Shown here one piece after another: positions 1 through 64,000 of a stretch of 64,000 nucleotides of DNA. The notes below the pieces were generated by a model. The model had not been told where the DNA came from, made no database searches, and saw only the letters and a program-made list of their open reading frames with translations. The position numbers and the translations under genes are program-made. Within the stretch, counting starts at the first letter, position 1; each line of letters begins with the position of its first letter. This DNA comes from Agapetus fuscipes (lineage: Eukaryota > Arthropoda > Insecta > Trichoptera > Glossosomatidae), in the NCBI GenBank assembly GCA_951799405.1, contig OX637363.1, positions 3,162,001-3,226,000 on the forward strand, given 5' to 3'.

Positions 1-480
1 ACGATTCAAGTCTGCTTGGATGATCCAGGACAGTTCTGCTTATCATTAATTAAAAAAAAAAAAGATTAGTGAATAGGAATGCAATTCACCAACCTACTCT
101 GCCTGACCAGATACAGGTATTAATATCATTAATTAATAATTCCTTTTTGTTTATTTTAATGAAGAGTTGCAAGGCTTATGTTCATTTGAGATTGGGTTTT
201 TATATTGTAGGTCCACATGCGGCATGTGTTAGCGCGAAATTATACATATCTGCTTGTGGGAATGCATTTAATATAAATCTTAAATGATATATATCTTTGC
301 AGCTTAGATTAGATTAGATTAGATTCATTTATAATTACCCAATTACATCTGTTGAACCAGGGTCAAATTTATGGTCAAATGACCCAGGCGGGGATCAAAC
401 CCCGCGTCTAGCGTTCTAGCGTGTTTTTAAACGTTGAAAGATCAGCCCACTTGGCCCTCTCGGTCATAGCACCGACCAAT
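1..480 (-). repeat. SINE3 (tRNA-derived) copy, interrupted
   Basis: Read on the minus strand, a tRNA B-box-like stretch (GGTTTGATCCCCGCC, near 375-405) is followed by an AT-rich body shared with 10056-10190 and 34930-35160. A LINE-B 3'-end copy (about 163-325) is inserted in the middle: the flanks 'taattcc...' and 'taattaccc...' are contiguous in the uninterrupted 34.9-kb copy. The outer end near 480 is approximate. Confidence 0.55.
163..325 (+). repeat. LINE-B 3'-end copy, (GATTA)n tail
   Basis: This is the second half of the abundant ~250-bp repeat, running from 'gagttgcaaggcttatg' to the (TTAGA)n tail. It is inserted within SINE3. The short open frame over it is a shadow of the repeat and recurs at most other copies. 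Confidence 0.8.
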
Positions 481-1386
481 TTTCCTGTACTTTGCACCTT
501 GCAAAGGGTTTTCGCATGATTTTTTCCTTTCCTACAAAATCGTTGCGTTGCAAAAGCGATACATGACAACTTTTTCGCACAATTTCTACCAAAAGTACGA
601 AAATTCGCGATATTTGCGTAAAACCTCAAATTTCGCGTTATTCGCGTAAAAACATCAAAATTCGCGAATAAATTCGTTTTATCGCGATCGCGAAATTTTC
701 CAGTCCCTAGTTATATATAATTAAAGGTGGAAATCTAGTTTTTTTTAAATGATGTAGGTACTTTGAAAATACCTAACACAGAAACACAGAGAATGGCATT
801 TTCTGTGTTTCCATACAAGTGGTTAATCTCATTTTCGAAAAAAAACATACTGCATTGCCGTCTTTGATTCTTTGTGACTCATATTTCAATCATTTTAAAT
901 GGTTTATATTATTACAATATTTAATGGTGTGTATAATTAATATATTCTTACAGTATAATTATATTATTACATATTTCAATAATTTTGTACAAAATATTTA
1001 AAAAACACACACACACACTAGATAAAAAGAATAACATGCTCATGTTAAATTCCTGTCGATTCATTAGTCTTTTTTAAATATTAAATTAGGGATATTTTTC
1101 TAGCTTTATTGAATCAATTTTTGCCACTTAGTTTGAGCCCCAATTATTTATTTTTAAAAATGTTTGTAAAAATTTGTAAAAAAATATTTTTGGTAATTTA
1201 GAGAATGCAGTGTTACTTGTTTGCACAATGTGATGTATGTTTAAATTTTTTTGAAGAAAAAAATTAAAAGGACTTGTTATTGAGGATGATGCTTATGAAT
1301 TGAACAATAAATGGTTGTTTTTTTATACATATTGTCTTTTTTAATTAATAAATAAAATATTAGGTGCTAACCTATGAAATTATCCT

Positions 1387-1652
1387 TCTAATCTAATCTA
1401 ATCTAAGCTGCAAAGATATATATCATTTAAGTTTTATATTAAATGCATTCCCACAAGCAGATATGTATAATTTCGCGCTAACACATGCCGCATGTGGACC
1501 TACAATATAAAAACCCAATCTCAAATGAACATAAGCCTTGCAACTCTTGCCGTCCTTCCCTGAAACAGAGGTGACATTGGCAAAGTGAACCAATTTTTAC
1601 ATTATGGGTGGTCAGCCGCATAACAACCTATAAGTCAAGGAACAATCCTTCT
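1387..1652 (-). repeat. LINE-B 3'-end copy
   Basis: Near-complete minus-strand copy. It starts with the (TAATC)n tail complement at 1387 and ends at 'gtcaaggaac' near 1650. The interval from about 700 to 1386 before it is AT-rich and I see no gene or recognisable element in it. Confidence 0.85.
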
Positions 1653-1762
1653 TGAAACTAACTCCTTTGAAGACATCTAATTTAATCTAATCTAAGCTGC
1701 AAGGATATATATCATTTAAGATTTATATTAAGTACATTTCCACAAGCAGACATGTATAATTT

Positions 1763-2011
1763 TATTGATTGTAGAGGCATTAACTTTGTAATCGTTCATC
1801 TTAAGAGATAAAAGGAAAAACCACTTTGTATTCGATTACTATGAGTATTTTATTTAATTTAATACCACAACCGGTTTCGCAAACATCCGTTAGCATCATC
1901 AGGTGGATAAATTTATGATGATGTGAACGGATGTTTGCGAAACCGGTTGTGGTATTAAATTAAATAAAATACTCATAGTAATCGAATACAAAGTGGTTTT
2001 TCTTTTTATCT
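1763..2011 (-). mobile_element. Foldback retroelement with hammerhead ribozyme
   Basis: A 249-bp insertion with long inverted arms (about 1820-1890 and 1925-2000) meeting in a short centre near 1895-1920. The 16-bp target duplication on both sides indicates insertion by nicked-target retrotransposition rather than by a cut-and-paste transposase. The minus strand of the left arm plus centre encodes a complete hammerhead ribozyme core. The right arm carries the same ribozyme 3' half, but the first base of its CUGAUGA core is changed. Small hammerhead-bearing retroelements are known from Penelope-like elements and retrozymes; no protein is encoded here, so this is a non-autonomous copy at most. 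Confidence 0.75.
1856..1913 (-). ncRNA. Type I hammerhead ribozyme (predicted)
   Basis: Read on the minus strand: the stem I 5' strand ends in CCAC (1906-1903), then the core CTGATGA (1902-1896). Stem II is GCTAAC paired with GTTTGC (one internal mismatch) around a GGAT loop, followed by GAAA (1878-1875). Stem III is the self-complementary ACCGGT, then T as the cleavage-site base, then GTGG (1868-1865), which pairs with CCAC. Beyond a small internal loop, AATTTA pairs with TAAATT and lengthens stem I. All conserved core bases are present. A stem III with no loop implies that it works as a dimer, as described for Penelope-like hammerheads. Cleavage is inferred, not shown. Confidence 0.75.
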
Positions 2012-2267
2012 CAGACAAGTATAATTTCGTGCTAACACATGCCGCATATGGACCTACATCATAAGAACCCATCTCAAATGAACATAAGCCCTGCAACTCT
2101 TGCCGTCCTTCCCTGAGACAGAGGTGACATTGGCAAAGTGAACCATTTTTTCACAGTATGGGTGGTCAGCCGCATACCAACCTATAAGTCAAGGAACCAT
2201 ATTGAATCCATATTGAATTTCTGATCCTAACCAAATTTTATTTGTTGTGTATGTTCCTTCACTAATA

Positions 2268-2512
2268 GTTGGTATGCGGCTGACCACCCATGCTGTAGAA
2301 GATGGTTCACTTAGCCAATGCCACCCTTGTTTCAGGGAAGGTAGGCAAGAGTTTCAGGGTGTATGTTCATTTGAGATTTGGGTTTTTATATTGTAAGTCC
2401 ACATGCGGCATGTTTAAGCGCGAACTTATACGTGTCTGCTAGTAAAAATGCATAAAATTTGAATCCTTAATGTTATATATCTTTGCAACTTAGATTAGAT
2501 TAGATTAGAACC
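2268..2512 (+). repeat. LINE-B 3'-end copy
   Basis: Plus-strand copy from 'ggtatgcggctgaccaccc' to the tail 'cttagattagattagatt'. Confidence 0.85.
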
Positions 2513-2569
2513 ATGCAGTGCCATTATTGCATTTTGTATGACGGAGCTTTACATCCCTCTGTTTATACA

Positions 2570-2735
2570 TCACTGTTATGTAAAGCGGTTAATGCTTCGG
2601 CCTCGCAATTGGTAGGTACTAGGTTCGACTCTTGACAGAGCATAAAAACAACATTGTAAATTTATCCAATATGCTCTTCGCTAGGTTAAAAGAATCGGCT
2701 GCCTTTACCAAACACAACGAGACACTGCCCTAGAA
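2570..2735 (+). repeat. Degenerate tRNA-derived SINE
   Basis: It has a tRNA-like head (an A-box-like stretch near 2583 and B box GGTTCGACTC near 2624-2633). This is followed by the SINE1-type body 'atgctcttcgct' and 'cctttaccaaa'. It is more diverged than the other SINE1 copies. Confidence 0.5.
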
Positions 2736-2744
2736 GATGATGAG

Positions 2745-3190
2745 TAAGATAGGTACTATTTACAAAAATAATAACTAAGTACACAGTTAAAATTTACTTG
2801 GATATTACACGAGCCGTTATAAGAGAACTTACATTATTCTCGACGTTTTGTTAACAACGTAGCTAAGACAGCAGACACCCTCTCTGCACGACAACTGAGG
2901 ATGAACTGATTTGTTTATTAAAAATTGTCACAAATCACAGCATACCTTGGAGCAAAGGTAGTAATTATGATAAGGTTAGTCATGAATATTTACACTTTTA
3001 TTATAAAAAAAAACAGTTCATCTTCAGTCGTCGTGCAGAGAGAGTGTCAGAAGTGAAGACGTTAGCTACGTCGCTAATGAAACATAGAGAATAATGTTAG
3101 TTCTCTTATAACTGTTTGTCTAATATCCGAGTACTATTTTTTAACTATGCAGTTATTATTATTGTAAATATGTAAAACAAACGTAACTCC
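2745..3190. repeat. Foldback / MITE-like inverted repeat
   Basis: Arms around 2755-2905 and 3010-3180 are reverse complements. Shared landmarks are 'ttataagagaact' against 'agttctcttataa' and 'ctctctgcacgac' against 'gtcgtgcagagag'. The centre is AT-rich. No coding content is seen. Confidence 0.65.
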
Positions 3191-3469
3191 AACCTAAACC
3201 TAAGATGGTAGGCACTATTTTACATCAAGTTCTAATGGTAAATTTAACTTAAATGCCTGCATCATAAGGCAAAATGACCTTCCAAACACTCCATTGCAAG
3301 TAAATATTTTTTATTAATTTCAGAGAAAGTTATTTTTCTTTTAATAATTTGTAGATCTTCATACAAAACACAACATTTTTGCCATTTTCCACTCAAAACC
3401 AGGCCTCATTCTTGACAAAGCAAAGTTATAGCCATTTAGTTATGTATGAGACAACGACCAGGATTAAAT

Positions 3470-6400
3470 TTACGGCAAATACTCTTGATATATGGGGGGA
3501 GGAGAATATTCCGGGGGCCTTAGAGACATTCTTCCCACGGGCGCTTCCTTCACAAACATTCTCCTGGTCCCTTTGAAAGACACTGTTTCAATCTCTGAAC
3601 TTTTCAGTCCTAGGACGACCTCAGGGCCTTGCAGAGATGCTTTGGGAGGATTCTTGAACCACGGAGTCAATTCCAGATCGTATGGAGGACGTTCGTCGTT
3701 GGAGTATTCCTGGTGGAGGCGCTTTAGTTCATCCTGGTCGCGGTAGAACATGCAGCAAGCTCGCAGGGTGAAGTAGTACAGGATCTCTACTCCGGAGAGT
3801 AAGGAGAAACCAAGGAATAGTCCGGCAATGCCTCCAAAGGATACTGTAAATAGCATGTTGATTAGGTTATAAATAAGTGCGGTATAAACAACAATATGAG
3901 AGTGGGAGTGAGTTTATAATGTATGTTCCTTGACTTATAGGTTGGTCCGTAGTTTAGACACTTCTGACTCGTAAATGGAAGGTTGTGGGTTGGAATCCCA
4001 GCGGAGCACAAAAAATATACCATTCATATTTTCAAATATGCTCTTCGCTGGGTGAAAAATTCATAAACCTTTATCAAAGACCGGTCACTAAAGGTCCATC
4101 CAGCCTTACAGCAACTGGGTCTTGCTTGAGAATTGGCGCTTTCTACAGCGACGACCAAGCTCGCAGAGGGCTTTTAAGGTGTGATTCACACAAAAACAGC
4201 GCTCAACAAATAAAGTCTCCCAATATTATTATTATTGGTATGCGGCTGACCACCCATGCAGTAGAAAATGGTTCACTTTACCAATGTCACCCTTGTTTCA
4301 GGAAAGGTCGGCAAGAGTTGCAGGGTATATGTTCATTTGAGGTTTGGATTTTTATGTTGTAGGTTCACATGCGGCAACCCCAGTAAAATTATGACACCTT
4401 TTCAACATTATTTTAGGACACAAATGTCTGGCATCCTTTGACACAATGAAGATGACAGACCATGTCTCCAGAATAGACTCACTCTCCCCTTATGAGATGG
4501 TGATTGGCTAGAGTCCAACTGGAAGACTCCATAAAAGCCGGACATCTTTTCATCACAATCTTCATTAGTAAGCGTCAGTGGCAAAGGGTGCCATACAACT
4601 CGATTCCCATCGGCTTCCCTTTTAAAATGAGGCAACAAAGTTGTTAAAAAATATAGGCACAAAGTAAAAGAATACATTTAAAACCAAAGAAACAACACAT
4701 ATCTTTCCCCATTGAAACCATGCAGTCTACTTCATTATCATTTTTGCCTCATTTTAAACGGGAAACCGATGGGAATCGAGTTGTATGGCACCCTTCGCCA
4801 CTGGTAAGCGTATAGTTGATTTACCGAGTAAGTCGACCCAGCCGAACAGCACTTCCCTCTTGTACCTCACCATAGGCCAGGACACAAACTCGGACTCCAG
4901 AGGACTGTTGGCGGCTTCTTCATCCTCACTCTTCGCTGCACTGGAACAATTACCACAAACACTTCCAAACTGTTACATTTAATAACAGTTACATAATTGA
5001 GTTCCCTCCTTGAAGATCTCCATTGGCTTAGAATCATAGGGTAAGTAATGATTATTATTCGTGACCGGTCCGTAGTCCAGTGGTAACACTTCGGACTCTG
5101 AATGAAAGGTTGTGGGTTCGAATCCCAGCAGAGCACAATAAATATACCTACCATTCATATTTTCAAATTTGCTCTTCGCTGGGTTGAAAAATTCATAAAC
5201 CTTTAGCAATGACCGGTCACCAAAGGTCCATCCCGTCTTGCTTGAGAATTGGCGCTTTGTAGCGACGACGACCAAGCTCATAAAAAGGTTGATAGCTCAA
5301 TCGGTAGAATGCCGAGAGCAAGGGTTCGATCTCAAGGCTTACTCAGCCTTTACAAGAAATGAGAACCGGAGGGCCGGGAGCGGGAAAACCCCCACTTCAA
5401 CTAAAAGTGGTTGGTATGAGGCCGGCCCCATTACCCGTAAAAATAAATAGGTCCCGAATCGCCACATGCGACTCCTTCGGGGATAACGCAGGCAAGAAGT
5501 TACACTATATATATAGCTTAGTTGCGTTTTTTTTTTTTTTTTTTTGCGTTGATAATTCATTAAATATATGAACTGATCATATTTATGGCCAGACAAAAAT
5601 AGGCTCGTGAATAACTTTCTATAATAAAAATATTTTTCACAAATGAAGTTGTAAAATAGTTATTTATGCCACTGCCTAGTAATCATAGTCTTTGTAACAC
5701 GAGTGCTAGTTTGTGCCATGAGGCGCAGCCGAATGGCACAATAGACAGCAAGAGTGTTACAAAGACTAATTATGTGCAGTGGCATACAATACTTTTTCTA
5801 CGACCATGAAATAAATAACAAAATAGTAAATAATAGTCATTATAATGTACTCGTCCATTTGAAGTAATTATACCCCACCTTTGTCAAACCGTGTAATTTA
5901 TCATTCCCCTCGATTATCTAATCTAATCAGCAAAGATATATTACATTTGGGATTCATTTTAAATTTATGGTTGCGCTTATACCATATAAGGGTTAACATT
6001 CAAACCCAATTCTGGCGAAACAGTTTGTTTTTTTTTGCGGGCAAAATATCTTGCATTATTTTCTTTTCAAGCCTTCTGTTTTCCTTCTAAAAAAGGAAAG
6101 CTACAATTTGGAATATTTTGATAAATAACATTGATGAATTATTACACTATTAACAATTTTTATTTGACTCTACGCATAAAATATATTCATTTACATTTGA
6201 ACAAAGATTGAACAAAGTGGGGAGGAACTATCAATAAATTGAAAATATTCATGTAATGGCTGACGTTTAAACGTGGTTGCTATGGAAACAGCCAATAATA
6301 GTTTGTTATCGGTCGCTTAGAAGAATAGCGTCATACGAGGTTGATACTCGAAATTCAAAAATGGTTCCATTTCTGACAATGCGCATGCGCACATTTTCAT

Positions 6401-9400
6401 TTCAACACCGTTACCAGTTGCGTAATGTTACATTACGCAACGGGTTTGGAAATGTATAGCATTGTGATTGCGGTAGCTGTTTTGTAATTAGTAAATTACC
6501 AAATGGGAGTAGAAAAAAAAATTTAAGCTTCAAATATTGACTATAACATGCCACAGAAATCATAAAACTTCACTTAAAACGCCGTCATCAGTGCTTTGGT
6601 AATTCTCACAACTAAGCTGCACATAATATTATAGTGTAACTCCTTGCCGCGTTATCCCCAAAGGATTCGCATGTGGCGAGTTGAACCTATTTATTTTTAC
6701 AGGTAAGGGGCAAAAGTTGTGGGGCTTATGTTCATTTGAGGTCTGAATTTTATTTGTAAGTACACAATCAGCATTTGTAAGCGCGAACTACACGTGTTTG
6801 TTTGTGGGCATACATCTGAGAGCTTTGAATGAATATATCCTTGCAACTTAGATTATAGATTATTATAGATTATAGGGGGCCGACCTTACACCAACCACTT
6901 CAGTTGAGGTGGGGGTTTCCCAGCTAACAAGAGGGCTGGTACTCATTTCTTGTGAAGGCTGAGTAAGCCTCACCGGAATTTTATTTTGAGATTTGAAACA
7001 AACACCAAAACGGGAAATCATTTCTGACACATTCGGTGGGATTCGAGCCCGAGCTCACGGCATGGAATGCAAGCACTCTACCAACTGAGCTATCGACCGG
7101 ACTAATAAATCCGGCTTTAAAAATAAACAAAATAGAGAGTAGGGGTCCCATGTCTTTGCCCGCACCAAGGCCCCCAGAGGGTATTAATCTGGGCCTGGTT
7201 TTTTAATAGTATTTAACCGCCCTATGCATATGAGCGTACGCGATATGCAAACTTTGAGTTTACCATTAGCTGCTACATCCTGTATCGCGTACGCGCTTGA
7301 GAAAAAAATATATATTTGTAAACTACAAACCGCCTGGCCTGAGTTGCAAAGTCACGTCATTACAAGTCTAGATAAGTTAGTTCCTCAAAGGCAGACTAAG
7401 CGGTCATTTGTTTGTTTGACGTTTCATAATTCTTCTTACATACTCTTCAAAAGTCAGGGGTACGTACATTGTGGTTTCGATTCCTGATTACTTTTTGCCT
7501 ATTTCTCGGAAATTAACCTGAAGGTAGGAGGGTTAAATAGAGCAAAAGGAAGCCCAGTCTTACTCTTGCTCGGTGAGCTTCTCCACCTCGTACACAGTGT
7601 TGGAGCAGCCCAGCTCGCAGGAGCAGCTGTCCAGGTTGGTGATCTTGTCAGCGTGCTCGGCAATGCAGCGCAACTCCCTCAGGGTGCAGTAGCGGAACTT
7701 GTCTGCAATCAACATCAACAGTGTGGCAAATAGAGACCATTGATATTCTTCACATGCATACTATTACTGTTACTGTATCCTGCCGCCGTTCCACTAGGGG
7801 TGGCCGGTACCTCCGCAGATGCGTCTCCACTTTTTTCTGTCCTACCTCTTTCATATCTTCAACATTCATCACTTTCTCCATACATACTCTTCTTTTATCC
7901 GCACTCTGCAGGTTCCATTCTTCCGCAATCTCACCTATTTGGTCTAATCATTCCTTCCTTGGTCTCATCCGAATAAAAAAGAATTAACTGTGTAGCTATA
8001 ATCATTATTTTATATTGTTGAAGAGTGTCCAAAGTGCTCAGCTGGGAATCAAACTCACGATCCTCCGTTAAGGAGTTCATTGCGTTAACTACTAGACTAC
8101 GGACCGGTCATGCCTGTCTTGTTATGTTATAAACATCAGATTTTGTACAGTGCTGGCAGCAGTGGATCAAGTAGGCCAAGACCCGCCCCGTGTTTTAATG
8201 TCACAGATTATAATGACGACTAAATTATCATTAAAGGTTCCAGAGTTAAAGTATTTCTGTTTAGTGGAGATAATGGAGATGAAAGACTTCCATAAAGATA
8301 TAGTGGAGCTTGGTGGTAACAATGATGCACTCACCTATCTTAGGGTAGAAGGGTGGCACGCACCCGCAGAACTGGCGGGACAGCAGCATCCTGCACTGCC
8401 TGGTGCAGGCAGAGTACGTGTAGATCACGTCCGTCACCAGCTTTATCTCGTCAGCAAACACACAACGCCGCTGCCTAGCAAACATCATAAACCAATTACA
8501 CATCCAGAGACATAATAAAAGGAGAGCTTGCATAAAAAAGGTTATAACTTTGGATGAAATGAAAGAAGTATGTAAGGACCGAAAAAAATTGCGGCTGATC
8601 TGTAATGTAGGCGGCTAAGGCCAAAAATCAATTTTCATTTTGATAGATGTTTTGTAGAATTTTTAGTGTTTGTTTGTTTGTAAAACTGGATGTAATTAAT
8701 TGCTTGTATTCTTTGACTTATAGGTTGGTATGAGGCTGACCACCGATACTGTAAAAATGGTTCACTTTGCCAATGTCACCCCTGTTTCAGGGAAGGTCGG
8801 CAAGAGTTGCAGGGCTTATGTTCATTTGAGATTGGGTTTTTATATTGTAGGTCCACATGCAGCATGTGTGAGCGCGAAATTATGCATGTCTGCTTGTGGG
8901 AATGCATTTAATATGAATTTCAAATGATACATAGGTATCTTTGCAACTTAGATTTAGATTTATTTAGACACATACAAACAACAACCATCAACAATTTTAA
9001 TAGCAGAGCTTTGTTAATATTTAAGAATTACTCTTTGCTTGATAAGTTGGTATGAGCTGGTACAACTGCCTTGGCTTTGCTTTCCGGAGAGGGTGGTATA
9101 CCGTGTCTGTCTGATGGTTTACAAAGCTGTCAATGTTGCGGCTCCTCCATATTTGTTCTCACCCATTGAAATAGATTTGAGGCACTAAACACCAGAGATC
9201 TGCGGGGCATGGAGTGGTTGACTCCAGCCATATAATATAAAAACCCAAATCTAAAATGAATAAACACTCTGCAACTCTTGCCGACGTTCCCTGAAACAAG
9301 GGTGACATTTGCAAAGTGAACCATTTTCTACAGCATGGGTGGTCAGCTGCATACCAGCCTATAAATCAAGGAATACACACAACAAATTACATTTTTTTAA

Positions 9401-12400
9401 TCAATAAATAATAATATGTATGGACATCAAAACTAAAACCAAAAACAAAATTCTAATTTTAAAAACCCTAGTCCTAGCAGCTAACATTACAGATCAACCG
9501 CCATTTCTTTCTGTCCCTACACACTTCTTTCATTCCATTCAGAGTTCTCTTCTTTTATTATGGCTCTGGATATTTAGGTTGAAACAGATAGGTATATAAT
9601 GTCTATTTTCTGAAAATAATTTCTAGTCCCCAGGTATCATATGTTAATGGTCTTACTTGATGGAGAGCTGTTTAGCATCAGGTGTGGTGTAGGTCTGCTT
9701 GACCGAGAAGGAGATCTTCTCCACGCGCCTGTCCCACACGTGCTGTGGGTTGGTGTCCATGCCTGGCATCTCGTCTGTAGAGTGGATGTACACCTGCGCA
9801 TACAAACATGACAATAGCAATAAGGAACTCGATACAACCAGAAAGTTGCTCGGCTATGTAACATCATCCAGGAGCGGGGGTCATTGGGGGATGGAAGGGA
9901 TGATCCCTTTGTATAAAATAGGAAAAATAAGTGGCTATATAAATACTATATAATAGTGCTATTCTTAGACATTTTGGTCGTCCGTTGAGCCCACGCTTTG
10001 ACAAACTAATGATGCCTGGGCTGGAAGTCTCATCACCAAGGTAATTCTTACCTACCGCTTGGTTCAACAGATGTCATTGGGTAATTGTTAATTAATCATT
10101 CTATAATAATGAGTAATTAATTGATATTGTTAATACCGGTTTCTAGCGAGGCAAAATAGCATTCCTCTTCACAATTCTATTTTTTTTTAAATAAGATATC
10201 AAGAAACTTCTGATTTCTGGTCACTATTGTACGTTGAATCATAAATTTATGAAAGTAAAAACAAAATGAAATGATATTTACATTAGTGAGAGTTCCCTTG
10301 TGGCTTGAGTCAAACACAAAGGACCATTTGGTGTCAGTTTCGTGGATGTAACGATCTAGAAATGGCTCCAGGCTTCCTGCCATCCTGAAAACAAAATCTC
10401 TCATTAATCCCCATCACATTGCACCCACTGACTTTTAGTCCATCCAATCTAGTCTAAGTTGCGAATATATGGAACATTGGGGATTCACATTATATGCATT
10501 TTCACAAGCAAACACGTATGAGTTCGCACTTAAACATGCCGCATGTGGACTTACAATATAAAAATCCAAATCTCAAATGAACAAAACGCACGCTTAATAA
10601 TAAAGAGCAATAACTCAAAAAATAAGAATGTTGGGAAATCACATTTGAAATTTAGACAACCAGTACAACTTGTATGGGATGAAAAAGGCGTCCGATGTTT
10701 TATTTCAGTCATATTCGTCCAAATTGAACGGCTGTCGCATTATACCTATTTTTCTCGCATTGTTCTTGCGTTTTATTACAAAATCTCGATTTTCTCAATT
10801 TTTGAGTTATTTCTCTTTATTATTAAACGTGCGATAAGCCCTACAACTTTTGCCGACCTTCTCTGACACAGGGGTGACATTGGCAAAGTGAACCATTTTT
10901 TACAGTATGGGTGGTCAGCCTCATACCAACCTGTAAGTCAAGGAACCTTAGTTACAAAAAAAAGTGGAATAAGAGGAGGATGAGTGATATACAAACCACG
11001 GCCACGATTTCTCTATGTGCCTCGAGTTGAAGGCGTAGCAGAAACCAACTTCAGTAAAAACAGGAGAGAACATCTCACAGCAATCCTCGTAGTCTGCCTT
11101 GAAGTAGCAGTCAAACAAGAAGTCCTCACAGCGAAGCACAACCTGGAATAACCATAATATATTCATCATCATCAATGGTGCAACCATCGGGTAATAACAC
11201 AGAGGAACTAACTAAGAAACTAGCTTACTGCATTGATACATACTATCTACCACTTTTGTCTCAGTCCTGTCAAACGTTGCAGATGTGTTGGCATACAAAA
11301 CATGTTATAACGTGTCAAATTTTATGTTTTCTTGCTTTCTCCATTCTGTGTTTTGACACCCAATTACGACACATGCTATCTGTTACTGTTACTGTATCCT
11401 GCCGCCGTTCCACTAGGGGTGGCCGGTACCTCCGCAGATGCGCCTCCACTTTTTTCTGTCCTTACAAACCACTTTCATTTCCTCAATATTCATCACCTTT
11501 TTCATACATACTCTTCTCTTATTTTCACTCTGCAGGTTCCATTCTTTCGCAATCTCACCTATTTGGTCTAACCATTCTTTCCTCGGCCTTCCCCTTCCGC
11601 GCTTTCCTCTGACATTTCCTTTGTACACTTTCTTCGTTAGTCGTTCATCATCCATTCTTTCGAGATGTCCGAACCATCTCATCGTACTTTTTTGTACTTT
11701 CATTCTCATATTCTCTTTTATACCACACTCGTTCATCACCCAATCATTACGTACTCTATCATTCAGTGTTTTTCCAGCATTGCTCTCAGGTAAGCCATTT
11801 CAACCGTACATACTTTACTCAGCTCACATTCATTAACTGTCCACGCCTCACTTCCATACATCAATGTTGGAACCAATATGCCATTGTGGACCGCCAATCA
11901 TATTCTTCGTAAGTTTCCTATTTCTTGCAATTCTTCCAATCGTTCCCATTACACTTCTTCCTCTACTAGCACGCTTTTCCAATTCTTTCGTCAATTTCCC
12001 ATTCGACTCAAACTTGCTTCCCAGATAATCAAATTCTTTCACGACCTCCACTCTTGTTTCATTCAGTCTTATCTCAATTTCCTCGCATTCCTCAGTCCTG
12101 TCAAACACTAATACTTTCGTCTTACTGGCATTCACTTTTAAACCGTTCTTACTAAAAGCATCATTCATTTTGGTGAGTATCATCTGGAGCTCCTCCGCTG
12201 TATCAGCCAACACTACGGCATCGTCAGCATAGAGAAGAACTCCAACATTCGTCTCACCCACTTTCACACCATAATGAGAAATTTCTGCTTCTTTCATACA
12301 ATTGTCCATGATTATGTTAAATAACCACGGACTCATTACACACCCCTGTCGTACTCCCTTGTAAACATCAAACCATTCGCTACATTTACCATCCACTCTT

Positions 12401-12851
12401 ACACACGCCAAACTATTTTCATAGATGGCGCGTATTCCATTCAGAAGCTTGCCGTTCACACCGTACTTTAGGAGTACTTTCCACATCATACCTCTGTCCA
12501 CCGAGTCAAAAGCCTTCTCGAGATCCACAAAAGCCGTGTAGACCTTCCGACCCACAGCCAGATGTTTTTCAACAATCTGTCTGAGAGTGAAGATCTGGTC
12601 TACACACCCTCTTCCTGGCATAAAGCCAGTCTGGATATCAGAAACCCCATGACCAGTAGACAGTCTCACTTTTTTTATGAGAACTTTACACAATACTTTA
12701 CCAGCTATACTGAGAAGACTGATGGGCCTGAAATTTTGGCAGTCCTTTTTGTCACCTTTTCCTTTGTAGATAGGAACAATGACCGCCTTTTTCCAGTCCA
12801 TCGGCACTTTACTCTCTTTCACACACATCTTGCACAGTTCAAACATCCATT

Positions 12852-12918
<67 letters not shown>

Positions 12919-15900
12919 GATAATTTGTTTTTTTAAAAATTCAACCATGCATTCTCCAGCACATTTGATCATCTCAGCATTCACACCATCATTCCCAGCA
13001 GCTTTTCCATTCTTCAGATCTTTTATACTTGTTATCACATCCTCTTTCACAATTTCTTCATCGCTGTCATTATATTCAACATCATAATAGTCTCTTTCGC
13101 CCTGGCCATATAAATTTTTAAAATATTCATTCCATCTCTTCCTTACATCACTTTCGTCCCACAGCAAGATTCCCTCAGCGTTTTTAATGCCTGGGGCCTA
13201 TAATGTCTTAAAATAATGCCCTTTTCCTTTTAAATTCATAAATTTTATCAATCACAAGATTTATACCGCATGCGTCTATGTTCGAACTGTTCCGGGCATA
13301 GTACGCATGCGGCAATGCTGCCACCTTTCCAGAAACATTTTTACATTTGCCTAAGTTTTTCTGTACACATGGAAACGCAACTGTGAAGTTTTGTTCTCTT
13401 TCTTACTAATGACCATTTTCATAAGTAGGTTGAAACATATATTTTTTTTTTTTTTTTTTTTTTTCCTTTATTATCTTAATATTTTTTTACAATACATACA
13501 ATGTATTTAATTGTTCCCGCAAAGCCGAGGCTTGTCTGCAGGTTACATTACCATATTTATAATATTGATTTCTTATATATGTTTCTTTGGATGAATTTGG
13601 TTTTATGATTTAGTTTTTTATGTCCATGTATATATTGTTATTTTTATTCTTTGATTTTAAAAAATGTAATTTGTCATGTATGTTCCTTGACTTATAGGTT
13701 GTTATGCGGCTGACCACCCATAATATAAAAATTGGTTCACTTTGCCAATGTCACCCCTGTTTCAGGGAAGGACGGCAAGAGTTGCAAGGCTTATGTTCAT
13801 TTGAGATTGGGTTTTTATATTGTAGGTCCACATGCGGCATGTGTTAGCGCGAAATTATACATATCTGCTTGTGGGAATGCATTTAGTATAAATCTTAAAT
13901 GATATATATCTTTGCAGCTTAGATTAGATTAGATTAGATATAATATAATCCTTATACATTAACCTTTAGGTGTTTAAAGTGTGTCTTAATGTTTTTTTTA
14001 AATTTATTTATATTTTTATCTTCATTTATGCTTTTTGGAAGCTGGTTGTATAGTTTAGGGATAACACATGCCAATGTTCTCTTCCCGTAGTAATTTACCT
14101 GCCGAGGCTCCCTCAGCCGCTGTGCCGAAACTAGTCTTGTCTCATTTGGGTGCGATATTTTTATTTTGTGCTCATCGTCAAGAAAATGATCCGTCATTAT
14201 TTTGTATTTGCATAGATTTTCCACCGATAAGACGTTGACATAGTTAAATAATATATTGTGATTATCTTTTGCTTCTTTTTTTATTTCTTTTGGAACCATG
14301 CATTTTAATATTCTGATTTGTATGTTCAGGATCCTGTCGATATACGATTTAAAAGTAAGGCCCCATATTCTTAGTCCATAGGTAATAATCGGCTCAACCA
14401 ACCCCATGTAAACCAGTCTAGGACTGTGTATGGCAGGTATGGTTTTAGATGGTACATGTTCAGAAGGCATATCCTTAGCTTGTTACAGACTGTCTTGACT
14501 TGCTCCTCCCAGTTGAAGTAGGAATCTATGATGATACCTAAGTACTTGTACTTATTCACAACATTTATTTTTGCACAAACACAGTCTCGTAGAGCTTTGT
14601 GAAAGCATTCGTATGTGTGGGCATATATTGTTATATCTTCCCTATGTTTATTATATGGGGAGGTGATGTTTATGACTTTTGTTTTTTCCATGTTGATCGT
14701 TAGACTATAGTCGTGTGACCATTTTATCACTTGGTTAAAGTCTGCTTGCAGTTTCTGCTGTGCATCTTTTTGAGTGTCACCGATTGATACTATAGCTGTA
14801 TCATCTGCAAATTGATAACAAATTGTTTGTGATGTGACTTTAGTCATGGAATTGCAGTAAAGCAAGTATTCTAAGGGTCTAATGACCGATCCTTGTGCCA
14901 CTCCCGTGTTTATTCTTGTATTTTTGCTGTAAGTGTCTTTTATTTTCACTGTTATGTGTCGATTTTGTAGATAGTTTCTTAGCAGTTGTTTGTATTTTCC
15001 TCTGATCCCGGCATCATCCAAGCATTCTTCAAGGCGAAGATGGTCCAGGGTATCGAAGGCTTTTGCATAGTCCACAAATATAACTATCACATGTTTCTTG
15101 TTATTTAATGCCTGGTTTATGGTATTTGCAAAATCAGTCAAAAGCTGCGTTGTGTTTTTCCTTTTTTGGAATCCATATTGTTGGGTATTTATGATTGCAT
15201 TCTTGTCAAGGTATTTAGTTATTTTTTGGACCAGGTATGTTTCAAAAATTTTATTTATGCATGTTAAAATAGAGATGGGTCTGTAGTTATAGTATTCCTT
15301 GTGTGAATTTCCTTTGTAAATGGGCCTTATTATTGATATTTTTAGACTGTCAGGGTACATACCCTTAGAAATACACATGTTTAATATTTTACATAGTGTT
15401 GCGCTTATGTTATCTTTCACAAACTTGATATCCTTTATTCTAATACAGTCTATACCAGTAGATTTTTGTGGATTTAGTTCAGATATGATTTTTTGAATTT
15501 CGGTTGGTTTTGCATATGGGATACGTAAAGATTGCATTTGTTTATTAGCATGTGGTGAGTTGTTCGGTAGAAGTTTGATTTGGCAATTATGTTTAATTTT
15601 TTCTACCTCAGAAATGAAACTGGAGGCAAAGTTATTTACTATGTCTTTCACATTCGTATTTGTGCCTAGGTGTTTCATAACAACGTCATCGATGGAATTT
15701 ACATTTTTTCCTGGTAAGCGATTTACCGTTTTCCAGGTTTTAATCATATTCCCTTTCGTTTTTTCAAATTCGGTTTGATAATAATTTATTTTTGCTTTTT
15801 TTATTTCCACAGTCGTTCTATTTCGTAGTTTGACGTATTTATTTCTATATCTATTATTTGTTGGGCAACTTCTCCATTTTCTAAAGGATTTGTCCCTATC

Positions 15901-18900
15901 GTGCATCATTTGTTGTAAGTTGTGGGTAATCCAGCCTTCATTGTTTTTTTTACTTGTCAGGGCCTGTTGTTCATAAGTACATTTATCATATATGTTTTGA
16001 AATATTCCGACAACTTCGTTAAGCAATAATATAGGACAGTCGTATTTTGCTGCAACGTTTTCCCATTTAATGTTAAGTAGCATGTTTTCTATTTTTTTAT
16101 TATTCAACAGCTTTGAATTTTCCGCTTTTTTAGATCTCGGTGTAGTTGTAAAGGGTACACATAGCGCCGTGACGTAATGGTCAGAGATTTTGTGTTTAAT
16201 AATTGAGGAATATATTGGGTATCTATGAAGACGAGTAAAAATGTGGTCTATGCAGGTTTGGGTGGTATTGTTTCCACTAATCTCTTCTCTAGTAAACTCA
16301 TATATACATTCATCCATTCCATAATTACATAGAATATCCTTATATCTTTGCGTTAGTATGTTATTATTATCTTTTGTGTCTATATTCATATCCCCAATAA
16401 GTATTAATTTCTCGTTTCTTGCATAGTTCTTTAAAAATATATCAAGTTCATTAAGGAACAATAATTTTTGCATAGATGGTGGGCGGTATATGCACATAAC
16501 ATTAAGTTTGGTCTCTTCATGCGTGACTCGTAGATATAAGCTTTCGCAGTTTCTAAAAATTGAGTCAGCTGTTGTGCATTTAAATCTATTTTTTATATAT
16601 ATCATAATTCCACCACCGCGGCGGTCAGTCCTCAGCTTAAAGTGTTTTTCGTATCCATTTAGATTATAATGATGAGCCGCGTCTGGTTTGATGTTGACTT
16701 CGCTTAGTATTATTATATCAATTTTATCATTTGTGTTTTTTAGAAGTACATATAGTTGATCAAAGTTTTTTCTTAAGCTGCGTATGTTCAAGTGAATGAT
16801 ATTTAATTTATTATTTGAACTTAGTAGTGACTTCATCCACTGCTCTATCTGTTGATGGACAGTGAAGACAATATTTTCATTATCAAAGTCTGCGCCGATA
16901 GTATTTATATTTTATCATAAGTAACTTATATTATTGAAATGAAGGCTATGACGTCAGGTATTAAATGTTTGCGTCTGCGCCTGTGCCCAGTGCATTTATT
17001 CGCTCCTGGCTCGTACTCGCCGTGTCGTTACAGCGGAATATTTTATCAATATCCATTTCCATATTTATAATAAACGGTCTTATTTGCGCTGCATTTCGTT
17101 TAACAAGTATCTTGCCATTTTTGATCCATACGATATATTGTCTATTTTCGTTAAAAGAATTTCTAGTCCACAGATATCACAAGTCAATGGGTGCAACAAT
17201 CTGGATGGGTTTCGGCGTCCTTAATCAATTGCAGTCACCGCTGCCTGCCCAACGCCTTCCTCCTCCAGTCCCATTCTCCTCTTACACAGCAGTCTGCCAC
17301 CACTCACTTGTCCAGCCACTTTAATTTGGGTATTCCCACTGTCCTACACCCGTTCGGGTCCGTCATCGCAACTATCTTTTCCAGGCTCGAATGGTCCATT
17401 CACCAAATGTGACCCAACCAATGCGGTCCGCTGGGCTGGATTCTGTTTACAAGATATCTCGTCAATGTTTTGGTGCATTTATGTATTTTCTTCGCACATG
17501 TGTTCCCATCATTTATTGGTCCATAAATAAAGCAAATTATTTTCTTTTCAAAGATGTTAAGAGAGCTCAGGGCACACAAGATCAGTGCCAAGGTTTCGGA
17601 GATATTTGAGTAAGGGTTTAACTAGTGTTTTGTAGAGTGTAGTTTTACAACTCTGTGACAGTAACCGTGAATTAAACTGTCATCATAATCAATTGGTTAC
17701 TTAAAATCCTTACAAAAAATAAGAAAATAGCAATGAATCAGGTAAATTATTATCCTGATGCTTTTTCATTGAGAACCAATCAAAAATGAAATATCTCACA
17801 TCAAACACAGCTCCCCGGAGGTTGTCCCCCACTAGAGCCAAGTCTGCGTCTCCAGCATACATGGCGGCCTCTTCCTTTATGGTGGAGAAGCTCAGGGTAG
17901 AGAGGAACTGCAGGAACCTCTCATACTTATTCCGATCCGAGCTCTTGATGTTCGGCCATGTTCTGTAAATTACAAAATATCAGTCTGGATGTAGAGAAAA
18001 AGCAGACAGTACGTGAATATAAAATAGAATGTGTGCATGTTGGTAATTATGAGTTACGTAGTATTATAGTATACTTATTATACTTATTTATACTTATCGT
18101 ACTGGGTGCTACCGCTAGCATCGCCAAGAACCAGAATCTTTCAAAAAATGTTTGACTGGCGGTGCACGGTGGTATACTAGTGCCCACTCTGATGTATGGA
18201 AGTAAAGCCTGGACGGTGAGTGAAAGTGAGATTAGTAAAGTCCATACAGTGAAAATGGACTACTTAAGAAGTATGATTGGAAAAAGACTGAGTGATAGGG
18301 TGAAGAATGATTTTGTTAGAGAGGAATGTGGTGTAAGAGAAAGTGTGAAAGTAAAGATTAAAAGAAGTATACTTAGATGGTTTGGACATTTGGAGAGAAT
18401 GAATGAGGAAATACTGACGAAGAAAGTATATGCTGCAAGAATTGATGGATGTCGTGGAAGAGGAAGACCGAGAAAGGTATGGATGGACCAAATTTTCGAA
18501 ATAGCGAGTGAATGGGATATCCAGAGTCATAATAAAAGAAGAGCTTGTATGAAACAGGTTATGACTCTGGATGAAATGAAAGAAGTATGCAAGGACAGGA
18601 AGAAGTGGCGGCTAATCTGCAATGCTGATTTGTAATGTTAGTTTATTAGTTTGCTACATTTTTTGCATAAGAATTTTTTGACTTTTTTGTATAGATTTAT
18701 TTTTAAGGTTTTGTTGTTGTTTTTTTTTTTTTTTATACTTAAATGTTATGTATTACTCGTATTCCTTGACTTATAGGTTAGTATGAGGCTGACCACCCAT
18801 ACTGTAAAAAATGGTTCACTTTGCCAATGTCACCCCTGTTTCAGGGAATGTCGGCAAGAGTTGCAGGGCTTATGTTCATTTGAGGTTTGGATTTTATTTG

Positions 18901-21900
18901 TAAGTCCACAATCAGCATTTGTAAGCGCGAACTACACGTGTTTGTTTGTGGGCATACATCTGAGAGCTTTGAATGAATATATCCTTGCAACTTAGATTAT
19001 TATTATTATTATTTATCTATGATGAGTGGATTGAAACCAAAGATGACTAGCCCACATTTCCATTGTTTTGAGTAATAAATAATAATAATATTAGGATGAT
19101 TTATTTGGTGAGCGCTGTTTTTGTGTGTATCACACCTCAAGAGCCCTCTGCGAGCTTGGTCGTCGCTGTAGAAAGCGCCAATTCTCAAGCAAGACCCAGT
19201 TGTTGTAAGGTTGGATGGACCTTTCAGTGACCGGTCTTTGGTAAAGGTTTTATGAATTTTTCAACTCAGCGAAGAGCACATTCGAAATATAAATGGTACA
19301 TTTTTTGTGCTCCGCCGGGATCCGAATCCACAACCTTCCATTTACGAGTCCGAAGTGTTGCCACTACGGACTACGGACAGGTCCAAGTAAAATGGACTTC
19401 AGAGTCACAAATGTGCCGTCAGATGTCAGCACTTGCAGTATGAGCCTTGTGGTCACCTTTGGCTCTGATAGATATTGCATAAAAGGGAAGGATACCGCCT
19501 AACTCATTTTTATTATTATCGTGGATTAGTCATGCTTGACTCTGACACACTCGTATATATGTTCCATGTGGACTCCTAAGCCGCTTAACCACTTTTAATC
19601 AAATTTAGACACATCAAGACTGTGAAGAAGGCAAAAGTTGTGGGGCTTATGTTCATTTGAGGTTTGGATTTTATTTGTAAGTACACATTCAGCATTTGTA
19701 AGCGCGAACTACACTTGTTGGTTTGTGGGCATACATCTGAGAGCTTTAAATGAATATATCCTTGCAACTTAGATTATAGATTATAGATTATTATAAGACT
19801 CATTACTAACCTACCGTAACAAATTGAGATATCTTTCAACTCCCTTCAATTCCTTCCCCTAATCCCCTCAATCAATCTTACACACATTAATCCCTCCTTT
19901 TCCGCATTTTCTACTTCAATTTCCTTTTACTCATTTTCTACTTTCAATTTCCTTCTAATTTACTTTGTTATATTCACTTTGTTGTAACTACTTTACTTAC
20001 ATACCCCCGATTGTTTCACTTATTGTTAAAACTTTTCTTATACATTGTTTCTTTCTTTTTTGCTATTCTTAACTTTGTTACCCTTATACCTGCTCAACAT
20101 ACTGATTACACTACAAGAATACCTTTAAACTATTTAAATTTGAAGAAAACAACTTTGGCTAGCACTAATTTTAATGAACACTATGTATTCACATTCATAA
20201 AGCTGTAGTTTTCTGAAATAAATAAATAAAATAAAATAAAATAAAATCAAGACAAAGAAATCTGGATGACTCCAGTGTAGCTTGTACTGATCAAATCAAA
20301 AACAGTTCCTTATTGACATAACAATCACTTTTTTCAGGCTATGTAGCCGTGGTCTGGTTGATTCTTTCCCAGCAGTTTCGCCCATTGCTCCGATGGGCAT
20401 TATCAGCGGTTGGCTAGTTGCTGTGATCTTCTTACAGGATCTGGTGTTCTAGAAGCACCGCTGGCCCTTAAACTAGTATTGTTGTATTTACAATGAGAAA
20501 TCAAACTGCCATTGCTGTGCGAGGACCCAGATGTGTTTGCAATTTACTTATTGCTGTTTTCCAGCAACGTTGAAACCACCCAAAAGATCAGCAAGAAATC
20601 TTGTCAATGTTTCTGAACCATCATCAGCCAGCAGCTATATGAAGACACTTACTTGTTGATGTACTCGTTGACCAGCTGAGGGTTGTTAGGATCTCTGTCG
20701 CATATTGTGACAGCGGGGAACTGCACATCCCAATTGTGGAAATCTGTATCAAGACCTGGAAACAATACAGCAAATTAACCTTTAGGAGAGTGTGGTCGTT
20801 TATAGACGACATTGCGATTTTTGTTTGAAGGAGTTCTTTAATTTATAGGTTGGTATGAGGCTGACCACCCATACTGTAAAAAATGTTTCACTTTGCCAAT
20901 TTCTCTCCTGTGTCAGGAAAGGTCGGCAAAATTTGCAGGGCTAATGTTCATTTGAGGTTTTTGAATGGAGATCACTTCCCTTAGCTCGATGATGTCTTAT
21001 GTTTTGGTAATTAGGGGTTATAGCAACCAAAGGGGTTTGGATTTTATATTTGTAAGCGTAACGACACATGTTTTTTTGTGGGCATGCATTTGATAAGCGC
21101 ATTAAATGTTAATACAAAAATATATCTAATCTAAGCTGCAAACATATGTTACATTGGGGATTCACATTATACGCATTCTCACAAGCAGACAATACAAGTT
21201 CGCATTTGCACATGTGAGCCTACAACATAAAAACCTAAATCTAAAATGAAAATACATTCTGCAACTCTTGCCGGATGTATGGAGTGGTCATGGCAGAGAA
21301 GAATAAGAAGTTTGCAGTTGATCCAGATTGTAAGCAAATTGGAAAGCAATGAACAATTAATAAAGTAAGAACCTGTGATAGTTGGATTGGTCTGGAACTT
21401 CTCCCAAAGGCTGAATATGATGATGCAGGTCGCGACAGCTCCCACTGATGTGAAGCAAAACCACATAAATCTGAAAATTGCAACAATAATCCACATTTTT
21501 TCAATTTTACTTCACTTTCAAACTTACTTAATCTTTAAACTTTTTAGAGTTTGTGTATTCACACAGTGAAAATTAATTTTTAATTTAAAATAAAAATATT
21601 TTTTCAAAAAAGTAGCTTTATTTTCACAATAATTAATTTTATTTGCCTCGAGTACTTTCGACCTTTGGAAGTTTCAGGTCATTTTCGAAAGTCTTTACTT
21701 TTATTTTCACTATTACTTTCTATACTTCACTTTTAAACATTACTTTCTGCTCAAATATTTTTGCCTTAAAAGGCATCTTCAGGAGCAGTAATCTCCTATT
21801 TGAGAAAAAAAAATTAAAAGTGAACTAAAACTGTATTTTTTAAAATAAATACAATGACTTTCACTATGTGAACCACCTAACCCTAACAAATATAATACAC

Positions 21901-22872
21901 AATAATTATTCAAATATAATACACAAAAATATACATGAAGCCTGTACAGACCAGTCCGTAGCTCAGTGGTAACACTGTGGACTCTGAATGGGAAGGTTGT
22001 GGGTTCGATTCCCGGCGGAGCACAAAAAATATACTATTTATATTTTCAAATTTGCTCTTCGCCGGGTGGAAAAATTCATAAAACCTTTACCAATGACCAA
22101 TCACCAAAGGTCCATCCAGCCTTACAGCAACTGGGTCTTGCTTGAGAATTGGCGCTTTGCAGCGACGACGATCAAGCTCGTAAAAAGGTTGATAGCTCAA
22201 TTGGTAGAATGCTTGCATTCCATGCCGAAAGCAAGGATTCGATCTCAAAGGTTTACTCAGCCTTCACAAGAAATGAGAACCAGCCCCCCCGGGAGCTGGG
22301 AAACCCCCACTTCAACTGAAAGTGGTTGGTGTGAGGCCGGCCCCCTTACCTGTAAAAATAAATAGGTCCTGAAGCGCCACATGCGACTCCTTCGGGGATA
22401 ACGCAGGCAAGAAGTTACACTATATGTGTAGCTTAGTTGCGTTGCGAAGTCTGTGCATAACAAGAATATTTTTGTTTCAATACCTTTTTCAAAAATAAAG
22501 ATGATGGAAAAATAATACTGTGAACGGTTAAAGATTTCCTCGAACAATAAACTTGAATGAACGTATGAATATAGTTCTTTGCAGATTAGCTAATAGATTA
22601 TTTGGGATTTTTTGATCAGTATAAAATGTAAATTTCAATCTCGCTTTGAAAGAAATAAATCTTTTAAATGTATAATAAACGAAAATTGCTCACCTTTCGC
22701 AAAATGGTCTCCCGCGTTCAGCAATGTACCGCACCCCATGAAGGGTTGAATTATCGAAGAATTCTCTGGTCTGATGTCTCCATGTCGTTCCAAGAAGTTC
22801 ATATTTATTTGCTTCTTCTTCTTGGCCAAGTTTGTTCTTCATAAAGTCAATCTTTTTGCTTTTAGCAAACAT
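3470..22872 (-). CDS. Pickpocket-like DEG/ENaC sodium channel
   Basis: An amiloride-sensitive-type cation channel subunit of the plasma membrane. Coding exons (minus strand, 5' to 3') are 22872-22694, 21470-21373, 20755-20653, 17962-17800, 11142-10997, 10384-10282, 9793-9657, 8474-8335, 7702-7564, 4940-4825 and 3843-3470. All introns are GT-AG and the phases close to 1698 nt (565 residues), a normal family length. Visible features: the N-terminal STLHGVRYI (His-Gly gating motif, residues 42-50), TM1 near 61-82, FPAVTIC (105-111), the cysteine-rich extracellular domain (for example CCEMF, FCGCVPPFYP, CSCELGCSNTVYEVEKL), YKREVLFGWVDLL leading into TM2, and the filter-region motif GLFLGFSLLSGVEI. 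The C-terminus is cytoplasmic and proline-rich. The start is the first ATG of the HG-motif exon; an upstream non-coding exon is possible. Introns are swollen by transposons. Which pickpocket subfamily this is cannot be said. Confidence 0.93.
3918..4385 (+). repeat. LINE-B 3'-end copy split by SINE1
   Basis: The copy begins at 'atgttccttgacttatagg' (3921) and is interrupted after 'ttggt'. It resumes at 'ggtatgcggctgaccaccc' (4238) and stops near 4375 before its tail. It lies in the last pickpocket intron. Confidence 0.8.
3953..4237 (+). repeat. SINE1, L2-tailed variant
   Basis: tRNA-derived SINE with an A-box-like region (TAGTTTAGACAC), a B-box-like GGTTGGAATCCC, the family body ('gctcttcgctgggtga', 'ccagccttacagcaactgg') and a 3' tail of 'gagggcttttaaggtgtga' followed by ATT repeats. 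The tail resembles the 3' end of the L2/CR1-like LINE at 46.5-47.1 kb. Confidence 0.8.
4576..4803. mobile_element. hAT-type MITE with 8-bp target duplication
   Basis: Terminal inverted repeats start CAGTGGC and AAAGGGTGCCATAC and extend about 60 bp on each side. The element is flanked by a perfect 8-bp direct repeat GTAAGCGT (4568-4575 and 4804-4811), the target length of the hAT superfamily. It sits only 21 bp from pickpocket exon 10, on the donor side. A related copy is at 34303-34500. Confidence 0.85.
5067..5527 (+). repeat. Composite SINE1-SINE2 element
   Basis: A SINE1 (5067-5280, B box GGTTCGAATCCC) runs directly into a SINE2 head at 5281 ('aggttgatagctcaat') and body, ending near the poly-T region at 5527. 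The same junction occurs at 22187, so this is a dimeric SINE rather than a chance insertion. Confidence 0.8.
5660..5790. repeat. Short foldback element
   Basis: Imperfect palindrome: 'atgccactgc' and 'agtctttgtaacac' on the left, 'gtgttacaaagact' and 'gcagtggcat' on the right. The centre is near 5725. MITE-like and non-coding. From about 5790 to 6640 I see only AT-rich sequence with no recognised feature. Confidence 0.6.
6643..7101 (-). repeat. SINE2 copy split by a LINE-B 3' fragment
   Basis: The minus-strand SINE2 head (complement of CCGGTCGATAGCTCAGTTGG) lies near 7080-7100, with B box GGGCTCGAATCC near 7040. The body is broken at about 6712-6878 by a plus-strand LINE-B tail variant ending in ATAGATT repeats; 'ggggc' is repeated at the junctions. 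Confidence 0.75.
7757..7968 (-). mobile_element. LINE-A 3' fragment
   Basis: Minus-strand copy of the last codons and 3' end of LINE-A: the tail complement 'ttactgttactgtatcctg', then the complement of the GTGHP C-terminus. It matches the 11.39-11.58 kb segment and is truncated at its 5' side. Confidence 0.75.
8022..8112 (-). repeat. SINE1-type head fragment
   Basis: Minus-strand tRNA-like head with CCGGTCCGTAGTCTAGTAGT at the 8112 end and a B-box-like GTTTGATTCCC near 8050. The body is missing. Confidence 0.5.
8533..8975 (+). mobile_element. LINE-B 3' end with coding remnant
   Basis: The last codons of the LINE-B ORF (residues like TLDEMKEVCKDRKK) are followed by a stop near 8618, an AT-rich 3' UTR and then the common 3' repeat from about 8722 to the GATTTA tail. 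It shows that the common repeat is part of a LINE. Confidence 0.8.
9060..9225 (+). pseudogene. L2/CR1-like LINE C-terminal fragment
   Basis: Conceptual translation reads FPERVVYRVCLMVYKAVN followed by APPYL, closely matching the ORF at 46561-46965, then a stop. It is truncated on both sides. Confidence 0.65.
9226..9575 (-). mobile_element. LINE-B 3' end with coding remnant
   Basis: A minus-strand 3' repeat (about 9232-9378), then 3' UTR, then the complement of the LINE-B C-terminal codons (9480-9575). Same architecture as 8533-8975 and 18095-19010. Confidence 0.75.
9957..10055. repeat. MITE fragment related to 56.2 and 44.3 kb
   Basis: 'attcttagacattttggtcg' and 'gctggaagtctcatcacc' match modules of the elements at 56197-56439 and 44300-44476. 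Only one side is present. Confidence 0.5.
10056..10190 (+). repeat. SINE3 fragment
   Basis: The body of SINE3 ('ggttcaacagatgtcattgg' to 'cattcctcttcac') in the orientation opposite to 1-480. Confidence 0.5.
10448..10945 (-). repeat. LINE-B 3'-end copy split by a MITE
   Basis: A minus-strand copy broken after 'caaatgaaca' (10582) and resumed at 'ataagccctacaac' (10832). Uninterrupted copies read straight through this point, which defines the insertion site. Confidence 0.8.
10580..10832. mobile_element. MITE with ~35-bp terminal inverted repeats
   Basis: Ends CGCACGCTTAATAATAAAGA and, inverted, TCTTTATTATTAAACGTGCG. About 250 bp, non-coding, inserted in a LINE-B copy. The exact duplicated target bases are unclear. 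Confidence 0.75.
11386..13196 (-). mobile_element. LINE-A, 5'-truncated reverse transcriptase
   Basis: Non-LTR retrotransposon RT. The conceptual protein from 13167 to 11848 shows FRPISLLSIAGKV, AFVDLEKAFDSVD, GVRQGCVMSPWLFN and the catalytic YADD. A second open stretch, 11739-11413, carries the C-terminal region (MRWFGHLERM, GRGRPRKEW). The two are separated by stops or frameshifts near 11740-11850. An (AT)n tract inserts repeated Ile-Tyr residues before the fingers region. The 3' end (low coordinates) is a CAGTAA-type repeat at 11386-11400. The 5' end is truncated near 13196; the endonuclease is missing. A short CTAT-like target duplication is seen at the edges. It is probably RTE- or jockey-like; the clade is not certain. 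Confidence 0.85.
12853..12915. repeat. (AT)n microsatellite inside LINE-A
   Basis: About 60 bp of alternating AT, read as Ile-Tyr repeats in the LINE frame without breaking it. Confidence 0.95.
13443..17143 (-). mobile_element. LINE-C, nearly complete non-LTR retrotransposon
   Basis: An ORF2 from about 16836 to 14371 encodes an AP-type endonuclease (HLNIRSLRKNFDQL, the GDMNIDT motif, SDHYVTALCVPF) and a reverse transcriptase (YRPISILTCINKIFETYL, FVDYAKAFDTLDH, QFADDTAIVS). One frameshift near 14450 separates it from the C-terminal 13952-14470 stretch. Upstream on the minus strand, 17143-16961 is the C-terminus of a truncated ORF1 (YIVWIKNGKILVKRN). The 3' UTR contains an inserted LINE-B tail and ends in a poly(A), seen as T at 13443-13463. 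The layout suggests the CR1/jockey group. It lies in a pickpocket intron in the same orientation as the gene. Confidence 0.88.
13680..13941 (+). repeat. LINE-B 3'-end copy in the LINE-C 3' UTR
   Basis: A full ~250-bp plus-strand copy ending in (GATTA)n at 13920-13938. It lies antisense in the 3' UTR of LINE-C, the innermost level of the nest. Confidence 0.85.
17205..17480 (-). pseudogene. Degenerate LINE C-terminal remnant
   Basis: Minus-strand translation gives the family signature 'WLGHI' and 'GIPKLKWLDK' with several stops. Heavily decayed. The stretch 17480-17800 shows nothing else. Confidence 0.45.
18095..19010 (+). mobile_element. LINE-B, 5'-truncated copy with its 3' end
   Basis: The open stretch 18162-18635 encodes the C-terminal part of a non-LTR retrotransposon polyprotein (VPTLMYGSKAWTVSESE, RWFGHLERMNEE, GRGRPRKVWMDQ, VCKDRKKWRLIC). 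A stop near 18151 breaks the frame upstream. After the TAA come about 130 bp of 3' UTR and then the common 3' repeat (about 18765-19000). The same UTR-plus-repeat unit recurs at 48005-48395. Confidence 0.85.
19046..19387 (-). repeat. SINE1, L2-tailed variant
   Basis: Minus-strand copy: ATT repeats complement at 19075, tail complement 'cacacctcaagagccctc', family body, and tRNA-like head near 19320-19385. Same variant as 3953-4237. Confidence 0.8.
19625..19800 (+). repeat. LINE-B tail variant
   Basis: Runs from 'aaaagttgtggggcttatg' to the ATAGATT tail. It is the same subfamily as the insert at 6712-6878 and the copy at 48230-48395. The 19800-20330 interval is pyrimidine- and AT-rich with no gene seen. 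Confidence 0.75.
20335..20645 (-). repeat. Possible hammerhead-bearing element remnant
   Basis: The minus strand at about 20367-20406 reads CTGATAA, a perfect stem GCCCAT/ATGGGC, then GAAAC, which is hammerhead-like but with one core base changed (G to A). A second CTGATGA with GAAA occurs near 20612-20632. No pairing stem I is found, so this is weak. It lies beside pickpocket exon 3. Confidence 0.35.
20838..21115 (+). repeat. LINE-B 3'-end copy, diverged
   Basis: Plus-strand copy starting 'ttataggttggtatgaggc', with about 70 extra bases near 20965-21040. Confidence 0.65.
21120..21275 (-). repeat. LINE-B 3'-end copy, partial
   Basis: A minus-strand tail half that abuts the preceding plus-strand copy tail to tail, just before pickpocket exon 2. 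Confidence 0.75.
21600..21800 (-). repeat. Hammerhead-like element, mutated core
   Basis: Minus strand 21788-21745: CTGCTC, the core CTGAAGA, stem II GCCTT/AAGGC, then AAA where GAA is expected. The self-complementary AATATT, then T, then GAGCAG follow, and GAGCAG pairs perfectly with CTGCTC. Further on, near 21650, is GAA-AGTACT-C-GAGG, the 3' half of the same design. The G-to-A change in the core should abolish cleavage. Confidence 0.55.
21950..22450 (+). repeat. Composite SINE1-SINE2 element
   Basis: A SINE1 (tRNA-like head with B box GGTTCGATTCCC near 22003) passes into a SINE2 head at about 22187 ('aggttgatagctcaattgg'), ending at 'tagcttagttgcgtt'. Same arrangement as 5067-5527. It lies in pickpocket intron 1. 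Confidence 0.8.
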
Positions 22873-22999
22873 TTTACTAAATCTTTCAAACGTATTAAAT
22901 AATTAATGAAGTACTTCCGTAGTTTTGATTTAAGAGCTGAATTTAGAAACGAGGTACCTAAACAAGAGAAACCTTTATTTATTTTATGTGTAATGTATT

Positions 23000-23277
23000 T
23001 TATATGTAATTTGTCATGTATGTTCCTTGCCTTATAGGTTGTTATGCGGCTGACCACCCTTACTGTAAAAAATTGGTTCACTTTGCCAATGTCACCCCTG
23101 TTTCAGGGAAGGACGGCAAGAGTTGCAAGGCTTATGTTCATTTGAGATTGGGTTTTTATATTGTAGGTCCACATGCGGCATGCGTTAGTGCGAAATTATA
23201 CATATCTGCTTGTGGGAATGCATTTAATATAAATCTTAAATGATATAATATCTTTGCAGCTTAGATTAGATTAGATT
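23000..23277 (+). repeat. LINE-B 3'-end copy
   Basis: Complete copy from 'gtatgttccttgccttatag' to (GATTA)n, just upstream of the pickpocket start codon. The 23280-23840 interval is AT-rich without a recognised feature. Confidence 0.85.
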
Positions 23278-23842
23278 AGAAGAATTTTTTTAAAAAAAGC
23301 AACTAAATTTGTACTTTTGCAAATAAAAACACTTTTTACATTTTTTTTCTTCGAAAGAAAGTACCTATGCGTACATCAATATTATTTTATCTGAGAATTT
23401 AAGTAATTGAAATCTTTGCATGATTCATATAAAGTAAATGATTATCTCAACAAGTCACTGAATAATAAAATAAAAAAACGTACTACTCAACCTGTTGAAA
23501 CAAAAAAACGTTCTAAAAGTGCCTAAGTCCTCCAGCAGCTCTTTTAACCAGAAAAAGTGTGAAAACGGGAAACAAATGTACCTTCAAACACTGAACACAA
23601 AATTAATTATTTATTCGTGACATTTAAACTTTCATTATTGCCCAAATATTTGTTTTCGTTATGAACTACATTCTAGAAAATTATTTTTTATGTTTTACAT
23701 TGTGAACTTGCAATTACTTAGGCATTATCAAAGCCTTTTGAATGCTTTGTCATGATTTTTCTTTTCAAAAATATTCAATTATTATGGTATTATAAATCAG
23801 ACATTCTCAAACTTTTTTCCGTGCGATCACAACGCAAAAAAA

Positions 23843-24424
23843 AAAAAACGCAACTAAGCTACACATATAGTGTAACTTCTTGCCGCGTTATCCCCGAAGG
23901 GGTCGCATGTGGCGAGTTGAACCTATTTATTTTTACAGGTAATGGGGCCTTACTCCCTAGGGGGCTGGTACTAATCTAATCTAATCTAAGCTGCAAAGAT
24001 ATATATCATTTAAGATTTATATTAAATGCATTCCCACAGGCAGATATGTATAATTTCGCGCTAACACATGCCGCATGTGGACCTACAATATAAAAACCCA
24101 ATCTCAAATGAACATAAGCCTTGCAACTCTTGCCGTCCTTCCCTGAAACAGGGGTGACATTGGCAAAGTGAACCAATTTTTTTTACGGTATGGGTGGTCA
24201 GCCGCATAACAACCTATAAGTCAAGGAACATACATGACAAATTACATTTTTAAAATCATTACTCATTTCTTGTAAAGGCTGAGTAAACCTTGCCGGTATT
24301 TTTATCATGTGGTTTGAAATAAACACCGAAATAGGAAATCATTTCTGACACCCTCCTCGGTGGGATTCGAACCCGAGCTCACGGGGTAGAATGCGAGCAC
24401 TCTACCAACTGAGCTATCGACCGG
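23843..24424 (-). repeat. SINE2 copy split by a LINE-B 3' end
   Basis: SINE2 sequence at 23843-23970 and 24262-24424, with a minus-strand LINE-B 3' copy (about 23972-24260) between. The head with B box GGGTTCGAATCCC is near 24360-24424. Confidence 0.8.
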
Positions 24425-24440
24425 ACAACATAAGTTTTTA

Positions 24441-24640
24441 AGGGCCTGTTGCAACAAACTCCAATTAGACAGAAATCAAAATTAAGTGTGATTTCTCTCA
24501 GCAAATCAAAAATTTGGTTGCATATACGTAAATCAGCTGATGTGCATCATCTTTCCTCCTCAAATTCAATCATATTATTACCCACTTCCGAGAAATAGTT
24601 AACCGAGGTCCTTAGGAGAATTGAGCAATCAAATTAGATG
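24441..24640. repeat. Partial copy of the 45.35-kb MITE family
   Basis: 'agggcctgttgcaacaaact' and following sequence match, in reverse, the element at 45353-45862. The other end is not clear. From 24640 to 25500 I see AT-rich sequence with no supported gene. Confidence 0.5.
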
Positions 24641-25527
24641 TTTTGACGTTAAAGTTAAAAATCTAAAAAGTTTTTAACAAAACCGTGATCGTAACACAAA
24701 AAAAATAATGATAAGCATGTCCATATATTTTTTGATCAGAGCAGATTTTTTATTTACTGCATATTTATTTTGTATTTTTAGCAGATAGACATGATTATTT
24801 GTAGATTACTAACAATTACTATAAAAGGACCCAAGGAGACAAAAGGTATTTTCTGGAATTTGAAATTTCAGACTTAAAAAAAACTCAAAATTTGCTAGTG
24901 TCAATAAATTAAGACACTTGGAAGAATATATTTGAAAGAAAATCAATTTACGAGATGATTTAAATTACTAACAAAAAAAAAATTTGAATATCAGTTTTAA
25001 ATCGACATTTACGGTACGTACCTATAACATGCAACAGTATTGATAGAATTTAGCTGATCCAGATTTGAGATAACAAACATGAAAGGGCTAATAACCGTGA
25101 CATTGGGTATATCTAATGGCACGCTTAATGCTTTAATCGATAGGTATGATTTGAATCATATTTTTTACTTGAATAGGAAAGGGCACATAGTAGGAGGGAT
25201 GGAGAATATAAGAGTTTGTAAAAATAGGTATTTTATATATATCTACTTAATCTATATATATCGACTGCTCCAAGGAAAAAGGAAGTAACTCCGAAATTTA
25301 GGTTTTTGACTTATTTCCATTTCTGAAGGTAACAAATCATTATCTTCATTCCAAGATGACAGCCGTGTCTCTATCTCTTTTAAATTCGTTAATAAGTTAA
25401 TGTAAAAAATGGTTTATGCATTGTACTCCATGGAATAAATAACATTCAATTGGCTTTCCTGCAAAACTATATTTTTTGACTTAGTGCTGTCTTCCTTGGA
25501 GCAGTCCATATATAAAATCAAACGGAT

Positions 25528-25604
25528 GTATGTATGATGATGATGATGATGTCTCCATCCTTCCGGGCTTGTAGACCATGTTCAATAATTTTAGGCTGCT
25601 TTAT

Positions 25605-25635
<31 letters not shown>

Positions 25636-25868
25636 CCTTTTTGTAAGGCTGCTACGTTTCGTCAGTGACTTACGACTGACTTCTTCAGGGCTTGTACTTC
25701 GACCGTCGAAGAACAAGCCCTGAAGAAGTCGTACGTCACTGACGAAACGTAGCAGCCTTACAAAAAAGGAAAAAAAAAAAAAAAAAAAAAAAAAGAATAA
25801 AGCAGCCTAAAATTATTGAACATGGTCTACAAGCCCGGAAGGATGGAGACATCATCATCATCATCTGA
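25528..25868. repeat. Near-perfect ~340-bp palindrome (foldback)
   Basis: The arms of about 160 bp are almost identical in reverse complement. From the outside in they contain GAT/ATC triplet repeats, 'cttccgggcttgtagacc', a long homopolymer (T left, A right), 'gctgctacgtttcgtcagtg' and a small TTCGACCGTCGAA centre. The inner arm resembles a hammerhead 3' half (GACGAA-ACGT-A). It is non-coding, and the transcript would form a long hairpin. Confidence 0.85.
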
Positions 25869-25946
25869 AGCCGGCCATGAAAGCCTAAAAACACTTAGGA
25901 TGTATGTATGTTTGCCCTTATAATCTCCTTGCGATTGAACTAACTA

Positions 25947-26262
25947 CCGGTCTGTAGCTCAGTGGTAACACTGCGGAATCTGAATGGGAAGGTTGTGAGT
26001 TCGAATCCCCGCGGACCACAATTAATATACCATTTATATTTTCAAATTTGCTCTTCGCTGGGTTGAAAAGTTCATAAACCTTTACCAATGGCCGGTCAAC
26101 AAAGGTCCATCCAGCCTTACAGCAACTGGGTCTTGCTTGAGTATTGGCGCTTTGTAGCGACGACCAAGCTCGTACACCTCTGTGGCACTACAACAAGTGT
26201 CATAGACCCCTTGAGTCTCTATAATCTAGAGAGTCTCCCGCGCAGGATTTCTTATTTATTTA
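25947..26262 (+). repeat. SINE1, B-tailed variant
   Basis: tRNA-like head (GTAGCTCAGTGGTAACAC, B box GAGTTCGAATCCCC), family body, and the alternative tail 'gtgtcatagacc' to 'cgcaggatttctta'. A SINE2 head fragment (minus) follows at about 26700-26765. Confidence 0.8.
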
Positions 26263-26889
26263 TTTTTTAAATGAGAAAAAAAAACATTTACTTCTGTATA
26301 TTTATTTTATTTTATTAAAAAAAAAAAACGAAATTGCCGCCTTTGTTGCATACGACTCATTCAAATTTTGTTCTGATTACGTTCAGTCACATTTTTTTAT
26401 TAAAAAATAAAGCGACGTTAAATAAGTTTATTTAATATTTTTTATTTAATTTGATTTATTATTTACACTTTTAATTTTATATCACTTTTCAAAATTTCAA
26501 AAGACGTATTGAAAAAAAAATTGCATTCGCACGCGAACTATAAATTTACGAAATTGAGCGCCGAAAACACTTCTCACTCGCTTGGCGTACCGGCACAGAC
26601 TGCCAAAAACGCGATCGAGATTTATTTAAGTACTGTATCTTGCTAAGCAACTTTCTCTGACTGTGATTGGTTGGGGGTGTGGCTTCGAGTGCGCGGTTGA
26701 CACCTCGGTGGGATTCAGACACGAGCTCCAATGCATGGAATGCAAGCACTCTACTAACTGCAAGAATCAATCAATATGAAGATAAATTAATAAAATCAAG
26801 AGCCCTCTACATCCTTGATCGTCACTAGTCGGGCATATTTCTCAATCAAGACCCTTTTGCTAAAAGGCTGGTCTTTTAAAAAGTACAGC

Positions 26890-27128
26890 CAGGCCCGGAT
26901 TAAGATCACTGGGGGCCCTGGTGCGGGGAAAGTCATGAGGGACCCAACTTCCTTCTCCCCTAATCCCACCCAATCATCCTCGCCTACCATAAAAATGAGT
27001 ATAAAAAACGAGAGTAAGAAAATAGTTATAAGTTGAAGTATATTTTTCAAAAACATCTTGGGGTTCCCTTGGACGCGAGGGCCATGGTTCGGCTGCACCG
27101 CTTGAACCGCCTTTGATTCGCGCCTGAG
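26890..27128. mobile_element. hAT-type MITE (CAGGCCCGG ends)
   Basis: The left end is CAGGCCCGGATTAAG and the right end GCGCCTG. Flanking 8-mers AGTACAGC and AGTACACA match at 6 of 8 positions, fitting an old hAT duplication. Related copies are at 31068-31524 and 49030-49710. Confidence 0.7.
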
Positions 27129-27759
27129 TACACATTCAGAACTTGTTAGCATGAACGTAAGTTTCGAGCAGGCTCGATTGTATCGAGGTAGCAGAATTAG
27201 AAAAGAGAGTCCTCCAAATATTCGCAAAAGCAGAGACATCTATTAAAAATATTTTCGAACTAAAACAACCTAATGAAGATTTCTAAAAGCGACACCCGGT
27301 GTACAGCTTTCCAACTAAAGTAACCTCACGGGTATCAGGCGCACAGACACATGAAGAGGTAAATAACCAAATCCACACAGGCGCCTTGCTGCGCGTGCGC
27401 GCCATTAACCAATCAGATTGTTTCAACCAGCTATCGCGCAGTGTCGTCGAAATACAAACTCATTCATCAGGAGCGGTTGAAGAGGTATAAATCCACACCA
27501 GTATAGTCATGCGCGTGCGCGCACAATGAGCCATTAGGTTGTATTGGAGCGATGTTGCACAGCGTTGTAAACATACAACCTCATTATTGCCAATAAATCT
27601 ATTGAAGTGGGGGCAGCTATATATTGCTTAATAGTATCGTAACCTCATGGATTTTGGAAGCATTCTTAGTTGAATAGATAGTAACCTAAAATTAAGAAAT
27701 GCTTATGTTGGCTTAAATCGGGTTCTAGAATGTTCAAACGATTAAATAGCCAGGCATAC

Positions 27760-29005
27760 TCTGATACTCATCTATGAACGCCTAAAACATAAGAAGCTTG
27801 TGGCATACAGATTGGAGAGAGATAAGTCCTTTATGCTGATGACGCAGTATTAATTGCTGATTCAGCAGCGGAACTTCAGGCAATGCTTTCTTGTTTGAAC
27901 CATGCTCTGTGTGTGAACAAGTTGAAAATTAATGCACGTAAGACGAAGGTACTGACTTTATACAGAGAAAATGAATCTGAAGAATACACGTTCATGCTAA
28001 ATCGTACGAAAGTCGACATTGTGGATGAATTTAGATACTTGGAAAGTGTTTGAAAAGAATGGGAAGATGTCAAGGGAACATGAGAATAGGGTGTGTAAGG
28101 GAAAGCAAAGTGGCTGGAGCAATAGGAAGAATAGCAAAAAACAAGCGATTGACGATGGATCCGAGAATGGCGGTACACAATGGCATATTGTTACTGACTT
28201 TGATGTATGGAATAAAGCATGGACAGTGAATGATAGTGAAGTATGTAAAGTATGTATGGTGAAAATGAAGCATTTGAAAAGCATGACAGGAAGAACTCTG
28301 AAGGATAGAGTTAGTAATGAATGGGTTTAAAAAGAATGTAATCTGAAAGAAGATGTGAAAGTTAAGGTACAAAAGAAGGTGATGAGATGGTTTGGGCATC
28401 TGGAAAGAATGAATGATGATAGACTGACGAAGTATATTGATACGCCACACTTCATTTGTGCAGGCCCTGAATTTCGCCATCCGTCGAACTCCTTGACAAA
28501 ACTTAACTCTACACCCTGATTGGCCAGCGTTCGGCAAGACATCGGCCGATCCCAATTTATTGTTAAAGTTGTATGTGTTTTATTTTAATAAAAAGAGATG
28601 TAATTAGTTGTCACATTGTTTGTCGGCGTGTTGGCCCGAAGTCTGATTGCGTGTCGGCCCGTTGGGCAGAAAACTTATGATCTGTAACTGAAAAGAGAGA
28701 AAAATAAAAACGAAAGTCAAAATACAACACCAAATCTTCCTCCTTTGAGAAAAAATAGAAGAGGGTATGAATATATACAGAGATAGTGTGAAAGGAAAAA
28801 GAGGTAAGGGACGAAAGAAAAAAGTATGGAGTGATCAGATTGAGGAGATTGTGAAAGAATATACGAAGCAAGCGTAAAAAAAGGAAATGCACGAAAAAGG
28901 TGATGGATGTATGTAAGGATAGGAAGAAATGGAGGCAGCTCTGCAGAGGCTCTGGCCACCCCTATCGGAATGGTGACAGAGTTACAGTTACAGCTTGTAA
29001 GGCAT
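27760..29005 (+). pseudogene. LINE-A-like remnant
   Basis: The plus-strand translation shows YADDAVLIADSAAELQAM, then a C-terminal region with RWFGHLERMND, and the 3' end 'ctctggccacccctatcgg' followed by CAGTTA repeats. Multiple frameshifts and an unrelated stretch (about 28434-28720) interrupt it. Confidence 0.7.
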
Positions 29006-29504
29006 AACAACTATAAATCATTCACAAATGTTAATGCTCGATTGTATCGGGTTAGCAAAATTAGAAAAGAGAGTCCTCCAAATATTCGCAAAAGCAGAGA
29101 CATCTATTAAAAATATTTCCGAACTAAAACAACCTAATGAAGATTTCTAAAAGCGACACCCGGTGTACAGCTTTCAAACTAAAGGAACCTCACGGGGATC
29201 AGGCGCGCAGACACATGAAGAGGTAAATAACCAAATCCACACAGGCACATTGCTGCGCGTGCGCGCCATTAACCAATCAGATTGTTTCAGTTGGCTGTTG
29301 CGCAGTGTCGTCGAAATACAAGCTCATTCATCAAGAGCGGGTGAAGAGGTAGAAATCCACACAAGTCTAGTCATGCGCGTGCGCACAATGAGCCAATCAG
29401 GTTGTATTGGATCGATATTGCACAGCGTTGTAAACATACAACCTCATTCATAAGGAGTAGACATGCAGATGAAACGATTTTTATTCCAAATTGGGGTAAA
29501 TTAC

Positions 29505-29818
29505 ATACGCAACGCAACTAAGCTACACTAGTAGTGTAACTTCTTGCCGCGTTATCCCCGAAGGGGTCGCATGTGGCGAGTTGAACCTATTTATTTTTAC
29601 AGGTAAGGGGGCCGGCCTTACGCCAACCACTTCAGTTGAAATGGAGGTTTCCCAGCTCCCGAGAGTGCTGGTACTCATTTCTTGTGAAGGCTGAGTAAAC
29701 CTTGCCGGTATTTTATTTTGGGGTTTGAAATAAACACCGAAACGGGAAATCATTTCTGACACCCTCGGTGGGATTCGAACCCGAGCTTTCGGCATGGAAT
29801 GCAAGCATCTCAAATATT
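29505..29818 (-). repeat. SINE2 copy
   Basis: A minus-strand copy from the complement of 'tagcttagttgcg' to the head, with B box GGGTTCGAATCCC near 29767-29779. Inserted in tandem unit 2. Confidence 0.85.
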
Positions 29819-31067
29819 AATGTTTGATTAAATTAGAGAAGGATAATGAACAAGGCGATATTGCCAATAAATCTGTTGAAGTAGGGGCAGCTATATATCG
29901 CTTAATATCGTAACCTCATGGATTTTGGAAGCATTCTAAGTTAAATAAGATACCTAAAATTAAGAAATTCTTATGTTGGCTTAAACCGGGTTCTAGAATG
30001 TTCAAACGGTAAAATAACAAGGCATACTAATCTATGAACACATAAAACATTAGGAGCTTGTAAAGCACAAAAAATTTAAAGCCTATAATTCACAAATGTT
30101 AATGCTCGATTGTATCGGGTAGCAAAACCAACCAGAAAAGAGGGTCCTCCAAATATTCACAAAAGCAGAGACATCTATTAAAAATATTTTCGAACTAAAA
30201 CAACCTAATGAAGATTTCTAAAAGCGACACTCGGTGGGCAGCTTTCCAACTAAAGTAACCTCACGGGGATCAGGCGCGCAGACACATGAAGAGGTAAAAA
30301 ACCAAATCCATGCAGGCGCCTTGCTGCGCGTGCGCGCCATTAACCAATCAGATTGTTTCAGTTGGCTGTTGCGCAGTGTCGTCGAAATACAAACTCATTC
30401 ATCAGGAGCGGTCGAAGATGTAGAAATCCACACAAGTCTAGTCATGCGCGTGCGCACAATGAGCCAATCAGGTTGTATTGGAGCGATGTTGCACAGCGTT
30501 GTAAAAAAACAACCTCATTCATAAGGAGTAGACATGCAGATGAAACGATTTTTTTTCCAAATAGGGGTAAATTACCTGATTTCAAATATTAATGTTTGAT
30601 TAAATTATAGAAGGATAATGACCAAGCCGGCGATATTGTCAATAAATCTGTTGAAGTAGGGCCTGTAGAGGCAGCTATATATCGCTTAATATCGTAACCT
30701 CATGGATTTTGGAAGCATTCTAAGTTGAATAGATAGGAACCTAAAATTAAGAAATTCTTATGTTGGCTTAAACCGGGTTCTAGAATGTTCAAACGGTTAA
30801 ATAGCCAGGCATACTCATAGTTGTATTGGATCGATGTTGCAGTAAAAATACAACCTCATTCATAAGGAGTAGGCATGCAGATGAAACGATTTTTGTTCCA
30901 AATTGGGGTAAATTACATATCTCAAATATGACTGCTTGACTTACTGAGAACAAACTGAATGATGGTTAATAGATCTCCAAAAACGTTTGTAAATAGAAAA
31001 ACAGTGTTTCAAATAAAAAATATTACTTTATTTTTTAAAGTATTATTAAGGAGGAATTAACAATGAA

Positions 31068-31524
31068 CAGGCCCGGATTTAGCGTGGTTCGAGCGGTGCG
31101 GCTGAACCAGGGCCCCCGCGTCCTAGGATCCCCCAAGACGTTGCACAAAAGTATTCCTAAATAACTTATACTTTTTTTACTCTCGTTGTAAAAATGGTTC
31201 ACTTTGCCAATGTCACCCCTGTGTCAGGGAAGGTCGGCAAGAGTTGTAGGGTGTATGCCCATTTGAGATTTGGTTTTTATGTTATATAGGTTCACATGAG
31301 GCATGTGCAAGCGCGAACTTGTACGTGTCTGGTTGTGGGAATTCATGTACCTAATGTGAATCTCCAATGTAACATATATATCTTTGCAACTTAGATTAGA
31401 TTAGGTTGTCTACATTCGTTTTTATGGTAGGCGAGGATGAAGGGGTGGGAGTAGGAGAAAAGGGAGTTGGGGTCTTTCATGACTTTCTCGCACCAGGGCA
31501 CCCAGTGGTCTTAATCCGGGCCTG
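31068..31524. mobile_element. hAT-type MITE with perfect 8-bp duplication
   Basis: It begins CAGGCCCGGATTT and ends AATCCGGGCCTG. It is flanked on both sides by ACAATGAA (31060-31067 and 31525-31532). A LINE-B 3' copy (about 31190-31405, plus) is inserted inside. Confidence 0.9.
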
Positions 31525-31712
31525 ACAATGAATCTTCACAGTGTAAATACACAAACCATTTCATATTATGTTTTTTTTCTATATTTTGTTTATTCCATTA
31601 AAGGCACAAAAATCAGGTAAAATATGGTTATGTACAAGATCACTCCACTCTAATTGGCCTGCACAAGGCCATATTTAGTTCTAGTGCGGCCTTGGGACAA
31701 ATATGTCTCATA

Positions 31713-32535
31713 AAGCGCTGCGGTTTTAGTTAAATGTGCCTTAATTTATTTATTTTTTTTGCAACGAAACGCATATCGTTATCGAAACGATATCATAATC
31801 TAATCTAAGCTGCAAAGATATATATCATTTAAGATTTATACTAAATGCATTCCCACAAGCAGATATGTATAATTTCGCGCTAACACATGCCGCATGTGGA
31901 CCTACAATATAAAAACCCAATCTCAAATGAACATAAGCCTTGCAACTCTTGCCGTCCTTCCCTGAAACAGGGGTGACATTGGCAAAGTGAACCAATTTTT
32001 ATATTATGGGTGGTCAGCCGCATAACAACCTATAAGTCAAGGAACAAACATCGCAAATTACATTTTTTAATAATAATATAAACAATCAACAATAATATAA
32101 ACATGGACACTACAAAAAACTAAATCATAAACCAATTTCACTTTAATAAACCCTAGCCGCCAACATTACAGATCGACCGCCATTTCTTTCTATCCTTACA
32201 TACTTCTTTCATTTCCTCCAGAGTCATAACCTTCTTCATACAAGCTCTTCTTTTTCATAAGTCGATGAAAACGTCCTATGTCTTTCACTTCAAGCTTGCG
32301 ATTCAATTATTTATTTCAAATGTACGCGTTAGGGATAGCGGTGTTTTTCCTAGAATATTTCAACATAAATAAAATTTTGCTTCAAATGTACAAATATTTA
32401 TTTCAAATATACGCGTTAGGGATAGCGGTGTTTTTCCTAGAATATTCCAACATAAATAAAAATTTATTTCGTTGCGTTGCTAAAAAAAAATGGTAAAATG
32501 AAGGCACTTCCAACTAAAACCGCAGCGCTTTATAC
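31713..32535. mobile_element. Foldback element with ~30-bp inverted ends
   Basis: The ends 'aaagcgctgcggttttagtt' and its complement near 32515-32535 are inverted. Inside are a minus-strand LINE-B 3' end with its UTR and coding remnant (31795-32260) and an ~80-bp tandem duplication (32310-32470, 'gcgttagggatagcggtg'). Confidence 0.6.
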
Positions 32536-32577
32536 GACCATCCTGAACTTGTATGCGGGCGGTGAAACCGTATTTTG

Positions 32578-32934
32578 TAGGGATGAGCAAATGGAAAAAA
32601 ATATCGACATATTTCGATTCGATATTTTCAAACACTATTGAGGAAACTTTTGTCTAAAAAAACGGATTTAAATCTGAAGAAACCAGCAACGGCGAGGGGG
32701 GGGGGAGAGGCAGAGCATGCAATTTGCAACGTTGAAATGTTAGCTTCCACAACACCACAACCACGTCTATAAAGCAAAGAGGGCAAAAATAAATTTTTAA
32801 AATCGTTTTACGATTCGAGGAAGATATCGATATTTTGAATATCGAGAAAAATATCGATAATAAAAAAAATGTTTCTGTCATTGAGTTTTCGGTACTATTG
32901 ATATATCGATATTTTAGCGCATCCCTATTTGCAA
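32578..32934. mobile_element. MITE with TAGGGATG ends
   Basis: The inverted ends are TAGGGATGAGC and GCGCATCCCTA; the interior is rich in ATCGATAT-like motifs. It ends about 100 bp before the VTA1 start codon, so it may form part of that promoter. Confidence 0.65.
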
Positions 32935-33033
32935 CACAACTTGACTTTGTTTGACATTTCATTTCATTTCCTAAACATTTCATCACAATTTTGATTATTG
33001 TTGTGATATTTAAAGCGATTTTTCTCCACCAAC

Positions 33034-36000
33034 ATGTCTGTTAATTGGCCAGAATGTCCAGCCAGCTTGAAATCTATCCAGCATTACTTGAAGACGGCAA
33101 GCGAGCACGATAATCGGGATCCCGTAGTGGCCTATTGGTGTAGATTGCATGCAGTGCAAGTTGGCCTTAAATTATCCACCAGGAAGATTCCAGAAGAGAC
33201 TAAACTGCTCATGGGTAAAACGAATATATATATTTTTAACTAATTACATCAATAATTCACCGATTATGTGTCGTATTTTGCTAAAATGACGACATGTTTT
33301 CATCATGTCAAAATCTTATCAGATTTCTTCGATCCAGTGACGTCATTGGTGTTCTTTTTATAAACTTGAAATGTGAGTTGTATAGTAGCAAAGGCGGTAA
33401 TCTAGTATTTAATTACTTCATACATTAGTAACAAGCGGTACAAGGATTGAACCATTGAGTAAAAACATACAGGAGGAGAATCTAACTTACTGTATTAAGG
33501 CATACTATCTACCACTTTTGTCTCAGTCCTGTCAAACGTTGCAGTTGTGTAGTCATACAAAACATGTTTTTACGTGTCAAATTTTAAGTTTTCTTGCTTT
33601 CTCCATTCTATGTTTTGACACCCAATTACAATACATGCCATATGTCTTAAAACAATGCCTTTTTCCTTTAAAATTCGTCAATTTTATCGATCACAAGATT
33701 TATACCGCATGCGTCTATGATCGGACTGCTCCGGGCATAGTGCACAAGCGGCAATGCTGCCACCGATCTAGAAACATTTCTTTACATTCGCCCGAGTTTT
33801 TTTTACACATGGAAATGCAACTGTGAAGTTCTTTGTTCTCTTTCTTACTAATGCCCATTTTTGTAAGTAGGTTTAAAACAGATATAGCTATATTGTTTAA
33901 TTTTGTTAAAATAATATCTAGTCCACAGATATCACAAGCCAATGGATTGAGCTATATGCAGTTGGGTTTGTAATGTATTCTAATCTAATCTAAGTTGCAA
34001 AGATATGTTACATTGGAAATTCACATTATATGCATTCTTACAAGCAGACTCGTACAAGTTCGCGCTTGCACATGCCGCATGTGAACATACAACATAAAAC
34101 CAAATCTCAAATGGGCATACACCCTGCAACTCTTGCCGTCCTTTCCTGAAACAGGGGTGACATTGGCAAAGTGAACTATTTTTACAGCATGGGTGGTCAG
34201 CCGCATACCTACCTATAAGTCAAGGATTCCTTCTTTGAACTGATGAAATGCTGCCAGAATATACAACATTTTTCCCAGATTGGCCACGAGTAACATTATC
34301 AGCGGCGAAGCGTGCCATACAACTCAATTCCCATCGGCTTCCCTTTTAAAATGAGGCAACAAAGTAGTTAAAAAAACCAAAGAAACAATACATATTTTTT
34401 CCCCATTGAAACCATGCAGTCTACTTTATTATCATTTTTGCCTCATTTTAAAAGGGAAACCGATGGGAATCGAGTTGTATGGCACCCTTCGCCACTGGTA
34501 GATATATTATACCATTATGGAGCATTATAAATGTCATGTGTTTGTTATTTTTCATTCTTCTGACAATACCTTGTCTTGATTACATTTCAGCTCTGATGGA
34601 CTGGCTAGAAACGGAAAAGCAGAAACTCCATGACAATGAGTCCGTCACAAATAAAATAGCCGGCCAAGCGTACTTGGAGAATTACGCTCTCAAACTGTTT
34701 TTGTACGCCGACAAAGCCGACAGAGAAGGAAATTTCGGAAAGTAAGCTTTTTAAAATGTTTTTTTTTATTTCTTGGTCATGTCTAATGTCGCTACTTCAA
34801 GTCTCACCACCATCCTCCAGGACTCTCTGTCTTGTGCAGCCTCAGAACGTGGTCCACTGACACCTAGGACTACATTATCACGTCACTATGCAACTAAACG
34901 CACCTTATTTAATTTTAATTTAAAAATAAAAAATAAATAGATTTGTGAAGAGGAATACAATTCACCAACCTAGTCTGCCTGGCCAGAAACAGGTATTAAT
35001 ATCATCAATTAATAATTCATTCTTATATATTTTAATAAATTATTAATTAATAATTACCCAATGAAATCTGTTGAACCAGGATCAAAGTTATGGTCAAATG
35101 ACTCAAGCGGGGATCGAACAAACGTTATTCTATTCCAAATACGGTAGAAAGATCGGCCACTTGACCTATGCTACACATATAGTGTAACTTCTTGCCGCGT
35201 TATTCCCAAAAGGTTTTGCGAGTGAAACCTATTTATTTTTACAGGTAAATGCCGGCCTTACTCCAACCACTTCAGTGGAAGTGGGGGTTTCCCAACTCCC
35301 GAGGCGGCTGGTACTCATTTCTTGGGAAGGCAGAGTATGCCTTGCTGGTATTTTATTTTTGGGGTTTGAAGCACTGAATATAAGCACCGAAACAGGAAAT
35401 CATTTCTGACACCCTCGGTGGGATTCAAACCCAATCTCCCGGCATGGAATGCAAGCACTCTACCAAATGAGCTATTGACCGGACCATGCGGCTACAAGAC
35501 ATAATGAGGCTGACCCCCCCCCCCCCCCCGTGCTGTAAAAATCGGTTCACTTTTGCCAATGCCACCCCGGCTTCGGCAGGAGCTGCAGAAGGTTTATGTT
35601 CATGAAAGGTTTTGTTTATTTGTATGCACGCATGCAGAATGTGTATGCGCGAACCTACATGTGCCTGTCTGTGGGCATGTATTTAAATGAGCCTTAAATG
35701 TTAAGATATATTTGCAGCTTAGATTATAAACTATAGATAGATGCACATCCTTATTACCGTATACCTTTTTGTCATGTGTAATGTTGTCTGCCATGAACAT
35801 TCTAGAGTTCTCATTTGTTTCTTCTATTCTACATTGATTTGTTTATAATTCCAGGAACGTAGTGAAAGCTTTCTACACCAGTGGAATGATCTATGATGTG
35901 CTGACTATTTTTGGTGATTTGACTGAGGAAGTCATTCAGAACAGAAAGTACGCCAAGTGGAAGGCTGCATATATACACAACTGTCTTAAAAATGGAGAAA

Positions 36001-37143
36001 CCCCAGTCTCGGGTACATATATCTTTTTTTCAACTTCATTATTGTAGTAAACCAGGGATGGAAGTCTCAATGATTGTCAGTAGATCTTAGTGTATCTACT
36101 TGAAGACAGGACTTAATAAAACATGGCGGGGTAGCAACAGCAGGCCCATTTTATTTGGAACAACGATCAGCTGTTTAAGTACTGTACGTCAACGACGATA
36201 CCATGTTGGAAGTACCGGTTCTCATCAGATCACCGAAGTTAAGCATCACTGGGCGCGGATGCTACCTGGATGGGTGACCGCTCAGGTACACCGCGTGTTG
36301 TTGGCATTTCTTGGACCGGTCTGTAGTCCAGTGGCAACACTTCGGACTCGTAAATGGAAGGTTGTGGATTTGAATCCCGACGGAGCACAAAAAATAAACC
36401 ATTTATATTTCCAAATGTGCTCTTCGCTGGGGTGAAAAATTCATAAACCTTTACCAAAGACCGGTCACTGAAAGGTCCATCCAACCTTACAGCACCTGGG
36501 TCTTGCTTGAGTATTGGCACTTTGTAGCGACGACCAAGCTTTTACACCTCTGCGGCACTACAACAAGTGTCTCCCGCACAGGATTTCTTAAAAAAATTAT
36601 ATCTTTTATAGTTTGTGTATTACTGTGAAAATTCGGTGTTGATCTTTTTTTAAAAAAGGTTTTAATTTATTTTGAATAATAAAACAAGTCTTTTTTTGTA
36701 TGTTTGCAGGTCCCTTGCCTTCCGATGACGATGAAGCTTTAGAAGGCACATCCAACGAAGATAACATCAACCAACCTTCAACCTCGCAGGATGTCCCTGA
36801 ACCACCAGAAAACACTGAAAACAAACCGTCTAATATTGGCTTTACCGCGTTTCCCGATCAACCCTTTGTCCCGCCACCAGTTGGCCTCTTGCCGTCTGTC
36901 CCGTATACCCCGGACCCCAATCCCGGCGGCTTCCATGCCTTTGTTCCAAATGTGCCTCCGCCAACCCCGGCCCCAGTTGAACAAGCTAACTATCCAACTT
37001 TAACTCCTGACCAGATTGCCAAGGCGCAAAAGTATTGTAAGTGGGCCAGCAGTGCCTTGACGTATGACGACGTAAAAACTGCCGTTGAAAATTTGAATAA
37101 TGCTTTGAAACTTTTGCAGACTGGGCATGATCCCTGCCAGTAG
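33034..37143 (+). CDS. VTA1: VTA1, ESCRT-III/VPS4 regulator
   Basis: Vacuolar protein sorting-associated protein VTA1 (LIP5), the cytosolic cofactor that stimulates the VPS4 ATPase in multivesicular-body sorting. Coding exons are 33034-33214, 34591-34741, 35855-36012 and 36710-37143; GT-AG sites and phases close to 924 nt (307 residues), the same length as human VTA1. The N-terminal tandem MIT-like domain includes SLKSIQHYLKTASEHDNRD, the ENYALKLFLYADKADRE region and KYAKWKAAYIHNCLKNGE. A proline-rich acidic linker follows. The C-terminal VPS4-binding dimerisation segment is AQKYCKWASSALTYDDVKTA with NLNNALKLL. The start codon is the first in frame and is preceded by CCACCAAC. Introns hold SINEs, MITEs and a 5S-like sequence. 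Confidence 0.95.
33440..33950. repeat. Repeat E, uninterrupted copy
   Basis: This copy serves as the empty-site reference for the nest at 11190-17205. It reads continuously through 'acccaattacaatacatgcc' and 'aagtaggtttaaaacag', the two points where LINE-A and LINE-C are inserted in the other copy. It is in VTA1 intron 1. Confidence 0.8.
33977..34228 (-). repeat. LINE-B 3'-end copy
   Basis: Complete minus-strand copy in VTA1 intron 1. Confidence 0.85.
34303..34500. mobile_element. hAT-type MITE, second copy
   Basis: The same inverted ends as 4576-4803 (CAGCGGCGAAG and CTTCGCCACTG) with a shorter middle. The flanking target duplication is not convincing. Confidence 0.75.
34930..35160 (-). 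repeat. SINE3 copy
   Basis: The uninterrupted counterpart of 1-480: 'gaggaatacaattcaccaac', an AT-rich body and 'gcggggatcgaac' (B-box complement). Confidence 0.6.
35163..35485 (-). repeat. SINE2 copy
   Basis: A minus-strand copy abutting SINE3, with its head near 35460-35485 and a degenerate B-box region near 35425. Confidence 0.8.
35500..35728 (+). repeat. LINE-B 3'-end copy, diverged
   Basis: It begins 'aatgaggctgacc' with a run of C inside and ends 'cagcttagattataa'. In VTA1 intron 2. Confidence 0.65.
36188..36305 (+). rRNA. 5S rRNA-like sequence
   Basis: About 118 nt beginning GTCAACGACGATACCATGTT and ending GTGTTGTTGGC. The internal control region GATCACCGAAGTTAAGCATC and the block GATGGGTGACCGC match eukaryotic 5S rRNA at full length. 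The ends can pair (GTCAACGAC with GTTGTTGGC). The gene lies in VTA1 intron 3, with no clear T-run terminator. A SINE1 starts 8 bp downstream. Several substitutions suggest a pseudogene or a 5S-derived repeat rather than a working array copy. Confidence 0.7.
36313..36600 (+). repeat. SINE1, B-tailed variant
   Basis: Full-length copy from GACCGGTCTGTAGTCCAG to 'gcacaggatttcttaaaaaa', directly after the 5S-like sequence. Confidence 0.8.
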
Positions 37144-38360
37144 TTTTATGTTTATTTTAACGTAAAATGTATTTGAATTATATTTTCATTATGTCTGTTA
37201 GCTATTATTGTACAGAATGTAGAATAAGCTGTTGATGAGGTCGCTACAGCTTCAACTACTAGGAGCATTGGTTTACACCTTACTTGTTTGTTACTACACT
37301 TAACTCTGCATGTATTTTTGACGTTAGTTAAATCACAATCTATGTCATCACCGAAATAGGAAACAGTGGCGAAGGGTGAGTTTTTTCAGAAGGTAATTCG
37401 ATTAAGAAAAATAAAGCCTTCGAACATTAAAATTCCAAGGAAAAATAAAGTATTATTTCTAGAAAAATAGCTCCATTTTTGCAATAACTGGCTTTGAAAA
37501 ACATACCTTTCAATTTTCAAATCAGATAGATCAAGGGACAGAAAATAAAAGAAAAGCGATAACGAAAACCTTATGTGAGTACCTGAAATTATTAAACAAT
37601 AAAAACATATTTCATTGACATAAATTTAAATTATAATGGTTAATCTTTCATAATTCAATTATATTAAATATTATTTTTATTTGCATAAAGCAACACGCCG
37701 GTAGGTCCGTCAGGAATTGAAAGTCAGGTTTATTCAACTGTGTTTTTCAATCTATAGCTTTATTTTACACAATCGAAGGAAGTTCGCGTAGTTTATAAAA
37801 AATACATTGTTATTTTCTTTTTACTATTTAAATAAATATTTTATAAATAACTTTTTGCGTAATTTCAAAAGGGAAGCCGATGGGAATTGTGTTATTAGGA
37901 CTCTGCATGACAATTATGCCACAAAGCTTTAGTTTACAAACATTATTCAATAGCTTACAAACAACATTACCTACTTCACATTATATAGTTAAAAGTATTA
38001 TAATTCTTCCGTTCAAAGTCAAGTTATGGGCAATGATCAAAACTCTAATATACTTAGATGAAAGCTACTGCTTGGTGAGACATTATTAAAATACCAAATA
38101 AATGATGAGCTTTTGAAATTATATTGTGCATGTTAACCATAAATCTTTTATGTATATTTGATTAACCCAAAAGGGTGCTCCAATAAATGTGTCCCTTTGG
38201 TAATAGTGGAGTCGGAATATTGCAAATTTACCTCGACAGGGTGATATCACAGGTGTAGGAGACTAGGGTAACCATAAAGAATATTTCGTTTGCCATTAAG
38301 AATGGTGACGCCACAATTTTTCCCCCCATACTTTTTGTTCTGATTCCATTGATTGCGTAG
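37144..38360. other. VTA1 3' region, no gene seen
   Basis: AT-rich sequence with no supported ORF. A segment at about 37210-37330 ('caactactaggagcattg') recurs at 42000-42120, so part of it is a dispersed repeat. Fragments of the CAGTGGCGAAGGGTG MITE family appear near 37366 and 37868. Confidence 0.4.
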
Positions 38361-38369
38361 GATAGGAAA

Positions 38370-38960
38370 AATGAAATATTGTTAATTTTACATTATTTTG
38401 TATTTCTTCTTCCTCTTCTTAATCTTGTTCCTCATTGTTTAGGGTTGCGACCCTTGTGGAAGCACCCACTCATCTCCAGTTCTCTCTTAACTAGGTACCA
38501 ACCTCCAACAACAGAGGGGCCTGCTGCTGTCTTCACTTAACTCCATCATACAGGGGATCTTCCTCTCTTCCCTTCCAAGCCACCGATCAAGGCCAATCAT
38601 TCCAGGCTACCCTCATTGCCATGGACAATGTGTCCGAAGAACTTAAGAATACGGCATGTACATATACTGGTTAGAGTCAATCAACCCAAACGTAGCTCCG
38701 AACGAATGGACTGGTTGGTACGTCCAGCCATCCATGGGATCCGGGGCATGCAACTCCAGCACCACATTTCAAAAGCGTCAATTCCTCTCCTTCCTGCTGC
38801 TTTTATGGTCCCATGTTTCAGCAGCATAAAGAGAAATAGAGTGGACCAGACTCCTGACAAGCTTTATCTTGGTGATATTACTGACACCCCGGTCTTTCCA
38901 TATTTTGTCCAGCTTAGACATGGCACTTTTGGGAATGGCGATATCGCACCTTGAGAATGA
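38370..38960 (-). pseudogene. Decayed LINE remnant
   Basis: Minus-strand translation gives AIPKSAMSKLDKIWKDRGVS and then an IALYGAETW-like region, typical of the C-terminal part of RTE/jockey-type LINE proteins, with stops and frameshifts. Confidence 0.6.
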
Positions 38961-39206
38961 AAGTGACCTATTCCAAAATTTTGGTAAAATGAGTTACATA
39001 CATAGAATGACTTAAAAAGGTACACTCTATTACACCTGTATTTAAAAACAGATTATTTATGGTCAAAGAGTGATAGAGGCATACTTCGGTCTCTTTGTCT
39101 TTTAATAAAAGTGCAATAGATTGTACCTTTTTGAGTCATTCTATGTATGTAAGTCATTTTACATTTTTTTCAAAATAGGTCACTTTCATTCTCAGGGTGC
39201 GAATAT
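38944..39206. repeat. MITE-like inverted repeat
   Basis: Arms of about 75 bp: 'cgcaccttgagaatgaaagt' on the left and its complement near 39190-39206. 'tacatagaatgactt' on the left is mirrored by 'gagtcattctatgta' on the right. The centre is unpaired. Confidence 0.75.
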
Positions 39207-39814
39207 GTCTGATCTCTCCTTTCCAAGTTCCTCAAAGATCTCCAGATATTGAAGTGAATTTCCAAGATCACCAAACTTTTTCAATCATCAAATCTACAAA
39301 TCTTGTATTTTGTATTAATATTACCAATTAATTTATCTGTAATACTTAATTATTGCTTGAATAAAACAAACATATATTTATTTTAATGTACATCTACTTG
39401 CTTTTTATTTGAATTCTTGTAGCATCTTCTTGAAATTAAGTTGTGACGTCACATGACTGGGCTGCTATTGTAAAGGCAAACTAATATTTTTTTAATAGTT
39501 GCATGGTTGCAAGAACCCAGGGGTGTGCATCACACACAGGTACATGTGCCTAATAGGTAACTAATATATGGAAAAAAATCATGTAAGCTTGATATTGAGA
39601 TTAAAATTCAAAATTTAAATTCGATTGAAGCCATCTTTAGCACTTCAGTCAATTTCAAATAAGTTATTTTAAAGGAATGGGAGAAAATATTTATTCTGAA
39701 ATGTATTTGCCTATACCCTATGCACGTGCCTGCAAGGACCCTCCTAGACGTGGTAAGTTAATCGCCAAGAAATACAAATTTGGAATATCCATGGGGCATC
39801 AAGCTGCAACTGTA

Positions 39815-39870
39815 GCTCTGCCGCCATTCCGCTAGGGGTGACCAAAGCCTCTGCTCTCATTATAGTGTTA
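39815..39870 (-). repeat. LINE-A 3'-tail fragment
   Basis: 'ctgccgccattccgctagg' matches the 3' end of LINE-A in minus orientation. Confidence 0.5.
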
Positions 39871-40315
39871 GCAGGTTTTGTCAACAGGTGGTGCTGTTTC
39901 TAAGGGCAGGGTGATAAAATGTAAGGCTTCCACAGCTAACTTCACAGCAGTCTAATTTCAGCTGTCAGCGGGAGTCTCATTCTCACATTTGAATGGATCG
40001 CACATGCATTTTTGGGAATAAAACAAGTATTCGAAATTGAGATAATAAATGTATTTTACAAAATGTACATGCTTAACTCTAGTTACGTTTAAGATATTTA
40101 TTTCAATAGTATAATAAGTATTACATTCCATCATTTGAGTCGTATAAATGCAAACGCCGTCAACTCCTTACGCGATGATTTTGAGAAAAATAAACTTGTA
40201 AAACGACAACACCAGTTGGAGATGACGGCGTTTGCACGAAATCATACATTTTCAATTAAAATTACGAAGGATTAAGTGAGGTTTATATTTTATCGCACAC
40301 AGCCATGATCTGTTA

Positions 40316-40556
40316 GGCCGTTTGTCCACCGCACGCCGTTACCGTCACGTCACCGAGAATGAGATTATTTCGGGCCGAGTTAAATTGATGTGACGGCGAT
40401 CGTTTGTCCACCGCGACCGATTTCGCTGGTTATAGGTTATGTATTGTATTGCCTACAACCTGGCAATACACAAATACATTACATGTACCGCTACTTCGGC
40501 GCCGTCATCTCGTTCCCGGTGACGTGACGGTGACGGCGTGCGGTGGACAAACGGCC
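40316..40556. mobile_element. MITE with TTA target duplication
   Basis: A 241-bp element with ~45-bp inverted ends (GGCCGTTTGTCCACCGCACG), flanked by TTA on both sides (40313-40315 and 40557-40559). CG-rich ends contrast with the AT-rich surroundings. The three-base TTA duplication suggests the PIF/Harbinger group. Confidence 0.85.
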
Positions 40557-41069
40557 TTACACTGCGCAGAATCAAATTCAATCATTATCTTAATAACATA
40601 TTTTTTGAGATGACGGCGTTTGCAGTTATACAACTCATTTTAAGTTTTAAAAACTGGTTCGTTACATTCACTCCAAATATTACAATCACACCATTGAATA
40701 AACTTTTTTATTCTTCTAAAAGAATTAATTTTATACCTGTGCAAAAGACTCCTTTCGTTACATTTTTGGGATCTATAACAGCTAAGAAGGTGCGGCAGAG
40801 GTTTTGGTTGAGCTGTTGCCTTTACTTACAGAAAATGGTGATTGACGTAAGTTGTTTTTAATAAAATCGGATAAATTTAGAAAGGAAACATGATAGTTGC
40901 GTATTAATAGAGTCAGAACATTCCAAATTCCTGTTGGCAGATTCAAATCACAGGTCTATGTGGCCAGGGTCCTTTGCCACCAAAAAAAAAAAACTATTCG
41001 GTGATTGATGCGAATATGTCACAGGGTTTGCCCGGCTTTTTTGTTCTGACTCCATCGGATGGGTTAAAA

Positions 41070-41285
41070 ATGAAGTATTGTGATAGTTGTACTGTTATCC
41101 AAGACAGTTGAGAAAGTAATCTTTCGTATTTTGGCCAGTTCACGTGAGTTTGACATTTTAAACCTACCAAACTTGATTTTACAATATAGGGGTTCTTGAT
41201 TTTGGCACCACGTGAACTGGCCAGAATACGAAAGATTACTTTCTTAACTGCCTTGGATAAAGGAAGCACCACAAAAAAAGTTGTA
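41070..41285. repeat. Foldback element
   Basis: Inverted arms 'gagaaagtaatctttcgta' and its complement near 41225-41245, including 'ggccagttcacgtg' and its complement. The loop is about 60 bp. The span 41290-42420 shows no supported gene. Confidence 0.75.
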
Positions 41286-42424
41286 ATGGTAGGCAAAACT
41301 TGTATATTGTTTATACAAATAATAATTTCTGCCTTTTAGACAATATTTCAAGAAAAGGATTGAAAAGCAAGCTTACCAATACAAAAACATGTAAAAGTGT
41401 TGCTAGTACACCGACAAGTATACCATTACAAAAAAAAAAACAGTTTTAAAAAGGCAGATAGGTATATTTAATTGATTCCATTGACTAAAATTATTTAAAG
41501 ACATACTTATCTTTTACTAAGGTGAAAAACTTGAACTAAATTGCATTTACCATATAATATTTACCGAGTACACGTAATATAAAGTTAAAATTACTATTTT
41601 ATTACTTTTTTAACATTCATTTTTAATCACTTACAGTGCTATTCACAAACAATTTAATCCGCAGCTGATCAACGGATCGTAGTTTTTTGTTGTTGTATGG
41701 AAAATCACTGTTGGCTGCCGATGAGCCACGGCTTTGCTGTTTGAGAATAACACCGTGCGACATCTAATCAATTTTTATGTAGCCGTGCTTTTAAAAATTC
41801 AAATTCAAACCTACGTCCCTAAACATAGACTATTCATGATAATATGTACACAGTGGGGTGAATTGAGCATTTATTTTTCTGTGCAAAAATGTTTCTCTTT
41901 AGAATATTTGGTTTTTTTTTTGCCTCTAACGGTTTACAGCTGACTGTCAATATCTCTGTAAACTTTTATTGTGCATCATGAAGAATGATCTGGTGGTACA
42001 GCTGTTGCTGAAGTAGCTACAGCTCCAACTACTAGGAGCATTGCTTCATAACCTTCCTTGTTTGTTACTCTACTAAACTCTACATTAGCTTCTGATGGAA
42101 GTTAACTCTCCTGCACAATATTAAAAGATATCGACAGAAAGCGCACTTTAAGCAGACAAAGCGTTGGTAGGTATAAAATGTTTTTTTTTTTTTTAAGTTG
42201 TTAGTCTTGCTTAATTCCATTTCCGTTGGCCGTTGGCGTCTCCAGGGCTCGCGGAGTTGTTTGATACCTACAAAAAAACAAATTAAACAAGCGTTAAAAA
42301 TTTAATTATCAATTGCAGTTTCAGATCCCGGTCAAAATAGATGACTATTGGACAGATCATCTCAAAAAAGAAAATAAAGAAGAAAGAGCTTTTCTGATTC
42401 AAAAATGATTGAGTTTTTTTTATA

Positions 42425-42716
42425 AAAATCTTGTGCGGGAGACTCCAGGGATCTATGACACTTGTTGTAGTGCCGCAGAGGTGTTGTTTACGAGCTTGGT
42501 CGTCGCTAAAACGCCAATACTCAAGCAAGACCCATTTGCTGTAAGGCTGAATGGACCTTTAGTGACCGGTCTTTGGTAAAGGAATATGAATTGTTCACCC
42601 AGCGAAGAGCATATTTGAAAATATAAATGGTATATTTTTTTGCTCCACCAGGATTCAAACCCACAACCTTCCATTTACGAGTCAGAATTGTTAACCACTA
42701 GACTACGTACCAGTCA
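42425..42716 (-). repeat. SINE1, B-tailed variant
   Basis: A minus-strand copy with its head complement at 42680-42716 and tail complement at 42430-42485. Confidence 0.8.
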
Positions 42717-43186
42717 AACTGAACTGTAGGAAAGCTGTTTCATGCTACACAAGACAAAAAAAAACTTTGTCACCAATAGTCGTCATGAGAGGTGGAGAGG
42801 AAAAAACCACCTCATAAATCAATACATAGGTAGTGTGTCATAAGAAAACATGATTTGATTAATCCAATAATATCTATTTCCACCAGGATTAAAAATAGCA
42901 TAAAGAAAGCATTAATTTAATTTCTTCTAGCAACACTTCAAACGTCACAAAAAATCACAGCCACATTGATTTGCAAAATAAACATCAATCACTCCGTCTC
43001 TGTTGAAAGCTGTAGAACAAAAAGGCATCTATGAAGAATTTATAAAAGTACTAAAAGAGGTTAGTTCAGAGCTTCACTGAAAAAGTCAATGACATAATGT
43101 TAATAAAGAGAATTTATTAATTAAGTATATATCATCCTATAAATATTTGTTCCAAAACATGTAGCGTAATAACAAAGACCGGTTTG

Positions 43187-43567
43187 ACCGGTCCATAGTC
43201 TAGTGGTTAACACTTCTGACTTGTAAATGGAAGGTTGTGGGTTTGAATCCTGGCGGAGCACAAAAAATATACCATTTATATTTTCAAATACGCTCTTTGC
43301 TGGGTGAAAAATTCATATTCCTTTACCAAAAAACGGTCACTAAAGGTCCATCCAGCCTTACAGCAACTGGGTCTTGCTTGAGAATTGTGCGCTTTCTATA
43401 GCGACGGTATAGAAAGCGCCAATTATAAAAGGTATATTAATTTTTCACCCAGCGAAGAGCATATTTGATAATATATATGGTATATTTTTTGTGCTCTGCC
43501 GGGATTCGAACCCACAACGTTCTATTAACGAGTCAGAATTGTTAACCACTCTACTACGGACCGGTCA
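43187..43567. repeat. Inverted pair of SINE1 copies
   Basis: A plus copy (43187-43400) is followed at once by a minus copy (43405-43567), both with tRNA-like heads pointing outwards. Each retains the B-box region. Transcription across the pair would give a ~150-bp hairpin. Confidence 0.8.
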
Positions 43568-43639
43568 CAAAGGTCTGTAGGTCTCTCATCACAATTTCTT
43601 TTGCCATTTACAATGCTGTAAGTGTTTTATTAGTCAGTA

Positions 43640-43810
43640 ATTTCTGATGCGCTCGGCACAAATTCCATAGACACAAAAATGGCATCACACCGTCGGATTG
43701 CTAGGGAAAAAGCCAATTTATATTCTGTTTTTGGTTGCCAAGGGCTCTCAAACCAAAGACCTGTGACGTTAGCACGCCGAAAAAAAAATCCAATTTCAAA
43801 TTTTGTGTCA
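43640..43810. repeat. Unclassified dispersed repeat
   Basis: Landmarks 'gttgctaggg', 'acctgtgacgttagc' and 'gccgaaaaaaaaa' recur in diverged form near 50590-50970, 53560-53600 and 55690-55810. No terminal structure or coding potential was recognised. Confidence 0.4.
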
Positions 43811-44299
43811 AGCTCACTTACATTGGACTAGTATTAGGAGTATTCCTTGAAACTCAGATAATAAAATTTTATGAAAAAAAATTATGTAGCTTGGATGAGA
43901 TGAAAACCTTAAGCATTTATCATTCAGGCCCATAGTCTTCCGTATCAAGAAAAAACCACTTGAAATGTTAAAGCTTTCTGTTAATGTGTTATAAGCAAAT
44001 GATTTTCAGCGGATTCAATTTCTGTTACACTGCAGAATGTAAGAGTTAATAAAATTAAGTAAATTATTAAATGCTAATACTAATCTAAATGATTTTATTA
44101 ATAAATGAAAAATAACAAGTGAATTTGGAATGAATATGTGGGACAGTCTTGATGTATCTTTTTGATGACATGACGTAATAAAACATGGCGGCGTATCAAC
44201 AGCTGATCCATTATGGAACAATCATCAGCTGTTCAGGCACCGCCATATTTTATTCCGTCCTATCTTAAAATCTACCGACGGCCGTCGAGACTTCCACCC

Positions 44300-44476
44300 C
44301 TGGGCTGGAAGTCTCATCCCCACGGTAATTCTTACCTACCGAATATCGGTAATATTTTTATGAAGACCTGTCGATCCAAGATGGCCGCAGGTGAACAGCT
44401 GATTAGTCTTCGTGCAAATATTACCGATATTCGGTAGGTAAGATTTACCGTGGTGATGAGACTTCCAGCCCTGGTC
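44300..44476. mobile_element. MITE-like inverted repeat
   Basis: The ends 'gggctggaagtctcatcc' and their complement 'gatgagacttccagccc' enclose mirrored 'cttacctaccgaatatcgg'. A second short hairpin precedes it at about 44170-44260. The core is shared with 56197-56439. Confidence 0.75.
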
Positions 44477-44559
44477 TGTGAATGATTGTGAAGTATTCAT
44501 CTGTATAATTTTGATGCATTTAACAAATCCAATTTCAAGTCAAACCGCAGCATCAAATC

Positions 44560-45015
44560 TTATGAATTCAGCCCCAAAGCCAATCAATCCTGCTATATGG
44601 CATATCTGATTATGTTTTTTTTTCAGACATATTATTGTTGTTCTTGAATAACTAATGCATGTGAATGTGCACATAGTTTGTTCACAAGTATTGTCAATCA
44701 ATTCAGGTAGAAAATAATAAATGTACTGGAAAAAGTATTCCGTACTCGGGGTTTTCATATAGCCAGCATATCCAAAAGCAAAAAGGTGAATTCTAACAAA
44801 TGTGCTACACCTTTGTGATCATTGTTCTTGATAACTAAAACATGTTCGACTGTGCACATAGTTTGTTCACAAGTAGGAAACAAGAAATGTTTTAAAAAAT
44901 TACTTCCGTACTCGGGGTACTCATATAGCCAGCATATCCAGAAGCAAAAAGGTTAATTCAGCACCAAAGCCAATCAATCCTGCTATATGATATATCTGAT
45001 TATGTTTTTTTTTCA
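44560..45015. repeat. Diverged tandem duplication
   Basis: Two similar stretches share 'gtgcacatagtttgttcac', 'catatagccagcatatcc' and 'aagccaatcaatcctgct' at about 44565-44790 and 44820-45010. Both sit just downstream of the possible last TMEM35 exon. Confidence 0.65.
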
Positions 45016-45016
45016 G

Positions 45017-45228
45017 ATTTGAGTGTATTTGTTTGACCTGTGTCTGCAGCTGTGTTTGCATGGGTGTGTTGAGGGGGGTTAGAGAATGGGGCCTTCGCGG
45101 AAGCCCCTCCTGCTTCCCATGGGGGCCCACCTGCCCCCTGAGGTGGATGTATAGCTCCTCGGCGGTCATGCCACACAACCACACCGTTATGTCCGTACTG
45201 CGCAACACGGGATCCGAATCGACAGTCA
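45017..45228 (-). CDS. Candidate last exon of the TMEM35-like gene
   Basis: A GC-rich island of about 200 bp in AT-rich surroundings, open in two minus-strand frames. With the acceptor near 45223 the phase left by the previous exon gives a tail containing NGVVVWHDRRGAI and ending in SEKKT. With the acceptor near 45197 it gives one containing TAEELYIHLRGQVG. TMEM35 tails are poorly conserved, so neither frame can be chosen from sequence. If the previous exon reads on instead, the protein simply stops after LVVW. Confidence 0.35.
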
Positions 45229-45352
45229 CTCAAATTAGTTGCGATAAAATGGATATGTAATTCTTTCAGATTTAGGTTATTAATTTTTAGATAACAGTTT
45301 TTTCAAAAGAATAACTTTAGTACTGCCTGTCTCCATCCACATGGGTATCCAT

Positions 45353-45862
45353 TAGGGCCTGTTGCACCACACTAATCTAATCTAAGCTGCAAAGATATAT
45401 ATCACTTAAGATTCATATTAAACACATTCCCATAATATGCAGACTTCTATAAATTCTCGCTTAAACATGCTGCATGTGGATTTACAATATAAAAACCTGA
45501 ATCTCAAATGAACATACTCCTGCAACTCTTACCGACCTTCTCTAAAACAGGGGTGACATTGGCAAAGTGGACCATTTATTACAGTATGGGTTGTCAGCCG
45601 CATACCAACCTAATAAGTCAAGGAAACCTCCAATCAATATTTGATTTACACATAAAATTTGATTGCTTAATTCTGGTAAGGTCCTCGGTTAAATATTTCT
45701 CTGAATTAAGTGATAACTGATAATATTATGGAATTTGAACAGGAAATATGATGTAGGTACATCAATTGATTTACGTACATGCAACCAAATTTTGGATTTA
45801 ATGGGAGAAATCATACTCAATTTCAATTTTTGTCTGATTGGAGTTTGGCGCAACGGGCCCTA
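45353..45862. mobile_element. MITE with TAGGGCCTGTTGC ends, interrupted
   Basis: The ends TAGGGCCTGTTGC and GCAACGGGCCCTA are inverted. A minus-strand LINE-B 3' copy (about 45373-45627) is inserted near the left end. The partial copy at 24441 lacks that insertion. Confidence 0.75.
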
Positions 45863-46179
45863 GTGTATGGAGACAGGTGGAAATGCAAATGGATACAAAC
45901 ACCTTCTCAAGAATGTGACCTGGACTGGAGAGTGGAGAAAAAATGAAGTTGCAGGCATGTATGTCAGGATGGCTCCAAAAAAAGACTTTGTACAATCGTT
46001 GGTCTTAAAAAATAATGGCAAGTTTATGTCTATAATGCTACAGTTTTATAATAATAATAATGATCACTGTCATAAGGGAATTTAGCATATAGGTATGGTG
46101 TGGCCGATTTGTCCATGGCTAAGCTATCTGTAACTGATTTCAATTTGTTGTGGAACTGCTACGATGCGAGTGTTCTTAC

Positions 46180-49100
46180 CAAACAACCAATCTCCCGCTG
46201 AGCATGAAGAAGAAGACGAGTGCGGGAGCCGAGCGGTCAAACGGATCCCCCACCATGTAGTGGGAGTAGGCCGCCAGCACCATCAGGAACAGCAGCCCGA
46301 CGTTGGCCGCGTTCTTTATCTTATCTGAAACACAGCGTAGAAGGTTTTTAATACCAGCAAACAGAAATACTTGAACTGTGGAACCTTTAAGGATAATTTA
46401 GTCATAATTCCTTGACTTATTTGTAGGTTAGAATCAACCTAGCCAATTATAGACGTAGACTTATAACAATCAAGTGGGCGCGTTTGTGGTGTCTCGGATT
46501 GACTATTGTTCGACGCTTTATAGTGGTCAGCCAAAGAAGTAGTTCAATCGCTTTCAATCTGTGTTGAATTCGGCAGCAAGACTCATATTCGGGATACCCA
46601 AATTCGCTCACATCACTCCGCTGTTAAAAACACTACATTGGCTTCGTTTACCGGAGAGGGTGGTCTACCGTGTTTGTGTGATGGTATATAAAGCCATCAA
46701 TGGCTTGGCTCCACCTTACTTGACTGACATGATGTTGCCTGTTGAGATGGGTGTAAGGAGGCAGACACTCAGATCCGCGGGCGATGAAGTAGTCAATTTG
46801 GTTCAGCCACGCCGTCAGATTCGTACAAATTTCGGAGACCGCGCTTTCCGTGTTGCGGGTCCGGTGGAGTGGAACAGACTGTCACCCGGAGTGAAGAACT
46901 CCAAATCTATGGATGTATTTCGCGGAGCACTCAAGACACACCTATTTAGAAAGTCTTATCCATGATCGGAGAGGGCCCTTGAGGTGTGACACACACAAAA
47001 ATGGCGCTCTCTTTTCATTTGTAATTTAAAATAAATTAGCCTGATATTATTATTATTATTATTAATCAATTATAGACTTAGACTTAGATTAAATCTTAGA
47101 AATCCAAGTCTAATCTAAATCTTAGATTTAGATTTAGGTAGGAAATAGGTACTCTAGATCTAAGATTTAGATTTAGATAGGTTGGTATGACGCTGAACAC
47201 CCTTACAGTAAAAATGGTTCACTTTAAACTTTTTAGAGTTTGCGTCTTAATCAATATAGGATGGTTCACTTTTCCAATGTCATTCCTGTTTTAGGGTAGG
47301 TAGACAAAAGTTGCATGGTTTATGTTCATTTGAGGCTTAGATTTAATTTGTAAGTACACATTCAGCATTTGTAAGCGCAAACTACACGTGTTTGTGGGCA
47401 TGCATTTGATATCGCCCTTGGGGTGGAGCCACTAAGAGAAAAAAATTATCCAACTATATATACGAGCTTATATTTTGGCAACTTAGATTATAGAGGTATA
47501 GATAACAATATAAATTGTGGAGAAATCATTCTTTTTAGTAATAATTGTAGATGATTGGCATAAAAAAACCTTATGATTTAAGAGTGTACTTACGACTAGG
47601 TATGGCTGCCATCGCTAGACCGAAGATGATCTCCATGGAGCCGATAATTCTTCTGTACCATTTCGACGGCACTTTGAAATCCAAATAATCCGTTAGCGGA
47701 AAAACTTTTGCGTATTTCACATATTCTTTTCTCTGAAAAAGACACAAAGTAACATTTTAATCCTATGTAGAGTTTATTTCATTTCTTTTTTAAAAATACT
47801 AAATCTTAATCTAAATCTAAGCTGCAAAGATATGTATCATTTGAGATTCATATTAAATGCATTCCCACAAGCAGACACACATAATTTCGCGCTTACACAT
47901 GCGGCATGTGACATGCCGCATGTGGACCTACAATATAAAAAACCCAATCTCGAAGTGAACCTTCGTAGACGTTATTGCTATAATCTAAGTTGCAAATATA
48001 TTATGTAACATTATTTGTTGATTTCTAATGTTGGTGTATTCATTTGCTACATTTTTTGCATAGGAAATTTTTGACTTTTTTTGTATAGATTTCTTTGTAA
48101 GGTTTTGTTCTTTTTTATATTTAAATGTAATTTATTATTCATATTCCTTGACTTATAGGTTGGTATGAGGCTGACCACCCATACTGTAAAAAATGGTTCA
48201 CTTTGCCAATGTCACCCCTGTTTCAGGGAAGGTCGGCAAAAGTTGTGGGGCTTATGTTCATTTGAGGTTTGGATTTTATTTGTAAGTACACATTCAGCAT
48301 TTGTAAGCGCGAACTACACTTGTTGGTTTGTGGGCATACATCTGAGAGCTTTAAATGAATATATCCTTGCAACTTAGATTATAGATTATAGATTATAGAT
48401 ATGCATTTTCACAAGCAGACACGTATAAGTACGCGCTTAAACATACCGCATGTGGACCTTCAATATAAAAACCAAATCTCAAATGGACATAAGCCCTGCA
48501 ACTCTTGCTGACCTTTCCTGAAGTAGGGGTGACATTGGCAAAGTAAACCATTTTTTACAGTATGGGTGGTCAGCCGCATACCAACTAACTGATGATAAAA
48601 AGGTATATACAGTGGAGCCTCGTTAATCCGAGCCCCTAAAAACACAGGAGGGTTCGAAATAACAGGGAGTTCGGATTATAACATGCGACAAAATCTATGG
48701 AGGTGAAAAATATGAATTTGGGATTTGTTTGTGTTTTATTTATTGAAATTGTATTCAATTGTAATTTAAATTAAAAAAAGAAGTAACTCATATTTTATAT
48801 TGTCCTGCATATTTCCTTCTGATCGACCATGGATGACTGCAGTTTCTTATGTGAAATAATTTAGATCAATTTCTTATATGCGTAAGTACATAAATACTTA
48901 AAAATATTAAATAAGACTTAGAAAGTTTGTTCACTTCCTACTAATATCCAGCTAGTTTTCTTTTCTTTCCTGATTAATTTGGCTGTCTAATCCCAAATTT
49001 ATTTTTAGTTTTTTTTTTCTTAAGTGGCTTGAGCTGGCCAGGATTAAGGGCGGTTCGAGCGCTGCGAGCGAACCAGGGCCCCCGCGTCCTAGCGGCCTCC

Positions 49101-51312
49101 GAGACAATTTAAAAAAATAAACTGCTCCTTAACTTATAGGTTGGTATGCGGCTGACCACCCCTGCTGTAAAAATGGTTCACTTTGCCAATGTCACTCATG
49201 TTTCAAGAAAAGATGGCAAGTGTATGTCCATTTGAGATTTGGTTTTTATGTTGTAGGTTCACATATGGCATGTGCAAGCGCGAACGTGTACTTGTCTGCT
49301 TGTGAGAATTTACATAGTGTGAATCTTCAATGTCACATATATTTACAACTTAGATTAGATTAGATTAGAACTACTAAGAATTCTTCCACATGAATTTGTT
49401 CAGGGGCCCAGGATTTTAAGGCTTTCACCAACAAGGGGCCCATGGCAAATTAAATAGAAAAATGATTCAACTTTTTTTTTTACAACAAAGACAAGACGAA
49501 GTTCCTTCCAACCAGTGTCTTAGGCCTCCCGAACAGGTTTCCCAAAAATAAACTTAAAACTCCGTCAATAATCATTTTTGTTTGCAATAAGAATATAAAT
49601 TTTGGTAGCTGGGAGATGGGGGGGTTTGGGGGTGGGAGGTAAGGGTGTTGGTGGCCCCCCTGACTTTCCCCGCACCAGGGCCACCAGTGGTCTTAATCCG
49701 GGCCTGGGCTCAAGTCTTTTAACAAGTAGTTACATTGTTTTTTTTTTCAAAGCTCCACAAAATTATCCAATAATTATCTATGACGTTTACGCACACACAC
49801 ACACACGTGCGCCCACACACACACACGAACACGCGCGAAGTAATACGAACGAACACGAATACGCACATACACATTGCATACAATTTTGACGGTCCCAGCC
49901 GCTAGCCAAAACCAAAATAGCCCGCGTCGGCCGAGGTATTTTGCAATACATAAAAAAACATGTTAAATTTAAAGTTTTTTTTCACAGTACTTGCTGTGTT
50001 TATTACACAAATTACGGATCGTAATGACGGATTCATGTTTGCTAAGTAAAAATGTATGAGATACAAAATTGAAACTACCCACTCAATTTATTTAAAATAA
50101 ACATGATATTGCTACTATAATCTATAATCTAAGTTGCAAATATATACTTCAGGTAATATTTATATAAAACGTGTTCCCGCTAGCAGACACGTAAACATGT
50201 CTCATGTGAACCTACAAAATAATTCTCAAATGAACATAAGCCCTGCAACTCTTGCCGACCTTCTCTGAAAGAGAGGTGGCATTGGCAAAGTGAACCATTT
50301 TTTACAGTATGGGTGGTCAGCCTCATAAGCCTCAGCCTCAAGTAATCTATCACGTAAAATATAATACGTTTTTTTTTTTTGATTAGATGGGGGTTGAGCA
50401 TCGACATATTCTAAGTACCTACTAAGAATAATAACCTCCATGTTGCTAAGTACATTTTTAAATAGGTGTTTTAGTCATTAAAATGCTCTTTTACGATTGT
50501 ATTAATTTTATAAATACAACGCATAAGTGCATCTATTATTTGGAAATATAATTTTTGATAAACACAAGAAGCAGGGGGAAAATAGACTCGACACAAATTC
50601 CAAAGGCGATAATTAAACATCGCACAGCCTAGTTTTTAAGAAAAGCAGCTATCTCATGTTTTATTATTTATATCTAAGGACCCTAGTCACATGGACGTAA
50701 AATGTTTGCACTGCGAGGTTTTTATACTTCCTGAAGAAAATAAAGGCTTTTGTAATATTTTATTTAAAAAATAGATCATTTATAAAAATCGTGGCATTTT
50801 ATAAATAAGCTTTAACTTTCCAAGTATTCTTAATAATATGGTTCGCACGTGAATTGACATAGACAAATAAGTGTCGTCACCCGGCCGGGTTGCTGGGGAA
50901 AATTAATAAAAATGCTTTGTTTAAAAAGGACGGCAGTTCAATACAAGACTAATGTTTGCTGGCCGAGAAAAAAGTTCCAAATTTAAAAATATTTTGAACG
51001 CATTGGTATTTTCAATTTGAACTTCCCACATTCTCTAGATTTTCGTAAAAATAATTAAACCTAGAAAAGGTGCAATATTTTACGTTTATAATCTCTACTT
51101 TGTTTTGTAAATGAAAATTAAATTAATAAATAAAACTGAAAATATTTCACTAAATAACAACTGTAGATATTAGATTTGTAAACATATTTTTTTGTACTTA
51201 CTAAATCCTTGTGTAGTTCTTTTGATATTTGCGGAGTTATCTTTGTAGTCCCTACGAACACAAAAAATATTCCCAAAAGGATAGACAAGCTCTTCAAAAC
51301 CACAGAAGCCAT
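46180..51312 (-). CDS. TMEM35/NACHO-like four-helix membrane protein
   Basis: Homologue of TMEM35A (NACHO), the ER chaperone for assembly of nicotinic acetylcholine receptors. Coding exons (minus) are 51312-51202, 47732-47594 and 46324-46180, all with GT-AG sites and consistent phase. Exon 1 encodes the first helix LLGIFFVFVGTTKITPQIS. Exon 2 carries the family signature KWYRRIIGSMEIIFGLAMA. Exon 3 encodes NVGLLFLMVLAAYSHYMVGD with the conserved GDP and APALVFFFMLSGRL. This gives about 131 residues plus a C-terminal tail that is uncertain: either an exon near 45.0-45.2 kb or a stop right after VVW. The gene diverges from the CYB5RL-like gene. The receptor-chaperone role is inferred from the family. 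Confidence 0.9.
46500..47065 (+). mobile_element. L2/CR1-like LINE, C-terminal fragment with 3' end
   Basis: The ORF 46561-46965 (in frame from about 46545) shows the CR1/L2 C-terminal signature VLNSAARLIFGIPK, HITPLLKTLHWL, VYKAINGLAPPYL, RAFRVAGPVEWNRL and LKTHLF. After TGA comes a short 3' UTR 'gagagggcccttgaggtgtg', 'aaaatggcgctctc' and ATT repeats. That UTR is shared with the tail of SINE1. It lies in a TMEM35 intron. Confidence 0.85.
47185..47490 (+). repeat. LINE-B 3'-end copy with internal duplications
   Basis: The start 'taggttggtatgacgctgaa' is followed by a repeated 'ggttcact' block (47213 and 47264). It ends near 'ggcaacttagattatag'. Confidence 0.65.
47805..47965 (-). repeat. LINE-B 3'-end copy, partial
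   Basis: A minus-strand tail half, 73 bp from TMEM35 exon 2, containing a local duplication of 'catgcggcatgtg'. Confidence 0.75.
48005..48395 (+). mobile_element. LINE-B 3' UTR plus 3' repeat
   Basis: The sequence 'gctacattttttgcatagg' to 'aaggttttgttcttttttat' matches the UTR after the LINE-B ORF at 18636-18765, followed by the complete 3' repeat. It shows independently that UTR and repeat move together. Confidence 0.8.
48395..48592 (-). repeat. LINE-B 3'-end copy
   Basis: A minus-strand copy tail-to-tail with the preceding one. The 48600-49020 interval is AT-rich with no gene seen. Confidence 0.8.
49030..49710. mobile_element. hAT-type MITE relative, interrupted
   Basis: The left end 'ccaggattaagggcggttcg' and right end 'cttaatccgggcctg' match the 31.07-kb family. 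A plus-strand LINE-B 3' copy (49128-49372) is inserted. The flanking duplication is unclear. Confidence 0.65.
49786..49830. repeat. (AC)n microsatellite
   Basis: Imperfect CA repeat followed by CGAACAC-type repeats to about 49870. Confidence 0.9.
50110..50340 (-). repeat. LINE-B 3'-end copy
   Basis: A minus-strand copy in TMEM35 intron 1. The following 50340-51200 holds part of the unclassified repeat (50590-50970) and otherwise AT-rich sequence. Confidence 0.8.
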
Positions 51313-51479
51313 TGTTTTACAAATTTACTTATGTAAAAAAAAAACACAGAAAAAACCAGGCACTCTTGTGATTAGTTCCTACGTCTTTAGACACGATACA
51401 TAATTGAAAATACTACAATTACTGTCCAGGAAAAGATGGAGTTGTAACGAATTATTAATATAATTTATTATGTATTGAA

Positions 51480-51591
51480 TAATTATTGTGGAAGCTTTGT
51501 GGACGAAAGGGCGTCGCGGCGCCGACGCACCAGAATAATCGTTATCCCGGCTAGCAAAACAGAAAATGACTGGAGGTAAAAATGGTGAGTT
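51480..51591 (+). other. CpG-rich candidate first exon
   Basis: A CG-rich stretch ('gcgtcgcggcgccgacgc') ends in ATGACTGGAGGTAAAAATG followed by a consensus donor GTGAGT. It looks like the first exon of a plus-strand transcript. It may be the leader of the CYB5RL-like gene at 52006; spliced to an acceptor near 51959 the short frame would close before that start, making it an upstream ORF. The start MTGGKN could also belong to a gene whose other exons lie elsewhere. Confidence 0.4.
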
Positions 51592-52005
51592 TCCTCGCTA
51601 ATTAATCCTCGAAAATAACTTTCAAGGTGTCAGTGCTATAAATAAGTAAATAAAAAACAATAAAATGATTTTAAAATCAAGTATCCAATCTTATAACTTC
51701 AAGAAAATTTGTTTCATTTTTACATCATAGAAAAGCAATGTTAAAAATGTATGGTAAAACTCCATTTTGAAAAATGGCGCACTCCTTAAAACCTTGCCAG
51801 TAAAATAAATTGAAAGACATGGACAATAAGATAGGTATTTAAAATCAAATTAAGAAGAAGACTGCAGACTGTTGCTGTCATAATAACCTTCGAACGTGCT
51901 TCGAACAATCTAGAATCTAGATTTTTCATCTAAACATTACTTAATTTATTTTTATTAAGAGTGCTGTGATGCATTATATTTCTTCTATTCTGTTCCTTTC
52001 TGAAA

Positions 52006-52992
52006 ATGGAGCCTCCAGAAAAACCAGATGACATCGATTGTTGCAACTCTGGATGTTCACCTTGTGTGTTTGACGTTTACGAGAAACAACTTCAAAAATA
52101 TCAAGAAAACTTGAAACGAGGACGAAATTATGTACAAGAAGAAACCAATGTGCTATCGCAGATCAAGTACACACAATTTGAAGTCATAGAAATAGACGAA
52201 ATTGCAAAAAATCATAAGATAATGACGTTTCAACATTTTCAGGATATAATATCAAAAGATAAACAAAACGTTAAAGTTATATTTAAACCTGGTCAGTATT
52301 TATTATTGAGGAATCACAACAAACTTGAAGATAATCAAAATGATCGCAAATATTTTACTAGAGCCTATACACCATTAAAATATACGAATAGTAAAACTAA
52401 GGTTATGAACGACAACTGTAGCCATGATTGTTTTCAAATCATTTTAAAAATATTTGAAAATGGAACAATGTGTAAATATTTAAATTATTTGAATGTTGGT
52501 GATCTTACTTCCTGGCGAGGTCCTTTTGGAGACTTTACCTACCTACCGAAAAAAAATAAAAATGTTTTTATGATTTCGCAAGGAACTGGAATAGCTCCAT
52601 TTTATTCAATAATAAATGAAATAATAGAAAACGAAAACGATGAGTCCATAATAACATTATATAGCTGTATGAAAAAGATACAATGTATATGGTTTAGAAA
52701 TGAACTGTACTCTTTAAAATCACATTGGAATTTTAAGTATCAGATTTTTTTATCTGAAAATTATCATACTTCTGATCTATGTAATAGTGAAAGTTGCCAT
52801 TATAATGAAAATAAATTAAAATACAAAGAGCCTATTGTTAACAGAAAACTGAATGAAGATGATGTTATTGATTTTTTAGGTAAAAATGATGATAATACTG
52901 TGTTTATTTGTGGATCGGAAAGCTTCATGCAATTTTATAAGAAGACTGCTATGGATGGTGGGGTTAAAGATGATTGTATTGTTACTTTTTAA
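52006..52992 (+). CDS. NADH-cytochrome b5 reductase-like (CYB5RL-like)
   Basis: A flavoprotein reductase of the cytochrome b5 reductase family, 328 residues in a single exon. Residues 2-30 form the oxidoreductase-like N-terminal motif EPPEKPDDIDCCNSGCSPC, as in CYB5RL. The FAD-binding barrel (about 50-180) has RAYTPL (119-124) and GTMCKYL with RGPFG (171-175). The NAD-binding lobe has SQGTGIAPFYSI (191-202) and CGSESF (302-307), ending in VTF. Expected activity is NADH-dependent electron transfer to cytochrome b5; the partner is unknown. The start is the first ATG of the motif and is preceded by GAAA. Codon use is strongly AT-rich compared with the pickpocket and HMGA exons. The single exon could indicate intron loss or a retrocopy. 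Confidence 0.9.
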   Translation: MEPPEKPDDIDCCNSGCSPCVFDVYEKQLQKYQENLKRGRNYVQEETNVLSQIKYTQFEVIEIDEIAKNHKIMTFQHFQDIISKDKQNVKVIFKPGQYLLLRNHNKLEDNQNDRKYFTRAYTPLKYTNSKTKVMNDNCSHDCFQIILKIFENGTMCKYLNYLNVGDLTSWRGPFGDFTYLPKKNKNVFMISQGTGIAPFYSIINEIIENENDESIITLYSCMKKIQCIWFRNELYSLKSHWNFKYQIFLSENYHTSDLCNSESCHYNENKLKYKEPIVNRKLNEDDVIDFLGKNDDNTVFICGSESFMQFYKKTAMDGGVKDDCIVTF

Positions 52993-53094
52993 ATAAATTA
53001 TTTTCAATTAAAATAATGTACTTATTTATCTAATATTTACAACAATAGAAATGTTTTCTGCACAAAAAAAAAACATCAAAAATCTGTGACGTCA

Positions 53095-53135
53095 CACTTA
53101 TTATGGTCTATGACACTTGTTATAGTGCCGCAGAG
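53095..53135 (-). repeat. SINE1 tail fragment
   Basis: 'ggtctatgacacttgttat' and 'tgccgcagag' match the B-tail of SINE1 in minus orientation. Confidence 0.55.
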
Positions 53136-53609
53136 AAATGATGAAGAGAAGTGATGTGGCGGTTGTCCTTGTCTGGTTGCAGGGCCGTTAGCTACGCAGT
53201 GCTTTTGTGTGTGTTGCGTTGCTTTGTTTTGAGACACTGAGAGGAAATGGCGATTGATTGAAATAACTTTTAAGTAAACAAATAAAACTACATGCACTCT
53301 TTTGATGAAGTTAAAAATTGCTACACTGTATGAGACAGCTGTTATGTACACCCTCTACTTCTTTTTTTTTTCATATTTTTCATTGTATTTATATTTTGCT
53401 TTTCTTCAAAACTTTTCCCCCCACATTTTTCTTTCATTACAATCTAGAATACTTACTCAAAATATATCAGCAGTCAGCAGAGCATTTTTAATGAAGTCCA
53501 ACGTCAGTCTTGTATGAGGCTACCGTTCTTAGCCATCAATGACAAAATAATTGTTCACGTTTTCCCTAGTAACCAGGCCGGGTGCTAGGAAAACTTACTT
53601 ACCATCCCA

Positions 53610-54045
53610 GTTTCAAGGAGAGGCAGCAGGAGTTGCAATTGGTTTATGTTCATTGTGAAGTTTTATTCTGTAGGTAGGTACAAATACTGCATACAACATT
53701 TGTTAGTGCAAACTTACATGTGTCTGCCTGTGTGCGTGCATTAAATATAAGCCTTCTATAGAACCCTTGGAATGACTAGGTACATCATGAAACGGCGCTA
53801 TAAAGAAATCACCAACTCATCATCAATTTATAATCAAGTTGGAAACATACTTAATTTCATTTAAGATTCATACTAAACTAAGTAAGATTCGTACTAAACA
53901 TAAAAACCCAAATCTCAAATGGACATACACCTAGCAACTCTTGCCGTCCTTACCTGAAACAGAAGTGACATTGGCAAAGTGAACCATTTTCTACAGCATG
54001 GGTGGTCAGCCTCATACCAACTTATAAGTCAATATATCTTTGCAT
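53610..54045. repeat. Two partial LINE-B 3'-end copies
   Basis: A diverged plus-strand tail half (about 53615-53765) is followed by a minus-strand head half (about 53860-54045, 'gcaactcttgccgtcctta'). Confidence 0.65.
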
Positions 54046-54419
54046 TTTAAATTAAGTACATATTATGATTTATATCGAAGTGTGAAATTTATATTAAATA
54101 ATTCAATATGAAAATTTTACTAAAAGAATAGGTGTGCACGAAAATTTAAAACAATTTTTCATTAGTTATGGGAAAAAAGCAAGCGAACTTAAAAATTAAA
54201 AAGAAAACAATAAAGTTGCCACATAAATAATACAAACTGAAAAAAAAATACCTACTCGCTGCATTTCGAAAAAAAAAGTTGGACCTCTGGCGAACTACCT
54301 ACGCAGCGGTCGCATTTTTCCATTAATTTTTATTTAAAATCGACCAATGGCAGTAGAGGGTTTATAATTTCAGCCAATCACCGTCGAGTATTTTGAACTG
54401 TGTGGCGCGCAGCCCGCCG

Positions 54420-54546
54420 CGCTCTCTATAGGGACGCTTGCAAATCCTCAGTCCGCTGTCGCCGCTGTACAATTTGGAGGCGGTCGAACGTCACTTCGAC
54501 AAGCGCGCTGAAACAATCAGCCTTTTTTCCACGTTAATTACAACCT
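54420..54546 (+). promoter_or_regulatory. Candidate promoter and non-coding exon 1 of the HMGA-like gene
   Basis: A GC-rich island (from about 54400) contains TCTATA near 54424 and an initiator-like TCAGT at 54448-54452, about 25 bp apart. The following exon ends in a consensus donor CT|GTAAGT at 54546. The next plus-strand acceptor of a real exon is at 56562, just before the HMGA-like ATG. Linkage to that gene is inferred. Confidence 0.5.
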
Positions 54547-56084
54547 GTAAGTCATTTAACATATTTTTTACATTTACAACACCCCCTCACCTATTTTTAC
54601 AAAAATATTTCGCCATCCTAGTAAATTTTGTGACTGGTTAAATTTTATGCGACGCTCATATCCCGCCATCGCCATTTTTCACAACGAGCAAGGTACGCTT
54701 GGCTTTTCTAACAAATACCAAAAACTCTCGTGTAAATAACTCATTTTTAGTGTATTTTTTCTGGTTTTTTAATGTAATTTTTGTGGATATTTTTGTTGTT
54801 TGTTTGTTATTGTGTATCTCTGCGTTATCTCGCTTGATACGAGGCGGCTTGTTCGCCCAGTAAATACTGCACCGGTCGATCATTGTAATTTAAATACGCT
54901 TTCCCTCAGCTATTTAATTATTTCTTCACATATTATCTTCGGTAACCCAACTAAACCATTGTTTCTTTCTCGTTTAATGGTTTATTTAGTGTTTTAATGC
55001 GTTTTATTGTATTCTTTAAATAGGAGTACGTATAATATTATCATGACGTCGTGAGGACGCCCAAATGTTATTGGCCTTTTGCATTTTTGAGTGGCTTGTT
55101 CCTTCACCTCTATTCCATTATCTTCATATTACAATTTTAACGTGTTTATTGATTTTTAAATGATTTTTATCATTGAAAAGAGCTAATTTTTCGTGGCTGT
55201 CACAATTTTCAGAGATTTTGTAGGCCCCATGTCAACATTGCCGCGTTTTTTACAGCCACCATTTTTTTCTCGGAACTTTTTTTTTTTCAGCCTTGAATCA
55301 ATGAATGCTATTGAAATATTAAATAACTCCATATCATTATTTTTGTGGCGTATATTTTTTACATCTCCTTACATATTTTGCTACGTTTTCAAGATAATAT
55401 CCACTATATTATTATGTATGATTTAAACAAACAATGGATACACTTCATTTTTAACTGCCATAGAAAAAAAACTTAATTTTATGTTTGTGCCTAGCTTGTA
55501 ATTCTTCCTTCCTTATTTTACTTTCGTTTTTATGTATTTTTTTCTTTTTAAATTTGAATAATAATATTTTATCCATCAGGAAGCAGTTGTTTGTCTATAT
55601 TATGCATTCCATTCCGAGCAATGTTAGATTTTTATTTTCAAATTCTCACCAAAAAATATAATGAATTCTGAACGAAAATCATAGACAGCAAAATCGTAAC
55701 ATCTCACGGCCGGGCTGTTCGTGAAGAAATATTATTTCATTGGTTTATAAGATCCCTAATCACACAGACCTGTGACATTTGCTCGCTGAGAAAAAAAACT
55801 ATTTTTTAATTCAGTCCATTTTTGAGTACATCACTCACTAGGGGTGCTATTGTATCTTGCACACATTTATTTTATTTGCACAATAGAGGGGAGATTATGT
55901 ATTGTTTTATACATAGTTTTACTAATCAGTAGTACACAACTTTACTGTTTTTATTGCCTTGTGGCTTTTGTTCCGTAGTCTAGCTGTTAGTGCTTACTGC
56001 TCGCAATCAGAAACTACTGTTTCGTTACAGAAAAGGCCATAAAAAGTCATTTACTTCTCAAAAATGCTGTTCGCTGGTTCTACA

Positions 56085-56490
56085 AAAAGGTCCATCCAGC
56101 CTTACAGCAACTGGGTCTTGCTTGAGTATTGGCGCTTTGTACCGACGACCAAGCTCATAAACACCTGTGCGGCACTACAAGTGTCATAGACACCTACGGG
56201 GCTATTCTTAGACATTTTAGTCGTCGGTTGAGCCTACGCTTTGACAAACAATTGGTGCCCGGTCTGAAAGTTTCATCATCACGGTCATTCTTACCTACCG
56301 AATTTTGTAATATTTGTATGAAGACAAATCAGCTGTTCGTTTGTGGCCATCTAGGATTGACGAGTCTTCATACTAATGCATCATTAGTTTGTCAAAGCGT
56401 GGGCTCAACCGACGACTAAAATGTCTAAGAATAGCCCCGCTAGAGTTTCTGAAATCTAGGGAGTCTCCCACTCAAGATTTCTTAAAAAAA
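56085..56490 (+). repeat. SINE1, B-tailed, split by a MITE
   Basis: The body from 'aaggtccatccagccttac' to the tail 'ctagggagtctcccac', interrupted at the CTA of 'gacacctagag'. The 5' head (55970-56080) is badly decayed. Confidence 0.8.
56197..56439. mobile_element. MITE with CTA target duplication
   Basis: The inverted ends CGGGGCTATTCTTAGACATT extend about 50 bp on each side. CTA flanks it at 56194-56196 and 56440-56442. Other SINE1 copies show a single CTA at this position (for example the one at 57505-57810), which confirms the duplication. Confidence 0.88.
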
Positions 56491-56581
56491 AAAAACTTAC
56501 ATGATAGGCAGATAGTGATAACCAACCTGTGATGAACACGTGGTGTGCTTGGTGTGTTTCAGCTGTAAGCAGCCGCACACA

Positions 56582-59500
56582 ATGTCTGACGATGGCGGAG
56601 CAGTGGTGGAGAAGAAGGGGCGAGGGCGTCCCAAGACCAACGGTGCCTCAGTAGCTGTAAAGGTCCCCTTCTATAGCTTACGCTTCATTTCTTATGCCCC
56701 AACACAAACACAAACCTATATCACAGGAGAGCTACTTTCCGGGACGAGATCACGGAAAGCACTTCTCCAGTGTCAAAAACCCCCTGTACAAACCATATGG
56801 TGCCCTTGAGATGGTCTCTTCTAAATTCCTTACAGCCTTAAGGCGACGACATAGCGATTCATGTCCAAAAATAAGGTGTATTGTGATTTAATTTTATCTA
56901 TGGAGTTCTTTCTCAAGCGCTAGCAAGCTCCGACTTGGATTGATATCCAAAGTGTAAGGAATTTAGCAAAACAGCGCTTCTGAACCATCAAAATGGCGCC
57001 ACTGGAAAGAAATCATCCATCATATCATTTATACTCTTCTAGTTAGTTGGTAGAATGCTTATATTCCATGCCGAGAGCTCGGTTTTGAATCCCACCAAGG
57101 GTTTGAGAGATGGAATCCTGTTTCGGTGCTTATTTCAAACCCAAAATAAAATATCGAGAAATGAGTTCTGTAACGAAAACTTGGCAGCTGGGAAATCCCC
57201 ACTTCAACTCAAGCGGTGTTGACGTAAGGCCGGCCCCATAAGCTGTTAAAATAAATAGGTTCCACTAGCCACATGCAAACCCTTCGGGGATAACACCGCA
57301 TGAAGTTGCACTCAATGTATAGCTTATTTGTGGCGGCAATAATGAGCACTCACTGATATCTTAGTTAGGACTTATTTTCACACAAACAAGCCCACTTCAT
57401 GGATATAATGTCCTAATAATATTATTAGCTCAATGTGCCGGGGAAAAAATATATATAACAAAACGAGTGAAGTCTAATAATGTCATATAAATGATAAGGA
57501 CTGGACCGGTCCGTGGTCCAGTGCCAACACTTTGGACTCGTAAATGGAAGGTTGTGGATTCGGATCCCAGCGGAGCACAAAAATATACCATTTATATTTC
57601 CAAATATGCTCTTCGCTGGGTTGAAAAAATTCACAAAGCCTCTACCAAAAACCGGTCACTGAAAGGTCCATCCAGCTTTACAGCAACTGGGTCTTGCTTG
57701 AGTATTGGCGCTTTGTAGCGACGACCAAGCTCGTACACCTCTGCGGCGCTACAAGTGTCATAGACCCCTAGAGTCCCTAGAGTCTAGGGAGTCTCCCGCA
57801 CAGGATTTCTTAAAAAAAAAAAAAAGGAAAGTTGCCCAGCTGGCTAAGCAGTGGACTTGCTCAGGAGCGTGCATAGGGTGTAGGCAAATACATTTCAGAA
57901 TAAATATTTTCTTATTCTTTTAAAATACCTCACTTAAAAGTGCTAACGATGGCTCAGATAGAACTTAAATTCTAAATATTAAAATCAAGCTTAATTGGTG
58001 TTTTACCATATATTGCCTACCTATTAGGTGCATGTGCCTGTATGGGATGCACGCCCCTGGACTTGCTTTTACTATGAGTAACGGCTACGCCAAATTGGTT
58101 GGTTACATAGTGCTCATTATAACCGAGTGTGACTGTTTCTAAATAATCCAATTTCCTTTGTTATTTAAAACCATTATGCTTCATAATCAGCTTCTTGCTT
58201 TTCCTTCCCCCCAATTGCAATCTTCAGTAGTGTTAATGTGTGCTTAAATAATGCATTTCAGGAGGCCAAGGGTGAAGCAAAAAAGCGCGGCAGGCAGCCG
58301 TCGGCGACACCAAAGAAGGACTCTGCAAAGTCTTCCGATGACGAGCCCTCAGGGCCCAAGAGAGGGAGGGGTCGCCCAAAGGGCTCCAAGAAAAAGGGGA
58401 GCAAAGCCAAGGTGAGCGAGAGAATAGAGTACTTGATGATAATAATCTTTAATCTATGTTGTTGCCCATAGATGTTATTATTTATTGATTTATAAAATGT
58501 AATTTGTCGTGTATGTTCCTTGACTTATAGGTTGGTATGCGGCTGACCACCCATGCTGTAGGAAATGGTTCACGTTGCCAATGTCATCCCTGTTTCAGGG
58601 AAGGACGGCGAGAGTTGCAGGGTGTATGTCCATTTGAGATTTGGTTTTTATGTTGTAGACTTCACTTGAGGCAGGTGCAAGCGCGAACTTGTACGTGTCT
58701 GGTTGTGGGAATGCACGTAATGTGAATCTCCAATGTAACATATCTTTGCAACTTAGATTAGATTAGAATCTATGACTTCTCAAATTATCACTCCGAGGGT
58801 GTTTGACTTTTAAATTGTCTTTTTTTTGAGTTTATGCGATAGAGCAGCTTCCATGCCTTCTCAAACTTTAAACCATCTGCATTCCTTGACTTATAGGTTG
58901 GTATGCGGCTGACCACCCATGCTGTAAAAAATGGTTCACGTTGCCAATGTCATCCCTGTTTCAGGGAAGGAAGGCGAGAGTTGCAGGGTGTATGTCCATT
59001 TGGATTTTTATATTGTAGGTTCGCATGCGGCATGTGCAAGCGTGAACTTGTATGTGTCTACTTGTGAAAATGCATATAATGTGAATCTTTAATGTTACAT
59101 AGATTTGCAACGTAGATTAGATTAGATGAGGAATTATAAAAAATTTAAAAAACACTGAGTTTTATTTTCACAAATGGAGTAATTATTTCACCTCAAGTAC
59201 TTTCAACTTGCTTACATCAAAAGCAAGTCGAAAGTACTTGAGGTGAAATAAATACTCAATTTGTGAATGTGAGGTTGGTATGCGACTGACCACCCATGCT
59301 GTAAAAATGGTTCACTTTGCCAATGTCACCCCTGTCTCAGAGAAGGACGGCAAGAGTTGCAGGGTGTATGTCCATTTGAGATTTGGTTTTTATGTTGTAG
59401 GTTTACATGCGGCATGTGCAAGCGCGAACTTGTACGTGTCTGGTTGTGAAAATGCATGTAATATGAATCTCCAATGTAACATATCTTTGCAACTTAGATT

Positions 59501-59770
59501 AGATTAGAAACAGTCTTTATTTATTTTTATAATTCCTTATCATTTATAAATTGTTGTGAAAATAATCACCCATCCGACTTGTATGATGTCAGATAGGAGA
59601 TTCATTTGTTATGTCATCCACTTTAACATTGTTTGGCATTTTCCCAGAAGCCTGCCGTAGATGGTCGAGGTCGCGGCCGGCCCCGCAAGGACGCGCCGCC
59701 TCCCAAACAGGCCGCGTCCACGGAGGAAGAGCAAGATGACGATGACGACGAGGAGGGGTCTGATCAGTAA
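56582..59770 (+). CDS. HMGA-like AT-hook chromatin protein
   Basis: A small nuclear protein that binds the minor groove of AT-rich DNA. Coding exons 56582-56656, 58262-58411 and 59648-59770 are all in phase 0 and give 115 residues, close to HMGA1/2. Three AT-hooks are visible: KKGRGRPK (11-18), KRGRGRPK (58-65) and GRGRGRPR (81-88), plus a half-hook KKRGRQP in exon 2. The C-terminus is acidic (EEEQDDDDDEEGSDQ), as in HMGA and insect HMGI. Each hook has its own exon. The donor GTAAAG at 56657 was chosen for exon 1; a later GTCCCC is poorer. The upstream acceptor at 56562 implies a non-coding first exon. Introns hold SINEs and LINE-B tails. The 3' UTR may reach the AATAAA near 62036. Confidence 0.9.
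57040..57330 (+). repeat. SINE2 copy
   Basis: The head 'tagttggtagaatgctt' with a degenerate B box, body, and 'cccttcggggataacac'. In HMGA-like intron 2. Confidence 0.75.
57505..57810 (+). repeat. SINE1, B-tailed variant
   Basis: Full-length copy from GACCGGTCCGTGGTCCAG to 'cgcacaggatttctt'. It serves as the empty-site reference for the MITE at 56197. Confidence 0.85.
58515..58768 (+). repeat. LINE-B 3'-end copy
   Basis: Complete copy in HMGA-like intron 3, the first of three in the same orientation within 1 kb. Confidence 0.85.
58880..59128 (+). repeat. LINE-B 3'-end copy
   Basis: The second copy, starting 'ccttgacttataggttgg' and ending in GATTA repeats. Confidence 0.85.
59150..59275. 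repeat. Foldback with hammerhead-type 3' half
   Basis: Arms 'ttatttcacctcaagtactt' and complement around a short centre near 59214. Both arms carry GAA-AGTACT-T-GAGG, the palindromic stem III design seen at 1856-1913, but no CUGANGA core is found. Between the second and third LINE-B copies. Confidence 0.65.
59276..59512 (+). repeat. LINE-B 3'-end copy
   Basis: The third copy in intron 3; it starts at the right arm of the foldback. Confidence 0.85.
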
Positions 59771-60062
59771 ACCGAATACACTGCACGCAGCTGCCGCGAC
59801 ACCACCCACCAACAAGCATTACCCAACCACGATGACTCCATCCATCCCAGCTAAATGAGCGACAGGATCCTCAAACATCAACAGTTACATGGCATGCTTC
59901 GTGAGGCTCTTCCCGGCCAATATCATGCTAAACTAACTGTCCAATCCATGCACCAACATTTTGTACTTTGACAGGGCGTGATATGTTTATTTTCCACTTT
60001 AAGCATTCTAGTACGAGTCGAATTACGCATAAGTTACGTGGAGGATGCAAAAAATATTAATG

Positions 60063-61400
60063 TGTGCCTGTCCCTACCTGGCCCCTGCATGGCTAACACA
60101 CTTGAGCTTTTATTCTGAACAGCATCTTTGAGGCATAATATGTAAAAATGGAGTCAATACAAAAAACAATAGCTTAAAACTGGTTCATATGTGCATGTCC
60201 CTACCTGGCGCCTTAAATGGCTGACTTGTAAACAAGCGCTCTTGAACTCCATTCCAAACAGCACCTTTGAGGCATTTAAGTATGTAAAAAAGGAGCCAAT
60301 ATTGCAGAAATAGCTAAAATTGGTTCATATGTGCCTGTCCCTACCTGGCGCCTTAAATGGCTGACTTGTAAACAGGCGCTCTTGAACCTTTATTCCAAAC
60401 GGCACATTTGAAGCATGTTGTGTACTAAGAGCCAATCCATTAAAAAATAGCCTAATTTTGTTCATATGTGCATGTCCCTACCTGGCGCCTGAAATGGCTG
60501 ACTTGTAAACAAGCGCTCTTGAACTCTATTCCAAACGGCACCTTTGAGGCATTTAAGTATGTAAAAAAGGAGCCAATATTATACAGAAATATCTAAAATT
60601 TGCTCATGTGTGCATGCCATACTCGGCGAATGAAATGGCTGACTTGTTAACAGGCACTCTTAAATATTTTCTTCCGTCAACAATTTTAAAGCATGTTATG
60701 TACAAAAGGAGCCAATCCAACAAAAAATAGCTTTAATTTGTTCATATGTGCATGTCCCTACCTGGCGCCTAAAATGGCTGACTTTTTAACAAGCACTCTT
60801 GAGCTTTTATTCTGAACAGCATCTTTGAGGCATAATATGTAAAAATGGAGCCAATACAAAAAACAATAGCTTAAAACTGGTTCATATGTGCATGTCCCTA
60901 CCTGGCGCCTGAAATGGCTGACTTGTAAACAAGCGCTCTTGAACTCCATTCCAAACAGCACCTTTGAGGCATTTAAGTATGTAAAAAAGGAGCCAATATT
61001 GCAGAAATAGCTAAAATTGGTTCATATGTGCCTGTCCCTACCTGGCGCCTTAAATGGCTGACTTGTAAACAGGCGCTCTTGAACCTTTATTCCAAACGGC
61101 ACATTTGAAGCATGTTGTGTACTAAGAGCCAATCCATTAAAAAATAGCCTAATTTTGTTCATATGTGCATGTCCCTACCTGGCGCCTGAAATGGCTGACT
61201 TGTAAACAAGCGCTCTTGAACTCTATTCCAAACAGCACCTTTGAGGCATTTAAGTTTGCAAAAAAGGAGCCAATATTATAGAAATAGCTAAAATTTGTTC
61301 ATATGTGCATGTCCCTACCTGGCGCCTTAAATGGCTGACTTGTAAACAAGCGCTCTTGGACTTTAATTCAAAACGGCACCTTTGAAGTATACATGTGGAA
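60063..61400 (+). repeat. ~140-bp tandem array in the HMGA-like 3' region
   Basis: About ten units share 'gtccctacctggcgcct', 'aaatggctgacttgtaaac' and 'ggagccaat'. Units fall into types that recur in the same order: A-B-C-D at 60063-60608, an odd unit E at 60609-60747, then A-B-C-D again at 60748-61304 and a last partial unit. This is a higher-order period of about 685 bp. It starts 290 bp after the stop codon and ends before the possible poly(A) signal near 62036, so it may be transcribed. Confidence 0.85.
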
Positions 61401-62530
61401 AAGGCAGAAATTGTTTAAGGTGTGTCTTTAGTGTAATTTACTCATACAAGGATGTTTTATGGTAAGGAAAATTACATTAATTGATCCCACTCATATATCT
61501 TAAGCTTTCTACTAATGGTTGGGTATCCATTTAAAAAAAAATTTTTTTTTCTAAATTTGTACATTGGAAAAACATCAGATTGTAAATATTTTTATTTCAT
61601 GAAGTTATCGGCCAAGCACTATTTAAAAGGTAAAAGCAAAAAAAAAACATTTATTCAAATTTCATAAAAAAAGAATAACATTTTGTGTTGGTGACATTGG
61701 CAGCTGTGTGAACTGTTCCTTTAGGCTAATTATTATACGTATAATTAAACAGATAGATGTTTTAACTACCCGGACTTTTAATTTTTTTTAAAATGAATTA
61801 TTACATCACCTTTGGTGTTCATTGTCGAAATATAATCATCCCTATCACCTGCATCCATCAAGTGTATACCGTTTTGTTTGAGATATTCATCATCTTTGTA
61901 AGTAGGCATCCCGAGTATGTTGCCAGGCATGATTTGAACCAAAAGTCAAAGCCAATTTCTAAATATAGTCTTGAGCTGTGAAATCTTGTTTTTTGCACCC
62001 AAATTCAACTAATTGTTACATGTAAAATATTCTGTAATAAATGCAAAAGTATACTTAGGCTCAAGACTTTTTTACTTGTTGCAAGTTGATTGCAATTATA
62101 TAAGGGTTGCCGTGTTGAAAAAAATATCTCGGGATTTTAAAATGTAGTTCACAATGTAAGAAATAAGAATCTCAGTTTTTAATTTTCACTTCAACCTTGG
62201 AACAATTTTATTATTTTTCAAATGAAAGGACCATCTTCTTATGTTGTATTTTTGTTTATTTACAATAAGTGCCATTTATCACTATTTCCATAAGTTTAGT
62301 AGGAGTGAGGCAGTTTTCTAGATGGCTTTCCTTTTTAATTTTTTAACCTTTATAATTATATACTTGCATTTACTGTGTCTGTGTGCATGTGAGTGATTGT
62401 AACTTTTAGAATTAAAAGAAAAATTATTAAAAAATGCAATAACGTGGTTTTCTTTTTTCTTCCTTGCTTCTTGAGAAAATCTTGATTTGGTGTGAATTTT
62501 TTTTTCTAGGTTTTCACCAAAATGAGTTGT
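61400..62530. other. Probable distal 3' UTR and AT-rich spacer
   Basis: No ORF or repeat recognised. A signal AATAAA near 62036 follows a T-rich stretch and could end the HMGA-like transcript. Confidence 0.4.
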
Positions 62531-62532
62531 CC

Positions 62533-62692
62533 TGAAGCGCTATTTTGCTAAATTAATTCTACTTTGGATAAAAATCCAAGTCGGAGCTAGCTTGCGCTTG
62601 CGAAAGAACTCTATAGATGAAAAAACACAGTACACCTTATTTTTGGACATGAATCGCTAGAATTTAGCAGAATAGCGCTTCTGGTGCAGGAC
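62533..62692. repeat. Short MITE-like repeat
   Basis: The ends 'agcgctattttgctaaatt' and 'aatttagcagaatagcgct' are inverted. An opposite-strand copy lies near 56820-56985 in intron 1 of the HMGA-like gene. Confidence 0.65.
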
Positions 62693-62727
62693 AAAAAATA
62701 CTATCTTATAAATCCATCTATAAAAAA

Positions 62728-63055
62728 AAACGCAACTAAGCTACACATATAGTGTTACTTCTTGCCGTGTTATTCCCGAAGGGGTCGCATGTGGCGAGTT
62801 GAACCTATTTACTTTTACAGGTAAGGGGGCCGGCCTTACGCCAATCACTTCAATTGAAGTGGGGGTTTCCCACTCCCGAGGGGGCTGGTACTCATTTCTT
62901 GTGAAGGCTGAGTAGACCTTGCCGGTATTTTTATTATGGGGTTCGAAATAAACACCGAAATAGGAAATCATTTCTGACACCATCCTCGGTGGGATTCGAA
63001 CCCGAGCTCACGGGGTAGAATGCAAGCACTCTACCAACTGAGCTATCGACCGGAC
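62728..63055 (-). repeat. SINE2 copy, full length
   Basis: A minus-strand copy with head CCGGTCGATAGCTCAGTTGG at 63055 and B box GGGTTCGAATCCC near 62992-63004. Confidence 0.9.
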
Positions 63056-63059
63056 TTGC

Positions 63060-63425
63060 AACCTACTTTCTTCATCAGTCTTTCATTATTCATTCACTCA
63101 ATATGTCCAAACCATCTTCACTTTCTCTTCTCTTACAAAATCATTCCTCACCCTATCACTCCGTTTCTACTTCTTAGATGGTCCATGTCTACTGTATGGA
63201 CTTAACTTATTCCACTTTCACTTACCATACTATTTTCATAGTTTGCATGCAACAAAGAGCCCTTCTTTCAAAACATACCTCTGTCTATTGAGTCAAAAGT
63301 CTTTTCCAGATCTTCAAAGGCTGTGAACAGCTTTCGCCCGAGTGACGGTTGTTCTTCAACAAATTGTCCTATGATAAAGATCTGATCAACACAGCCTCTA
63401 CCCGCCATAAAGTCGGACAGTATGT
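63060..63425 (-). pseudogene. LINE-A-like RT fragment
   Basis: The minus-strand translation around 63410-63270 resembles GRGCVDQIFI followed by a KLFTAFEDLEKTFDS-like segment, the RT motif seen in LINE-A at 12.5 kb. The rest is rearranged and broken. Confidence 0.6.
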
Positions 63426-63699
63426 TGATTGTTGTGAATTTTTTAGTAGTAGTCGGAAACTAATAACAAAATATTCAAAACATTGTTTTTCTTCTGATGA
63501 TGCTACAGACTATAGCAGCAAGCCTTGGCCTCCTGCAATATAAGCCTTCAGCTCCTGTCTTCGGCGGCTGAACTCTAACTTTTCACCTCTAGAAGATACG
63601 CCCTATCTCCTCTTGATGATGATGATTTCTTTAGAGCACTGTTCTCCGTCCTCCCACCTCACTGGCAGTTTTCCCGCTGTCCTGCCTGCACCCCTTTGA

Positions 63700-64000
63700 A
63701 ACGCAAACACAACTAAGCTACACATATTGTGTAAATTCTTGCCTGAGTTATCACCGAAGGGTTCGCATGACATGTGGCTATTCGGGACCTATTGATTTTG
63801 ACGAGTAAGGGAGCCGGCCTCACACCAACCATTTTCAGTAGAAGTGGGGGTTTCCCAGCTCCAAAGGGGGGGGGCTAGTTCTCATTTCTTGTAAAGGCTG
63901 AGTACTCCTTGCCGGTATTTATTCTGGGTTTGAAATAGATACCAAAACGGGAAATCATTTCTGACACCCTCAGTGGGGATCGAACCCTTGCTTTCGGCAT
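63700..64000 (-). repeat. SINE2 copy, cut by the window end
   Basis: A minus-strand copy with a B-box region (AGGGTTCGATCCCC) near 63975-63988. The tRNA-like head lies beyond 64000. Confidence 0.8.

Follow-up and report, generated by a model that had tools for sequence, protein, structure and literature searches.

Related elements

Penelope-like elements (PLEs) with inverted pLTRs are already known. The part of PMC3846280 available to us describes them in Adineta vaga, where a tail is optionally present on one of the inverted pLTRs, the elements are flanked by a target-site duplication (TSD) and palindromes are found at the junctions. For PAc (Poseidon, Anolis carolinensis), both strands are cut and extended, and synthesis starts internally (PMC11167929). 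The PAc tail is the sequence between two reverse transcription (RT) start sites, and these sites do not differ between the strands (PMC11167929). Inverted pLTRs are not discussed in that paper; the word 'inverted' is used there once, for a blocked DNA end. According to the accessible part of a review (PMC6155905), PLE hammerheads are minimal and lack helix III. In PAc, hammerhead cleavage was seen only in the presence of protein, and mutants of the hammerhead were still inserted (PMC11167929).

The insertion described here is located at positions 1763-2011 of the 64,000-nucleotide stretch of Agapetus fuscipes DNA that was analysed (the window). It is an ORF-less, non-autonomous Penelope-like insertion, and its identity as a PLE is close to certain. 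Like the A. vaga elements, as the available part of PMC3846280 presents them, it has head-to-head inverted pLTRs, one of them shorter, together with a TSD and junction palindromes. An earlier note on this DNA had called the inverted-arm layout unusual, a view that does not survive the comparison. The A. vaga tail measures 31 bp and is found on one pLTR, and pLTR and tail reach into the start of the ORF, as they do here. In contrast to A. vaga, the ORF is missing in our case, and inverted pairs are apparently frequent, with 1571 first-look candidates, of which 40 were scored. With PAc, the insertion shares a hammerhead motif at the pLTR-ORF border, two putative internal RT starts that delimit the tail, and AT-rich targets. 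However, the PAc ORF begins at stem II, whereas the frame begins about 90 nt later here. Animal retrozymes, in the portion of PMC7229834 at hand, are likewise short and ORF-less with type I hammerheads, but their units are tandem and cleaved to unit RNAs and circles, while here the units are inverted and the inserted templates were uncleaved.

The copies look like the genomic outcome of a PAc-type reaction, in which two cDNAs, one per strand, would be joined where they ended. In a limited literature search that included papers available in part, a link of PAc-type two-strand synthesis to inverted pLTRs was not found in print. The informative part of our data is the set of copies and the mechanism that we infer from it; the copies bear on both the origin of inverted pLTRs and the retention of the ribozyme in Penelope elements. 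The many short foldbacks (1571 and 1069 first-look candidates in two families) make this a counting problem, in which junctions, tails and shared variants are scored per copy, and such copy-by-copy scores are comparable with in vitro reactions.

Structure of the insertion

The 249 bases of the insertion (1763-2011, minus strand) form a foldback of two head-to-head copies of a PLE mRNA 5' end (pLTR), as judged from its inverted arms and the genome copies. The inverted arms span 1805-1901 and 1916-2012 (97 nt each), are 97% complementary and are spaced by 14 nt. Read on the minus strand, the insertion begins AGATAAAAAG and finishes CAATCAATA. A direct repeat of 16 nt, 15 of which match, flanks it as left (1747-1762) and right (2012-2027) target-site duplication.

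The 42 nt on the 3' side (1804-1763, minus strand) form a tail without counterpart in the second arm. Its last 37 nt correspond to the open frame of the autonomous PLE (MNDYKVNASTIN), and the outer end of the tail at 1763 would be the distal RT start site. Arm B (1805-1912, minus strand) adjoins the tail and is the pLTR copy with the complete hammerhead core. Arm A (1916-2011, plus strand), the second pLTR copy, is tail-less and ends at the putative proximal RT start site. Both arms meet in a centre junction (1902-1916), where according to the junction parse the two cDNAs would be joined; arm A extends to +2 and arm B to -14 relative to C3, with a microhomology of 1 nt. The core of arm A (1917-1948, plus strand) is 'broken', as both the motif and the junction parse place the arm stop within the CUGAUGA box. 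The earlier note had pointed to one intact and one broken core; other copies break elsewhere or retain both cores. The broken core looks like the point where one (shorter) cDNA stopped, not like a design.

The insertion is located in a host repeat (1381-2510) with a TCTAA-unit end and GTTGGTATGCGGCTGACCACCCATGCTGT at the opposite end. This repeat recurs in the window (48159-48585) and forms inverted pairs. By eye, three insertions from two PLE families (the present one, the L093 group and L102) occupy a near-identical spot in the host repeat, CAGACATGTATAA and variants of it. A target preference is a possible reason for this shared spot.

Copies in the genome

A search of the genome (618 Mb, 148 contigs) with the element as query resulted in 1571 first-look candidates, 40 of which were scored. 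The match extends over exactly positions 1-249 in 33 of these 40 places, the window included, which upholds the boundaries 1763-2011; the 249-bp insertion with a 16-nt target duplication reported before is real, with 15 of 16 duplicated positions matching. In addition to the 40 loci, nine were fetched with a two-tailed and three with a tail-less query, giving 52. Sixteen of these loci (L013-L021, L023-L028, L031) share their flanks and represent one insertion copied inside another repeat. The following counts refer to 37 independent insertions, which are the best-scoring ones and not a random sample.

The TSD was measured in 32 of the 37 insertions, with one mismatch allowed. Its median length is 14 nt (range 4-18), compared to the 8-10 bp given for A. 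vaga PLEs in the available part of PMC3846280, and it comprises at least 8 nt in 29 of the 32. In most insertions, the long side ends CAATCAATA and the short side stops at or a few bases past TTTTTATCT. One end deviates in L033, L034 and L035, and most other copies end alike. We inspected the flanks by eye and found a tail on one side in 36 of the 37 insertions, on neither side in one (L081) and on both sides in none. It is partial in L035 and internally shortened in L082 and L083. The two-tailed query was matched as a whole in none of its own 40 scored hits. In L006 and L076, the insertion is immediately adjoined by the start of a second PLE tail, in a tail-to-tail arrangement; we read this extra piece as a neighbour and not as a second tail of the insertion.

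Long inverted repeats and TSDs would also be found in a Foldback- or MITE-like DNA transposon with terminal inverted repeats. The ends of our copies, however, are not inverted copies of each other since the tail is one-sided, the TSD length of 4-18 nt is not constant, and the junctions differ. The sequence is that of a PLE mRNA 5' end, and the identity of the tail also speaks against such a transposon, to which we give hardly any credence.

Diversity of the centre junctions

The centres could be parsed in 32 of the 37 insertions, resulting in 30 junction types as defined by arm A stop, arm B stop and filler. Only two pairs of insertions have a type in common (L006 with L083, L072 with L078), and the 16 duplicated copies of one insertion display a single type. 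The parse failed on the anchors in L002, L007, L011, L036 and L040, whose centres are mutually different when read by eye. Twenty of the parsed centres contain no filler and show a microhomology of 0-4 nt; filler is found in the other 12, where the rough parse counted as filler some arm sequence that it had missed in L032 and L038.

It is conceivable that the foldback itself is the mobile unit, with a master that is transcribed whole and copied as one hairpin RNA, after which the unstable centre of the palindrome decays. Such a master would be in line with the mostly constant ends, the many relatives (40 scored out of 1571 first-look candidates), the resemblance between the arms of one copy and the two pairs with a common junction type (30 types in 32 insertions), and deletions in the centre would also yield asymmetric arms with microhomology. 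However, a separate centre deletion would be needed in nearly every insertion, even in L022 and L039, where the arms hardly differ and the centre is nevertheless their own. The 16 copies of one insertion all have the same centre, although they may be young, and filler bases are present at some centres. Moreover, a reverse transcription that starts internally would presumably not copy a whole foldback. A master foldback is therefore unlikely in our judgement. The foldback is probably made anew at each insertion, by two-sided target-primed reverse transcription (TPRT).

None of the 64 parsed arms extends upstream beyond -19 relative to C3. The pLTR of the partner PLE continues upstream, with CACACCATTT before AGTATT. 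In the simplest reading, the template RNA begins near the A of AGTATT.

Likeness of the two arms

In the alignment of all 37 copies, arms diverge by 4.1% within a copy and by 6.1% between copies, a difference that none of 20000 permutations reached (0/20000 as low). This comparison supersedes an earlier one on 25 copies (permutation p 0.0002). We scored eight variable arm sites at which the rarer base occurs in at least four arms. The rarer base was found in both arms in 39 cases, where 15.5 would be expected for independent arms, and in one arm in 37 cases. Columns 53, 61 and 64 are concordant by 27 to 4; the AT-rich columns 29 and 36 are split by 24 to 5, close to the expectation for independent arms. 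Among the 107 arm-arm differences, 50 involve a base that is seen in at least two arms of other insertions. The arms may resemble each other because they derive from one RNA, from RNAs of one locus or from subfamilies active at different times, or because of later exchange between the arms.

The likeness would also be accounted for by self-priming, in which the cDNA or an antisense transcript would fold on itself at the 5' end and prime its own copy. This route was proposed and favoured for the A. vaga PLEs by the authors of PMC3846280, in the part available to us. The copied arm should then carry the tail and run on, but in most insertions examined, arm A stops next to the TSD, at the proximal site. 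In L071, L073 and L075, both arms are nearly complete at the joint and no filler is present, which leaves no room for a hairpin loop. We regard self-priming as slightly less probable still than a master foldback, and two-sided TPRT remains our preferred reading.

An autonomous Penelope-like partner

A GIY-YIG search of the genome gave 16 places, several of which adjoin hammerhead-type motifs, and protein searches led to PLE families with many near-identical open copies, some of them in tandem. The family that we regard as the partner includes C2:23642831/23645480/23648129 (tandem) and others. Its pLTR pieces in L079 and L080 contain CTGATGATGCGAACGGATGTTTGCGAAACCGGTT, which is the majority foldback hammerhead without any change, and ATGAACGATTACAAAGTTAATGCCTCTACAATCAATA, the equally unchanged last 37 nt (the coding part) of the tail. 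Over 154 nt, the partner pLTR and the foldback are 87.7% alike. L085 has an open frame of 838 residues (...MMNDYKVNASTINK...) with a provisional start codon, and the tail stretch is found close to the start of this frame. The frame matches RVT_1 (1e-12, 48.6 bits, cut-off 29.6) and, barely over the cut-off of 22.6, GIY-YIG (1.1e-4, 22.9 bits). L080 is a single 3' end of the partner family and stops near the same CAATCAATA. A more distant PLE family has, as read, tailed (L065, L066) and tail-less (L067) ends.

The foldback thus combines the features of a PLE: a partner with a reverse transcriptase and a C-terminal GIY-YIG domain that shares its pLTR, though not identically, a hammerhead motif 5' in the pLTR, a one-sided tail and a TSD. 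The search for relatives and for a Penelope-type reverse transcriptase, with its many copies flanked by target duplications and a PLE partner with RVT_1 in the same genome, bears out the suggestion that this is a mobile, non-autonomous retroelement tied to Penelope.

L057, which adjoins a GIY-YIG ORF, was dropped as a partner because the pLTR of its own family (L064) differs.

The hammerhead motif

On the minus strand, positions 1902-1869 read CTGATGA-T-GCTAAC-GGAT-GTTTGC-GAAACCGGTT, a hammerhead-type core. C3 is located at 1902, A9 at 1896, stem II at 1894-1889/1884-1879 and G12-A14 at 1878-1876. Stem III is a loopless ACCGGU (1875-1870), followed by U17 at 1869, after which cleavage would be expected. 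In the fold, the 3' strand of stem I (GUGG, 1865-1868, minus strand) pairs with 1903-1906. The type I core CUGANGA / GAAA / UH with its three stems is present, with two deviations. Position 1895 adds a base between A9 and stem II, and stem II contains a U·U mismatch (1892/1881). The minimal motif with a loopless palindromic stem III is therefore there as the earlier note had read it. All core bases are likewise in place, but the accompanying claim of pairing stems and a canonical core has to be qualified by the mismatch and the extra base.

The extra base follows A9 in all ten PLE-type motifs listed from this genome, where it separates CUGANGA, or a decayed form of it, from stem II. The U·U mismatch is found in the window copy only, among 25 aligned insertions, most of which have G·U. 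Across ten genome motifs, with strands chosen by eye, the majority rather than the window sequence used for this family, and decayed motifs (L064's own) and the near-duplicate L061 left out, the stem II pairs are standard in 50 of 50 cases with differing letters, i.e. they covary. Shuffles gave 63% standard pairs on average, and 0 of 10000 reached 100%. Hammerhead motifs adjoin PLE ORFs in L058, L063, L065, L068 and L079.

Rfam searches at the gathering score detected no hammerhead in the whole window, and none was found at E<=10 on the element and on one arm of the second foldback, or on the pLTRs of the PLE loci L079, L065, L068 and L063. The attribute 'canonical' can hardly be kept for a motif with an extra core base that Rfam scores neither on the element nor on four PLE pLTRs. 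The covariance-model search had been named beforehand as a refuter, and it gave no match; in our judgement, the other evidence outweighs the missing match for PLE origin, though not for catalysis. The single-strand fold of the window core is no better than that of shuffles (z about 0), so that the fold alone is not evidence. Folds of pLTRs and arms differ from shuffles only weakly (z of -1.1 for L079, -0.7 for L065 and -1.7 for the majority foldback arm). The minimum free energy fold pairs GGU with ACC rather than forming the loopless stem III, which a monomer could not form for want of a loop. In L079 and L065, whose folds are only slightly better than those of shuffles, the initial AGUAU and AGUAA are paired with AUACU and UUACU, respectively; stem I would thus end at the putative 5' end of the RNA. 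It is the copies as a set, the covariation in stem II and the autonomous partner that exceed chance.

The arms span the cleavage position in the copies read, so the templates of these copies were uncleaved there. The self-processing RNA suggested in the earlier note is not supported by these data. A genome-wide pattern search (at most 2 mismatches) revealed no foldback joined at the cleavage position; the palindrome pattern gave one place with 2 mismatches, which is not an arm, and the reversed control pattern also gave one. A retrozyme-type element that uses a circular RNA from two ribozyme cleavages would be equally small and ORF-less with a hammerhead motif, and animal type I retrozymes are known (PMC7229834, in the part available). 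In the copies read, with flanks of 40 to 1500 nt, the units are inverted and not tandem, however, and the tail is PLE coding sequence. Together with the templates being uncleaved at the site and no cleavage-site-joined foldback being found, this makes a retrozyme about as improbable as the DNA transposon discussed above.

By eye, we noticed an initiator-like word, T[TC]AGT, 15-17 nt upstream of C3 in the pLTRs of L079, L065, L058 and L063. The foldback centres of L010, L070 and L076 read GGTATT where the pLTR has AGTATT. Speculatively, this could be a copied cap.

A model of insertion

We consider it likely that the element, which is made of the 5' end of a PLE mRNA, arose by two-sided TPRT of uncleaved pLTR RNA, where the two-sided synthesis is what we infer from the fixed ends, the single tail, the diverse centres, the within-copy arm likeness and the fact that no arm runs past the putative 5' end. 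As suggested by the arm stops, the RNA would start inside the PLE pLTR, some 17 nt upstream of C3 and close to the A of TTTAGTATT, which would place the ribozyme motif at the very 5' end of the transcript. The RT/GIY-YIG protein of the PLE would bind the pLTR region and cut both strands of an AT-rich target. Judging from the fixed ends, priming would be internal and occur at two sites, the pLTR end and a site about 42 nt further inside the start of the ORF. Each target strand would receive its own cDNA, usually one distal-primed and one proximal-primed. Both cDNAs would run to the 5' end of the RNA, and host repair would join their ends, giving a mirror-image insertion with a target duplication. 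The templates inserted would have carried an uncleaved ribozyme. Against this model, the autonomous pLTR found is only about 88% like the foldback family, so it may not be the exact source of the RNA. The uneven pattern at the variable arm sites, the two pairs with a common junction type, the five unparsed centres and the choice of copies by score also count against it.

The start sites of PAc are alike on both strands, which leaves the one-tail rule without explanation. It is possible, although we hold it with considerable doubt, that inverted pLTRs in general result from two-sided TPRT in which one RNA, or a dimer held by stem III, serves both strands, with the distal start used first and the proximal one second. 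The one-tail rule and the likeness of the arms would then follow from the single RNA or dimer and the ordered starts. If so, the hammerhead might have its lasting role not in cleavage but in pairing RNA or docking a protein at the 5' end of the transcript.

Other foldbacks and features in the window

A second foldback, from another PLE-type family, is located at 25537-25897 (plus strand), as recognized by its motif, inverted arms and copies. Its cores CTGAAGA-A-GTC..GAC-GAAAC are found at 25688-25656 on the minus and 25720-25748 on the plus strand, a tail is present only at 25866-25897, and a TSD (GGATGTATGTATG) was read by eye at 25524-25536 (left) and 25898-25910 (right). The family gave 1069 first-look candidates. 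Forty of these were scored, and none of the copies among the matches listed has a tail on both strands. The motif of this family is also found in L060, 1.3 kb away from a GIY-YIG frame. Among 16 fetched loci and the window copy, seven centres were readable, all of them different; five loci (L093-L097) are one nested insertion, and L098-L102 were left out of the centre parse. L102 resembles an insertion of one arm only, flanked by a TSD. A third, older foldback is located at 2757-3170; its core is of the same type but decayed and reads GTGAAGA-C-GTTAGC..GCTAAT-GAAAC (plus strand, 3053-3086). The second foldback follows the same plan as the insertion at 1763-2011, with one tail and varied centres, and the decayed third one resembles them.

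Further foldbacks in the window lie at 5654-5797, 34297-34500, 38944-39202, 41095-41260, 44299-44474 and 59167-59267; a hammerhead pattern search inside these six gave no match. For annotators, it may be useful to know that foldback hairpins produce weak matches to microRNA families. The mir-30 match to the foldback hairpin reached an E-value of 3.7e-8, yet stayed under its gathering score, and microRNA identity (MIR6224, mir-30, mir-9436) was rejected, as the matches are below the gathering scores and explained by the foldback. A search of a phage collection gave no match. Positions 36188-36306 match 5S rRNA (86.8 bits) and represent a gene or a 5S-derived repeat. According to their translations, the long minus-strand frames at 11848-13197 and 14371-16911 resemble LINE reverse transcriptases.
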